Shown piece by piece: positions 1 through 64,000 of a stretch of 64,000 bases of DNA. The stretch is from Amphiura filiformis (Eukaryota > Echinodermata > Ophiuroidea > Amphilepidida > Amphiuridae): the NCBI RefSeq assembly GCF_039555335.1, contig NC_092647.1, positions 19,872,880 through 19,936,879 on the forward strand. The letters run 5' to 3'. A program made the position numbers and the translations under genes. How positions within the stretch are numbered: the stretch's first letter is position 1; the number at the start of each line of letters is the position of its first letter. Below the pieces are notes generated by a model. That model was not told the origin of the DNA and did not search any database. It was given only the letters and a program-made list of their open reading frames with translations.

Positions 1-260
1 CCTAAACAGGGATTTCATTCCTTGGATTAAATTTCATACCCTAAATTTCATTTCCACGTATTAGCAATTGCAATTTTGCTGCCCTTTTTTCTAATATTTC
101 ATGTTTTTGACACCCTAAACGTGTTACGTGCGTATCGTGCTTACCCATGAAAAAACTACCCTTTTTACGCGTTTTCATTATCGCGGATGGTGTACAGGCC
201 ACAATGGGAGTGACCCCACGGAACACAGCCTGGTGAGGTGAGGCATTAATTGATAATTAC
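1..260. other. Intron or flank left of the gene 1 membrane exon
   Basis: No exon recognised. It holds repeated CCCTAAA-like words (CCTAAACAGG, ACCCTAAATTTC, ACCCTAAACG) that look like part of a dispersed repeat. The following tail exon of gene 1 must lie outside the window. Confidence 0.4.
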
Positions 261-413
261 CTGTTTATGGATTGTTCATCTTGTTCAGCCCTACTAGTTA
301 TCTTGTGAAGGATTCCACGCTTGTGACAATAAAACAACAAAACCACTACAGCAGCAAGTATGATACATATTGCAATACCGATGCCTACACCAACTCCAGC
401 ACTGCCTGATTGC
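261..413 (-). CDS. Gene 1 exon 4: transmembrane segment
   Basis: A 153-nt exon (phase 2 to 2), the same length and phase as 55658-55810 in gene 4. It encodes QSGSAG, a GVGVGIGIA-led hydrophobic helix, then YCHKRGILHKITSRAEQDE. It ends in a consensus donor, so tail exons lie to the left of the window. Confidence 0.85.
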
Positions 414-3400
414 CTGGGTTTTATAAAGAATACAATATAATATTACAATATCTTTTTCATGGCCATGTTCACAGAAACATCTTTCCTTTTGGTTGCTAAG
501 CTTTCAAGTTTTATACATGAAAAATGCAGCTTATGATTAAATGACCCACTTCAAATTACTTTACTGGGATGATTGTGCATGAGATTTTAATTTGCATCAC
601 ATTTGGGTTAATTTTATCCAAGAAGGCAACTCCTTTCAATTGGACATCATTTTCAATACTCTCAAAAACTGTATATACTTTTGGTATCACTGGCAGTGTT
701 GCCAACTTGGTACAGATGATACATTATGAGCACAGGTGTACTCTGCTCAGTGGCGGTATCAGGAATTTTTTCAGGGGCATAGGGCAGCGGGCATGGAAAA
801 TTGGGGGGAATCAACAAATTTTGCACAAAATTACTGCAAAAAGTGACAAATTTTGTAATTTTGGTTAAAAGTGGGGAGGAAGGCAAGAATAATATGGGGG
901 GGTAGGATGCCTCTACAGGGGAAAATTCAAAATTGAAAGGGTACACAAATATTGAATGTACACCTTCAGCAAAATGCTTAAAGAAATCCTGGTTATAGGT
1001 TCATGGGAGTTAGGTTATGCTTCAATGTTATCTCATAAGAAGTCTACCTGGTCAGATTAATCTGAGAATCAAATGGCATCCAAGTCTGAGACATACAAAG
1101 GTAGATAAGAATCCTGACTTGACATATTAAAGTCAGTCCTCCAACATCACTATTTGATTTATTTTTTCTCTATTTTTTGAAAATGGTTTAAAACGTGGCA
1201 AAATCTTATTTGGTCAAATTACTGCAAATGATAATTCAAATTACTGGTTAATAAATCTATTTAGGAAATATGTTTGGGCTACTTACTCATCAGATGCACC
1301 TGGCACAACAGTGCTTGATGAATCATTTTCTGTCTGTATGGAACTAGATGAAGTGATGGTTGCTCCTGGATCAGGTTGTGAGGGATTGGATTGAACATCA
1401 GTCCTTGCATGGGCCGATATTGTAGTTTTGACCACCTCTGCATCTGTAGACGGGGTAGTGATGTCATTTTGTTGTTCTGAAGTGGTTTTAATAGCTGTGG
1501 ATGTTGTAGATGAAGTGGTTGTTTCACCATTTTGTTCAGCAGTGGTGGTTTCATTAGAAGTCGTTGAAGTAATAGGTGACATGGTTGTTTCAACAGGTTC
1601 ACATTCACAAGACACAAAACAACATCTCCATTGGCAGCCATCATGACAATTTCCCCCAGCATTCCTAGGAAAGGCTGTACATGATAATATACCATTTATA
1701 TTTCCATGGCAGCAGGACCATGAATTGCAGTTGTCAGGAAAGTTCCTAGGGTTACATTCTTCAATATCTGCAATAATATCACACTGTGGTCCGGTGAAGC
1801 CATTTTCAACAAATTCCACTGTAAAAAAGAAGAAAAACAATGATAGTTTAGTCCTAAATATTATATCAGCTGCAGTGCAAAGCAATCAGAAATAGTTTAG
1901 GAGAGTGACAAGACACAAGAGCAGCATAATATTTTTATTTGTTTATATGTTCAACACCATCTTAAACTAAACATATATTCATAATTGCTCTAAAATATGA
2001 TTGTGGGTAACAAAACTATAAAATTCTTATATTTTGGGATGCCTTGCATTCATTTACTATCAAAAAAGGGTATCTTTGAAATATCGATATATTAGTGAAA
2101 AAAAGGGTGTTGTTGAGGGGCCAAAAATGGCAAAATTGCTAAAGAAAAGTGTGTTTTTCATGTGAAAACTTTTCAAAGTTTGCACCTAAAAATATACGGG
2201 AGGGCCCATGCCAGGCCTGTATATGCAATGGTATGTGTGTGTGTGTGTGTGTGTGTTCCAATTTGCTAGCGTAGCGAGTACAAATTAGGTGGAAAAAAGT
2301 CATAGATTGTCGTGAAACTTTGCTTGATGTGATCACAATTAAGTGCCCACAATTTAAAGACATATCAAGGTCATAATGTGGTCAATTGAGCATTTCCATG
2401 AAACGTGGTGGATGTGATCACAATTAAGCGCCAAACATATTCAAGGTCATGTCAAGGTCATCTGAGGTCTGCTGTTGGATTGTTGGACGGTAATGAAATT
2501 TGGTGGGCATCTTTCAGCGGGGAAAATTTTCAAGGTTATCTGAGGTCAACTGAATATTGATGGTTGTATGCAACCGACTACATTTTCATTGATTTTTAGG
2601 CCAATTCATGACCGCATTACCGTCTCGGTATATTCTTCAATCTCCCATATGAATTTGGTGACATTTGGATCAAAACTGACAGAGCCTTTGATTAACTCAC
2701 ATACAGTCACATACAACATTTCCCTATTTATAGTAAGATTCTGATTTAAATATATTTAGCACACATTTGAAGAGTAAATTTGTATTTGTATTTCTTAGTA
2801 TATCCTTGGTGGTATTTACCAATAAATACCCATATGTCCTATCCGGTTAATTAATTTACACAAAAAACAAACCAGCATATCAGGTACTTATCAATGCTAA
2901 ATTATGATACTTGATCTTCAGCTGTGGCATTGTCTTTTTTAAAGACATTTCTTGTTTAATGCTTTTTTGGAAAGGTCAGCTTTCCACAAAATCCCCCCTG
3001 AAAAAAAGTCTACTTTTAAAAATCGGCACCACAAAAGAAAATTGTGCGTACGGGCCTGGCCATAGCACAATGTTAGGTTCATCATGTTGCATTAATGTAA
3101 GTAAATTGGGTAAAACAAAACCAAAGGTTTACTTTCAATTAGTATCACATTATTTGATTTGTTTTGTATAGAACCAACGCAGTGTAAGTTTTATCCATAG
3201 TAGTGGTGTGCGAAGTTAGATGAAAGTAGACAAAAGTGAGAAGAAAAAAATATGTTTATTTATGTATTTTTTTTTATATTTAATTTAATTTAATTTTTTT
3301 AAATTTTATTTAATTTAATTTAATTTAATTTAATTTAATTTAATTTAATTTAATTTAATTTAATTTAATTTAATTTAATTTAATTTCATTTCATTTCATT

Positions 3401-4222
3401 TTTTGTTTTATTTTATTTTATTTTATTTTATTTGTTTTGTTTTGTTTTGTTTTGTTTTGTTTTGTTTTGTTTTGTTTTGTTTTACTTTATTTTGTTTTAT
3501 TTTATTTTATGTCATTTTTATTTTTTTGTTTCATTCATTCTGCATATTTTACCTTCAAGACCTCTGGAGGGGTTGTCACAGGCGCCAGTACCAACACACC
3601 CACATGAACTGCAAATAATATAAGTCAATTCAATACAAAAATCATCAAATAATTTTCATTAATTTGATAGGTCGTTGCATTCCATTTGTGAATGTAGACT
3701 CCCAGAAATAAATAAATAAATAAATAAATAAATGAATGAATGAATGAATGAATGAATGAATGAATGAATGAATGAATGAATGAATGAATGAATGAAGGAT
3801 GGAAGGAAGGAAGGAAGGAAGGAAGGTAGGAAGGAAGGAAGGAAGGAAGGAATGTATGTTGGGTTATTTATAAAAAGAACCTAATACATGCAAACATTTT
3901 GTGGCAGCTTTTAGATATGTTATGGAAACATTTTATAACCCTAATATATAACTTGACATTAAAATGTTTTCTGGGATTAAGACTGCAAATCTTTATCACC
4001 AATCAACATTAACACATCACAGCAGATACTGTAGAAACAAAGGAGAACAAAACCACAATGGATGTTTTATTCATAAAATTACAATATTCTAATGTATTTT
4101 TACACACATAAACATACCAGTCAAGAAGAAGATTTTCTGCATAAGTATTCTTCACCATCAACAGTATCATCATCTGCAGTGAATACTTCAGGAACCTAGC
4201 CATGTCTATGATTGAAACTAGC
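261..4222 (-). CDS. Gene 1: 12-Cys/mucin-stalk type I membrane receptor (3' part outside window)
   Basis: Four exons join in frame: 4118-4222 (ATG at 4203-4201), 3553-3608, 1287-1818 and 261-413; the CDS so far is 827 nt, 275 aa. All junctions are GT-AG, with phases 2, 1, 2, 2 shared by the paralogues. Order: hydrophobic signal peptide (about residues 1-22); C29-x-C-x-C split over the first junction; 12-Cys domain with cysteines at 60, 69, 78, 83, 84, 94, 105, 109, 113, 114, 118 and 120 and the W-x-C-C motif; Ser/Thr-rich stalk 121-226 full of TTS/TTT runs; membrane helix about 231-253 with alternating Gly; then YCHKRG and a basic start of tail. The exon at 261 ends on a donor (GTAATT), so the tail continues beyond the left border and its signalling motifs are unknown. 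Signal, ectodomain and introns are closest to gene 4. The architecture is seen directly; a receptor role is inferred. I cannot name the 12-Cys domain. Confidence 0.85.
414..1286. other. Gene 1 intron 3
   Basis: Segments 478-600 and 1018-1175 match gene 4 intron segments 57118-57320 and 57345-57500, showing that introns were duplicated with the exons. A fragment starting CAGTGGCGG near 749, with GGGG tracts, looks like a hAT-type repeat piece absent from gene 4. Confidence 0.5.
1287..1818 (-). CDS. Gene 1 exon 3: 12-Cys domain and mucin-like stalk
   Basis: A 532-nt exon, acceptor TTTTTTACAG, donor GTAAGT, phase 1 in and 2 out. It starts V-E-F-V-E-N-G-F-T-G-P-Q-C, holds all 12 domain cysteines, then about 105 Thr/Ser-rich residues. 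Part of the plus strand over this stalk is open only because ACA/ACT codons read as TGT/AGT on the other strand. Confidence 0.88.
1819..3552. other. Gene 1 intron 2: GT microsatellite and repeat fragments
   Basis: A (GT)n run lies near 2236-2256. From about 2260 to 2640 are repeated phrases GTGATCACAATTAAG and AAGGTCAT. A truncated hAT-like end (GTACGGGCCTG) lies near 3046-3056. Simple repeats fill 3278-3530. No coding signal is seen. Confidence 0.5.
3278..3530. repeat. Pentanucleotide repeat tract (TTTAA to TTTTG)
   Basis: Successive (TTTAA)n, (TTTCA)n, (TTTTA)n and (TTTTG)n blocks. Open frames reading FILFYFI or FVLFCFVLF here are products of the repeat. The tract ends about 20 bp from gene 1 exon 2. 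Confidence 0.9.
3553..3608 (-). CDS. Gene 1 exon 2: CxCxC mini-exon
   Basis: This 56-nt exon (phase 2 in, phase 1 out) completes Cys29 and encodes SCGCVGTGACDNPSRGLE. Its acceptor is TTTGCAG and its donor GTAAAA, matching the gene 4 mini-exon 59407-59462 in length and phase. It is wedged between two long simple-repeat tracts. Confidence 0.8.
3709..3852. repeat. Tetranucleotide repeat tract (AAAT, GAAT, GGAA)
   Basis: Perfect runs of AAAT, then GAAT, then GGAA with one GGTA interruption. It lies in gene 1 intron 1, about 100 bp upstream of exon 2. Confidence 0.9.
4118..4222 (-). CDS. Gene 1 exon 1: signal peptide
   Basis: The acceptor after a T-rich tract ends at 4223. The ATG is at 4203-4201, after 19 nt of 5' leader. 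It encodes 28 residues, MARFLKYSLQMMILLMV then KNTYAENLLLD, and ends TG before GTATGT (phase 2). It is nearly identical to the gene 4 signal exon at 60157-60257. Confidence 0.85.
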
Positions 4223-4807
4223 CTAAAAACAAAACAAATATTAGAACACAAGCTAATACAATCATCATGATTAATGTGCTTGTTTTTAGGTTGTCTAATT
4301 TTTATCTCATCTGAAGTGTGAAATGTATCTGCCCATCTGTGTTACTGATCATTCCCAACCTTGTTGACAAATTATCTGTTAGGCTATGGTTTCCATATGT
4401 GTTGCCAAAAAGCCAAATGAAACAAGCAGAGGTGCAAGCAATTTTTGGTAGGTCAAAGAGGCAATTATTTTAATAACATGCTCTAAAACAGCTTAGGAAA
4501 ACAGTACAGAAACATTCAAATATGCACAATATTCTGCTCGCTAGGCTTGCATTATATATAGCTAGACCATTTAAGGTTTGCAAATTAGGAACCAACAAAT
4601 TTGGCATGTGCCAAGGGGGGGGGGAATCTATTGCAGGCCGAGAGGGTGGGGCTCGCAATTTTTAGAAGGCTAAGACTGATAGGAGGCAAGTGTTTTTGGC
4701 ATGCCATTTAAAAATTAATACCCTTTGGGCTCATAATTATTGCAAACATATCTCTGCACTGAGTATAATAACTAAATAGTTACACTAAATTACATTACAA
4801 GATTCTT

Positions 4808-4981
4808 ATTGCGGCTGCCCGCACAGGTACACTGACTGGTGCACACGAAGTACCCACTTAGTACCAATGCTGCTACTGCACAGGACCCACCAGCAGTGGT
4901 ACTGCACCGGTACTACACTGGTACTGCACGGTACTTGGCAACAGTACTTGGCGACAGTGTATCTGTGCAGGCAGCCCCAAT
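4808..4981. mobile_element. 174-bp MITE with GGGCTGCC-type termini
   Basis: Ends ATTGCGGCTGCC and GGCAGCCCCAAT are inverted repeats of about 27 bp (through GCACAGGTACACTG). The interior has repeated GGTAC and GGTACTGCAC words. The superfamily is not assigned. Confidence 0.75.
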
Positions 4982-5026
4982 AGAAATATTGTAGTGTATC
5001 AGCAATCTAAAGAAACCAACACTTAC

Positions 5027-6090
5027 CTGTGGGTACATCTGAAGTAGGCCTACTGTCAATAATCATAAAGTAAGTTTTTCCACTACCAGCTGCCAACATT
5101 GTCACTTTGTCCTTGTTTGTTTGTTTTTTTGTTCAAACCACTGTCTATTTTTCAAAATAGATAAAGCGCAAAAAGGAAATTGTACCCATGCCAATACCTT
5201 GTATTCAATACTACAGCGGTCAACACAATACACAGTGCATATTATACTTTGTCAAAAGGCATAGTTCCGAATTCTAAAAACTTCTGCATTGCAAAATACA
5301 AATAGGTCTACACTTGAAATTTACTATATACGATACAGGATGAGGTTGAAGCGTGACTAGTAGGCCAACCTTTTCACACATCCTCTACTTTAAAGGTGGG
5401 TAACATGATTGACAGCCTCATCAACCACTTTACCCCATCAAAATGCCGACTTTGGTATCAGGTAAAAGCTCATATTTTTCTCATTAACATATTGAAATTA
5501 GGCCTTCCAAATCGGTATATTTCTGAAGAAATTATTAAAAAATTGTTTAATTAGTCTCAATTGTGGTATACCACATCTGAGACTAATTCAACAGTTTTTT
5601 GATGATATCTTTGGAGATATACTAATTTGGAACTCCTAATTTCAATATGTTTAGGAAAAAAAAGGATCTTTCATTTATTATAGAATCATGATGGATATCA
5701 GTAGTAAAAACACTTTAGATTACCAGTATCAAGCTGTATAAATGTCAATAATTCCGCAAGGAATTAGTCACATTTACAAGGAACATTTACGTGTTCTTAC
5801 ACAAATGCTTGAAAGGGACATTTTATGTTATACTTAAGTTTTGAAGAATTTGATTTTCAAAATATATTGGGTCACCTTCCTTTAAAAGCTTTTAATGAAA
5901 GTCAAGAAAAACATAAGCAGTGAAAATTAAAATCTCTGCAACTAGCACTGTTAGCAATTTTAATCACTAATAGTAATTTAAGAATATAGGCCTATTAATG
6001 CTAAAATTGTAAGCAATCTAAACACACCAACACTTACCTAGCTATGAGTGAATCGTCTTCATGAAAAGTCTCTTCAAACCAACAGCATTG
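5027..6090 (-). promoter_or_regulatory. Two duplicated possible 5' non-coding exons upstream of gene 1
   Basis: Similar blocks end at consensus minus-strand donors (GTAAGTG) whose upstream exon bases end at 5027 and 6038. Both share the word CCAACACTTACCT and a following T/G-rich tract. They could be alternative first exons splicing to the acceptor at 4223. No coding potential is seen and transcription is unproven. Confidence 0.25.
5488..5649. repeat. 162-bp foldback
   Basis: Arms starting CATATTGAAATTAGG and ending CCTAATTTCAATATG pair across GAGACTAATT and AATTAGTCTC inner arms. It probably is a small MITE in the gene 1 to gene 2 intergenic region. Confidence 0.65.
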
Positions 6091-6235
6091 TTACATTGTC
6101 ATGCTCCTTGCAATTTCTTTTTTTGTTTCAAAACCATGATGTACTAACTTTGAAATTAAACCAGCAAGACAATGATGTTATTGCAATATTTTACCCATTT
6201 CTAAATGCCACTTCCTTGTTAATCTAATGCTACAG

Positions 6236-7291
6236 CAGGCGCGGATTCAGGGGGGGGGGGCCCGGCGGAGAGAAGAGAAAGAGGAGAAAAGGAGAAAAAA
6301 AGAAGAAAAAAGGGAAAAGGAGAAGGGAAAAGGTTAAATTGCACATATGGCCCATGCCTAAATCGCAGTCGGGTCAGTCTATATAGGTATGTGATTATTT
6401 TGCTTGAAGGCGGGTCCTCTGCCTAAAAGCATGTGAAAATACGGCGGCCCACCGATATGTAGGGCCCGTCACATTTTGTCACCAAATTCAGTAGGCCTAT
6501 TAAGACGGACTCCGAGCCGACTTCAATTCAACACCATGCATGCTTTAATTGCGAATCTCAAGTCTTAGGCCTATAAAGTGTCAGTGTTACATTTAAAATT
6601 TTACAAACCTTTCAAAAAAACGCATAATGATAGTGTAAAATGGTCCACCAAATGGCTTCAATTAGGTCTTCATTTTGCAAAAGTTTCTCACTTCTGAGGG
6701 GGGCATATCCCCCCTCAGACACCCCTCTGTGTGCGCAATTTTATGTTTACATCTAAAGCAATATAGGGTAATTTATTTATAAAGGTTAAAACTTGTCCAC
6801 GAATGGCTTCAATTGGGCCTTCATTTACAAATTTTTCGCCTTTTGAAACATAAAATTTTACACAATAAATAGTGCAAAATAGTCCACCAAATGGCTTCAA
6901 TAGGCCTTCATTTTACAAATTTTTCTCACTTCTGAGGGGAACATCCCCTCAGACACCCCCTCAAAGTCTTGCAACTTTATTGGTACATAATTATAAACCA
7001 ATAATTCACACAATAAAAGTCAAAACTTGTCCACACTAATGGCTTCAATTGGGCTGTTTTTCTCAAATTTTAGGCTTTTTCAAACCAAAATTTTACACAA
7101 TAATAGTGACAAAATGGTCCACCAAATGGCTTCAAATGGGTCTACATTTTCCAAAAGTTTCTAACTTCTGAGGGGGGCACATCCCCCTCAGGCACTCCCA
7201 TGGCATAAGCGCTGCCCGGATAAGCTCATGCCATTACTTACATTTTTTTCAAAATTGGGCCCCCCCTCTGACTGCTCTGGATCCGCCACTG
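6236..7291. mobile_element. 1056-bp non-autonomous hAT-like element
   Basis: Perfect 8-bp target duplication TGCTACAG at 6228-6235 and 7292-7299. Terminal inverted repeats are CAGGCGCGGATTCAG and the complement CAGTGGCGGATCCAG. The interior is several copies of a unit with GGTCCACCAAATGGCTTCAA and CTTCTGAGGGG. No transposase frame is present. 8-bp duplications are typical of hAT. Confidence 0.85.
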
Positions 7292-7764
7292 TGCTACAGT
7301 CAATATACAGCACACTGTATACAAAGGTACAGGAATTGTCCAAACTCTTTCAGGGTCAAACTTTCAAGTTCAATAAGTTTCCTATAAAATACATGCATTT
7401 TTATGGGCACACAAAAACCGGTTTTAAGTTCTATTATATTTGCAGTGACTAATATAAAGCGTGCATAATCGCCCTACCTTCAAACGTGTTCAAAGCAAAG
7501 TTAAACCAGGGCACGTTTATTACCCTACATGGTTGGATGAGCTTGTATGTAAATATCCTTGTTGGTTGAATTCCAATGTATGCTCAGAATTTTTTCAGAC
7601 AATAGAAATATAAATTATTTTTTATTTTGTTTGTGGCAAATTTAGGGTGCACAACACTTTAAAAAGTTCTCATTGGCTATTATACTTGTATCAAACCCTC
7701 AGAATAAATCATCATTGTTTAGGCTACTGGTGGTGTAACTTGCCTGGTTAGAACAGTTTTATTA

Positions 7765-8091
7765 ATAGTTTGTCTCAAAGCCCCCTCATGCATTAGTAAA
7801 ATTGCCCGCTGGATGGAGTAAATTTTATTTTTCCTCTGTTTTTTTTTTCAAATATCCCGGCAAATACACCACACAAATATCTCACGTCTGACATTGTCAG
7901 ACATGAAAATATCAAATTCATCATCTTGACCGCAGTGAAACCTCCTTGAGAGATGAAAGGTGATCTTATCTTGTCAAAACAAAAAACTCATCCCACAGAT
8001 ATAAAAAAAAAAAAATTAAAAAAAAAAACCCTATGAAAACCTGCATTCTGCATTAGGTTTACAACTTAGGAAGGACTTTGAGACAAACTAT
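7765..8091. mobile_element. MITE with ATAGTTTGTCTCAAAG termini
   Basis: The start ATAGTTTGTCTCAAAG and end CTTTGAGACAAACTAT are inverted. Its right part (CTGCATTCTGCATTAGG) matches the element at 38991-39394, so the two are one family. No coding frame. Confidence 0.65.
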
Positions 8092-11000
8092 CAAATTAAG
8101 ATGGCATATAACCAGTTAACCAGTCAACAAATGTTAACACCTTTTCAAATAAAATTTAGTAATTCTATGAAATATTTTAAATATTTGACAATTTCATGAA
8201 ACATAAAAAGAAGAAAAAGTTTAGTTGCATTCATGCTGATTTATTACAAAACTTGAGTACAAAAATAATACATAAATAACACTTTGTGTTATTTTTTGGC
8301 AAGGTATGGCTACATGATACCCAGCTGAGTACATATTGAAAGATAACATATATACTGAACATTTTGTATAAAACTTAGTCTATTACAAAATTACACAAAA
8401 ACAAGTATTTTAACAATAAAATGCATTGTATGCATATTTGAATAAATAAATAAAGCAGATTTAGAATTGTAAAAACATGAAAACAAAGAACAATAATTAT
8501 TATTTCATTATTTTTCGTATAATATGCTTTAAAATACATTTAACAATACATTATACAAAATCTGAATATTTTATATTCTTGGTACTTGGTACCATGTACA
8601 AATTGAAACTTAAACTTATTTGTTTTCTTACTGTATAGTGTCCATTTGGCTCTTGCATTGTCATTGAACTTAGTTCAAGTAAGTTACAAAAAAGTTACAA
8701 AGGCTTAAATGCAAAATACAAAATTTATACAAGTAATTTCAAACATACGCTGCATATGTACAGTCTTGCAAATGTTTGCTGTTTGTCTTTATCTTTTTGT
8801 CTTTCTCTGTCATACATCCACACCCAGGCAATCCCTCATACACTCACACCCCCACCCCCACCCCCACACACACCCCCACCCCACTCCCCCTACTTATAAA
8901 AACTGTGCAACCATGAACCTTTTTTTCACCAATACCCTATTAACCATAAACCGAGGACACCCGCCAAACTCATACACTAGACCTTTTACATTCTAAAGGG
9001 CAGTTCCCCTACCCTAACAAATGTGAACATTGGTTTAAAGTAACAGCAAATCACATTCTGCTTAGCATTTCCGACAACCATTGAGGTAGTAAAAAGGTCC
9101 ATGTTTGCAAGTTTTTATAAATGTATCCCTACCCCACCCACTTAGCCCTACTTGTGTGAACCGAGGACATCAGTACCCCTTGATTTTACAATGGTTTGAC
9201 ACTTCATAAGAGACTGAGGATAGGTATTACACCCCAACAGAGGCCTTTTTTAAATGCACTTATATGTATATTTATGTTTGTAACCCTCTATTGAGCAGGG
9301 TCTAAAAAGCATGGAGATCGACCTCTGTTATTGTGTGTCCGCAGTTACTGAGCTAATATGTCCTCATTACCAGGTGAAAACAGACATACAAACACAACTC
9401 ACACATGCAACCCTGTTTGTGTTTGCCAGCAATCGTGGACATTGTGTATTGCTATCAAAACAAGGACATCTGAATCAACATTTAATTCACAAACCAAAGA
9501 CGCAATGTTGTGCGTGTATAGCTGCGTATTTAGGCCTATAAACCAGAGTCGCTATTTTTAATGCACAATAGCGAACTTATCTCTCAAATGCATTTGGCAT
9601 GCAATTGGGACATACTGCAGACCTCCTCAAACCGAGGACGGTGCTCGTCTGCAGGTAAGTCCACAATTTAAAGTGAAAAATATTGTGTGTGTCCTTTGAA
9701 TAATAATTTTTCACTATGAACCATCAACAACTGTACCGTTAGTTATTGATTATTCCCCAATTCTGACCCATCTATTGTTAACCCGGCCATCCGTTATTTG
9801 TTTAACAATGAACTTGATTAAAAATCGATACAGCATCTCCTCGCTATATCTACAGTGCATAGGCGTACACGCATCGTGGCATTTTAATATTGAGACATTA
9901 GCGTGATCATTTCTTGCATGATTTATATATTATATTAATTTTTTTCACTTAAAAAGTATCAAATCACAGAATAAAATGTTTGCTTCTTTTACTATATAAA
10001 ACATACACATTCCTTCCTTAAGAATCACGCAAGCAACGAACAAGCAGACATGTTTTTAATGTTTTAATGTCAAAATTCCGTGCATAATACGGCCCACAAA
10101 TATCGTTGAAATTCACTACTTTCATTTAATTTCCGACCAAATGTGTTTCTAGTTTTAATGAGCACGACAGTCAATGTTTATGGTATTGAAATAAAAAGTT
10201 TGGATTATTATTGGTATAAATCTAAATTTCTTGTTTGAAAACAGTCAAAATATCCATTTTTTGTGTAAAAAATATGCCATATATAAAACATTGTATCTCG
10301 CTTATTTTTAGGTCGATTTAACTCGAGTTTTTTGCAATTAATTTATATGACTGTAAAATAAAATTTAGAAACACAAACTGGCCTGGTAGTCTCATACCTA
10401 GACAGAACAACCTGTGTTTTGTATCAATCCCAAGCGGGATGACGTCACCACGAGGAACTAAATGGACGCGACTATTCGGCAAACTAGCGTTGCATGATGG
10501 GTAATTTCTGGTTCGGTGAACATGAACAAGACTGCACAGTGTCAACGGCGATCGGCCCATAAAAATGATTAAACATTTTACTGCAAATGATTAGCTGAAA
10601 AATATGACCCGAGTATAATTTCTCTATTTATACAAAATACCTCTTTACAGCATTAACTCCGTTTGTTGTCTCTGATATCTGTCTTCATTAGTCTTTTTAC
10701 AAAATAATCTTTTCAGGACATTGACTTTTGTAGTCCCTTTATTTGTAGCTTCTACCATGCTGTCAAAATCTTCATAAAAGTTATTTTTATAGTGTTGTTA
10801 GCCCTTCGGTGGTTTTCTTGTTCCAATGCTTGTTTTATATCCACAGCAGGATTCTGGAGGGGAAAAATTAAAAAGATGAGAAACTACACCTAATTTTGAT
10901 TGAAATGATACTTAACAAGTATTTTTCTTTCCCAGATTAAGAAAAAAATGAGAGTCATTGTTCTATTCACAGACCCTATAAAATCCATAGACCCATATAC

Positions 11001-11663
11001 GTCCTCTATGTTCATTGAACATTGTTCAATCTCCCCTTTGTGGAAACTTTAGCCATGCCAATCTTCAAGATCAGTTTTTCCTTTTACATCAAAACTTTTT
11101 CAGCCTTTAAATTATGGGTGTCAATATGCTTTTACCAGTTCAAGATATAGATGGATTGTTGTCCAGGTGCAGTGGTTGTGTTGATGGTACATATTTTTTT
11201 AGGATACCCGAAACTCACCACGCACAATATTTGAAAGATCATACTTATTTATTAGCATTTTTTTAAAAATTGCATTAACATTTTAAAAGTAGATGAGTGC
11301 CATCTCATTCAGCAATGTTCAAGTACTTGGAAAACAATTTGTTCAGCACCATGAGTACATTCAAGAAAGACTGATATCAGGATTTAATTTTGGTAAATCC
11401 CATAATTCATTGCAGTTAGACAGGAGATATCGTCATTTGACGTCATGCCGATGCGAACATCGTTTAGTGAACATTGTTACTGCACATTGCAAGTCGGCGT
11501 GATGTGAAATGACGAGATCTCAGGTCGAAACGCAAGAAATTATGGAATTTATCAAAAAGGTCAATTGTGAGGATCTTGTTCTTTAATTTTTTAGCGTATG
11601 TTACAATAAAAAGCTATTGCCAATTATCTGTTAGAGTACAAATGTTACCTGTTGATGCTGAGG
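8092..11663. other. Intergenic region downstream of gene 2
   Basis: AT-rich; a C-rich (CACCCC)n tract lies near 8846-8893. Repeated CCGAGGAC words occur between 8950 and 9640, suggesting an unrecognised dispersed repeat. A CRE-bearing block lies near 10440. The gene 2 3' UTR should lie just below 11664; a minus-strand AATAAA is near 11246-11255. No gene is recognised. Confidence 0.4.
10380..10560. promoter_or_regulatory. CpG-containing block with a perfect CRE (TGACGTCA)
   Basis: This short stretch is richer in CG than its AT-rich surroundings. It holds a palindromic TGACGTCA near 10440 and GCATGATGGGTAATT near 10491-10505, which resembles a degraded ZNF143-type motif. It could be a promoter or enhancer. 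No gene reading out of it could be recognised. Confidence 0.25.
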
Positions 11664-12364
11664 CTATTGAGCATCCGGTGGTATACTGTACTCCCTCTCC
11701 TCCTGACCTGTCTTGACATTCTCATCATCATCACCAGGTGGTTCCAAGATAAAATACTCCCTATCATCCAAACCATTTGCTGCATCAGCAGCGCCATCAC
11801 TACCCTCATCACCAGAGTTTGGTGGTTCTAACGTAAAATACTCTCTATCATCCAAACCATTTGCTGCATCAGCAGCGCCATCACTATCTCCATCACCAGA
11901 GTTTGGTGGCTCCAGTGTGAAATACTCTCTATCATCTGCATCTTCCGTCTTATTGTTCTCATCATTACCATCTGCCTCTTTGTTCTTATTAGTAAACGCT
12001 GGTACATCAGTGTATTTCTCTGGATCGGCATAGTCTCCGCTACCCATATCTTCAGGTTTTGGGTTTTTCAAGTCTTGGTAGTGTCCTTGTTCAGATTTGT
12101 TCAGAGATTGATAATGACTTTGTTCAGGCTTTTTCAAAGCTTGGTAGGGATCTTGTTCTGGTTTATTGAGGGTTTGATAAGGATCTTGCTCGGGTTTTTT
12201 GAGGGCTTGGTAAGGTTCTTCAGGTTTTTTCAGAGATTGGTAGTGTTGTTGTCCAGGTTTTACCTGTGATGATTTCTGTAAGCCCATGTCAGGTTGATGA
12301 GTTGATGTGTTATCTTCAGGAAGGATAACTTTGTTGATTGCTTCATACCCAGGATTCTCCACAG
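11664..12364 (-). CDS. Gene 2 terminal exon f: NPGY, six YQxL, three EYFxL repeats
   Basis: Acceptor TTCTTTGTCAG, phase 1 in, stop TAG. It encodes residues 510-742: AVENPGYEAI; the YQxL array 551-608; MGSGDYADPEKY; then an acidic region with a 28-residue repeat (DDREYF(T/I)LEPP and a GSDGAADAANGL spacer) and EEREYSIPP near the end. Other frames over this exon are shadows of its repeats. Confidence 0.9.
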
Positions 12365-15300
12365 CTGACAAAGAACAAAAGCATGGGTTAATTGATACAA
12401 TTGAATCATTGAATTGATGCAAGAGCATCCTCTTGGTTGGGCTGACGTCACACAAAACCGACCGGGAAAACCAACAAGACTAACATATTCATACACTGCT
12501 AAAGGTCCCTTGCAAGGCAAGAGCATTCACTTTGCAAGACATAACATATGCGTGCACTGCTTTTCTCCTCTGACATGCTGATTGTTATAATTATATGCAC
12601 TATATGGTATTGAGAACTGCGCACCCTCTAGGGATGAGAATGCTCATCTGAAAACAGGCAGATCATCTCATTAATGAGACCTTTGTACATTGGCGTACGC
12701 AGGGGGGGTGTTACGGGTGTGAAACACCCCCCTTGGATCTGTCCAAAAAAATTAAAATGGGGGAGAAAAGGCAAAGAAAGAGAGAGAGACACAGAGAGAG
12801 GAGAGAGAGGGGGGAGAGAGGGGGGGGGGGAATAGGAAGAGGAGAGGAGGGAGATGAGCAAGGCATATGGGACATATTATTACAATTATCATAGGCCTAT
12901 ATATTCCATAACTACCCCGCCCACACAAATTTATCTCACCCCTAGGCCTATACCCGGTATTGACCGGCACGTACGTAAATGTGTCAATACATGTTAACAC
13001 CCCGGCCCCACATCATTACACCTTTACCCTGGCAACGTACGTACGTAAAGGTGTTAATTGTTAATCCATTATGATGTTAAAACCAACACCTCTCCACATC
13101 ACACCCCACACCCTACCCCCGGACCCTACCCCGGCAACATATACGTAAAGGTTTTAATTGTGCAAATTGAGTTCGGGCCCTTTTTTTCTGTTTGAAGCAA
13201 TGATTTAGGCCTAAATAGTGTAAAAATTTTGCAAATTTTTCGAACTTCTGCAGGAGGCAAAACTCTTGTTCACGAAAGGCTTCATGTACCGTTATTTCAC
13301 CAATTTTCGGCTTTTTCAAACTAAAATTTTACACACTAATCATGCTAATAGTCCCAAAATGATCCACCAAATCGCTTCAATTAGGTCTTCATTTTGCAAA
13401 AGTTTCTTAATTCTGAGAGGGGCCTCAGACACCCCCTGCGTAGTGGATAAACAAGCTGCAGCCATTTTTGATTCTGCTTTCGACATTTACCAATTTGTGT
13501 TTAACACAATTTATAGGCCTACAACTGAAGAGAAAACTTGTTCACGAAAGGCTTCATGGACCGTCATTTCACAAATGTTCGGCTTTTTCAATTTAAAATT
13601 TTACACACTAATAGTGCCAAAATTGTCCACCAAATCGCTTCAATTAGTCTTCCTTTTCCAAAAGTTTCTAATTCTCAGGGGGCACATCCCCCCTCAGACT
13701 CCCCTACGTCGGGCAGGCGCGACGGGATGACCGCTATAAACGTGGCCATTTCTTTATTTTAGTATTTTTATCATCACACCCCCCCTTGAAAAATTCCTGC
13801 GTACGCGCATGCCTTTGTATAGTTTTTGATTCATCAGCTTTGTATAGTTTTTGATTTGTTAACTTAAAAGGGCATTTCGTGATCCACAACATCATCCCCC
13901 CACTTTTCTCAAAAAAAGTTGAGATTTTTTTACCACTGGAAACCTCTGGCTACATAATGTTTATGTACCAACAAAATTTCTTGCAGATTAATTCGTTTAG
14001 CAGATATATCATCAAATTTTAATTTCATTTTGGTATATACCAGAACGAAATTACAACGGTGGCCTATGAAGCAGGGTAATACACATAATCATGCATAACT
14101 CGCAAATGCAAAATCGGAATCAACTGAAATTTTGGGAATAAGCTTTTTTCATGGATATCTACTGAAAAATGTCACAAAAAGAGGATGCCAGGATCACATA
14201 ATCCTCCTTTAATTGTCTCTTTATTGTCAATCTGCTTACCATGGCTTGCTTTTTGGCCTGTTAACGTATTACCACATTTCTCTGGGTCCATGTATACACC
14301 ACTTCCCATACCATCTGATGAACGTGTACATTTATTAACTGCTAGTTCTGTAGATCCAGGGATGGTTATTTGGCCAATTCCATCATAATTTGGGTTTTCA
14401 ACAGCTGTGTATGTATAGAGTGAAAAGAAATACATGTAGTAACAAATAAAATGAATATATAATAACATTTGCCCCCCCCCCAGGCCCCCCTGAAATGATT
14501 TTTAAACATTTAGACGTAAATTTTTGATTGTTTGTTTTATTTCTTCTTCAGTTGATGTTTTAATGTATCCTCTGTTCTTCCATGAGGCCCAGGGGTCACA
14601 TTAAAATATTCATCAAAATAATTTAGCAAAATATTTAAATACATAGGATACATAAATATATAAGCATACACAATCATGAACTTAAAACCCATATTTACAA
14701 TTATGAAATAAATAACAAACACAGCGCATTAAATTTAAATACATATTTGTAAAATATTGGGAAAATAAAATAGCTAATTTATATTTTTATAGTATTTTAT
14801 ACTATATTATATGAACTTATACATATATTTTGAGACAGATGTAGCAAATCTGTACATTTTGATTTTTTAAAACTTTAGTCTTCAATAAGAGAGATGAAAT
14901 TCACCTGTCTGAGGAGTGCCTTGATTGCCTGTATATTTCTCTGGATCCATGTACTCTGCTTCTCCCATATCTGTATTGGATGGTCTTTTTATGGACTGAT
15001 ATGCTGATTGTATTGGTACATTACTTGACAGGATCGTATCCTCATAGCCAGGATATGCTGAAAGGATTATGTAAAACCATTAGCTGGAAAAACCTCAGTT
15101 GTAAATTGATTATTGTAACCTAGGTTTTTTATTCATTTTTTAAAGACTTATATCAAATGTACATTGCATATACGTATAGTTCTTCAGCACAACCCTGTCA
15201 AAAAAAAAAGCGCAGTGATTTTTAGTGCACCAGGCACAGGCACAACGCCTAGATGTTGATCCACAAGCCTCAGCACACTTTACAGGTTGTTGCTGACCAC

Positions 15301-18300
15301 TACAGCATCACATCATTCGGCACCGCCAGGGTTTGAACCTGCAATTTCTCACACCATAGTCGAATGCCTTATCAATTAAGCTAACTTGACTGCCTGCCTG
15401 TACCCTCATTTCCATTAAGGACCCCCCGGGCAATTATCAACAACCTCACCTTCCTTATACCTTCACCCAATTTGGATCAGAGTCTGTATAGGCATTTCTG
15501 CCCCAGCAATATTACCAATGATGAATTTTCAATTCACAGACTGGATTTTTCACATAAATTTATAATAAAACAGGCAAACTCTTACATCTACTCTGTTTGA
15601 CTGGAGCATGTCCATCTTTAGACATCCCAAGTGGTTCTGTGTATCCATCACTTTTTTTCTTCAGTGATTGGTAAGCAGAAGATATGGGCTGGATTGTGTC
15701 CGCATATTCAGCCTCTATATTTGGGGGACCCGTGATGACCAGCCTATTGAGATCATCATAACCAGAATTCCTTGGACCTGTGTTAAAATGGTAATTATTT
15801 ATTGGTAATTAGCTGATTTGAGAATGATTGTTTCAGTATATCAGATGCTGATGGGTACCCTTGATAATGAGTGTGTTGCAGCACTTGGCATATTGGTTGA
15901 GTGGGGCTGGTGTTATTAAGCGGCATCTTTGGTACTGTTCATTTGTAAATGAACTATGAGAGTACTCCCTCTATTAGATGATCGAGACATTAAACGATCA
16001 ATCTTGTTGGAAATAATGAAAGGAGACGCATTCCTTTAGTAGGTACCCTACTTTTTCTTGAAACTGAATGTGATATACATGTATATACAGATGTTATTTT
16101 ATGTACACAGGACTGATAAATAAATGGGATAAATAGTTGCACTAAAATGATTCTGATGCATTTCAGTGGTAGCAAGAGAGTTTTTGATGTGTGCTATATA
16201 TAAGTATTTCTAATATTTCAATTTTAAAATGCATGATTTACAAGTCTAAAGCTTGATTACTGGTAGTTACTTGATACAGTTTTAAGCTTGATCATTTGAA
16301 GCACTTACTTGGTACTTGTGGTTTGTTTTCACATTGCTGGGGATCCATGTAGATTCCAGCACCCATGTGTCCATTGGGTGAGACATCTGCATAAGCTGGT
16401 TCTCCTGATGCAATTGGCAGATCTTTGTCACTGGTGTTGTAACCATGATTCACTAAACCAGATAACAATCAAGAACTTGCAATTAGGTCTATGTTGTACC
16501 ATACATATTTTGAGAAGGCATAGCAATATGATCAAAATATGGATTTGGGCTGTTCTTATATTTAGATATTCAATTCTAAGCGGCAGTGATGTATTTGTGG
16601 TTTTGAAACTCGGATAAGCTGTGTATAAACACAAGAAAATACTAATTCTAGTAATAGCCTCTAAATCTTGATGTTCATCAGTTTTGGTACTAGCTTTTAA
16701 GTGCGGCTTTTAAGGGCCATACAGAAGTGCAGATTAAAATTAGCAAAATGCTAAACGTAATATACTTCTATTTTACGTGTACTACATATGTACCAAGTTT
16801 CAGCTAGATAGTCCTTATAGTTACATGGCAAATTAACTTTGCATAATTTTGAGTATGTAATTTACATCTTTGGCCTCGCTTTCAGTTTTCTGCTTCGCTA
16901 ACTCCAGCCTAATTGGAGCTAGCAGAGCCAAATGCCGCCAACGGCAGTGAAGTGGTCAATTACGAAAAATGTGTAGACATGAAATAATTATAGCAGTTGA
17001 TGTCAAACTTACGATTCGTAACTGTTTTTGCTCCAGTGTATGTGTTGGCATCAATGTCAGCATATGTTTCAGATGGAGCTCTGTAAAAACATGAGAAACA
17101 AAACAGTTTTTAATTATTTCCAAAAAAATATAAAGTTTGATCAATTCAATTATCTGTAATCCAGAGATGTTCATGATTATTATTTGATAACATAAAGAAT
17201 TCATCTAATCAAGACCAGTCAAAACTTGTGTTTTTCTGAACGTTTCATCAACCATCGGTTGACTTCATCAGCAGTGTTGCTGTTTTGAAGTGCTGTGTGA
17301 TATTGAACCGACAATTCTAGAAGTTGGAGCAGCATCAAACCCTGTGAAGTCAACCGGTGGTTGATGAAAGTTTTGACTGGTCTTGATCAGCTGAAATTAT
17401 TTATTATGTTATGGATAATCTATAGACCTGATGAATTTATTGAAGGACTTATGATTTCTGGTTGCAGCTCAAAATCATGTCAGTGAAAGAATGTTGTAAG
17501 TTTGGGCAAAATTCAGTTTAAAATGGATTATGAAAATATAGGTAAACACTGTAAACCATTTTCAAGTCATAGAAGCAATTAATTAACTAAGTAATTAAAA
17601 AGTTTTAAAAAACAAATAAGTAAAGAAACTGAAGCACAAAAATGCTTCTCCTGTCATATGATCCTGCACTAACACAACAAAATGCTATACCTCGGAAGGA
17701 AGAGAAAATAAATTAACAAAAGGAAGGGAAAGAAAGATTAAAAAAACAAACAAGTAATATTAAACTTATGAAGAATCATATTTCACTTGCCTGATTTGTA
17801 ACTTATTTTCTGTATCATGTTAATAGATTTGTCCTACCAGAAAGTTACAAATTTTCTCAATTTTTCTTTTATCTTTGTTAGGCAACTGGTGCTACTGTGA
17901 AGTTTGTTGTGCTTCAAATGTAGCTTGACATAATTAGGCCGAAAGCAAATTGAGTCCAACAGCATTGTGTGGAATACATGGAGTGTTCAGTACACCCATG
18001 TAATTATACCACAGATATTGGAACACAATCAATACACTCCTGTCATTTTACTAATGTTTGCAATGGCATAAGGTAATCATCCGGGGATCAATCGGGTCTA
18101 ATTGGGGGGGGGATGGGGACAAGCCATTTATCAGCAATTTTCCTTTGGGATTTTCTAAATTTTGCAATTGATAGAGGGGGCATGTACCCCTTACAACGCT
18201 ATGTCACTGAATGTATGCTCTGATTGGTGCTCACTAGTAAGAGTGTATGAATGCTGCTTGAACATCTATTTCAATTAAGAATTAAAATTACCTTTTTCTT

Positions 18301-21300
18301 GATTTGTCTTCTTTATCAGCTTTATTCGTTATCTTTTGCAGAATTCCACGCTTATGGCAATAAAATAGTAAAACTGCTGCTGCGGCAAGTATTATACACA
18401 TTGCAATGCCAATGCCAGCTCCCATGCCATTGGATTGCCTGCATGATAAAAAAACAAAAACAAAATTATATTATTGTTTTCATGGTTATATGGTGTAGCT
18501 GCTCCTATTGTGAGATTAGGCCAAACAAATGGTTGTCTTGCCCTCAAGTGGGAAAAATGGAAAGTTGGGTTGGTCGGTCAGATTTCTTTTTTTTTTCTTT
18601 TTTTTTTTTTTTAAACCTTCAGTTTTTAAAAATCCCCTCAAATATTAAATAATGCTTCTTCAATTAGGGGACATTTGTCAATTTTGACGTCTGGATACTT
18701 GTTAGACATGTCAGATAATCAATTTAAGACTAGTCTTTCAATCAAATATTAATTTTAAGTGAAAAAATATTGTAAAAATCTGTAATTAAATTCAAAAAAA
18801 AAAAAAGCTACCCAGATTTTTCAGGATTTAGGGTCGGTCAATTGAGGGCAACACAACAAATTTTTATTTGGCCTTGAACACCTTTGTTTCCGCTAAGAGA
18901 TCTGGTGTGCGATTGGCACAGGACTCGCCAAAATTAGCACATACCGTATTGTCTGTAATAAACGTCTCAGGGGCGTTGCATTTTTCCCAAAGGGGGCATT
19001 TATTGGAAGTGAAGTGTCAGTGAAAAAATAAAATGTGATAAAATAAAAATCGGGTTCAATTTCCCAATGGTGCTCATGTAGAAAGGAGGGATTTACGCCT
19101 ATACTAATACTACTACCAAGGCGTCACCCACGGAATAAAGTGGTAAATGGCATTTTCTGGTGCACCAGAATGTAATACAAATTTGGCGATATTTTTGTCA
19201 AACGAATTAATCTTGCTTATGGAGTCATTTTGCTTACAGATGAAAATTTGTTTAGGGGTATTTGAAAAACAAAAAAATTATGAATGTGTGTGCATACTGA
19301 TATCAGAGTTCTGTCCTTCTTCTCCACCTGGGACCATATAACTCTTAAACATGTGGCAAACAAATTGTTAAGATATATGTATACATACGCTGAAGAATCT
19401 TCAGGTGCTGCATTATTCAAAGTAGTTCCACTGGCCATTTGACTGCCATGGGTTTGAGTTGTGATTCTGGTTGTGATGGAACTAGAAGAGGTGGAACCTG
19501 ACACCTTTTGACTCTCTGAAGGATTAGTCTTGGAAGTAGTTATTTTGTTATCTTCTGTGCTTTTAGATGGTGTAACAGTACCAGTTTGTGACTTTGAAGT
19601 TGTGGTTTCAAGTGATGTTGTAGTATCAGGCAGATTGGTTGTTAGAACAGAGGTACAATTACAGAATACTTTGTAACAACAAACATCATCTGGGCGACAG
19701 GTATAATCCCTGTCGCATTTTCCTCTAGCATGATGAAGTTCAATTTCACATGAAATATTAGCTGCATTTTTTCTGCAGCAGTTCCAATTGTGCCTGCAAT
19801 CAGACAGTTGCATGATGCTGCAGTCATTTGAGATTGGGAATGTACATTCTGGATCTCGATATCGTCTGTTCGGCATCCTATTTAAGGTTGGGACAAACAT
19901 CGCTGTAAAAAGGAGAAGAAAATACTGATATTAACATTGTGACTCCTACACTACTATTTATTTAAATTTCCTACTCAGCAGTATCCCTCCTCCCCCCAAA
20001 AAAACCCCACCCCACCACATAGATCAAATACTCAGGACAGGATGGATTGGGATAGCCAGTAGTAAACACCCTTCTCTTTTTGAAACCGACTGCAATTACA
20101 TGTACAGTTATGGCTTTCTGTACACAGGACTAAAAGCTGATTGTACCCTTCAAAGGATGGAGTACTCTCTTGGTTCACATTGCCAACTCTAAATGCACCA
20201 TGGACAGACAAGAAGTCTGAATTTAATATATAGATGCTACCAGTTAAGATTGGTCTGAACCATGGCATGTTTTTAAAATGCTGAATTCCAATTTTCTTGA
20301 ATTCTATATTCATTAGTCTGTGTACTTTAAGTTTGAACTGAAAAATTTTAGGTTTTTAATTTTTTTACCAATTTTCTATTATTTTAAAATATGGTATTTC
20401 ACACTTTTCCATCTGATATCGTCCACATGGTCAATGGCGGGAAATTTTGCCAATCTCGTTGCTATAACAAGTGTGTATTTTTGCCTCACGCAACAAGCCG
20501 AGGTGCGCTTCACCCTGATAGTGTATCTCGCGCGGAGCCTCACAACAAAACATGATCGAAAACATTGCCGGCCAGGAATTTCATATGGCTTGATGAACAA
20601 TTATTCCTCTTTTTCGTGGAAAATATAGCTTGGATTTTCGTAAAACATGCGCAGAAGTTGTATCTTAATTGCGAATACCAGCTGCGTGAATTGCAGGATT
20701 CAAGATGATCACATTTGAAACATGGGTTGCAGGGATGCAAATTGTGCGGGAGCGGGGAGCACCGCTCCTAGGAAATGAGAGTCAAAATTGAGGAAATAAT
20801 GCCATGGGAAGAAAAAAGAAAGAGAGGAAAAAGGAGGGAGAGAAAAGAAAAGAGAAGAGGAAAAGGGAAAAGAGGAAATAAAAAGAAGAAAAGTGAGGTA
20901 CAAGATAATAGGGGATGGCTGTGAGGAAGTGAAGCTACTGAATGGAAGAGAGGAAATCTTTAAAGACACTGGTTGTGTAAAATTTGGAGGAATTCACATT
21001 ATTGTTCAAGAAATAAGAGCAAAAAAGAGGAAGGTGTTAGTGTTAGAATATGGAAATGGGATATGAGAAAAGTTACAATTCATTACCATAGGATGTATTC
21101 AAAGTAATTTAACAGGAAAAAAAGAAGTCGGATGAAGACGGGTGGAAACAGGGCTCATATCTGAGGAAATTTAGAGAGGCGGCAATCCTACCTGAGGAAA
21201 TTTATAGAGAGGCAGCATGCAGCAATGAGGATTTTCTGGGAACAAAAGTCATGAAGGAATTCAGTGTACTTAGTATCAATACTAATGCCACTGAGAAGAG

Positions 21301-24300
21301 GACAAACTGGAAAATATTGAGGAAATTTAAAAAGAAGAACCATATGAAGCACTTAACAAGTTCTGCTCCTCTGATAAAAATGAAAGAGGAAATGGGGGGG
21401 GGGTAAAGGAAAATAAAAGGGGAAAGGAGCCGCTGTCCTACCAAAATTTACCCCAAACTAGTGTAAAATACCAAATTTTTGCGCGCTACGCGAGCACATT
21501 GTCATCGTAAAGCATTTTTTGGAAACTCAAAAACCTAACATACAGTCGCTCTAAAAATTCACGCTATGTTAATATTCTCATCTTTTGAAGTGTAGAATAA
21601 AGCTATTTTATGCATGGTATGATTGAGGAAATCTTGAGTCTAAAAACCTTGCTCCTGAGGAAGAAATCACTATTTGCACCCCTGATGGGTTGTTTTAATT
21701 GCTGTCTACTGTCACTTTTGATACAAAACAGCGATTTTAAATGTGTTCATTTTCGTGCATGTTTTCACTTTTTGGTTAAAGCTAACAGATTCATTATAGA
21801 AAATAAAGGTAAGATTTTGATCTTATCGTGCACAGCTTCTTTTCCTCTAGGAGCTGTTTTTTCATTTTTTTAAATTTCCATCAAAAACAAAAAAATACAC
21901 CAGTATTGCCTAAATTAGGCTGAAACTGTCAAATTTCAACCATTTTTATCGAGTATTTCTAAAAGATGGTCAAAACTCAAAAAATTAAAAAAACAGATCC
22001 TAGATTTTCATACCTAGTTTTTGAAAATCAACAAGAAAAAAATTTAGCCTAAAAACACCATGTTTTGGGCCAAAATAGGGCACAAAAATTGTGCAATCTT
22101 GCGAGCTTTGTGCGCACTGGCCTGTTATATAGCAAAATTCAGCTTCAATTGGGGGCTAAAATAGCTAGTCTAAAATTGAAATTTTTTCGCGCACTTCACA
22201 CGCAAATGTTCTAGTGGAATCTAAAATTTTTGCCACTTGAGTGCACATGCCTTCCTCACGGTGCGTTTGGGGGCCTCCAAATTTTGGCCTGGCCCAGGGC
22301 CCCCAAAAGGTAAATCCAGCCCTGTATATAAAGGGTATAAAACATTTTCATAACATCCAAAAACATTTTTTTAAAACTTACTGCAATATATTCTAACAAT
22401 ATGTAAGTGTTGACAAAATATTTGGCAAAATATGTTTGAAATTTTTTTTTTACAAGAACATTTTAAAAACATTTCAAAAAATGTTTGCCAAAAATATGTT
22501 ACAATAATGTTAACAATGTTTTTGTAGTGTGTTTTGATGCAAAACAGTTTAAAGTTTTCATGCCCTTTATAAAACCCAACATTTAATGTTATTGAAGCAT
22601 TTTTACCAAACCAAAATCCAAAATATAACCTGTTAACATGTTTTGTGTTTGCTGGGATGCTATCCTAGAAAACATCAACAACAAAGAATTGATGAGTTCA
22701 AAGTGTGTAAATTTTAGCAGTGCAAGTAGATTATGAATATCTACTTCAAGGCAAAATTAGATATTTGCAATGTTTTCATACCTGGATCAGCTGTGTATTC
22801 CGCACATCCATCAGTTACAGATGTTCTCCTACACTCACAGTAACTGCAACAAAATTATTGCACATTATGATTATAAATTACTTATGGCCCCTAAATTTTG
22901 TTATCATGGTTACAGGTCTACCAATGAATTGGGTATCACATTTTAAATATCATTGTAAGATATTAAAAAGTTGTTTGAATAATATTGACAGCATTTTGCA
23001 GGATGTATTTTTCCTTCTTTTATGTAGACTGGCCCCAGTCTCGGTTCAGTTCCATCACTGGATAATGTAACAATAAATAATTACATAATGCCCTATTCCT
23101 GTAACCCCCCCCCTTAGTTTTCTCAATGCCAAAAACCCATTCCTCTTCATCCACAAATCGATGCCACTGATTACACACACAGTCAGTGCAGCAATATAGG
23201 AACATACTCGTATTATTATTGAACGGAAAGTCCATTGAGCGCTGAATCTCGACTGGTCCAATCTGTTTGAGATCTCCTTCCAAATAATCGCTCAACGAAG
23301 CCCGGTGATTCTGATGCCAATTACGAAAGCTCCGCCCCAGTTTCAATTCAAATATGGTAGCACAAAGCTATGCCACGGGATGTGACGCAAGATCGGATGG
23401 GACACTTATCAACAACTGAGAGGTATTGAGCTCAAGTGGCACGCGTCTGATAGACCCATGGTACGCGCAATAATAAAAGGTGTATATTATTGCGTGCGGT
23501 TTGCAAATGTTTGCACATTATTTAGCTAGGGACGCCTTTTCAAATATCCCCGCGCTGCCAAGCTGCGTTGATTGGTCGGATACAATATTGTTGTTTTAGT
23601 CGCTTACACAAACGTTAATATATTGAAAACATGGACGTGGTATATAGAAAGATTGCGTGACTCCAAATCGGTAAAAGTGAATTCCCACAAAGTACTGGGA
23701 ACTGGAAGGCAGATTGCTTACAGACTGGTAGGGTCCATGTATTGGGTTGATTTTTAATGCTATGTAATCTACATTACCAGTCGTTCTCCATGGACCCGAG
23801 GGAGGGTCTATCTTTTATGTGGATGATTCCCAAAGGTATATTCAGCAGATTTAGACAAAGCTGTATATCACCAAGCTGGTAAACCATCAAACAACAAAAT
23901 GTAATGTTTAAGACAATCAACCATTCCAGGTGTACAACAACTTAGATGAAACAATGTGGTGTGCGCAGGTTTTCAAAAGTGGGGAGGGGGAGGCAGGGTG
24001 CATTTACTCCGACTGACTGACAAAAGTGGGTGGGCTGTGATCCTGGGCACCCCACCCCTTTTGTCCACCCCATTGCTAGGCTATATAGGTGGGTTTTTTT
24101 CGCCAGCTGACAGCTGGCTATCTAATTCGGAGATTGTCTTTGTTTGCTAAAGAGATTACGGGTACTAGCATTGGTTTGAATTACTTTTTATGAACTTTTT
24201 ATGGTGAAAATATATGTAAGGCCTGTTATTCGATTTGTAAGAAAAAGAAAGTATGTTTTGCCATTTCAACGAATGAAAACGAGTGAGAATTTCAAAAGTT

Positions 24301-25263
24301 ATGGTTTGAAGGAAATATGACATTAAAAGTTATATGTCAGGCCTATAATAGTTTCCACAGCATATCAACGAAAGAAAATTATAGTATCCTTGTTATCAGG
24401 CGTTCTTAGATTTACATTTGCAGACCTCCTGGAGATCAGCACAGCACGAAATGTGAGTGTATTGATAACATGATTAAAACCTTTATGGACGTAAAAGTAA
24501 AGTAAAAAATATAAATATGGACATTTATATTATTTTTATGGATAAAAATGACTCAAAATGTCATTTATGAAATAATTGATATCTTAAACATCAGTTTTGT
24601 TTTTTCAACGGGAAAATTTCGATGCAATTTCAGGGCCTATTTTTGATATGGGTATAATTTATATACATGTAGGCCTATTGAACAATATCAGTCTTTATAC
24701 ATTTTATAATAAATTGCGAATTAATATAAAAAGTAATATAAAATTAATGTGCATGTATAAGGCAAGTAGGATGGCAGTTTTTAGCCAATTAACTAAAAAC
24801 TGCAGTGTATTTCTTAATATTAATAATGAGCTAAGGGTAGCCTAAAGGCAGAAAAGACAAAAAGACAGAACAATTTGGAGTAATGAATTAAAGGGTTGAC
24901 AGGAAGTTATAGGAGTTAATGTTTGGTTTGCTGTTTCTGTGTGCATGTTCTCATCATTGATGGTTTGGTGGACTGTCATGAAACATGATGGATCCTAAAA
25001 AAGAGTGATCCTAAACGTGCTAAAAATGCCTTCCACCCAAACTAATTACAAGACCTCTTCTGCATTGAAGCTGGCTTTCCCTTTTAAAGGGAATTTTTAT
25101 TAATTTCTTCTATCAGACATAGCCATAGTTAGAGCATTGAATTGGTGTTTTATTACAATAATAATGTCAAGTACTTACCAGTAATTACCTAGTGATCCTC
25201 CAGATAGTATTAGTGTTATTATCAACTGCAGTACAGATTTCCATTTCCAGTCCATTTTCATAC
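11664..25263 (-). CDS. Gene 2: 742-aa 12-Cys receptor with ITAM-like array in a 29-tyrosine tail
   Basis: Ten exons join in frame: 25179-25263 (ATG 25261-25259), 22782-22843, 19389-19902, 18292-18438, 17013-17080, 16309-16452, 15586-15777, 14905-15057, 14240-14404 and 11664-12364 (TAG at 11666-11664). The CDS is 2229 nt. Signal peptide about 1-25; C28-x-C-x-C; 12-Cys domain 68-131 with N-glycosylation site N98; Thr/Ser stalk 132-219; membrane helix about 224-246, then YCHKRG. The tail (about 490 aa) is acidic, Pro-rich and carries 29 Tyr: YADI, NPNY and NPGY, repeated YMDP, six YQxL at Y551, 561, 572, 583, 594 and 605, and three EYF(T/I)L at Y657, 685 and 713. ITAM, NPxY and YxxP motifs in other receptors bind Syk-type kinases, PTB domains and Crk-type SH2 domains; signalling here is inferred from motif alone. 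A second in-frame Met lies two codons downstream of the first. An alternative reading is a heavily phosphorylated adhesion or scaffold protein. Confidence 0.88.
12688..13811. mobile_element. 1124-bp hAT-like element in gene 2 intron
   Basis: 8-bp target duplication CCTTTGTA at 12680-12687 and 13812-13819. Termini CATTGGCGTACGCAGG and complement CATGCGCGTACGCAGG are inverted. The interior has a GA-rich tract (12765-12858) and copies of the CACCAAATCGCTTCAATTAG unit shared with 6236-7291. No transposase. Confidence 0.85.
13864..14212. mobile_element. TTAA-flanked MITE (copy 1)
   Basis: TTAA at 13864-13867 and 14209-14212; termini AAGGGCATTTCGTGATCC and (complement) AGGAGGATTATGTGATCC are inverted. 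The second copy, in opposite orientation, is 27024-27373 and also TTAA-flanked. This fits a piggyBac-type duplication. It ends about 28 bp from gene 2 exon e. Confidence 0.7.
14240..14404 (-). CDS. Gene 2 tail exon e (symmetric module with NPNYDGI and YMDPEKC)
   Basis: A 165-nt exon, phase 1 in and out, acceptor TACATACACAG, donor GTAAGC. It starts AVENPNYDGI, the same opening as the terminal exon, and ends with MGSGVYMDPEKC. If the donor is not used, the frame reads into a MITE about 28 bp downstream and stops after about 23 residues. Confidence 0.84.
14905..15057 (-). CDS. Gene 2 tail exon d (symmetric module with YEDT, YQSI and YMDPEKY)
   Basis: A 153-nt exon, phase 1 in and out, acceptor ATCCTTTCAG, donor GTGAAT. 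It contains SYPGYEDT, SAYQSIKRP and MGEAEYMDPEKYTG. The donor is weaker than those of its neighbours, so alternative splicing is possible. Confidence 0.83.
15190..15400 (-). mobile_element. tRNA-derived SINE
   Basis: On the minus strand a tRNA-like head has A-box TAGCTTAATTGATAAGG (15383-15367) and a perfect B-box GGTTCAAACCC (15339-15329) at tRNA-like spacing, followed by an unrelated body. It lies in a gene 2 intron. The arms do not make a clean cloverleaf, so a functional tRNA gene is unlikely. Confidence 0.65.
15586..15777 (-). CDS. Gene 2 tail exon c (symmetric module with YDDL, YADT and YQSL)
   Basis: A 192-nt exon, phase 1 in and out, acceptor TTAACACAG, donor GTAAGA. It contains RNSGYDDL, EAEYADT, SSAYQSL and GYTEP. 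The YQSL word reappears in exon d as YQSI and in the last exon as an array. Confidence 0.84.
16309..16452 (-). CDS. Gene 2 tail exon b (symmetric module with YADV and YMDP)
   Basis: A 144-nt exon, phase 1 in and out, acceptor CTGGTTTAG, donor GTAAGT. It contains NHGYNTS, PAYADVS and MGAGIYMDPQQC. It is the first of four symmetric exons sharing a module plan. Confidence 0.82.
17013..17080 (-). CDS. Gene 2 tail exon a (YADI)
   Basis: A 68-nt exon, acceptor TTTTTACAG, donor GTAAGT, phase 2 in and 1 out, so it switches the tail from phase 2 to phase 1. It encodes RAPSETYADIDANTYTGAK plus three residues and the split codon. Its YADI resembles ETQYADI of gene 3. Confidence 0.78.
17209..17385. mobile_element. 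MITE with TCAAGACCAGTCAAAAC termini
   Basis: Start TCAAGACCAGTCAAAAC and end GTTTTGACTGGTCTTGA are perfect inverted repeats of 17 bp; inner arms CATCAACCATCGGTTGACTT also pair imperfectly. It lies in a gene 2 intron. Confidence 0.75.
18292..18438 (-). CDS. Gene 2 exon 4: transmembrane segment
   Basis: A 147-nt exon (phase 2 to 2), acceptor TATCATGCAG, donor GTAATT. It encodes QSNGMGAGIGIA, an Ala/Leu-rich helix, then YCHKRGILQKIT and a Lys/Asp-rich juxtamembrane stretch. It is homologous to the helix exons of genes 1 and 4. Confidence 0.86.
18519..18873. mobile_element. MITE with GGCCAAA / TTGCCCTCAA termini
   Basis: Left end GGCCAAACAAATGG and TTGCCCTCAA; right end TTGAGGGCAA and TTTGGCC. 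The interior holds GGTCGGTCAGA and poly-T/A tracts. Related fragments with GACCGACC lie near 30530 and 59320. Confidence 0.65.
19389..19902 (-). CDS. Gene 2 exon 3: 12-Cys domain and stalk
   Basis: A 514-nt exon, acceptor CCTTTTTACAG, donor GTATGT, phase 1 in and 2 out. Cysteines are at residues 68, 76, 84, 90, 91, 100, 111, 117, 123, 124, 129 and 131; HNWNCC carries the invariant Trp. The stalk after residue 131 is rich in TTS, SST and TTR runs, as expected for O-glycosylation. Confidence 0.88.
19903..22781. other. Gene 2 intron 2: repeat-rich
   Basis: Contains a GA-rich tract (20790-20905), repeated GAGGAAATTTA words (21180-21420), and a copy of the AAACGTTTT-type MITE with an intact right end (GTTTGCTGGG near 22655) but a truncated left end. 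No exon was found. Confidence 0.45.
22323..22655. mobile_element. Truncated copy of the CCAGCAAAC MITE
   Basis: It shares TATAAAGGGTATAAAAC, GTGTTGACAAAATATTTGGC and TTTTTGTAGTGTGTTTT with the full copy at 59668-60027. The left terminus is lost. Confidence 0.6.
22782..22843 (-). CDS. Gene 2 exon 2: CxCxC mini-exon
   Basis: A 62-nt exon, acceptor TTTTGTTGCAG, donor GTATGA, phase 2 in and 1 out. It completes C28 and encodes YCECRRTSVTDGCAEYTADP. It has the same position and phases as the mini-exons of the other three genes. Confidence 0.82.
25179..25263 (-). CDS. Gene 2 exon 1: signal peptide
   Basis: The acceptor TATTACAG is followed by GT and the ATG. It encodes MKMDWKWKSVLQLIITLIL then SGGSLGNY and ends TG before GTAAGT (phase 2). 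It resembles the gene 3 signal exon and is unlike the signal shared by genes 1 and 4. Confidence 0.85.
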
Positions 25264-25354
25264 CTGTAATACAATTTTAATAAGTACAAAATAACAATTC
25301 ACAAGCTAAAATGTCAGATATTGGTTGATCAAGTTTGGCTGCACAGACATACTA

Positions 25355-25805
25355 AAGCCATATTATAACATTTGCTGAGGAGAACGCCCTCAATATTTTT
25401 TCAAAATTCTGTTTTTACATGATTATATTGTACTTTATTTAACTAACATACCCTGCAAAAATCAAGACTATAGGTGCTGTAGTTTTGTTAAAAACCGAGA
25501 TTTTGAATAAAATGCTGGAACCGTTGTTTTATTATTACGATGGAAATATTAGTCGAACGCATACACGATGTTCATAACACATGGCGTGCGGGACGGATAT
25601 ACACATCAAAAGATAGTACCGTAACACAACCGACGGCGTGATGCACATTGGCGACATTGGCGCTGGTAGTAAATTCCAATTGTCTTTGCTTTACCTCAGT
25701 TGTTCGGCTCAAAATTAAAAGGAGACATATCTGATAATAAAAACTAACATTTTATGGCAAAGAAATACTAATCTATTTTTTAATGGAAATGTTATAATAT
25801 GGCTT
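25355..25805. mobile_element. TA-flanked MITE (copy 1)
   Basis: Termini AAGCCATATTATAACATTT and (complement) AAGCCATATTATAACATTT are inverted, with TA on both sides. Copy 2 is 31931-32512. TA duplication suggests a Tc1/mariner-type source. It lies just upstream of the gene 2 signal exon, within the presumed 5' UTR intron. Confidence 0.75.
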
Positions 25806-25828
25806 TAATTTGTAATTATGTGGTATCT

Positions 25829-25858
25829 TGTTAGTTAGTTGGTTGGTTAGTTAGTTAA

Positions 25859-25932
<74 letters not shown>
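25829..25932. repeat. (TTAG)n microsatellite
   Basis: About 25 nearly perfect TTAG units with two early interruptions. Confidence 0.9.
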
Positions 25933-25933
<1 letters not shown>

Positions 25934-26301
25934 CACAACTTCTTTTTTGGGGGGTGGGGGTGGGGGGCAAAGTGGTCTTTCAAAATGACAAATCATATTT
26001 TTCTTGTTTGCTTCAATGTCTTTGAATAAACATACTTTTAATTTTTTTCAAAACAATGTACAGGCTTAAATTATCCATCAAAATTGAAAAGAAATAGCAG
26101 TTCATATGACGGAACACTCAATAGTAATGTTCCTATTATTTTTATGGGACACCAAGATTTACATGTGGAACCTATTTTTACCAAACCTCTCATGTTAATA
26201 AAATATATCATTGTTTATGAAAAGTGGGTTTTATTGTCAAAATGCAAGTCCCTTTATGAATTCTCTGCATGCAGCCTTTTTTACTATTAACTAACACTCA
26301 C

Positions 26302-26910
26302 CTTTGAGTATTTCACATTGTAGAACTCCTCAAAACTGTTGAAGAAAATAATGGCAGAGGAAACAAACAAATCTACATGCTGATTATATCAATCCTGTTG
26401 TCTTTCATTTCTTCCTACACAATTGGAGACTTCCTAGAATCCTGGTACCCAAATGTGCAGTAATTTCCGTGTTTATACAAGTCAGAATTCAATAGACAGT
26501 GGTGTTATACAAAAAACAGCAAAGCAACTCATCCTATGGGGTTCAGTTGATCAGGTTCAATAACTCCACACAAATTGCACAAATATTGTTAGAACTTGTC
26601 CCAGAAATAAGTGATTGTTATTGCAATTTGACTGTGTATAGTGTCGGCAATCATAAAAATCAAGTTAAAAAGAGTCACCTTTTTATAATTCTAGATATCC
26701 CATGGTTGAATGCACTTGAATGTATTTCTATTGCTATTGAAACTCACATGATTCGATTTCAAGTATTTTCTATGAATAAACAACTTGAACTCTATGTATT
26801 CAATGAGGTAACAGTAAAATTGTATTAAAGGGAAAAGTTATAATTTTATTTATTTGTTTGTGCTGGTTATGGCAAATTAAACTTGATTCCAATAAAAAGA
26901 TCTATTAAAT
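26302..26910 (-). promoter_or_regulatory. Gene 2 upstream block: possible first exon and promoter
   Basis: A strong minus-strand donor (CAAAG then GTGAGTG) ends a possible non-coding exon at 26302. The block shares AGTTCTA..ATGTGA near the donor and, further upstream, the GTTCAGTTGATCAGGTTCA-like segment and TGCTGGTTATGGCA near 26868 with the blocks above genes 3 and 4. The start of transcription is not determinable. Confidence 0.45.
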
Positions 26911-27023
26911 TTGAATTTTATTCAAAAGAAAAGCTGACAAGTTTCACAAACATATTTTGTGCTCAAAGGCATTCTCAGTGATCTTCATGAAAGAAAGCAT
27001 AAAAATATTGAATAAATGGGGTC

Positions 27024-27373
27024 TTAAAGGAGGTTTTTTTGATCCTAGCATCCTCTTTTTATGACATTTTTCAGTAGATATCCGTGAAAAAAGCTTATTC
27101 CCATAATTTCAGTTGATTCCAATTTTGCGCTTATGCGAGTTATGCATGATTATGTGTATTACACTGCTCCATAGGCCACTGTTGTTGTAATTTCGTTCTG
27201 GTATACCAGAACGAAATTCAAATTTGACAATATTTTTGCTAAACGAATTAATCTGTAAGAAATTTTTGGCACATAAATGTTATGTAGCCAGAGGTTTCCA
27301 GTGGTATAAAAATCTCAACATTTTTTGAGAAAAGTGGGGGGATGAGGCTGTGGATCACGAAATGCCCTTTTAA
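27024..27373. mobile_element. TTAA-flanked MITE (copy 2)
   Basis: The reverse-oriented homologue of 13864-14212; TTAA at 27024-27027 and 27370-27373. It sits between the gene 2 upstream block and the 22-bp minisatellite. Confidence 0.7.
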
Positions 27374-27439
27374 AAGACCTGTTTTTAATGTATATGAACT
27401 GGTAAAAAAAGAGAGGCTTTCTAAATAAATTCAACACAC

Positions 27440-28345
27440 TGAACACTGCTATCATCAGCAGATAACAATGCTGTCTTCAGTAAACAGCAGTTTTATCTTC
27501 AGTAGATAGTAGTTTTATTTTCAGTAGATATCAGTGCTATCTTCAGTAGATATCATAACTATGCTATCTTCAGTAGATAGCAATCCACATGGTGTAATGT
27601 ACATATATTTCAGTAGATAGCAGCGCTATCTTCAGTAGATAGCAGTGCTATCTTCAGTAGATAACAGTGCTATCTTCAGTAGATAACAGTGCTATCTTCA
27701 GTAGATAAAAGTGCTATCTTCAGTAGATAGCAATGCTATCTTCAGTAGATAGCAGTGCTATCTTCAGTAGATAGCAGTGCTATCTTTAGTGGATAATAGT
27801 GCTATCTTCAGTAGATAACAGTGCTATCTTCAGTAGATAGCAGTGCTATCTTTAGTGGATAATAGCACTGCTATCTTTAGTAAATAGCAGTGATATCTTT
27901 AGATAACAATGCTATCTTCCGTAGACAGCCAGCACTGTTGAAGATAGTGCTGCTATCTTCATTAGATAACAGTGTTATCTTTAGATAACAATGCTATCTT
28001 CAGTAGATAGCAGTGCTATCTTCAGTAGATATCAGTGCTATCTTCAGTAGATAACAGTGCTTTCTTTAGTGGATAGCAGTGCTATCTTCAATAGATAGCA
28101 GTGCTATCTGCAGTGGATAGTGTATTTTCAGTATGCAGTGTTATATTCAGTAGATAGTACTATCTTCAGTAGACAGCAGTGTTATTTTCTGTAGATAGCA
28201 GTGCTGTCTTCAGTGAATAACAATTGTCTTCAGTAGATCTTTTTCCAGTAGATAGCATTGCAATGCTATGCTCAATAGATAGTACTTATATCTTCAGTAT
28301 AGATTGCATAGCAGTGCTATCTTCAGTAGATAGCAAGTCAGTCAC
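27440..28345. repeat. 22-bp minisatellite A (TATCTTCAGTAGATAGCAGTGC)
   Basis: About 40 units of a 22-bp word; many contain GCTATC, a seven-base TTCAGTA spacer, then GATAGC, so each unit is a small hairpin and carries two opposed AGATAG (GATA-type) sites. Edges are more diverged than the core. There are no spacers of unique sequence, so it is not a CRISPR. Confidence 0.9.
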
Positions 28346-28944
28346 GTAATGTATTTTCTATATGCTTGATTATAGTGACATGCATTGTTTGTTTGTGGTG
28401 TATGTGTGTGGGGTGCGGGTGGGGTGTGTTGCATGTGAGTCTTTTCCTTATTTATGAAAGCAGAGAAGGACCGAGTCAAAAATTGTTCAATGGTCCTTGA
28501 ATGACAATGTTTCAAGAATTTATGGGGTGCAGTCTTTACACCAGTGGCCCCTAGATATAGCACACTCATTGTTTAGTTAAATGTCACATACACTGTTCAA
28601 ATATATGTTCAAAATGTTACACAACTGTGTTTGCTATATGAGTTTAGCACATTGAGCAACTTGTATCAAATTTTTACCTGGTCATTTCAATGTTTTACAA
28701 AATGTTTGGTAACATTTTACAGAAGTTATGTGATTTTTGTGATAATAGTAAACATTGCTATGTAAAATGTTAACAACCATTCTAACTGTGTAAATATGAA
28801 CAGGGAATCGTGTGGACTTCCCCCAAGTTCAAATGTTCAGGTTGAACAACTTCTACACAATAGTTAATATTTTTTTATTATCAGTCTGTATAGTAAGATT
28901 GAAAATGTGCACTCATGTGTAAGCAGGTACCTGGTGTGTATAAA

Positions 28945-29236
28945 TGGGCTATTCCAGTTGAACTCCATACACCCCATAAGAAAGACATGACCTTAATCTC
29001 CCGCACAGTGGGTGTAGATTTCAAATGGAGTCACCAATTCAGGTAACCCTATTCAATATTATCACCCCATGTGTGGGAAATTATGGTCATGTCTTCCATA
29101 GGGGGTGTATGGATTTCAATTGGAATAGCATATTGATGCTCTGAATGGGCGATTCCATTTGAAATCTACACTCCCTGTGTGGGAGATTAAGGTCATGTCT
29201 TCCATAGGGGGTTATGGTTTCAACTGGAATAGCCCA
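28945..29236. mobile_element. MITE with TGGGCTATTCCAGTTGAA termini
   Basis: Start TGGGCTATTCCAGTTGAA and end TTCAACTGGAATAGCCCA are perfect inverted repeats; related internal words (GTCATGTCTTCCATAGGG) recur, suggesting internal duplication. Confidence 0.8.
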
Positions 29237-29486
29237 GTAACATTCACAATGGTTCATCATATCGAAACCTTTGGGAAACTTACTTTACGAGCTCTTCCAC
29301 GCTTGAACTCCTATGGGAATCGCAGCCTAATATTAGGTTGTTTTTTTACATCTCTTGCCACCAAGATATAACTTATTGTGATTCCACTATGTAAATGGAG
29401 CTAATACAATGTACTTGGAATTTTCATTATATAAGAGTTAGGGCTTAGGTTAGGGTTACGGTGAGGGTAAAAAGTAGGATTTATAA

Positions 29487-29662
29487 CCTGGATCAAATAC
29501 CAGCTTATCTGATTCCAGATCAATTTGATCCAGAATCACTACATATTTGATTCATTTCAGATCCAAATGGTTTGTTCTAGATGAAATTTAAGTAGAATTC
29601 CAGATAAAAATGATTTGGAATCAGATTAGCTCATATTTGATCCCAATCAAATTTGATCTGGG
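29487..29662. repeat. 176-bp foldback (GATCAAAT..GATTCC arms)
   Basis: GATCAAATACCAGCTTATC on the left pairs with GATTAGCTCATATTTGATC on the right. It probably is a small MITE. Confidence 0.6.
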
Positions 29663-29929
29663 CTTTCTATGGACTAATGAGCTGTAACCAATCTAAAATG
29701 CTGTAATCAATCATTTGATTATATACAAGTAGACAACACATGGTTCATTGCAAGAAGTGCTTCAAATTCTGTTTGAGGGTATTTTATATCGGAATCATTA
29801 GGGACATGGAAATACTTGGAACCAAAAGGCCAACAAGCCATAGACTTTAACCATAGGCAATGTTTTTGAAGGCCTATGCTTTAACAGCTCAAAGCGTGCG
29901 TTGATAGTTCAGTGAGACCATGACATAAA

Positions 29930-30290
29930 AGGCAGCTGAAAGGCATAGGGCCTTACTCATGTTTTGACCATTCTGTAGAGGAGTACTTTATATTTTAGTC
30001 CAAATGAATCAGGAAATAATAAATGGCCAACTTTGACCATCCTGTAGACATGGTAGAGGGCTTACATTAACTTTCTAATCCTATGGAATCAGGAAATAAT
30101 TGGCAGCCAAAAGGCCAGAGTCATGTTTTGATCATCCTGTAGAGGGCTTACACTGACTTTCTAAGCATCTCAGAGGGTACAGTCCTTCGGGACCAGGAGC
30201 TGCAGGGAAATAGTAAATAATAGGCAACAAAAAGCAAAATTCCTGTAGTGTCCTGTAGAGGGCTGAGGGCTCACACTGAAGTGGCACAGA
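29930..30290. repeat. Tandem degenerate repeat with CCTGTAGAGGGCT
   Basis: Three or more copies of a roughly 90-110 bp phrase with AGGAAATAAT, GCAGCCAAAAGGCC and CCTGTAGAGGGCTTACACTG. Homologous pieces lie at 49690-49810 and 50335-50500 in the paralogous intergenic region. Confidence 0.6.
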
Positions 30291-30550
30291 AAGTAGAATC
30301 ACAGCAAAATCCCACAAAAATGTTCTTAAAACGTATAGGCCTATTTAATATGTTTTAATAACATTTATATGTTAGGTTACGCCAAAAAAAAAAAGTTGCT
30401 TGATTGTCCTCATACGACCGACCCTAATCTAGAAAATCTTGAAATTTGGGCTATCAAGTAAGCTAATTAAAGGTATACAGTCATGTTTTGGCTGTGACAT
30501 TTAAAAAAGAATTTAAAAAGAACAAAACTGACCGACAGACCCTACCCCTA

Positions 30551-30843
30551 AAGCAGTATTCAGACTTTTTATTGTACGTACAATATTGTATGCAACATAT
30601 CTACGTTGTTTAATCTATTGCCATTCTATTTCCAGTAATGTTTAAGTTCTAACGAATGTTTGATGACGTAAAATCGATAATATATTTCTACTAGATATTA
30701 CATGTAACATATTATCGATTTTTCGTCATCAAACATTCGTTAGAACTTAAACATTACTGGAAATAGAATGGCAATAGATAAAATAACGTAGATATGTTGC
30801 ATACAATATTGTACGTACAATACTCGGAGTCTGAAGCTAGCTT
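30551..30843. mobile_element. Near-perfect 293-bp palindromic MITE (copy 1)
   Basis: The two arms of over 120 bp pair almost base for base around AGATATTACATGT; termini AAGC flanked by TA on both sides. Copy 2 in opposite orientation is 35595-35881. Confidence 0.85.
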
Positions 30844-31149
30844 TAGAGGGGTTCTATGGACAATCAAACAATTGTTTTCTGGCCTTATATAAAGATCATG
30901 AATATGTTTTTAAAATGTTATTGTAAAATATTTTGGGCAAACATTTTTGCAAAATATTTTGTCAATTTTGTTAGAATAATTTGCATCACACTTTCAAAAA
31001 TGTTTTCTGAATGTAATGTTATTGAAATGTTTTTATACCTTTGTCATTTAAACCTTTTATGTTTCCTTGTTTTTTGCCCAAATTTTACATTTCAGATATA
31101 CCAAATGACAATTTTATCGACTTAACCTTCACTTTTAAGGGATTTATAC

Positions 31150-31500
31150 ACAATTTTAATTTTTTTATACTTACACTGGGATCACTGAATGGGACTTTAA
31201 GCTATGAATAATGGATGACAAGATAACATTTAAAAGTATATTTATTTTTGTCAAATTTATTGTGACATATAGTCCTATTTATTATGTAATACACTGATAC
31301 AAGAAGACAACATTACTGGGTAAATAAATAAACAATTAACTATGGCATAGATTTAGTTTAACCTTTACATACGGGATTGGAAACTGCTACGAGTGATGTA
31401 GTGTTGTTTTATTTTTTATAGATAAATACTGGACCTTCTTGACTTGCTGATTCTGTATAACATTGATCTTGATTTGGTTTCTCATATCTCGGATTTGATT
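31150..31500. repeat. Downstream block of gene 3, duplicated at gene 4
   Basis: ATGACAAGATAACATTTAA, ATAGTCCTAT, GGGATTGGAAACTGCTA and ACATTGATCTTG occur in the same order at 50640-50920 below gene 4. In gene 4 the block lies directly below the terminal exon; here about 1.5 kb of mobile sequence has been inserted between them. Confidence 0.65.
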
Positions 31501-31528
31501 TACAAGTTTGACTGGATGAACTGTAGAA

Positions 31529-31775
31529 CAGGCCCGTACGCAGGGGGGGTGCAGGGGGTGCAACGCAACCCAAATTTGGAAAAGTATACAAAAAGTCCCA
31601 AAATTTCAGAATTTGCGGCGTGTGAGCAAACAAAATCAGGTTTTTTAACACTTTTTTGGACAAAAAGGTCCAAATATTGTCCACTTTTCACAAAATTGCC
31701 CCCCCCCTCCTTAGAAAAAAAAGTCCACTTTTTCAAAATCAGCACCCCCAAATGAAATCCTCGTGTACGGGCCTG
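31529..31775. mobile_element. 247-bp hAT-like MITE
   Basis: 8-bp target duplication CTGTAGAA at 31521-31528 and 31776-31783; inverted ends CAGGCCCGTAC. Poly-G/C runs lie inside each end. A truncated relative lies near 2950-3056. Confidence 0.85.
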
Positions 31776-31930
31776 CTGTAGAAGGTGTATAATCCCTTGT
31801 TGCGGTGATCAAACCAAATACATATTTGGCCTAATATTTTGCTTACAAATTCTGCTGCAAATTCTTTCATTTGATGATCAGTTTTGATGCAAACTCCCAT
31901 AAAACTATCAAGTATAAATAATTACAATTA

Positions 31931-32512
31931 AGCCATATTGTAACAAAACAAAAATTCTGTTTTTTACACGATCATATTGTACTTTATTAAACTAACATAC
32001 CCTACAAAAATCAAGACTCTACAGTTTGTCCACTCTGAATTACAAAGTGACAACGCTCGCGTATACAGCGCGTAAACAGTGCGCAGTGCTGCGTCTCTGC
32101 TGAGGTATGCATGCCTCCAAAGTTGGCACAATGTGTGCATCCACGTCAGTACTTTGTACTTCAGAATAGACTGACTGTAGGTGCTGTACTTTTGTCAAAA
32201 TCCAAAATTTTGAATAAAATGCAGGAACCCTTGTTTAATCATTATGATGGAAATATTTGTCAAACATGTTCATAAAGCAGTACGTACATGGCATACGGGA
32301 CAATCATACACACATCAAAAGATCGAATCATAGCACGACCGATGGAGTGACACGCATTGGCCACATCCGCAATATAGTAAATTCCAATATTCTTTGCTTT
32401 ACCTCAGTTTTTCAGCATAAAATTAAAAGGGGACATATCTGATAATAAAAGCTAACATTTTATGGCAAAGAAATGCTAATCTTTTTAGTTTGGAAATGTT
32501 ACAATATGGCTT
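31931..32512. mobile_element. TA-flanked MITE (copy 2)
   Basis: A homologue of 25355-25805 with TA at both flanks, plus about 130 bp of extra internal sequence (near 32030-32160). Confidence 0.7.
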
Positions 32513-33091
32513 TAAGCAAACAGCAAATGCCATTTTATAAAGTGATAAATCAAGAAAGAAATTGGTATATTGTATCAATTTGATTGATTGTTTAAACATA
32601 TCATCATGTCATAAATAACATGACTCAGTTCAATGAATAAATACCATAATATCAACAATTATTATTTCTGGACACAGGAAAATGGCATCGTAATAAAAAA
32701 CATGTATTTCTACAGCAACTGCAAATTTCTTAATGTCATTTCTATTCAATTTCATTTAGTTTTGAAAACAGAGTTAAGCAATCTTTTTTTTTTAAACCAC
32801 TGGTGCCCTGGATTGTTGTGGAGTTTATTTTGAAACTTCACTAAAATTGAATAAATTTGGAAAAAAAAGGGTGACCAAAAGGGATTCTTTGGCTTGCAAA
32901 TTTGTAGGTCCAGCAATATGGAGATGATTCTTTGTGATAGCGTATAAACATGATTATGTGTTCGATTCGAATAAACAACAAGTTGAAATGAAAATTAGGA
33001 TTACAAAATAAACAAAAATATCAGGGATGACAGAAATGTGGTGTTGGTACTACAAAAAAAGTACAACAGAACATATGTTATATTATATTCA

Positions 33092-33342
33092 CTAGCTGGC
33101 ACTTAAGAGACATTCCATCTTTAAATTTTTGCCCAATCTTTGATTCCTGTGATTAATAACGGTCTGGTTTCCATATGCAATATCTGTATCTTGAGCATTT
33201 CCCTTTGGAGAAGAAGGGTGAGAAGGAGGATTTACTGGTGATGTATTTGGCAATGGTTCAGTAGTAGCAGGTCCGCATTCAGCATATTCTTCATCACCTG
33301 AAGATTGAGCCTCATTAGTAATGGTGGCTTGAGATTTGTTGT
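33092..33342 (-). CDS. Gene 3 terminal exon (EEYAEC, Pro-rich)
   Basis: Acceptor TCTTTTTCCAG, phase 1 in, 82 codons then TAG. It contains SSGDEEYAECGPATT, a Pro/Ser-rich stretch, IAYGNQ, and a last segment LGKNLKMECLLSAS that gene 4 lacks because of a small indel. Confidence 0.85.
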
Positions 33343-36300
33343 CTGGAAAAAGAACAAAAACACAACATTAATGGTTAGCCTCAAAAAAAGACATTTTATG
33401 GTCCTAAAATAAAGCATCAACAATTACAATCATTGGTGTTCAATTTTACCATCTTACCAATTTGGACATGGTTTTTAAAAAGTTAGAACTGTCAAGCTTT
33501 CATCAGGAGTAGCTCTGACTTCTTCAGGACATAGATCCCAAGAATGAGACATGTAGACCGCCCCTTGCCTACTGATGGCTCTGAAAAGAGCCGTTCACTG
33601 AAGACTGCCCCTCGACAACAGAGAACAAGCAGATCTCACCTATCTGCTAATTTTTAAAAAGGTTTTGGTGGCTCTGAAAATAGCCGTTCACTGAAGACTG
33701 CCCCTTGTCTACAGAAACAAGCAGACCTTGTCTATTTCATCATTTACAGTAAATATTGGTACAATGCCTCATTTCAAATATATAGTTTTAGTTTTGGTTT
33801 TGGTTTTGGTCACGTGGTTTCCTATTGTCCTGCCTAACCACTTGAATCATAAGATATCAAACTCATTGTTTCTACCTTTTGTTTAAAACCGAACATTTGT
33901 GTCAGTCAGTTTCGGTTTTGGTTTCAGTTTCTTATAAGTGGTGTGGATCGTAAAATTATTTGATTTGAAGTTACCTACTCTTAAGTATACAAAAGAAATG
34001 TTTAAATTTCGCAGTGCAATATTCACGAGCAGAGAAGTCGAACAAAGCAGTCTACATTTGAAAGCATTGATTTAGATTGAAAGCATTGACTTGAGACTAC
34101 AAATTAGCCTAAGCTGATTTCACTGTGAAAATATATAGACCATCGAAATATTTCCACAGACATTACAATAGGCACTTGACAGATTATGACTTCAGTGTTA
34201 TAAACACTATTATACACAACTCTATTTATGTGCATGTCGCATGAAGGAAGATCAATATCATAGAAAGCTGGTTTAAACTAACTTTTATTCAATTTATTTA
34301 TTGGAGAATAGAGAGAGAGAGAGAGATAGAAGAGATTGCCAGGGAAAGAGGGTATGTGTGTGTGAGGGGAGGGGGGTAGGGTAAGGGAGAAAGAGAAACA
34401 GAGGGAGAGAGCATTGGAAGTGGGAAGGAAAGGAGGGGAGAGGAGGGCTCAAGAGTGGAGTGGAATAATAGGGAAGAGTCGATGTCGAGTGTGGGGAGGG
34501 GGAGGAGGAGGTTATATATAGGTGGCGGAGGGAACATAGGTAAGAGGTATGGGTTGTGCTTGCCGGGGAATAATCTAATTCACAATCAAATCATCTACAT
34601 CATCATGCATCGTTTATATTTCAGACAAATAAACAAAACACCCCCACCCCCACCCCTCAATATATGCACATGATGTCTATGCATAACTTATCAAACGAAT
34701 CTCGAACTCGGTGTAATTTTATGGTGTCATGGAAGTGTGCCACATACGGCAGAGAGCATCAAAAGTCGTCAGCGTTGATAGATATCGATAATGAAAATGT
34801 TAGCACAATAGGCTATTATATACGTATGGTTATAGGCCATTATACTTTTGATTATATATACCCTCTTGTGTCCTCCCAGCACAAGTGTTATGATTGCATA
34901 CCAGTTCATCTCCACATTTTAATCCCTTGATTTTTGGTTTCTGAACAATAGAGAAACCAAAACTATATATTTGAAATGAGGGAATGTGCTGGTAAACTGA
35001 AAGGGAAGGAAAGGGTACATAAGTTATAGTGGAAACTGTATGGACAGTGGGCATCCCTACTTATAGGTACTTACCAGTAGGCTGTGCTTGGTTATCCAAT
35101 TTGGGGTCAGTCACTTTTTCATAGCTTTCTGAATCTGAATCTTTTCTGCTTCTACAGAATTAAGACATATATATAAGGCTATAGGTAATAGGTATCGTTA
35201 TATATTACTGTTTAGGTAAATCAAATTTAGCTATGAATAATGCTTACAGCTTCTGGTCATGATGTATTTCAATTGCAGTATCATCATATTGTTCCTCCAC
35301 TGGATTATTTGGATTTTGCGTCACTTCAATTCCTGTATCATCGTATTGTTGTTCCTCTGGGTTATTTGAATATTCCGCTGTATCTGGTAGATAAGTAGAG
35401 TACGAGGATATACCTATATCAGCATATTCCTCCTCCTCTGAGTTATTTGAATCTTCTGCCGTATCTGGAGAGGATACTACTTGTTCTGGTTTCTTTTTTC
35501 TGAAATATAATTGTGTAAAAATATTAGTAAATAAATAAGTAAGTCTACACAAAGGAAAAGATCACTACAGAAAGATAATCAATAAAATATACTAAAGCTA
35601 GCTTCAGACTCCGTGTATTATGCGTACAATATTGTAACATATCTACGTTATTTAATCTATTGCCATTCTATTTCAGTAATGTTTAAGTTCTAACGAATGT
35701 TTGATGACGAAAAATCGATAATATGTTACATGTAATATCTAGTAGAAATATATTATCGATTTTACGTCATCAAACATTCGTTAGAACTTAAACATTACTG
35801 GAAATAGAATGGCAATAGATTAAACAACGTAGATATGTTGCATACAATATTGTACGTACAATAAAAGTCTGAATACTGCTTAAGGGAAGGGAAGTGGTCA
35901 TTAACTTGATATTCTTAGAAAAACTACACTTCTTTTCAGTTTATTAATAGTTTAGCAGCAAATGTTGGTACTACTATAATAAATAAAATAATCTGACAAT
36001 TGGTGCTTAAGGGGTTGTTTGGAATGACAGGTGAGTCAGGGGTCAAAAACAAAATTTTTACCTTTTTGACCTCAGCACATGTGTATGTATGATCTGCCAT
36101 ACAAAAATTAAAAAAACAATACCTCAAAGTATCATTTTTAATGTTTTTGTCATAATCACGCTTTTCTACAAATTTCATCTGTTTGTACCGGGCGTGTCTG
36201 TTGCCAGGTAGGCCTACATGACAGCATAGACACACGCTTACAACCTTGAATAATAATACAGAATGACGTTATATTCTTCTTAACCTATCTTAGAACTGCC

Positions 36301-39300
36301 TATTATTTCAATTGTTATACTGTTCTGGTTGGTTTATTGCATATACTGTATAGAAATTATGCAATATGACGTCGAGCATGACAGAGTCATCTTCATTCAA
36401 ATAAAATTCAGGTACCCGTAAGGTACCACGGAGCAATTCGGACGATAATACAATAAAACAGATGAAAGGTATGAATGGTTGTGGAATCGAATTGCAGACC
36501 TGTCCCTCTGTCACCTTAGAACTGCATCTCGTAGGCAATGGTAGGTAATAAACCAACCGGAACGATATAACAATTGAAATAACAGCATGTCTTGGTCTCA
36601 ATTCAAGATGTGCAATTTGGACACACCTACTGTTGGCTGATTTATACTTCAACAGTTCCTCAAAGTGATATCAGAAAAGCCACTATCTCATTGTTCATTG
36701 GCCCGCAGTATGCGCCGTCCCGGGCACTCAACTTTAGAATTGATGGGTATATGTGCCTACATTTTGTACAAGCGTCGCGAAGTAGGCGCATATCAGTACA
36801 AAACGTTGGGTTTTTTTTTTAATAAAAAAAGGGTCAATTATGTACAATCAAAATGAAAAAGGGGTCATTGGGTATAATATTTTGAAAACTGAAGGTGCCT
36901 GGTCATTGGGTATAGTCGGCTTCAAAAGAGGGGCATATATTGACAGGCACATACCGTCACCTCTAAAGTTGATGCCCCCCGGGTGCTCGCATTATATTTT
37001 GTTCATGGCTCGGCTTTTAAAACTCCCACACATCACAATAAGGCTATTGAAAAGTGTATAGAATAGCTAATGATAGACTGGTCCCTGCGATTAGTCAGCG
37101 GACCCGAAATGACAATATAGTAAACACATCGAGTTTATAACACAAGTGACAGTAGTCGTGAATTATGGAGGGTTTCATTGAACTTCTACCAGCAAAATAT
37201 GGAATAATACTAACACAAGACACCAATCGAGATGATGATACCAGCCATAATGGAAGGCTTGTATTTGACCTTCTTATGAATCCAATTTCGTGGCGAGAAG
37301 TTAAAAAGGTAATGTATATTTGAAGAAATTTGGGTTCAAAAATTCCGTATCAGCTCGTATCATCAATTCCGTAAATATGGCGTATAGAGGCACAACTTGA
37401 CAATAAACTGAACTATTTAAACGTAAAGGACGCACTGGATACACATAAATTTGTGTTTCCTTGCTGGCGGAATAGTTGTAAAACTCTTTTTTGTCAAAAA
37501 AGTTGGACAATTTATGAATTATGATTGGCAAAATAGCGAAAGGAAATAGACTTTTCCAACCATGTAAAACTACACTGGGTTGTTGACATGGTCGACATAC
37601 ATTAAGACATACGCATGTTCCTAAAGTAGGAGGTAAGTACTATAATTAATTGTTTAAAGTGCTCAACATACCAGCAAAAAGTCATAGGGTCATCAGAGTA
37701 CAGGGACTTTGTGAAATACTGGGTACAAAAATAAAGTCGTGAGCCGATATGCAACATCAAATATAAAAGCCGATTTACATAATTTCCCATGACCTTACAG
37801 AAGTGATCGTGCTCAAATATAAAACTATAGAGTTTGGTCCTTGATATGCACCATCAATTGTGTACTTGTGATCAATATTGCTAGGCAAACAATCACAGCA
37901 AACATGCCAAAATCCTCCCATTTCTCCTCCATTTACACACATATAAACCCATCCCTTAAAGGAAATGAACGCTGTGCATTTTGTAAAGATATTCAAATGT
38001 ATTGCTGGGCTTGGTCACCCACCTTTTGGATGGCATCTGAGAGCACATCAGACAAAATACAATTTTATATGAAAATTTTGACCTTTCGTATTCGTGGATT
38101 TAGGGTTTCTCTACCGGAAGTCAATTTGTGCCAAAATTCCTTCCCACAATGCGACATGCGTATTGCATAACAAAGGAGATGGATTAACCTCCGAACTGTA
38201 TCTATTGTTATGCAAAATGCTTATTGCATTGTGGGAAGGAATTTCGGCACAAAATGACTTCCGGTAGAGAAACCCTAAATCCGCGTATTGAAGATATGCA
38301 TTAAGTTTCATAAAAGACCTAGAAATTGTTAAATGTAAATTTGTAATAATTTGCCATAAAATTTGTATTTATCAAAATTATTTGACATCAGAAGGACATT
38401 CCTCATAATCGAAATGCAATTTGGTGTGTCTGGTGTCCTCTCAGGTCCCACAAGAAATACTGTGTAAAGGTGGGTGACTGAGCCTTTAAGTCAAACTTAA
38501 TTAGGAATAAAAAAAAATATGCTTACAGCTCCTGGTAGTTTGGTATATCTTTGTCAGCTCCTAGACTTTGATAACCCATATTGTCATGATGTATTTCAAT
38601 TCCTGTTTCGTCATATTGTTCCTCCATTTGATTATTTAAATTTGGCGTCATTTCAATTCCTGTATCATCATATTGCTGCTCCTCTAAATTATTTGAATCT
38701 TCCGCCATGTCTGGTAAATAAGTGGAATACGGGGATATTCCTATATCAGCATATTGTGTCTCGTTTAGTGGCTGATCTGGAGCTTGTTTGATGTTTTGTC
38801 TATGACAGAACAGTAGCTTCCCAATAAAGACCAGTACTAGTAACAGAAGTGATGTTCCAACACCGATACCTACACCAATTGTTATACCATTGGTGGATCT
38901 AAGATAACAAAAATATATATAAACAAGAAATAATTTGTATAAAGTAATTGTAACTTATATTTCATTAGGATTTGTCACTAAGGTCATCGTAATTAAATCC
39001 TGTGTCTCAAAGCTGCTGCGCGCGTTAATAAAATCGTGGGCGTAGTCCTCTTTGAAAATCAAAGAAATTCATTTTTTCAATGTCTTTTTATTTTTTTAAA
39101 CAAAAAGTCAAAAATAAAACTCAAAATTTGTATTCGATCATAAGTTTCAGATTTTTTTGCAAATATTGGACACGAAAACAATAAAAGAGAAGAATAATAG
39201 TTTGTAGCAGTGAGTGACTCTATTTGTCTACTATTCCAACATTCCAACACATTGGGTAATTTTTGCATAAAATTCTTGTCCGAAACTCTGTACTGACACA

Positions 39301-42300
39301 TACAAAAATAAACATAAAAAATATACAATTAAAAAAAATGCATTCCGCATTAGGTTTTCAATTTCTTACAAGCTTTGAGACACAGGATTTAATTAAGATG
39401 GTCTAATATCAATGAGGTTCCCCATGATATCATTCTTCGTTATATGCTCATATAACGGCAGCGGCAGGCGTAGCAAAGGCGTATAAAAGTGGGGGCGCCC
39501 AATAGACGGACCCAATATGACACAGAAAGAAAGTAATAAAATGGCCGCAAAGCGGGCATTCCGTCGCGCTTGCGCGATGCAGGGGGTGTCTGAGGGAGGA
39601 TGTGCCGCCCTCAGAAGTTAGAAACTTTTGCAAAATGAAGACCCAATTGAAGCGATTTGTTGGACCATTTTAGCGCTGTTGGAGTGTAAAACTTTAGTTT
39701 GAAAAAGCCGAAAATTTGTGAAATGGACGTTCCTTGAAGCTGTTCGCGCGAATTTCGTGGACAAGTTTTCCCTATTTATTGTAGGCCTATAAATTGTCTT
39801 GAGACATCAGGAAAACACAACAAAGCGAAGATTTAGACTCAGCATTGCCCAAACGATCATGAGGACCATTTAATAAGAGCTTATTATCCATTAAACAATT
39901 TTAGATATAAATATTATTAAGATAAATAATGATACAATTTCATAGAAATTAAGCCATAAACATAAATTGAGATATTTAACGACAGCAAGCATTTTCAAAT
40001 TATTTATCTTGCAACAAATTATTTAAATACAAGTATTATTGGAAAAATGTGTACAAGCCAACCAACCATATAGAATGGACACACAAAAGTTGACTTCTGT
40101 ATCACATTTAACCAAAATAATTTATGTTAAGCCAAATACAGATCTTTGGATCAACCCGAGAGGATTGGATTGGAAAACCACATTTTAAATACAATTAAAT
40201 TTAATTAATTAAATAATTAGGCATCTCCAAAAGAAGAAATAATGCCAGCCCAAATAATGAACATTTCAGTTATAATTAATATATCAATAAGGCAAAATAA
40301 TCTGCTGACAAATACATCAAGTCACTATAGATACTCCACAAACTCTGAAACATTAATTACATTACTTAAAGCGTAGTAGAACTCCATACAAAGCATTCAT
40401 TTCCCATTAAAAGCGCAGTAGAAAGTGGAGACAATCTACCGACAAGTCTCGTCAGGTATTGACCAGACTCCATACAAGTCCATACAAAGCGCGGTAGAAA
40501 GTGGAGACAATCTACCTACGAGAGATTCCTCAGGATTTGAAGAAACTCCATACAAAGCATTCATTTCCCATTAAGAGCGCAGTAGAAAGTGGAGACAATC
40601 TACCGACAAGTCTCGTCAGGTATTGACCAGACTCCATACAAGTCCATACAAAGCGCAGTAGAAAGTGGAGACAATCTACCTACGAGATTCCTCAGGATTT
40701 GAAGAAACTCCATACAAAGCATTCATTTCCCATTAAGAGCGCAGTAGAAAGTGGAGACAATCTACCGACAAGTCTCGTCAGGTATTGACCAGACTCCATA
40801 CAAGTCCATACAAAGCGCAGTAGAAAGTGGAGACAATCTACCTACGAGAGATTCCTCAGGATTTGAAGAAACTCCATACAAAGCTTTCATTTCCCATTAA
40901 GAGCGCAGTAGAAAGTGGAGACAATCTACCGACAAGTCTCGTCAGGTATTGACCAGACTCCATACAAGTCCATACAAAGCGCAGTAGAAAGTGGAGACAA
41001 TCTACCTACGAGAGATTCCTCAGGATTTGAAGAAACTCCATACAAAGCATTCATTTCCCATTAAAAGCGCAGTAGAAAGTCATGAAAGTGGGACAATCTA
41101 CTGACAAGTCTCGTCAGGTATTGACCAGACTCCATACAAGTCCATACAAAGCGCAGTAGAAAGTGGAGACAATCTACCTACGAGAGATTCCTCAGGATTT
41201 GAAGAAACTCCATACAAAGCTTTAATTTCCCATTAAGAGCGCAGTAGAAAGTGGAGACAATCTACCGACAAGTCTCGTCAGGTATTGACCAGACTCCATA
41301 CAAGTCCATACAAAGCGCAGTAGAAAGTGGAGACAATCTACCTACGAGAGATTCCTCAGGATTTGAAGAAACTCCATACAAAGCATTCATTTCCCATTAA
41401 AAGCGCAGTAGAAAGTCATGAAAGTGGGACAATCTACCGACAAGTCTCGTCAGGAATTGACCAGACTCCATACAAAGCGCAGTAGAAAGTGGAGACAATC
41501 TACAGACAAGATTCTTCAGGATTTGAAGAACCTCCATATATATCATACATATACATCATTAGCCCTCATACAGAGAGACTATACAACACATTTATATAAC
41601 GTATCTAAAGCGTAAAGCGGGAGTAATTTGACAAAATTTTATTGAAGCATCTATGACATTTTTGACTTAACTGAAATACCCTTCCCAGCAAAGGGAGGGA
41701 GGGTGGGATTTTTTGGTCCTGCCTGATCGAATGGAGAAATGCAAGTGCATCACAAGAAAAGTATGGCCACAACAAAGGAATGGAAAATAGAACAGAAGAC
41801 CTGATTGGTTGAATACCACTAAAGTGACAACTGAGTGGTCAAAATTGGGCTTGTTGCTAAACAACAATAACAACCATAAACTATGATCTGAATCAATAGC
41901 TTGAAAGCTTGAGGGTAGGCCAGAAACTCTGAAGTGGGCTTGAGTGGACTCAAGTGGAAATTGAGAGGATAAGCCAGATGCACATGATTGCCCAAGATCC
42001 CCTGATGCTAAGACAATCTAGTTTTTAAAAGATTTGCAACTTTTAAAAAGCGGAATTGTTTAAGAAGGTACTACACCCCTGGCCAATTTTGTGCCTATTT
42101 TTGCATTTTTCTCAAAAATTATAGCGCATTGGTGAAAAGTAAGATACGTATATTATAGGGGCAAGGACTACAACTACTGCACTGGAAATTCAGCAACTCA
42201 GGGCAAGTAGTTATTGACTTATTGATCAAATATTGGGTTTCCCTCATTTTTGACTGTAACTACACAACTGTTGTATGTGCTGAAATAAAATTTCCAGAGC

Positions 42301-45300
42301 AGTAGTTGTAGTCCTTGCCCCTATAATATACATATCTTGCTTGTCACCAATGTACTGTAATTTGTGAGAAAAATGCAAAAATAGGCACAAAATTGGCCAG
42401 GGGTGTAGTACCCCCTTAAAACATAAATTGGCAAATGTCGAAAGAAGAAGCAAAAATTGGCACTTGCTTGTGCACTACGCGGGTGGTGTCTGAAGGGGGA
42501 TGTTCCCCCTCAGAATTAAGAAATTTTTGCAAAATAAAGACCTAATTGAAGCGATTTGGTGGACCATTTTAGCGCTATAGTATTAGTGTGTAATAGTTTG
42601 AAAAAGCCGAAAATTTGTGAAATGGGCGTTCCTTGAAGCCGTTCGCGCGAATTTCGTGGACAAGTTTTCCCTGTTATTGTAGGCCTATAAATTGGCAAAT
42701 GTCGAAAGAAGAAGCGAAAATTGGCACTTGCTTGTCCACTACGCAGGGGGGTGTCTGAGAAAAGTAAGAAACTTTTGCAAAATGAAGACCTAATTGAAGC
42801 GATTTGGTGGACCATTTTAGCACTATCTGAGAAAATGTTAGTTTGAATAAGCCGAAATGACGGTCCATGATGCCTAGTCGTGGACAAGTACTTGAAATAG
42901 TTTTCCTAGTATTATTGTAGGCCTATAAATTCTGTTAAACATAGGGCCTAAACTGGCAAATGTTGAAAGCAGATGCGAAAATGGGCACTTATTTACCCAC
43001 TATATGCAGGTGGTGTTTGAGGAGGGATGTTCCCCCCTTACAACTTGGGAAATTTTGCAAAATGAAGGTCCAATTAATTGAAGCCATTTTGGTGCATCAT
43101 TTTTACACTGTTTAAGTTGAGACTCGCAATTAAAGCATGCATGGATCGATGTTGAAGTCAGCATAGAGTCCATCTTATCATATTGACTTTCTTGACAAAA
43201 TGTGACGGGCGCGGGCCCTGCATATCGGCGGGCCGGCAGTAATTTTCACGTGCTTTTATCACGAGGACTCGCATCCCAGTCCTGGCACTATCCGCGCCGG
43301 TTGCAGATAAAGAAGCGCGATTCGCGAAATACAATTAAAAAAAAGGGGTCATTTTTCATACACATGTTCGCGAAATTAAAAAAAGGGTGCTCTTTATTCA
43401 CAATCACATGTATAAATCATCGTATAGTTTCATTATTCAATTCATTTACGAATTTCAGTTTCATTCTTCCGTTTGGTGCACATCACATTAGGTCACATAA
43501 ATTATACGATGCATATATACAACCGCGGGTGCCGTACATTAATTACCGCGTTTCCATCAAAAAGGGGTATATTAGAAATATTATTCGCGTTTTAGCATGT
43601 TTAGCAAAAAGAGTGGCAAAGGACAAAACATTCTCCTTTTCCCCCTTTCTTTTTCCATGGGCGCCCCAGGCGCCCCGCTTGCGACGCGCCTGGGCAGCGG
43701 GATCACTGGACAAGTGGCCAGCATCTGCTATTATTGTTTTATATCAATTTAAGTAGAAAATGTGGCAGCACACTTTAGATGAATACTCATACTGCTGCAT
43801 ACTATTGGTATTGCTTACAATTTACACGGTTACAGACCATGGTCTGTGTGGCACCCATTTCCGAACAATCAATTTGAAAATTTAAAAAATCCCATAGGAA
43901 AATTACCGAAAAATGGCTTGTGCCCCCTTCCAGTCCTGGTGCCCCCCCCCATAGGATGACTTACTGCTACACCACTGTAACAACCATGACAACTTGTTTA
44001 TCTTAATAAAAGAGATGGAATATATATATACCTTACTGGGGAACCAGGTGCTGCAATGCTAGCAGGATTTTCTGTTGTAGAATGAATTACAGATTTAGTA
44101 GGAGTAGTGCCTGCTTCCATACCAGGCTTTAGCATACTGTTTGTCACTGGTAGTGTTCTTTCTTTGTCACTTGCAGATCCTTTGGATGTTGTTATTATAT
44201 CAGTGTTCTGTCTTGAAGAAGTGGAAGGAGTCACAGTGGTAGTAGTAGGTGGTGGAGTGGGTGGTGGAATGATTTTGCACTCACAGACTACTTTATAACA
44301 GCACACTCTGTTTTGTCCTCCTCTGCCTGTGCATCCGGCATAGTCGGTGCATGTTCCCCTTATTTTATTAGGATTATCACTTAATGTGATGTTGCAAGTT
44401 ACGTTATTTGCACTACTACTGCAGCACTCCCAACCATCACCACATTCTGAAGAGGTACAGGAACTAAGCATGCTAGATACACATGCAGGTTCTTGAAAAA
44501 TACCAGTGTTTGGGGTAAATGCCACTAAAAATAAAAGAATAGTGAATGTTGTCACTCATTTTGCACCAACGATTTCAAATAGTTTTAATTTTGAAGTTTC
44601 TCTGTTTCATTAATGGATACATATCTAAATATTACAGGAATCAGTTTATACTCATATGTTTGTTTGTTAGCTAGTTTGTTTGTTTGCTAATTGACTAGCT
44701 TCTACATACAAAATAAAAAATAAACATACCTGGGCTTGCTAAACTGGCATCACATCTACTGTCCATTTGTTTCTCACATTGACTGCAACAAAATGAACAC
44801 AAAGCTATATTTCTCATTTGAAAATAACCTAACTTAAACATGTTTGTTCCATTGATGTGTGTGTTATGTGTTTACAGACAGCCTCGGAAAGCCGATTTTG
44901 AGTTTCCTGCTGGCTGCGCCGCACTTCATTTTTGGGCCGGCACTTGAATTCATTATTGTGATTTTTCAAAAATAAAAATAAAAACTGGTAATTTTGGCCA
45001 AAAATATGATGAATGTCCATGCACTTTTAGTGAAAAAATCAAAATCAAAACATCCATTTCACTACCGGCAATTCAGTCAACTCGTTGCGATAGATTGGCA
45101 CCTGATTTAAATTTTTAAAAAACTTTTTTTAAAAACTTTTCACAACCGACCATCCCAATTTCTGAAAGTGATTAGAGGACCAGCAAACAATTTATTTTTA
45201 TTGGCCTTATGATGATAAAAGATGCCAATTACTTACCAGTGGTCACCTTGTGATTCTCCCGATAATGTCAGTGTTATTATCAACTGCAGGATGAATTTCC

Positions 45301-45321
45301 ATAACCATTCCATTGTCGTAC
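33092..45321 (-). CDS. Gene 3: 524-aa 12-Cys receptor with duplicated YADIGI/YDDTGI tail
   Basis: Seven exons join in frame: 45237-45321 (ATG 45313-45311), 44730-44782, 44032-44524, 38527-38898, 35248-35499, 35075-35151 and 33092-33342 (TAG at 33094-33092). The CDS is 1575 nt. Signal peptide about 1-22; C26-x-C; 12-Cys domain 58-126 with N-glycosylation sites N84 and N88; Thr/Pro/Ser stalk 127-207; membrane helix about 212-234 of a different type from genes 1, 2 and 4; then FCHRQ. The tail has Y257 (YADI), Y284, Y303, Y317 (GYQSL), a second copy with Y357 (YADI), Y384 and Y403, then SYEKV (Y426) and EEYAEC (Y461). Several match YxxI/L/V, but spacing does not give an ITAM and the -2 residues do not give a strict ITIM. 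A tyrosine-phosphorylated signalling tail is inferred. The two large tail exons end CT|GTAAGC, so unspliced reading meets TAA at once. Confidence 0.88.
33343..35074. other. Gene 3 last intron
   Basis: Two degenerate copies of a GAAGACTGCCCCT phrase (33590-33720), a GGTTTTGGTTTT run near 33790, and a GA-rich tract (34309-34530). Nothing coding is seen; open frames over the GA tract are low-complexity. Confidence 0.45.
35075..35151 (-). CDS. Gene 3 exon 6 (SYEKV)
   Basis: A 77-nt exon, acceptor AATTCTGTAG, donor GTAAGT, phase 2 in and 1 out. It encodes SRKDSDSESYEKVTDPK and LDNQAQPT. It is nearly identical to gene 4 exon 52813-52883, which lacks two codons. Confidence 0.82.
35248..35499 (-). 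CDS. Gene 3 exon 5: second tail module (duplicate of exon 4 tail)
   Basis: A 252-nt exon (phase 2 to 2), acceptor TTATATTTCAG, donor GTAAGC. It encodes KKKPEQVVSSPDTAEDSNN, EEYADIGISSYSTYLPD, QQYDDTGI and EQYDDTAIEIHHD. Its middle and end align with the tail half of exon 4, so one arose from the other. Being symmetric, it can be skipped without a frame change. Confidence 0.86.
35595..35881. mobile_element. Palindromic MITE (copy 2, inverted)
   Basis: The same foldback family as 30551-30843 in reverse orientation, flanked by TA. It lies in the intron upstream of gene 3 exon 5. Confidence 0.82.
36715..36990. mobile_element. Repeat with CCCGGG..ATCAACTTTAGA inverted ends
   Basis: The left end (CCCGGGCACTCAACTTTAGA) pairs with the right end (TCTAAAGTTGATGCCCCCCGG). 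Interior GGGGTCATTGGGTATA words repeat. The superfamily is unknown. Confidence 0.45.
38008..38484. mobile_element. MITE with GGCTTGGTCACCCACCTTT ends, carrying a nested foldback
   Basis: Start GGCTTGGTCACCCACCTTT and end AAAGGTGGGTGACTGAGCC are inverted. The homologue without the nested insertion is 53417-53828. It ends about 40 bp from gene 3 exon 4. Confidence 0.75.
38093..38283. mobile_element. Nested 191-bp foldback MITE
   Basis: Arms ATTTAGGGTTTCTCTACCGG and complement are nearly perfect; CGTATT is duplicated at 38087-38092 and 38284-38289. The copy at 53.7 kb has a single CGTATT and no insert. Confidence 0.8.
38527..38898 (-). CDS. Gene 3 exon 4: transmembrane segment plus first tail module
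   Basis: A 372-nt exon (phase 2 to 2), acceptor TGTTATCTTAG, donor GTAAGC. It encodes RSTNG, a Gly/Leu/Val helix, FCHRQ, then QYADIGISPYSTYLPD, QQYDDTGI, EQYDETGIEI, NMGYQSL and NYQEL. It combines helix and tail in one exon, unlike genes 1, 2 and 4. Confidence 0.86.
38991..39394. mobile_element. MITE with AATTAAATCCTGTGTCTCAAAGC ends
   Basis: The left AATTAAATCCTGTG and CTCAAAGCT and the right AGCTTTGAG and CACAGGATTTAATT are inverted. The right interior is shared with 7765-8091. Confidence 0.65.
39450..39800. mobile_element. Fragment of the GGCTTCAA / TCTGAGGG repeat family
   Basis: Contains CAGGGGGTGTCTGAGGG, AATTGAAGCGATTTG and AAAAGCCGAAAATTTGTG in the same order as the interior of the hAT-like elements at 6236 and 12688. 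Further fragments lie at 42470-43110. No complete ends are seen. Confidence 0.55.
40372..41535. repeat. Dimeric 164-bp satellite in gene 3 intron
   Basis: About seven dimers, each a 76-bp and an 88-bp monomer that both open GCGCAGTAGAAAGTGGAGAC; successive dimers are 164 bp apart (for example CATTCATTTCCC at 40394 and 40558). Two dimers share the variant AAAGTCATGAAAGTGGGAC. Confidence 0.9.
42061..42418. mobile_element. Long-TIR MITE with GGTACTACACCCC ends
   Basis: Inverted arms of about 65 bp (GGTACTACACCCCTGGCCAA and complement) and a second pair near GGGGCAAGGACTACAACTAC. Flanks TAA and TTA are compatible with a 3-bp duplication. Confidence 0.75.
44032..44524 (-). CDS. Gene 3 exon 3: 12-Cys domain and stalk
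   Basis: A 493-nt exon, acceptor TTATTTTTAG, donor GTATAT, phase 1 in and 2 out. Cysteines are at 58, 66, 71, 77, 78, 87, 102, 108, 118, 119, 124 and 126, with DGWECC at the invariant Trp. The stalk opens with a Pro/Thr run and continues Ser/Thr-rich. Confidence 0.88.
44730..44782 (-). CDS. Gene 3 exon 2: CxC mini-exon
   Basis: A 53-nt exon, acceptor TTTTGTTGCAG, donor GTATGT, phase 2 in and 1 out. It completes C26 and encodes QCEKQMDSRCDASLASP. The third Cys of the CxCxC pattern is replaced by Lys. Confidence 0.82.
45237..45321 (-). CDS. Gene 3 exon 1: signal peptide
   Basis: Acceptor TTGTATTAG, 8 nt of leader, then MEWLWKFILQLIITLTLSG and ESQGDH, ending TG before GTAAGT (phase 2). It is clearly related to the gene 2 signal exon (LQLIITL core). 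Confidence 0.85.
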
Positions 45322-46740
45322 CTAATACAATTTCGAAGAGTTAAGAAATAATGAGACAGTGAAAACATAAATAATGAGAGAGGCCCACCATTATTTAATG
45401 TTTTTACTGTAAGGCAGCAACGTTCATTTCTATTATTTTACTGCAAACTTGTGTGATTAAAGAGAAACTACCACTTTTTTGCCCCATTTGGAGGTTGTTT
45501 ACATCAAGGTATACTGTTCGTTATAACATGTGTACGCGTATCAACAGCACAAGTGACAGCATGTATCATGGTAAAATTGTACATCGCGTATTGCTTTGAG
45601 TAGATTCTAAACACTGTACTGCGTTCCATATGCAATCAGGATACATTTCAAATATAATGTTGACATGTTTTAACAAATCGCAGTGCATGATTCTCAATAA
45701 TGGTTTGTGCGAGTAATAGAATAAAATATACAATTCACAAATACAGAACCTTATAAGGCCTACATTAAAAAAAATTCTCGCGCTCAGTGCCATGTGATAA
45801 TTGATATCCTTTTGATAGCCCAATAGAGTGCTCATTACGTTTCACTACCTGGAGAGAATTGATCAAAATCAAAAATTGAGTTCCATCCTGAGGTTGGTAT
45901 CTGTCAATGATTTGACCAGATCACCATGATCACAAGGATGTCATTATAGCTAGAGGCAGTATATAACACAAACGGGTCAATGAGTTACATAAAAATGACT
46001 TTGTATGGTATTCGGTTCCCAGGAAGTGAGTTTTGCTTGAGACAATTTGTGGTTAAATGTTGATCCCTCACTACAAGAGTTATTACCGTCGATTTGGTTG
46101 AAAAAGGAGGTGAGACATGGACAAATCTCTCCAGGTAACAAAACGTAATGTCATTTTGAAAGGCAGCAATATTGTAACATTTGCTGAGGAGGACAATTTT
46201 TACCTGATTGTAATGAACTAATTATTATATCCTGCAAAACATCAAGGCCTTATAAGGTTCTGTATTGGTGACAAAATCTGAGATTTGTAATAAAATTACA
46301 GAACACATGATTGAATTCCTACAATCAAAATTTTAGTCAAATTTGCATGTGGCTGAAATGTCTTCTTGTGTGTGTTGATCTATGGGGTGTTCATAACATA
46401 TTACATTGAGCCGATCGATGTACAAAACAAGCCTAGTATTGGTTCAGTGGTTCTTAAGATAGCTCTTGATATTTTGAAAAAATATCACAAAACTTGGATT
46501 TTTATGTTGAAGCCTATGGCTAACATGCAGAGAAATATTTCAAAAGATATCCTGCAACCATTTTGACATCCTATATCATATCTTCAAAACCGCTTTATCA
46601 AATGAGCTCTGGGTTTCTGCAAATTGTAGGTAAAAGATGTGACTTTCACATATTTTAAGATATCACCGCTTTCATTGCAACCAGCTTTTGAAACCCTATA
46701 CAATGAAATCATATCCAGTCATTAACCTCTACATACTCAC
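45322..46740. other. Gene 3 presumed 5' UTR intron
   Basis: Contains a diverged relative of the TA-flanked MITE near 46170-46350 (AATATTGTAACATTTGCTGAGG). No coding signal. The equivalent gene 2 interval is 25264-26301. Confidence 0.4.
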
Positions 46741-47345
46741 CTGTGAAAGTACTCACATCATAGAACTCTTAAAAACTATTGATGACAGAGGAAAATAGAT
46801 ATATCTACCTTCTTTCACTTTTGTGAAACTTCTTAAAATTCTGTTACTCGAGTCTGCAACACAAACTTACCTGTACGCTCCTGCATTCAACAAACATTGG
46901 TTTTCTGCACAACAACAAATTTACTTAACTTTTGGGGTCAATTGATCAGGTTCAGTGCTGCTCCATTTCATTAATTGATTTCTATGCAAGTATTTTTGAA
47001 CTTTAAGGTAACATTAAAATTGTATTAAACGGAACAGGAAGTTGTATTTTTATACTAAATGTGACCCATCATATCAAAAGGTATGATAAGAGTCCTTTTG
47101 ACAAAACTGATATTTGAACATATTCTTAGAGTAAATTCCAAGTTTTAAAATGATTCCTGATTTGTGATATTTGAAGAGATACTCTTGAAGATATCACAAA
47201 AAATGAAACTTTTATTCTTATTTTCATTATATTTTGCAAGGTTATTTTGCCTGTATCTCAATAGTTATGCCAACTTTATTATTCCTTTTGATATGATGAG
47301 TCACATTTGTGCTGGTTATGGCACATTAAACTTGATTCCAAAAAG
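46741..47345 (-). promoter_or_regulatory. Gene 3 upstream block: possible first exon and promoter
   Basis: Donor TTTCACAG then GTGAGTA ends a possible 5' exon at 46741; it would splice to the acceptor before 45321. The paralogous block extends to TGCTGGTTATGGCA near 47313. An ETS-type core CAGGAAGTT lies at 47035-47043 and is kept upstream of gene 4. Confidence 0.45.
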
Positions 47346-47761
47346 GTCTGTTAACCATTTTTTTGCTTCAATGCACTTTCAGTGATTTGTAGAAAAAGCT
47401 TGAATAGTACAGCTGCTAAACTCCCAAATTGTGAGCCATTTTGCACTTTGTGATAAAATCAAGAGATTGTTCATGTATGAAGTACAAGTTCCAAAATATA
47501 TTAAAGATCTGGAGGCATTTTGGATTTGACTCCCTATTTGACATTTTTTTAAATCCTTGTGATCAAGTGAGTAATTTGGTATAATCTTCAAACAAGATTG
47601 GAGCATTTGGTAAATCCAAAATGCCTCCATGTCTTAAAATAAACTTTTGACTTTATATCTCATGTGTGGAAACTCTCCTGCTTATATCAAAAAGTGCACA
47701 ATGATTCAGCTTAGCAGATGTAGAAAGAATCATTTTTTTTCATATGAAAATTGAAGAAAGC

Positions 47762-49470
47762 AGCAGTGCTGAAAATGCTATCTTCAGTAGATAGCAATGA
47801 TATCTTCAGTAGATAGCAATGATATCTTCAGTAGATAACAATGCTATCTTCAGTAGCTAGCAATACTATCTTCAGTATAGTAATGATATCTTCAGTAGCT
47901 AGCAATGATATCTTCAGTAGATAGCAATGATATCTTCAGTAGCTAGCAATGATATCTTCAGTTGATAGCAATGCTATCTTCAGTAGCGAGCAATGATATC
48001 TTCAGTATAGCTAGCAATATCTTCAGTAGCTAGCAATGCTATCTTTAGTAGGTAGCAATGCTATCTTCAGTAGCTATCAATGATATCTTCAGTAGCTAGC
48101 AATGATATCTTCAGTTGATAGCAATGCTATCTTCAGTAGCAAGCAATGATATCTTCAGTTGATAGCAATGATATCTTCAGTAGCTAGCAATGATATCTTC
48201 AGTATAGCTAGCAATATCTTCAGTAGCTAGCAATGCTATCTTCAGTAGGTAGCAATGCTATCTTCAGTAGCTATCAATGATATCTTCAGTAGCTAGCAAT
48301 GCTATCTTCAGTAGGTAGCAATGCTATCTTCAGTAGCTAGCAATACTATCTTCAGTATAGCAATATCTTCAGTAGCTAGCAATGATATCTTCAGTAGATA
48401 GCAATGATATCTTCAGTAGCTAGCAATGATATCTTCAGTAGATAGCAATGATATCTTCAGTAGATATCAATGATATCTTCAGTAGATAGCAATGATATCT
48501 TCAGTAGCTAGCAATGATATCTTCAGTTGATAGCAATGCTATCTTCAGTAGCGAGCAATGATATCTTCAGTATAGCTAGCAATATCTTCAGTAGCTAGCA
48601 ATGCTATCTTCAGTAGGTAGCAATGCTATCTTCAGTAGCTATCAATGATATCTTCAGTAGCTAGCAATGCTATCTTCAGTAGGTAGCAATGCTATCTTCA
48701 GTAGCTAGCAATACTATCTTCAGTATAGCAATGATATCTTCAGTAGCTAGCAATGATATCTTCAGTAGATAGCAATGATATCTTCAGTAGCTAGCAATGA
48801 TATCTTCAGTTGATAGCAATGCTATCTTCAGTAGCGAGCAATGATATCTTCAGTATAGCTAGCAATATCTTCAGTAGCTAGCAATGCTATCTTCAGTAGG
48901 TAGCAATGCTATCTTCAGTAGCTATCAATGATATCTTCAGTAGCTAGCAATGCTATCTTCAGTAGGTAGCAATGCTCTCTTCAGTAGCTATCAATGATAT
49001 CTTCAGTAGCTTGCAATGATATCTTCAGTAGCTAGCAATGATATCTTTAGTAGATAGCAATGATATCTTCAGTAGCTAGCACTGCTATCTTCAGTAGCTA
49101 GCAATGATATCTTCAGTAGCTAGCAATGATATCTTCGGTAGCTAGCAATGATATCTTCAGTAGATAGCAATGATATCTTCAGTAGATAGCAATGATATCT
49201 TCTTTAGATAGCAATGCTATCTTCAGTAGCTAGCAATGCTATCTTCAGTAGATAGCAATCCGATCTTCAGTAGACAGCAATGCTATCTTCAGTAGATACC
49301 AATTGTTTTTTAAGTAGATAGCAATGCTTTCTTCAGCTGATAGCAATGATTTCTTTAGTAGACACCAATGGTATCTTCAGCAGATAGCAATGCTTTTTAA
49401 AGTAGATAGCAATGCTTCAGTAGATGGCAGTGCTATCTTATGTAGATAGGGATTATATCATCAGTGTATA
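47762..49470. repeat. 22-bp minisatellite B (TATCTTCAGTAGCTAGCAATG)
   Basis: About 75 units of the same family as 27440-28345. Unit variants (GATAGC, GCTAGC, GTATAGC deletion units) recur in the same order, with the TTCAGTATAGCTAGC marker at 47999, 48198, 48564 and 48848, so blocks of units were duplicated as higher-order repeats. Confidence 0.9.
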
Positions 49471-49848
49471 AGTCACATGGTGTAATTTACATAGATTAGA
49501 TTAGATTGATTTTGTTTGTGTCTTTGGGTACATGTTTGCTGTCCCCATATAGAATAACACATTAAACAGCTAAAAAGTCCAATGGGGTTTGTCTCACTTT
49601 ATTTGTTATTTCTGCTTAAAATGGGCAGAACAGAGCATTTTGGATAAATAATAACCAAAATTAAAATTTGATGGAAATTGTACATTATGGCTTGAAGGGA
49701 TCAGGGAATAATACGCAGCCAAAAGATCAAAGTAAGTAAGCTGCCAAAAGGCCAACTTTGTGCTTTAACCATCCTGTAGAGGGCTTACACTGACTTTCTA
49801 ATCATTAGTACACCTATATTTCCCTTCATTGAGCAGTTGGAATTAATA

Positions 49849-50302
49849 GGTAAATTTTCACAGGAAAATTTTCTGGACACATGACACCCATGGACGCAGA
49901 CATTTTAGCATTAATGGAATGTGACCCCGAGCACAGCGGGTGGTCTAACAATGTATTTGATTAGGAAGAATTCCTCCTTTGATGCAAATTAAGTAACTTG
50001 TAAAGCAAGTAAATAATATTATGATCAGAGTTTCCGTAGATAAATATTTTTTTCCGTAGGTAGATATTTTTGAAATTACGTTTTGATGATATTGTGAAGA
50101 AATTAAGATTGCATGATATTCAATCATTTTGCAATACATGAATTTCTATCGAAATTGCAGCCAAGAATACTATTCCAATTCAAAATTACTAAGACTTGAA
50201 TAGCGAGGTCACCGCCGGGGGTCAGAGATCAGACTCGAGGTCACACTCACATTGATACGCATTGGTCACGTGTCCAGAAAATTTTCCCGTGAAAATATAC
50301 CC
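49849..50302. mobile_element. 454-bp TIR element with GAAAATTTTCTGGACAC ends
   Basis: The left end (GGTAAATTTTCACAGG, AAAATTTTCTGGACAC) pairs with the right end (GTGTCCAGAAAATTTTC, CGTGAAAATATACC). ATTAAT occurs just outside both ends. It interrupts the CCTGTAGAGGGCT repeat, which resumes on its right. Confidence 0.75.
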
Positions 50303-50639
50303 ATTAATGTTGACTGTTGAGGCATACTTAATTAATATGAAATCAGGAAATAGTAGGCAGCCAAGAAGCCAAAGTCATGTTTTGACCATTACTCAGCGAC
50401 CTGCCATACACTTTCTACCAGGAAATAATAGCGCAAATAAAAGGCAAAATTCATGCTCAGACCAAACTGTAGAGGGCTCACACTGAATCTTTAAAACAGT
50501 GCAGTGAGTGTTGTACATCCAGGAAGGGACTAGGGCGCAATGGCCTAGTTCATGCATGCTTATTTGATATCTTAAGTAAACTTCCTTGTTATTCTATATA
50601 ATTATTTATATTTCGTACATTACACCTTTCAAACTATAT

Positions 50640-50920
50640 TAATAATAGATGACAAGATAACATTTAATTATATAATTTTTTTCTTGAGTAATTATTATTT
50701 TTGGTTTAAATTTATTGTCACACATAGTCCTATGTTATATTTAATACAAATTTGTCACAAGAAGACAACTGGGTAAATAAATGAACAATAAATATTGGCC
50801 TAGATTTATTTGACCTTTACATATGGGATTGGAAACTGCTATGATACAGTTTTATTTTATAAATAATAACGGGACCTTCTCAACTTGCTGTAATAACATT
50901 GATCTTGGTTTCTAGTTGTT
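50640..50920. repeat. Downstream block of gene 4 (homologous to 31150-31500)
   Basis: Lies directly below the gene 4 stop and probably includes its 3' UTR. Same word order as in the gene 3 downstream block. Confidence 0.6.
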
Positions 50921-50994
50921 GTTTTTTTGCAAATCTAAGATTTGATTATACTATACACACTATACACTATGTGGCCCTTAGAGGCCCTCCATCT

Positions 50995-51218
50995 TTAATG
51001 TTTGCCCAGTCTTTGATTCTTGTGATTAATAATGGCCTGGTTTATATATGCAATTGCTGTATCTTGAGATGCAGGAGGGTGTCCTTCAGGATGAGGAGAA
51101 GGTGGATGTACTGGTGGTATGTTTGGTAGTGGTCCAGTAGTAGCAGGTCCGCATTCAGCATATTCTTTATCTCCTGAAGATTGAGCCTCATTAGCAATGG
51201 CGACCTTAGATTTGTCGT
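50995..51218 (-). CDS. Gene 4 terminal exon (KEYAEC, Pro/His-rich)
   Basis: Acceptor TCTTTTTCTAG, phase 1 in, 73 codons then TAA. It contains SSGDKEYAECGPATT, a Pro/His-rich stretch and IAYINQ, and ends LGKH. It aligns along its whole length with the gene 3 terminal exon. Confidence 0.84.
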
Positions 51219-54200
51219 CTAGAAAAAGAACAAAAACACAACAATAATTTTTAGCCTACCACCTCACAATAATAAGACATTATGTTGTAAGCGATCATTG
51301 GTAGGTAACAAACATTGGTGCCAGTTTTACCATTTTATGAAATTGGACATGGTTTAAAAAATAGGTTCCTCATTTACAGTGAAATCTTCTTTTGAATGAA
51401 CATAGTGGGATGCATATAATGCATGACGAACATGTGTGCATGCACCTATGTACATAGGCCTACAGAAGCGCTAGAGTTAGGGTAGGGTTAGGGTCAAAGG
51501 TCAAACATCCTTCCGGTGATTGAAAATCAGCAACTACCATAGCACACTTCTAGCATGGAAGAAAGAGATGAGAAGGAACCACAACGAACGCATTCACTTT
51601 GTCCACTCCCTTTACCGACATTTAATTGACATTGTTATTCATGAGGATTTACTTTGATCAATACCCAGCGTTAAATAGGTGATTGGTATTGTACTCCATG
51701 TATTTGCATGTCTTCTGGAGCGTGTCTGAAGGATGATTTGAACTAATGACCTTCCGTGCAAGCACTCTATAGGATTTTCTCTGGTGCCGCGATCATCGGT
51801 TATTGATGGCCTACATCTTTTCTTCCATTTCACCCAATTTTCCCTAACTTTGATGACTTTTTTTCTCAGAGTTGGCAGTCTTTGGCACTGAAACGAGTTA
51901 GCTAGTTACGATACACATATAAACTATTAAATTAAACAGGTTTCATGTACGGACTCAACCGAACATTGTGCATTATTTAAGAACATTTTGCATCTATTTT
52001 TCATCGAAAAAGTCACCAAAATCTTACCTTATTTGCTACAGATGAAACTCAGCCAAAAAACGGCCGATTTTGATGACCTTTTCGATGTGTTAAAGGACAT
52101 TTTCTACACAACACGATCAAGAAAACAGTTTGACTGTAGATCCCAAAACAAAGCAACTATACATGTTCAGAGCATCAGTGAAATTCCATAATTTTACTTC
52201 TGGGTAGCGTTTGTTTGTTCTTGGATGGGTTTGTTATAGTTTTTTTCCAGTAATGATTTCGCCAAGCATCGATCGCGTAAATGGATCATACATGAAAGTA
52301 AGTACATTTGATAGTTTTTCTTTTCATGCGTCAATAGATAAGCGGATTAAAACTTGGCCGATCGAAGTCGTTGTGGTTCCTTCTCATCTCTTTCTTCCAT
52401 GCTTCTAGTATCACACAAAGTTATCCACTATTCTTAACAAATAGCACTCTCGCCTGTTTTGGTGCCACCCCGCTCCATTGAGTGGTGTCCATGGCACTTA
52501 CTCCCTTCCATATATGCCACAAAGTTTAATACATTTTATAGTAACAAATACAGGAGAGTTACCTTCCTTATGGTCAAGTGTATGTATATGTACTTCCTTA
52601 ATATTTTAGTCCCCCCTCTTCCTTTCCACTTTTCCTCCTCTTCCTGTTTTCTCTTGCTTTTTCATACTCTTTTTCTTCCTTTTTCTCTTTTCACTTTCCT
52701 CTTTCTATTTTCCCCCTTTTCATATTCCATTTTCCCCTCAGGAAAGCTCTGGATATGCTATACAGGTAAATTAAAAGGGACAGAAAGGGTACATCTCCTT
52801 ATAGGTACTTACCAGTATGCTGTGCTTGGTTATCCAATTTGGGGTCAATCACTTTTTCATAGTTTTCTGTATCTTTTCTGCTTCTACAGATGGAATAAAG
52901 AGATAATTAATAGTAATAATATAATATTAGGCTATAGGTATTATCATCATTATATAGTTGTGTAGTAGTGAACTTTGGCAAAATTTGCATTGATCATTTC
53001 ATAGCGAGTGTGTAGAAGAATCAAATATCATAGATATACGTATGTTGGTCCTGTGGTTCTTGACTTATGTTGTAAAGAGGGCTGAAACAACAACACTTTC
53101 ATGAAACATACATAACTCATTAACAACAATAAATTAAGCAAATTTTCAAAGTATATGATTTGTAGAATGAACTTTTGCAAGACTTCAAAGTGTTATTTTT
53201 CAATAATATATTGATTTAGATAATGAAAATTATTTGTTGCGATCATTCAATCTGGCGCGAAAAAAATAATACTTTTATTAAATCAAAAGTGAAATTGACC
53301 AGGAAACCTATAAATAAAATAATCTGACAACTGTTGCATAACGGAAATGAAGGCTGAGCATTTTGTAAAGATATTCAATGGATATTGTCATATTGTTGTT
53401 TAGTTTTAACTAAAAGGGCTTGGTCACATACCTTTGGACAGTATTTTTGTGGGACCTAAGAGCACATCAAGACACATCAAATTGCATTCTGAATTCGAGG
53501 AATGTTCTGATATCAAATAATTTGGATTTTTTGAAATTCGCGATATAATACAAATTTTATGGCAAATTATTAAAAATTGACAGTTTTGACATTTAACAGT
53601 CCTCAAAGTAAACTAATCTAATGATATGTACTTAAAGTATATGTAGCTGGGTGGTGGGGGGAAAGCCGACCATCATATGAAAATTTTGACCTTTCGTATT
53701 GAAGATATACATGAAGTTTCATATAAAAGACCTAAACATTTTAGGTCTTTTCATTGTTTTGCATTTTGGTGTGTCTGATGTGCTCTCAAGTCCCACAAAA
53801 ATACTGTACAAAGGTGGGTGATTGAGCCCTGAAGTCAAACTTAATTAGGGACCGTTCACAAACACTTGTTAGGGGGCTTTATGCAAAAAAGGGGGCAGGG
53901 GAGCTGAAAAGTTTTGACCCTCCTAAGGGGGGCTCTGAAAAAAATTGACCACAAATTTTCCTGGGAAAATTGAGTTTATATGATTTTCTATGGGGTTGAC
54001 TTATAATTTTCATGTCATAAAGGGGGGGCCCTGAAATTTTTGAGGTCTGTAAAGGGGGGCACGATGAAATTTTTTTGCATCAGGCCCCCCATAGAAATGT
54101 ATGCTTACAGCTCCTGGAAGTTTGGCATTCTTCTGTCAGCTCCTAGACTTTGATAACCCATATTGTCAAGAGGTATATCAATTCCTGTATCATCATATTG

Positions 54201-57200
54201 TTGTTCCTCTGGGTTATTTGAATCTTCCGCCGTATCTGGTAGATAAGTTGAGTATGAGGATATTACTTGTCCTGGTTTCTTTTTTCCTGAAATATAATTA
54301 AGTAAATAAATGAATAAATAATTCTGTTCTTTTCAGTTTATTAACAGTTTAGTGGTAACTGTTTGGTCCACTTTGTGTTATGAATAGAATATATTGAGTA
54401 TTGTAGAAATGAAGGCAGAGCATTTTGTAAAGATGTTCAAAAGGTGAAGATCTGCTTTCTCCATTTCAACAGATGATAACAAATTGCCACCAGATCTGTA
54501 GCCATGGGTAGGGCAGCTAGTGCTCCCAACCCTAAATTCTCTCACCACACAAATGTGCCTATTTAAGCTCATGGCCATAATTTGCTAGTAAAAATGGTCC
54601 ACCAAATGGTTTCAATTGTTGCTTTATTTTAGTAATAATATTTAGGCCTAAGGTGCCAAAATGCATCAGCTTTTAAAATAATATGTGCACAAAATATATT
54701 AATAAACCAGGATATGGTCAAATGGAGTATCTTCACCCCATCAGCGGGTGGAATTGCTCCCTAACAATTAAGTTACCATAAACTATTATTTTGCACACAC
54801 ATCTTTCTCTTTACTTCATCAGCTACTGGCCGACTTGTGCAGCCAGTACCATAACTTTAAACTCTGATCCTGAACCCCTCTACCAAATGCTCTGAACATT
54901 AATTATCATGATGAAAAGGACAAGTTACAAGGGTGCAAATTCTGTGAAAATCAGAGAATCTGAATTTGAGTAAAATCCTTGTTTAGGGTTAGTTTGACAA
55001 AATTTCGACATCCTCGCTTAGGGTCATTTTTGAAAGTAAATTCACGTGGATGCTTACAACTTTTATACATGAGTGGCTCCCTGGGGATATGGTCAAATGG
55101 AGTATCTTCACCCCAGTGGGTGGAATTGTTCTCTACATAAACTATTATTTTGCACATGTATCTTTCTCTTTACTTCATCAGCTACTGGCCAACTTGTGCA
55201 GCCAGTACCATAACTTTAAACTCTGATCCTGAACCCCTCTACCAAATGCTCTGAACATTAATCAGCATAATGAAAAGGGCAAGTTACAAGGGTGCAAATT
55301 CTGTGAGAATCAGAGAATCAATTCTTGCAAGGAATCACTGCACTTTTTTTTCTCCTGAACTTTAATTACGAGAATTAAAATTGATTTTATTTTTAATATC
55401 AAGCATGGAACACATTAAAATTCATAGAATTTAAATAACCTAAATTAAACCAAAATGTTATTTTTGGCAAGGAATCTAAGAGAATAAGACGAATTTGTGT
55501 TTCAATTCACAAGAAAGCCACTTAAAACAAAGTAAAGGATTATTCATGTTTCATTTTGCAAAATAGGATAGTATTTTAATCCAAAAAATAGTGCTGTATT
55601 TTTAGTGAATAAGGAATAGGCATTTACAGTAATGTAATTGTATGATTTGATTATTACCCGTTTCTGGATTGTTCATCTTGTTCAGCGCTATTAGTTATCT
55701 TGTGAAGGATTCCACGCTTATGACAATACAACAACAACACTACTACAGCTACAAATATGATACATATTGCAATGCCAATGCCTACACCAACTCCAGTACT
55801 GCCTGAGTGCCTGAATATAATGAAAACAATACAATATTATATGATTATGAAATTTTCATTCATCCAGGTAATAACAACTATGAACTTGAAATTATAATCA
55901 TATCTACGGGACTTCCGTTTTGATTGGCAATATTTCACTTCCTATGAGCCAAACCTCTGAGGGATCTTCTTGATCTCCGTATAATAGGACACACACAGAT
56001 CAGTACTTGTTATTTGATTCCCATCATCCGCTGATACACAAGCTGGGAGTAATACGGACTCTATTTCATAGAGGGGACACAGATTCCGTCAAGCGAGGAC
56101 GCAAAGGAAAAGAATGAGAACATCTTTGTAAGGCCTTGAACTTTTGCGGATATCGCGATTGAACATTTCACAAGGCACTCTCAAACCAAATTAACAGATA
56201 AAGTGTCCACTGCATATGTGACACAAGGTGATGGTGAAACTAAACACGACAGGAACATGACTATACCATATGTATCGGGACTGTCAGAGAAATTTGCCTA
56301 ATTTTTCTCGCTCAAGGAATCCCAGTGTCATTCAAACCAAAGAACACTTTGCGGCAATCGCTGGTTCAATCGCTGGACAAACAACCAAATGACAAACAAA
56401 GCAACATTGTGTATGCAATTCAGTGTAATGACAGTGGATGCGATGACCTGTACATTGGGGAGACAAAACAAACTCTAGCGAAGTGTATGTACCAGCATAG
56501 GAGAGCTAGCACTGGTTGCATACACTTTGCGGTTTACTCACACTTAGACAGCACTAATCATTCGTTTGACAACAAAGATATCAAGATATTAGATCATAAA
56601 AGTATAGATGGTTTGAGAGAAGAGTCAAGGAAGCGATTTATGTAAAATGGGAGGAGCTTTTACTTAACAAGGGAGGCGGCCTATGGCACAACTTGTCAGG
56701 GGCCTATTGTACAGCGATCAAGAAGATCCCTCAGAGGTTTGGCTCATCTTCGACCTGTGACACAACATCCGCATCACAGATCAACAAACTTTTGCCGCAC
56801 TAACATCAGTTGGCCTGATGATGCATACGAGATAGGATGTGAAATATTGCCACTCACAAAAACATAAATCCAGTATATTTGATTATAATTTCAAGTTCAT
56901 AATACAATATTACAGTGGCAACTCGTAAAAACGAACCATCTTAACATGAAGTTCCTGATAACAAGAGGTATGCTTTACATTCCAAAGCATACCTTTCACA
57001 TGTTATTAGAACTGGATAACACAAACTCCTGATAACAAGAAGTAAAATTTGAATTCCTTTACAACTTCATGTTAATGAGTTTCCACTAGCTGTATAATAA
57101 TTTTTCATGACCATGTTCATAGAAACATCCTGCCTTTTGGTTAGTAAGCTTTCAAGTTTTATACATGATAAAAAAATTATCAGCTTGTGATCAAATTTTC

Positions 57201-60200
57201 TTTTACTGATTGTAAAAGAAAGCCCCACATGCTGTCCTGTGCACTTTATTGCAACAGGGCAAACTTACAAAGGTCTTCCCGTTGACCCACTACCTAATGA
57301 CAATTACCGGGATGAATGTGCATGAAAATTTGTAATTTTGTAACTTCAATGTTATCTCATAAGAAGTCTATTTGGTCAGAGTGTAATCTCAATGTCAAAT
57401 TAAATGGGAACCAAGTTTGAGACCTACGAAGTTAGATAAGAGTCTTGACTTGAGTTAGAGTCTGGACTTCAGTCCTCTAACATCACTATTTTATTTATTT
57501 TTTGTAAATTGGTAAAATCTTACTTGGTCAAATAACTGCAAAATATGTAAACATAATTCATATTACTGGTTAATAAATCTAACGTAAAAACTTGATAGTC
57601 AGCATATTTACTTACTATCAAGCGCTTATAAAACATGCAAACATGAAAACCCCCATCCATAAAAGTGTAATGTGTTTTGAGGAAATCATCTATACACATA
57701 GTTACATACGAACAAGTAAACCTGCAAATGTGTGTCTCAACCCCATTAGCTCAGTTGGTAAAGTGCTGGACTTTGGTACAATTTCATGTTTTCAAAAGCG
57801 CTCGATTGTAAGCACATATGTGACCCACCCCCCAACAAAAATGTTGAAATTTCAATTTCAGCCCCTATATTGCTTGAAAATCAGTTCTCAGTTCCTAAAG
57901 TTCAGCGCTCCATGCCGCACACCCCTACCTAAATTTAAGTTGAGTGCCCCTGGCATTTAGGCTGAAATGTTTTTGGAAACCCTATACTATTAACAATATG
58001 TGACCATCCTCCACAACTGAGCCCGGATGTCTCCAGTGCACTATTGAGATATGCTCCATTGAACTTAAAAATAAACAATAGGAAACAAAGGATTTATTGA
58101 CTGTTTTATTGATTTTTCACTACTTTAATGCCAAGTACTATAGACATGATATACATCATTTTAAAGCTAATTTCAAGCAGAATATTTTGGTTGAATATCT
58201 CAAAAATGATGATTGGCGACTTCAGGGCTCAGTTGTGCTGGATGGTCACATATGTGACACGATCTGGTCATTGGGGGCCAAAGGAGGCGTTTTTGAAAAT
58301 TGAGTTACTGTAATTATTACATTATACATACAATAGGCTATCACTTACTGAAAACACAAAGGTCTAGAATACTTGGTTCTAAAGTTAGGAAGGTTTTGAT
58401 GTCTATTTTCTTATGTATTTTATTGTTTTTTACTCCATATTTTTACCTTTATCTCAGTTTCAAATTTACCGCCTTTGGCCGCATGGACCAGATTGTGTCA
58501 CATATGCTATCTATTGAGTTTTTATGGTATATCTAATTTGGCCTACTTACTCATCAGTTGCACCTGGTGCAGCAGTGCTTGGTGAATGAAGTGATGTGGT
58601 AGTTTCAACAGGTTCACATTCACAAGATACTTGAAAACAACAGAAGACACCGTCAAACAAGTCTATACAGCCGTCATGATCTGTGCAGCTTCCCCCAACC
58701 TCATCATCCGGTATTGCTGTACATGATAATGTACCATTCGTTCTACAGCATGACCAGTTATCTCCACATATACTGTTAATATTAGAGTCAGTTACATCCA
58801 TACAGTGTGGAATTTCTGCATCAATATCACATTGTGGTCCGGTGAATTCCTCCTTAACAAATGCAACTGTAACTGAAAATTGGGAAACAATTGATGGTAA
58901 AGTATGCTTATTCATAAGAGCTGGAATTAATATTAATTCAGCCATGGAAGTGATTCAGTTGTTTTTGTTCAAATATGTGCAAAACTTTCATGTAAAATTG
59001 AATTGACACAGTGGATTATTGTTTGAGGACCGTGTTGCTTGGACGTACCTAGTTTTTGAACAATTAATGATTCACCCAGGCTAAATAAGACATTTAAAAA
59101 AAAGGTCATTACGGCAACTAAAAAAACACACACTGCTTTACAGGTCAGACCTACCCAGGAGAATTTTTCTTTCTTTTTTTAGTTTTGCTAAAATCATGTA
59201 AAATTAAGAGCATTTTTCAAAATATGTTTGCCAAAAAAATCATGAAGATTTTTTTCATGTTTGTAGTGATATTTTAGGGTCATTAATTTTTAGTTTCCAG
59301 GAAAAAAAATCCTGACCGACCGACCCTACTTGAAATGTCCATCCACTTGTAAAACGGGTGTTTTTTTTCTTCGCCTGATACATCTATTTACAATGCACAT
59401 TTTTACCTTCAGGAGGAATATCATCACATAAAAGAGCTCCTGTATCCAGACACACACATCTACTGCAAAGATATCAAATAATATAATTCAATTCAGTCAT
59501 GAAATAATATTAATTAATTTGACAAGTCATTGCATTCCTTCCAATCTTTATTTCATTTATTAATAGTAAATTACAGCAAACATTTCTGATTTTATGTCAA
59601 ATCAGGCCATTATGGGACCATGTTTTCTCTCCAACTAGGATCAATTTCTCAATGGCCAAGTTGGTTACCCAGCAAACGCATAAAACGTTTTTGACATCAT
59701 TCGCAAAAGGTTGCCAGAAAAAGTTTAAATGTCGGGTTATATAAAGGGTATAAAACGTTTTCATAACATTCAAAAAAATTTTATGATGACCTACTGCCAA
59801 TATTTTAACATAATATTATTTAAGTGTTGACAAAATATTTGGCAAAAAATGTTTGCAAAAAAATATTTTACAAAATGTTTTTGTAGTGTGTTTTCATACA
59901 AAACGTTTTAAAACCTATTCATGACCTTTATATAACCCGACATTTAATGTTATTAAAACGTTTTTACAAAAAAAACCCCAAAATATAACCTGTATAAAAT
60001 GTTTTTAAAACGTTTTGTGTTTGCTGGTTAATAAAGAAGAAAAAAAAGAAGCAATTTCCCCCTCTTGTGTTATTTAACCAGGGATATCATATTCATCAAC
60101 AAAACTACAATGTTTTGATCCCAGGTTTTGATGTCCCTCTACACACATAAACATACCAGTCAAGGAGGAGATTGTCTCCATATGTGTTCCTAACCATCAG

Positions 60201-60257
60201 TAGAATCATCATCTGCAGAGAATATTTCAGGAACCAAGCCATGTCTATGAAATGAAC
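50995..60257 (-). CDS. Gene 4: short-stalk 12-Cys receptor; one tail exon out of frame
   Basis: Exons: 60157-60257 (ATG 60242-60240), 59407-59462, 58551-58866, 55658-55810, [54109-54286], 52813-52883 and 50995-51218 (TAA at 50997-50995). Without the bracketed exon the CDS is 906 nt, 301 aa, in frame. Signal peptide about 1-22; C29-x-C-x-C; 12-Cys domain 60-131 with N-glycosylation site N91; a stalk of only about 24 residues (about 105 in gene 1); membrane helix about 159-181; YCHKRG; then NYEKV and KEYAEC. The bracketed exon is recognisable (YSTYLPD, QQYDDTGI, MGYQSL) but one nucleotide too long for the flanking phases. It may be skipped, joined through an unseen 2-to-1 exon, or mark a decaying gene. 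Front half resembles gene 1, back half gene 3. Confidence 0.8.
51219..52812. other. Gene 4 last intron
   Basis: A short GGGTAGGGTTAGGG run near 51480 and a pyrimidine-rich tract at 52612-52742. No exon recognised. Confidence 0.4.
52813..52883 (-). CDS. Gene 4 exon 6 (NYEKV)
   Basis: A 71-nt exon, acceptor CATCTGTAG, donor GTAAGT, phase 2 in and 1 out. It encodes SRKDTENYEKVIDPK and LDNQAQHT, the homologue of gene 3 exon 35075-35151. Confidence 0.82.
53417..53828. mobile_element. Un-nested copy of the GGTCACCCACC MITE
   Basis: Ends GGCTTGGTCACATACCTTT and AAAGGTGGGTGATTGAGCC. Its interior gives the empty site for the nested foldback at 38093. Confidence 0.7.
53846..54090. mobile_element. Repeat with TAGGGACCGTTCACAAAC end, next to gene 4 tail exon
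   Basis: Starts TAGGGACCGTTCACAAAC and is rich in GGGGGG runs; the right end is near CAGGCCCCCC. It ends about 19 bp from the donor of the damaged tail exon. The right terminus is not well defined. Confidence 0.45.
54109..54286 (-). pseudogene. Gene 4 tail exon, frame-disrupted (YSTYLPD / YDDTGI / GYQSL)
   Basis: Acceptor TTATATTTCAG is the same as at gene 3 exon 5, but an extra G follows it before the run of six A, giving 178 nt where 177 would keep phase 2 to 2. The homologous frame reads KKPGQVISSYSTYLPDTAED, EEQQYDDTGIDI, MGYQSLGAD and FQEL. Entering from exon 55658-55810 it would stop after about 23 codons. It can be skipped in frame (AACGG joined to AAGC). Confidence 0.7.
54711..55320. 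repeat. Direct duplication of about 240 bp
   Basis: 54711-54962 and 55084-55320 share ATATGGTCAAATGGAGTATC, CAGCTACTGGCC, TGCAGCCAGTACCATAAC and GGGTGCAAATTCTGTGA in order, about 373 bp apart. It is in the intron between the gene 4 helix exon and its tail exon. Confidence 0.75.
55658..55810 (-). CDS. Gene 4 exon 4: transmembrane segment
   Basis: A 153-nt exon (phase 2 to 2), acceptor TTATATTCAG, donor GTAATA. It encodes HSGSTG, a GVGVGIGIA-led helix, then YCHKRGILHKIT and NSAEQDEQS. It is nearly identical to gene 1 exon 261-413. Confidence 0.85.
55925..56860 (+). mobile_element. Decayed Penelope-like retroelement fragment with GIY-YIG domain
   Basis: In-frame pieces after frameshifts and TGA stops read HTDQYLLFDSHHPLIHK, LGVIRTLFHR, EHLCKAL, CGYRD, YVSGLSEKF and QGIPVSFKPKNTLRQ, the C-terminal reverse-transcriptase region of Penelope-like elements. 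Then NIVYAIQC, DDLYIGETKQTL and YQHRRAS form a GIY-YIG endonuclease-type core (56405-56530). Inverted flanks GAGCCAAACCTCTGAGGG (near 55947) and its complement (near 56735) surround it. It is non-functional and sits in gene 4 intron 3. Confidence 0.8.
57741..57815 (+). repeat. Degenerate tRNA-like sequence (SINE or tRNA pseudogene)
   Basis: CCCATTAGCTCAGTTGGTAAAGTG matches a tRNA D-arm and A-box; GCTGGACTTTGG resembles a Gln (TTG) anticodon arm. The B-box region (GCTCGATTGTAAG) is eroded, so a working tRNA is not supported. Confidence 0.4.
58551..58866 (-). CDS. Gene 4 exon 3: 12-Cys domain, very short stalk
   Basis: A 316-nt exon, acceptor TTCAGTTACAG, donor GTAAGT, phase 1 in and 2 out. 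Cysteines are at 60, 69, 81, 87, 88, 96, 108, 114, 123, 124, 129 and 131, with DNWSCC. After CEC only EPVETTTSLHSPSTAAPGAT and DE remain, so most of the mucin-like stalk seen in gene 1 is missing. Confidence 0.87.
59407..59462 (-). CDS. Gene 4 exon 2: CxCxC mini-exon
   Basis: A 56-nt exon, acceptor TCTTTGCAG, donor GTAAAA, phase 2 in and 1 out. It completes C29 and encodes RCVCLDTGALLCDDIPPE. Confidence 0.8.
59668..60027. mobile_element. 360-bp MITE with CCAGCAAAC ends
   Basis: Start CCCAGCAAACGCATAAAACG and end CGTTTTGTGTTTGCTGG are inverted; TTA on both sides (59665-59667, 60028-60030) is compatible with a 3-bp duplication of the PIF/Harbinger type. Interior is repeated AAAATGTTT/AAAACGTTT words. 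Confidence 0.75.
60157..60257 (-). CDS. Gene 4 exon 1: signal peptide
   Basis: Acceptor TTATATTTAG, 15 nt of leader, then MAWFLKYSLQMMILLMV and RNTYGDNLLLD, ending TG before GTATGT. It differs from the gene 1 signal at only a few residues. Confidence 0.85.
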
Positions 60258-60699
60258 CTAAATATAAAAAAAAACACCACAAAACAAGCTTAATACTGTG
60301 GTGCACAAGTCCCCTGCACTTGTAGAAAAAAGGTGCAAGTTATCACCTTTTTTTGTCCCGTATTCAGAACCCTAAGCAGTGTAAAGAATTTGATAAAGAA
60401 CCTTAATGCTCTGCGTGCTAGCCATGCGCTTCACGGAAAAAGTTGAAATTTTGAAATATTTTCTCAAAATATCAAGAGCTATATTAAGAACTACTGAACC
60501 AATACTAGGCTTGTTTGTACTCATTTTAATGTATTTTTCATGCTGATTCCAAATATGGTCATGAAAATTTACATTACTGAAATTTTTGAATTTTGAATTT
60601 TTTTTAAAACTGGTCGTCTGCAGTCGACACCCGCGTGAAGAGAGTTAAGTACGATTAAAAATTGGCAAAGCGCAAAAAGTTGATCATGAAAAAATTCCC

Positions 60700-61085
60700 A
60701 CTTTTACAGCATTTCACATAGAACTCTTCTAAACTATTGATGAAAATAATGAGAGGATACGGATACATTTACCTGCCTTTTTTTGTGAAACTTTCTAAAA
60801 TTCTGTTACTGGAGTCTGCAACAACAACTTCCCTGTAAGCTCCCGAATACAACAAACATTGGTCTTTTACAAGATAGCAACTCATCATGTGGGGTCAATT
60901 GATAAGGTTCAGTGCTGCTTCATTTCATAAAACGCACCTCAATGATTTCCATTCAAGTATTTTTTTTAAACTTTTGAACTTTGTGATAACAGTAAAATTG
61001 TATTGAGGGGAAAAGGAAGTTGTATTTTTTATTTGCTTGTGCTGGTTATGGCACAATAATCTTGATTCCAAGAAGGCCTAAAAAA
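60700..61085 (-). promoter_or_regulatory. Gene 4 upstream block: possible first exon and promoter
   Basis: Homologous to the upstream blocks of genes 2 and 3: CATAGAACTCTT, GATGAAAATAATGAGAGG, GTTCAGTGCTGCTTCATTTC and TGCTGGTTATGGCA. An ETS-type AAAGGAAGTT lies near 61012-61021. The donor of the possible first exon is less clear here (candidate GTAAAA). Confidence 0.4.
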
Positions 61086-61282
61086 TGTATAAATAAATAA
61101 TTCCAAGGCCTTTATCAAACACAATTTACAGCTTTTTAAAAGTAAAAAATCCCTACCTACCTACCCTATTTTTGTTATTAACTTTTTTTTTTGCTTCAAA
61201 ACACTAGCGGTGATTTGTAGAAAAAGAGTACAGCTGCTAAACTCCCAAACTAAACCCCCAAACCATTGTGCACTTCTATCTA

Positions 61283-61960
61283 TCTACTATACTAAAATAA
61301 TAAGCGGTCTCTGTCTGTCCGGCTATGCGTTTCGCCGTGCTTCGACGCATCACGCTGAAATTTCGCATATAGATAGGTATAGGGAAAAGCATGTTGGCCA
61401 TGTGGTTTTGAAGGTCATCGGAGGTCAAGGTCAAAGGTCAAAATTTCAAACTTTGTCCGATCGGGCCCAAACTTGGTGGGTGGAATCCTTGATAGGAGGG
61501 GAATATAATGCGCGAAATAAAATCGAGGTCAACCGAGGTCAAAGGTCATTACGGAGGAGTCAAATTTAAAACTTTGTCCGATCGGGCTCAAACTTGGTGG
61601 GTCGAAACCTTCATTATGAGGGGAGCATGAAAAACATTATATGGAGGTCATCCGAGGTCAAAGGTCATGGATTTCAAACTTTGTCCTGTCGGGTTCAAAC
61701 TTGGTGGGTGCAATCCTTGATACGAGGGAATATATGCATAAAACAAAATTGAGGTCAACCGAGGTCAAAGGTCATGTAGGGGCTAAATTTAAACTTTGCC
61801 TATTGGGCTTAAACTTGATAGGTGGAATCCTTCGTGATGACTGAGGGAGCATGAAAAAAGCAAGGTCATCCGAGTTCAAAGGTCATCTGGGGTCAAACAG
61901 TATCACTATCATGCCAGTGCTCTCACAGCATCTGGGCTCTCACAACCGCAGGTGCACTAG
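61283..61960. mobile_element. Helitron-like unit 1
   Basis: Begins TCTACTATACTAAAATAATA and ends GCAGGTGCACTAG (CTAG terminus), the TC...CTRR form of Helitrons. The interior repeats AACTTTGTCCGATCGGG and GAGGTCAAAGGTCA. It runs directly into unit 2. Confidence 0.75.
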
Positions 61961-62492
61961 TCTATACTATAATAATCATAAGCTCTGTCTGTCCGTCTGT
62001 GTGTCTGTCCGGCTATGCGTTCATGGCGCTTGACGCATCGTTCGATATTTCACACATAGATGGGTATCGGGCGTCGCTGTTTACCGGGTAGTTTCGAAGG
62101 TCATCGGAGGTCAAGGTCAAAGGTCAAAATTTCAAACTTTGTCCGATCGGGCCCAAACTTGGTGGGTGCCGTCCTTGATAGGAGGGGAATATAATACGCG
62201 AAAAAAAATCGAGGTCAACCGAGGTCAAAGGTCATTACGGAGGGGTCAAATTTCAAACTTTGTCCGATCGGGGTCAAACTTGGTGGGTCGAAACCTTTGT
62301 ATGAGGGGAGCATGAAAAACATTATATGGAGGTCATCCGTGGTCAAAGGTCATGGATTTCAAACTTTGTCCTATCAGGCTCAAACTTGGTGGGTGGAATC
62401 CTCGATACGAGGGGAATATATATGCGCAAACAAAATTGAGGTCAACCAGTGCTCTCACAGCATTAGGGCTCTCACAGCTGCAGGTGCACTAG
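61961..62492. mobile_element. Helitron-like unit 2
   Basis: Starts TCTATACTATAATAATCATA immediately after the CTAG of unit 1, without spacer, and ends CTGCAGGTGCACTAG. It is 532 bp, missing one internal block present in units 1, 3 and 4. Confidence 0.75.
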
Positions 62493-63271
62493 TACTAATA
62501 AAATAATAAGCGGTCTCTATCTGTCTGTCCGGCTATGCGTTCCGCGGCTTGACGCATCGATCGATATTTCGGATATGGATAGGTAACGGGAAAAGCATGT
62601 TGACCGGGTGGGTTCAAAGGTCATCGGAGGTCAAAGGTCAAAATTCCAAACTTTGTCCGATCGGGCCCAAACTTGGTAGGTGGGGTCCTTGATACGAGGG
62701 GAATATATGCCCAAAATAAAATCGAGGTCAACCGAGGTCAAAGGTCATTACGGAGGGGTCAAATTTCAAACTTTGTCCGATCGGGCTCAAACTTGGTGGA
62801 TGGGATCCTTGATACGAGGGGAATATATGACCAAAATAAAATCGAGGTCAACCGAGGTCAAAGGTCATTACGGAGGGTCAAATTGCAAACTTTGTCCGAT
62901 TGGGCTCAAACTTGGTGGATGGAATCCTTCATATGAGAGAAGCATGAAAAACATTATATGGAGGTCATCCGAGGGCAAAGGTCAAAGGTCATGCATTTCA
63001 AACTTGGTCCTACCGGGCTCAAACTTGGTGGGTGGAATCCTTGATATGAGGGAATATATGTGCGAAACAAAATTGAGGTCAACAGAGGTCAAAGGTCATC
63101 TAGGGGCTAAATTTAAACTTTGCCCTATTGTGCTTAGACTTGATATGAGGGAGCATGAAAAATTACATCGAGATCATCCGAGTTCAAAGGTCATCTGGGG
63201 TCAAAAAGTGTGTCTATCATGCAGATGGTGCCCTAATAGCTACAGGGCTATTACAGCTGCAGGTGCACTAG
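62493..63271. mobile_element. Helitron-like unit 3
   Basis: Starts TACTAATAAAATAATAAGCGG after CTAG, so its 5' TC is lost, and ends CTGCAGGTGCACTAG. At 779 bp it has an extra copy of the TTGTCCGATCGGG block. Long open frames here come from the repeat. Confidence 0.72.
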
Positions 63272-63960
63272 TACTAATAAAATAATAAGCGGTCTCTGTC
63301 TGTCTGTCTATCTGTCTGTCCGGCTATGCGTTTAGCCGTGCTTGACGCATCGCGCTGAAATTTCACATATAGATAGGTATCGGGAAAGCATGTTGGCCAT
63401 GTGGTTTTGAAGGTCATCGGAGGTCAAGGTCAAAGGTCAAAATTTCAAACTTTGTCCGATCGGGCCTAAACTTGGTGGGTGGATTCCTTGATAGGAGGGG
63501 AATATAATGCGCGAAATAAAATCGAGGTCAACCGAGGTCAAAGGTCATAACGGAGAGGTCAAATTTCAAACTTTGTCCGATCGGGCTCAAACTTGGTGGG
63601 TCGAAACCTTTGTATGAGGGGAGCATGAAAAACATATGGAGGTCATCCGAGGTCAAAGGTCAAAGGTCATGGATTTCAAACTTTGTCCTATCGGGTTCAA
63701 ACTTGGTGGGTGCAATCCTTGATACGAGGGGAATATATGCGCAAAACAAAATCGAGGTCAAAGGTCATGTAGGGGCTCAATTTAAACTTTGCCCTATTGG
63801 GCTTAAACTTGATAGGTGGAATCCTTCGTATGACTGAGGGGAGCATGAACAAAATTGCACCGAGGTCATCCGAGTTCAAAGGTCATCTGGGGTCAAACAG
63901 TATCGCTATCATGCCAGTGCTCTCACAGCATCAGGGCTCTCACAGCCGCAGGTGCACTAG
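63272..63960. mobile_element. Helitron-like unit 4
   Basis: Starts TACTAATAAAATAATAAGCGG and ends CCGCAGGTGCACTAG, after which the flanking AATGATAAAAAGCAAGAG continues sequence homologous to 47452-47490 upstream of gene 3. Confidence 0.73.
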
Positions 63961-64000
63961 TAATGATAAAAAGCAAGAGATTGTTCATTTATGAAGTAGA

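Follow-up and report, generated by a model that had tools for sequence, protein, structure and literature searches.

Overlapping ITAM-consensus motifs in the predicted cytoplasmic tail of a 12-cysteine receptor candidate from the ophiuroid Amphiura filiformis

Tyrosine signals of the YxxL type are used in pairs by immune receptors. The TCR zeta chain carries three separate ITAMs, whose tyrosines are not shared, and has no ligand-binding ectodomain, and the allorecognition ectodomains of Hydractinia are Ig-like. As summarised in the respective reports, the TCR zeta homodimer offers six ITAMs with 12 sites, and this multiplicity alters potency, not switch-like behaviour (PMC4850346). Among invertebrates, the FcoR proteins of Botryllus combine ITIM and hemITAM motifs (core YxxI/L/V) with Ig and sushi ectodomains, while the allorecognition candidates of Hydractinia are described with ITAM and ITIM motifs (PMC12065747). 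Overlap between ITAMs has been reported for the gp30 tail of bovine leukaemia virus (BLV), in which three YXXL motifs make up two overlapping ITAMs that the authors treat as YXXPhi signals too, and which, made into a CD8 chimera, signals upon cross-linking (PMC6950344).

The stretch of 64,000 nt from Amphiura filiformis analysed here (the window) contains a minus-strand gene whose last exon encodes six consecutive YQxL motifs. Like BLV gp30 as described in that report, the array consists of overlapping ITAM-consensus pairs built from motifs that fit YXXPhi equally well; it differs from the 58-residue viral tail with its three motifs in having six and in belonging to a predicted animal receptor tail, and we draw the likeness without a claim of homology. 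ITAM overlap is therefore not new in itself (PMC6950344). As in TCR zeta, a disordered tail holds several YxxL/I pairs; here, in contrast, the pairs share tyrosines and the receptor has a predicted ectodomain. The clustering of several invertebrate receptor genes whose tails bear YxxL-type signalling motifs resembles what is described for Botryllus FcoR and the Hydractinia candidates (PMC12065747), yet the ectodomain is here a 12-Cys domain that has no significant counterpart in Pfam or PDB. No non-viral shared-tyrosine ITAM array was among the matches listed in a search of literature titles and the first parts of abstracts, with few subscription papers, which weakly supports the novelty of the arrangement. 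A search for relatives in viral contigs (IMG/VR) gave 2 and 12 pattern stretches, the 12 from a single pattern, and none was confirmed.

The gene was modelled from DNA alone and the exon borders were picked by reading the sequence. Eight exons could be joined, with an AG acceptor in each, a GT donor in the first seven and a single unbroken frame running to the stop codon, and a putative signal-peptide exon lies upstream of them. The features, all on the minus strand, are as follows.

25189..25255, minus: putative signal-peptide exon, MDWKWKSVLQLIITLILSGGSL (from a search combining an ATG, a hydrophobic run and a phase-1 donor of score 7/9)
19389..19902, minus: ectodomain exon, 12-Cys domain and 88-residue stalk with 48% Ser/Thr (AG, GT, open frame)
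18292..18438, minus: transmembrane exon; apart from the signal peptide it encodes the sole hydrophobic segment (maximum 2.67, Kyte-Doolittle, 19-residue window)
17013..17080, minus: tail exon with YADI and YTGA (AG/GT, frame kept)
16309..16452, minus: tail exon unit with YADV and YMDP (AG/GT, frame kept; 14-residue match to 14240-14404, E 2e-4 within the window)
15586..15777, minus: tail exon unit with one YQSL (AG/GT, frame kept; motif listing)
14905..15057, minus: tail exon unit with one YQSI and YMDPEKY (AG/GT; tblastn match to the array exon, E 6e-8 within the window)
14240..14404, minus: tail exon unit with NPNY and YMDP (AG/GT; weakly similar to two portions of the last exon, NPGY and DPEK, E 0.02-0.03)
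11661..12364, minus: last exon with NPGY, YQxL array, YADPEKY, three YF(T/I)L and stop (AG acceptor, open frame)
12069..12242, minus: six-motif YQxL array with five overlapping ITAM-consensus pairs (motif scan, TRF, codon comparison)

As a control on the hand-picked borders, a mechanical scan of positions 16500-18290 for a small phase 2-to-1 exon, with cut-offs of our own choosing, returned 17013-17080 as its sole candidate. The signal exon is in the right phase, resembles the first exon of a paralogue (45247-45313, see below) and probably joins the next exon across 5.3 kb; an in-frame ATG at 25261 is a possible alternative start. The model comprises 716 residues, namely a putative signal peptide, the 12-Cys ectodomain, a Ser/Thr-rich stalk, one transmembrane span and, after a basic CHKRG stretch, a predicted cytoplasmic tail of 496 residues, with the topology predicted from hydropathy only. 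An earlier note on this DNA had started the array exon at 12364, joined it to the membrane exon 18292-18438 and placed the array in the predicted cytoplasmic part of a protein that crosses the membrane once; the AG/GT sites and the single frame support the start and the join, and the DNA-only model, with its one transmembrane segment, agrees with the placement. A soluble or nuclear product is not favoured, as the putative signal-peptide and transmembrane exons join in frame. We also considered whether the array is an antisense artefact, as a plus-strand frame (11832-12269) covers the same bases, and rejected this because the minus-strand frame joins seven further exons and shows third-position divergence. 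Further tail exons were sought in five stretches, where just two candidates came up, both near 31.6 kb, overlapping and unconvincing. Neither Rfam at gathering thresholds nor a tRNA scan gave a match, and a PDB search with the last exon found no match at E up to 5.

The ectodomain is present four times in the window; the exons of paralogue C are listed with the four copies.

1283-1885: 12-Cys ectodomain copy, paralogue A
19389-19902: 12-Cys ectodomain copy, main gene
43998-44555: 12-Cys ectodomain copy, paralogue C
58547-58954: 12-Cys ectodomain copy, paralogue D
45247-45313, 44032-44524 and 38523-38898, minus: exons of paralogue C, 311 residues in one frame

The alignment of the four paralogues contains 16 invariant columns, 12 of them Cys, and tblastn with the ectodomain marks the stretches 1592-1759, 19646-19846, 44277-44480 and 58607-58774. 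No Pfam family was matched by any of the four domains (4/4), and the comparison with PDB profiles gave no significant match (best E = 3). Pfam searches with six longer frames likewise returned sub-threshold hits only, for paralogue A Claudin_2 (E 0.15) and TPR_TRIP12_N (E 0.22), and for the tail of paralogue C DUF5665 (0.098) and TM_ErbB1 (0.17). The AlphaFold2 model is poor, with a mean pLDDT of 47.5. Stretches similar to the transmembrane exon are located at 261-398 and 55658-55810. Taken as a model, the gene product appears to be a type I receptor that spans the membrane once and belongs to a small local family.

Paralogue C was modelled with a putative signal peptide, the 12-Cys domain, a stalk, a transmembrane span and a tail of 94 residues; its splice sites were chosen among several candidates because they keep the phases of the main gene, and its signal peptide stands out with an 11-residue window only, not by the 19-residue hydropathy cut-off. 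The tail ends in YQSL-GADKDIPN-YQEL, which is one ITAM-consensus pair (x8). A match to the ITAM consensus occurred in 2.1% of 50,000 shuffled tails, a figure that holds for this single tail while several tails were examined. A further tail exon at 54108-54332 (minus strand) reads YQSL-x8-FQEL, with Phe replacing the second Tyr, and by its position probably belongs to paralogue D together with the transmembrane exon 55658-55810. Between transmembrane and tail exon of paralogue D the scan gave one doubtful 35-bp candidate, and a signal exon was not found; for paralogue A there is one doubtful signal candidate (4083-4203), and the tail lies beyond the window. Judged by these sequences, motifs at ITAM distance seem to recur in the family; the tails of C and D are related, hence they would not count as two independent cases. 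A third tail copy of the C/D type is located at 35256-35499 (minus strand), flanked by paralogue C and the main gene's signal exon, and diverges before the ITAM part; it may be an orphan exon, an alternative tail or a pseudogene.

Repeats occur in other parts of the window, too. Two minisatellite arrays with similar-looking 22-bp units are located at 27447-28214 and 47774-49465 (35.6 and 77.7 copies), and 61428-63885 holds long arrays whose repeats measure 107-232 bp and abound in AGGTCA-like half-sites. An open frame at 56244-56645 on the plus strand resembles a GIY-YIG/retroelement fragment.

The array itself (HYQSLKKPEEPYQALKKPEQDPYQTLNKPEQDPYQALKKPEQSHYQSLNKSEQGHYQDL, within the open frame 11664-12479 of the minus strand) reads YQSL, YQAL, YQTL, YQAL, YQSL and YQDL in order, with tyrosine codons starting at 12242, 12212, 12179, 12146, 12113 and 12080. 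Six YQ(S/A/T/D)L motifs with Leu-to-Tyr gaps of 6, 7, 7, 7 and 7 residues, as previously noted, are borne out by the motif coordinates; the residue numbers given then (Y551-Y605) have to be replaced by Y525, 535, 546, 557, 568 and 579 of the present gene model. The first unit is shorter by one codon, with a gap still within the range of 6-8. The expression YxxL/I-x(6-8)-YxxL/I matched five times in the 693 residues scanned, always inside the array and overlapping, so every neighbouring pair has ITAM spacing as had been claimed. Underlying the array is a 33-bp tandem repeat (TRF, 6.1 copies, 71% matches), and because this one repeat makes all five matches they are not independent. The 496-residue tail was shuffled 20,000 times, which gave 0.036 matches on average, with at least one match in 3.5% of the shuffles and five in none; these figures overstate the surprise, as an 11-residue period containing YxxL yields ITAM spacing automatically. 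A chance origin of the matches was rejected on the shuffling, with the caution that one repeat accounts for all five. We therefore count the array as about one coincidence, and the case rests on other evidence. As to the view of the earlier note that an array with shared tyrosines is unusual, the arrangement is present, but its five matches amount to one repeat and the overlap has a precedent in BLV gp30 as reported (PMC6950344).

In ITAM receptors an acidic residue shortly before the first tyrosine is common, not obligatory. Asp or Glu is found at most 4 residues upstream of five of the six array tyrosines and is absent before the first (GQQH-Y). An array of ITIMs was rejected: the ITIM residue at -2 is absent for five of the six tyrosines, and [S/I/V/L]xYxx[I/L/V] is matched by one of them only (SHYQSL). 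Outside the array the ITIM consensus is matched by three tail tyrosines. On consensus and predicted topology the product would be placed among the ITAM-bearing receptors.

The reading that we favour, with about even confidence, is that the array would serve as a multivalent, expanded ITAM-like segment on which a tandem-SH2 kinase docks. If the gene is expressed and the protein oriented in the membrane as predicted, a ligand would cluster the receptor, a Src-family-like kinase would phosphorylate the tyrosines of the YQxL motifs, and pairs of adjacent phosphotyrosines would bind a Syk-type or Shark-type kinase through its tandem SH2 domains. Each chain would offer five registers, and a kinase letting go could rebind one register over, with the likely effect of higher avidity and signal amplification, more than of new specificity. 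By arithmetic, at most three tandem-SH2 modules could be bound at once by six tyrosines. In favour of this reading are the five ITAM-consensus pairs in one tail, the unbroken frame with a single membrane span, the constraint on the Y, Q and L codons, the pair at the end of the paralogue C tail and the missing ITIM residue before five of the six tyrosines; against it stand the fit to YxxPhi, the YxxP and NPxY motifs of the tail, the 11-residue period that brings the spacing with it, the unpartnered motifs of two sister exons and the Phe in the tail exon assigned to paralogue D. Syk-family kinases are described from some invertebrates, with a range from sponges to primates (PMC9601881, PMC9486129), and according to the summary of a further study the invertebrates with vertebrate-like Syk/Zap70 homologues are all ones that possess CARD-CC/Bcl10 too (PMC5978004).

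The tail outside the array offers many further sites. It contains 29 tyrosines in its 496 residues, and YxxL/I motifs outside the array number 9 against 1.9 expected (0 of 20,000 shuffles reached 9). Six YxxP and two NPxY motifs are also present, so the tail is not dedicated to ITAM function. Inspected by eye, the tail exons resemble copies of a single repeating unit, with GY/NPxY near the start, in part followed by YQS(L/I), and then MGxxxYxDP; tblastn within the window supports this kinship best for the pair formed by exon 14905-15057 and the array exon (E 6e-8), with weaker values of 2e-4 to 0.03 for others. Two sister exons carry the single motifs YQSLKKK and YQSIKRP, which have no partner at ITAM distance. 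As the motif exists as a single copy in nearby sister exons, the array looks like a local multiplication, and it probably arose by repetition of the YQS(L/I)-K motif inside the last exon. A second coding repeat in this exon, at 11737-11936 (minus strand), has a unit of 84 bp in 2.4 copies with 89% matches and results in three YF(T/I)LEPP motifs 28 residues apart.

Crk/Nck-type proteins bind at YxxP, PTB domains at NPxY and others at YxxL. The tail could accordingly be a general phosphotyrosine scaffold that docks many single SH2 or PTB proteins, in which case the array would merely multiply one single-SH2 site and the spacing of the pairs would be irrelevant. The abundance of tyrosines, the YxxP and NPxY motifs and the sister exons with an unpartnered YQSL or YQSI all fit this explanation, which we nevertheless consider rather unlikely in view of the five array gaps, all of which stay within 6-8 even with the first unit one codon shorter, and of the pair at ITAM distance in paralogue C.

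Less probable still is an endocytic or sorting function, in which unphosphorylated YxxPhi signals would be read by the mu subunit of AP-2 and lead to efficient uptake, for example of a scavenger or recycling receptor. All six array motifs, in the predicted cytoplasmic tail, match the YxxPhi consensus, and NPxY, present twice in the tail, is an uptake signal as well. One YxxPhi is normally enough for uptake, however, so six of them at constant spacing need another reason, and the ITAM-distance pair of paralogue C would be left unexplained. The viral precedent also speaks for sorting: by the published summary, the three YXXL motifs of BLV gp30 fit ITAM and YXXPhi alike and control expression at the cell membrane (PMC6950344).

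The codons of the repeat bear on both its age and its constraint. When the opening eight codons of each of the six units were compared in pairs, 29/120 cells differed at codon position 1, 5/120 at position 2 and 59/120 at position 3, and Y, Q and L are invariant across all six units although the Tyr and Leu codons vary. The ratio pN/pS was 0.07 for Y, Q and L (a value produced by pathway counting between Leu codons, with zero amino-acid changes present). For the KKPE part the ratio was 0.22; the variable x gave 0.75 and the spacer 0.73, although within the spacer unit 6 cannot be properly aligned and unit 1 contains a gap. Neutral evolution was simulated on a star tree started from unit 1, with non-independent pairwise cells and without gene conversion among units. 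At a third-position divergence of 0.48 (observed 0.49), Y, Q and L were kept in all six units in none of 4000 runs; at divergences of 0.40, 0.30 and 0.17, all below the observed one, they were kept in 0, 0.075% and 3.6% of runs. The array thus looks old and constrained, rather than a fresh product of slippage. That it is a neutral coding minisatellite, in which slippage multiplied a 33-bp unit with unselected motifs, is very improbable: the tandem repeat and the second, less diverged 84-bp repeat in the same exon (89% vs 71% matches) speak for it, but third positions have diverged with Y, Q and L unchanged and the simulation at matching divergence, approximate as its star tree and non-independent pairs make it, never gave this result.

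Returning to the ITAM-like docking segment, we tentatively propose, at lower confidence than the docking function itself, that a 12-Cys receptor family outside Pfam has evolved a hexavalent ITAM with shared tyrosines and five overlapping registers, in which the copy number of a coding repeat sets the signal gain. Such an array could dock several signalling enzymes at once, and ITAM multiplicity is a topic in CAR T-cell design, as judged from the matches listed in our literature search. If a natural, selected ITAM chain with shared tyrosines is indeed present, it would suggest that gain is tunable through repeat number, and the use of overlapping registers by tandem-SH2 kinases could be tested directly on it. 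The list of invertebrate ITAM receptors would then also gain a family whose ectodomain is unfamiliar.
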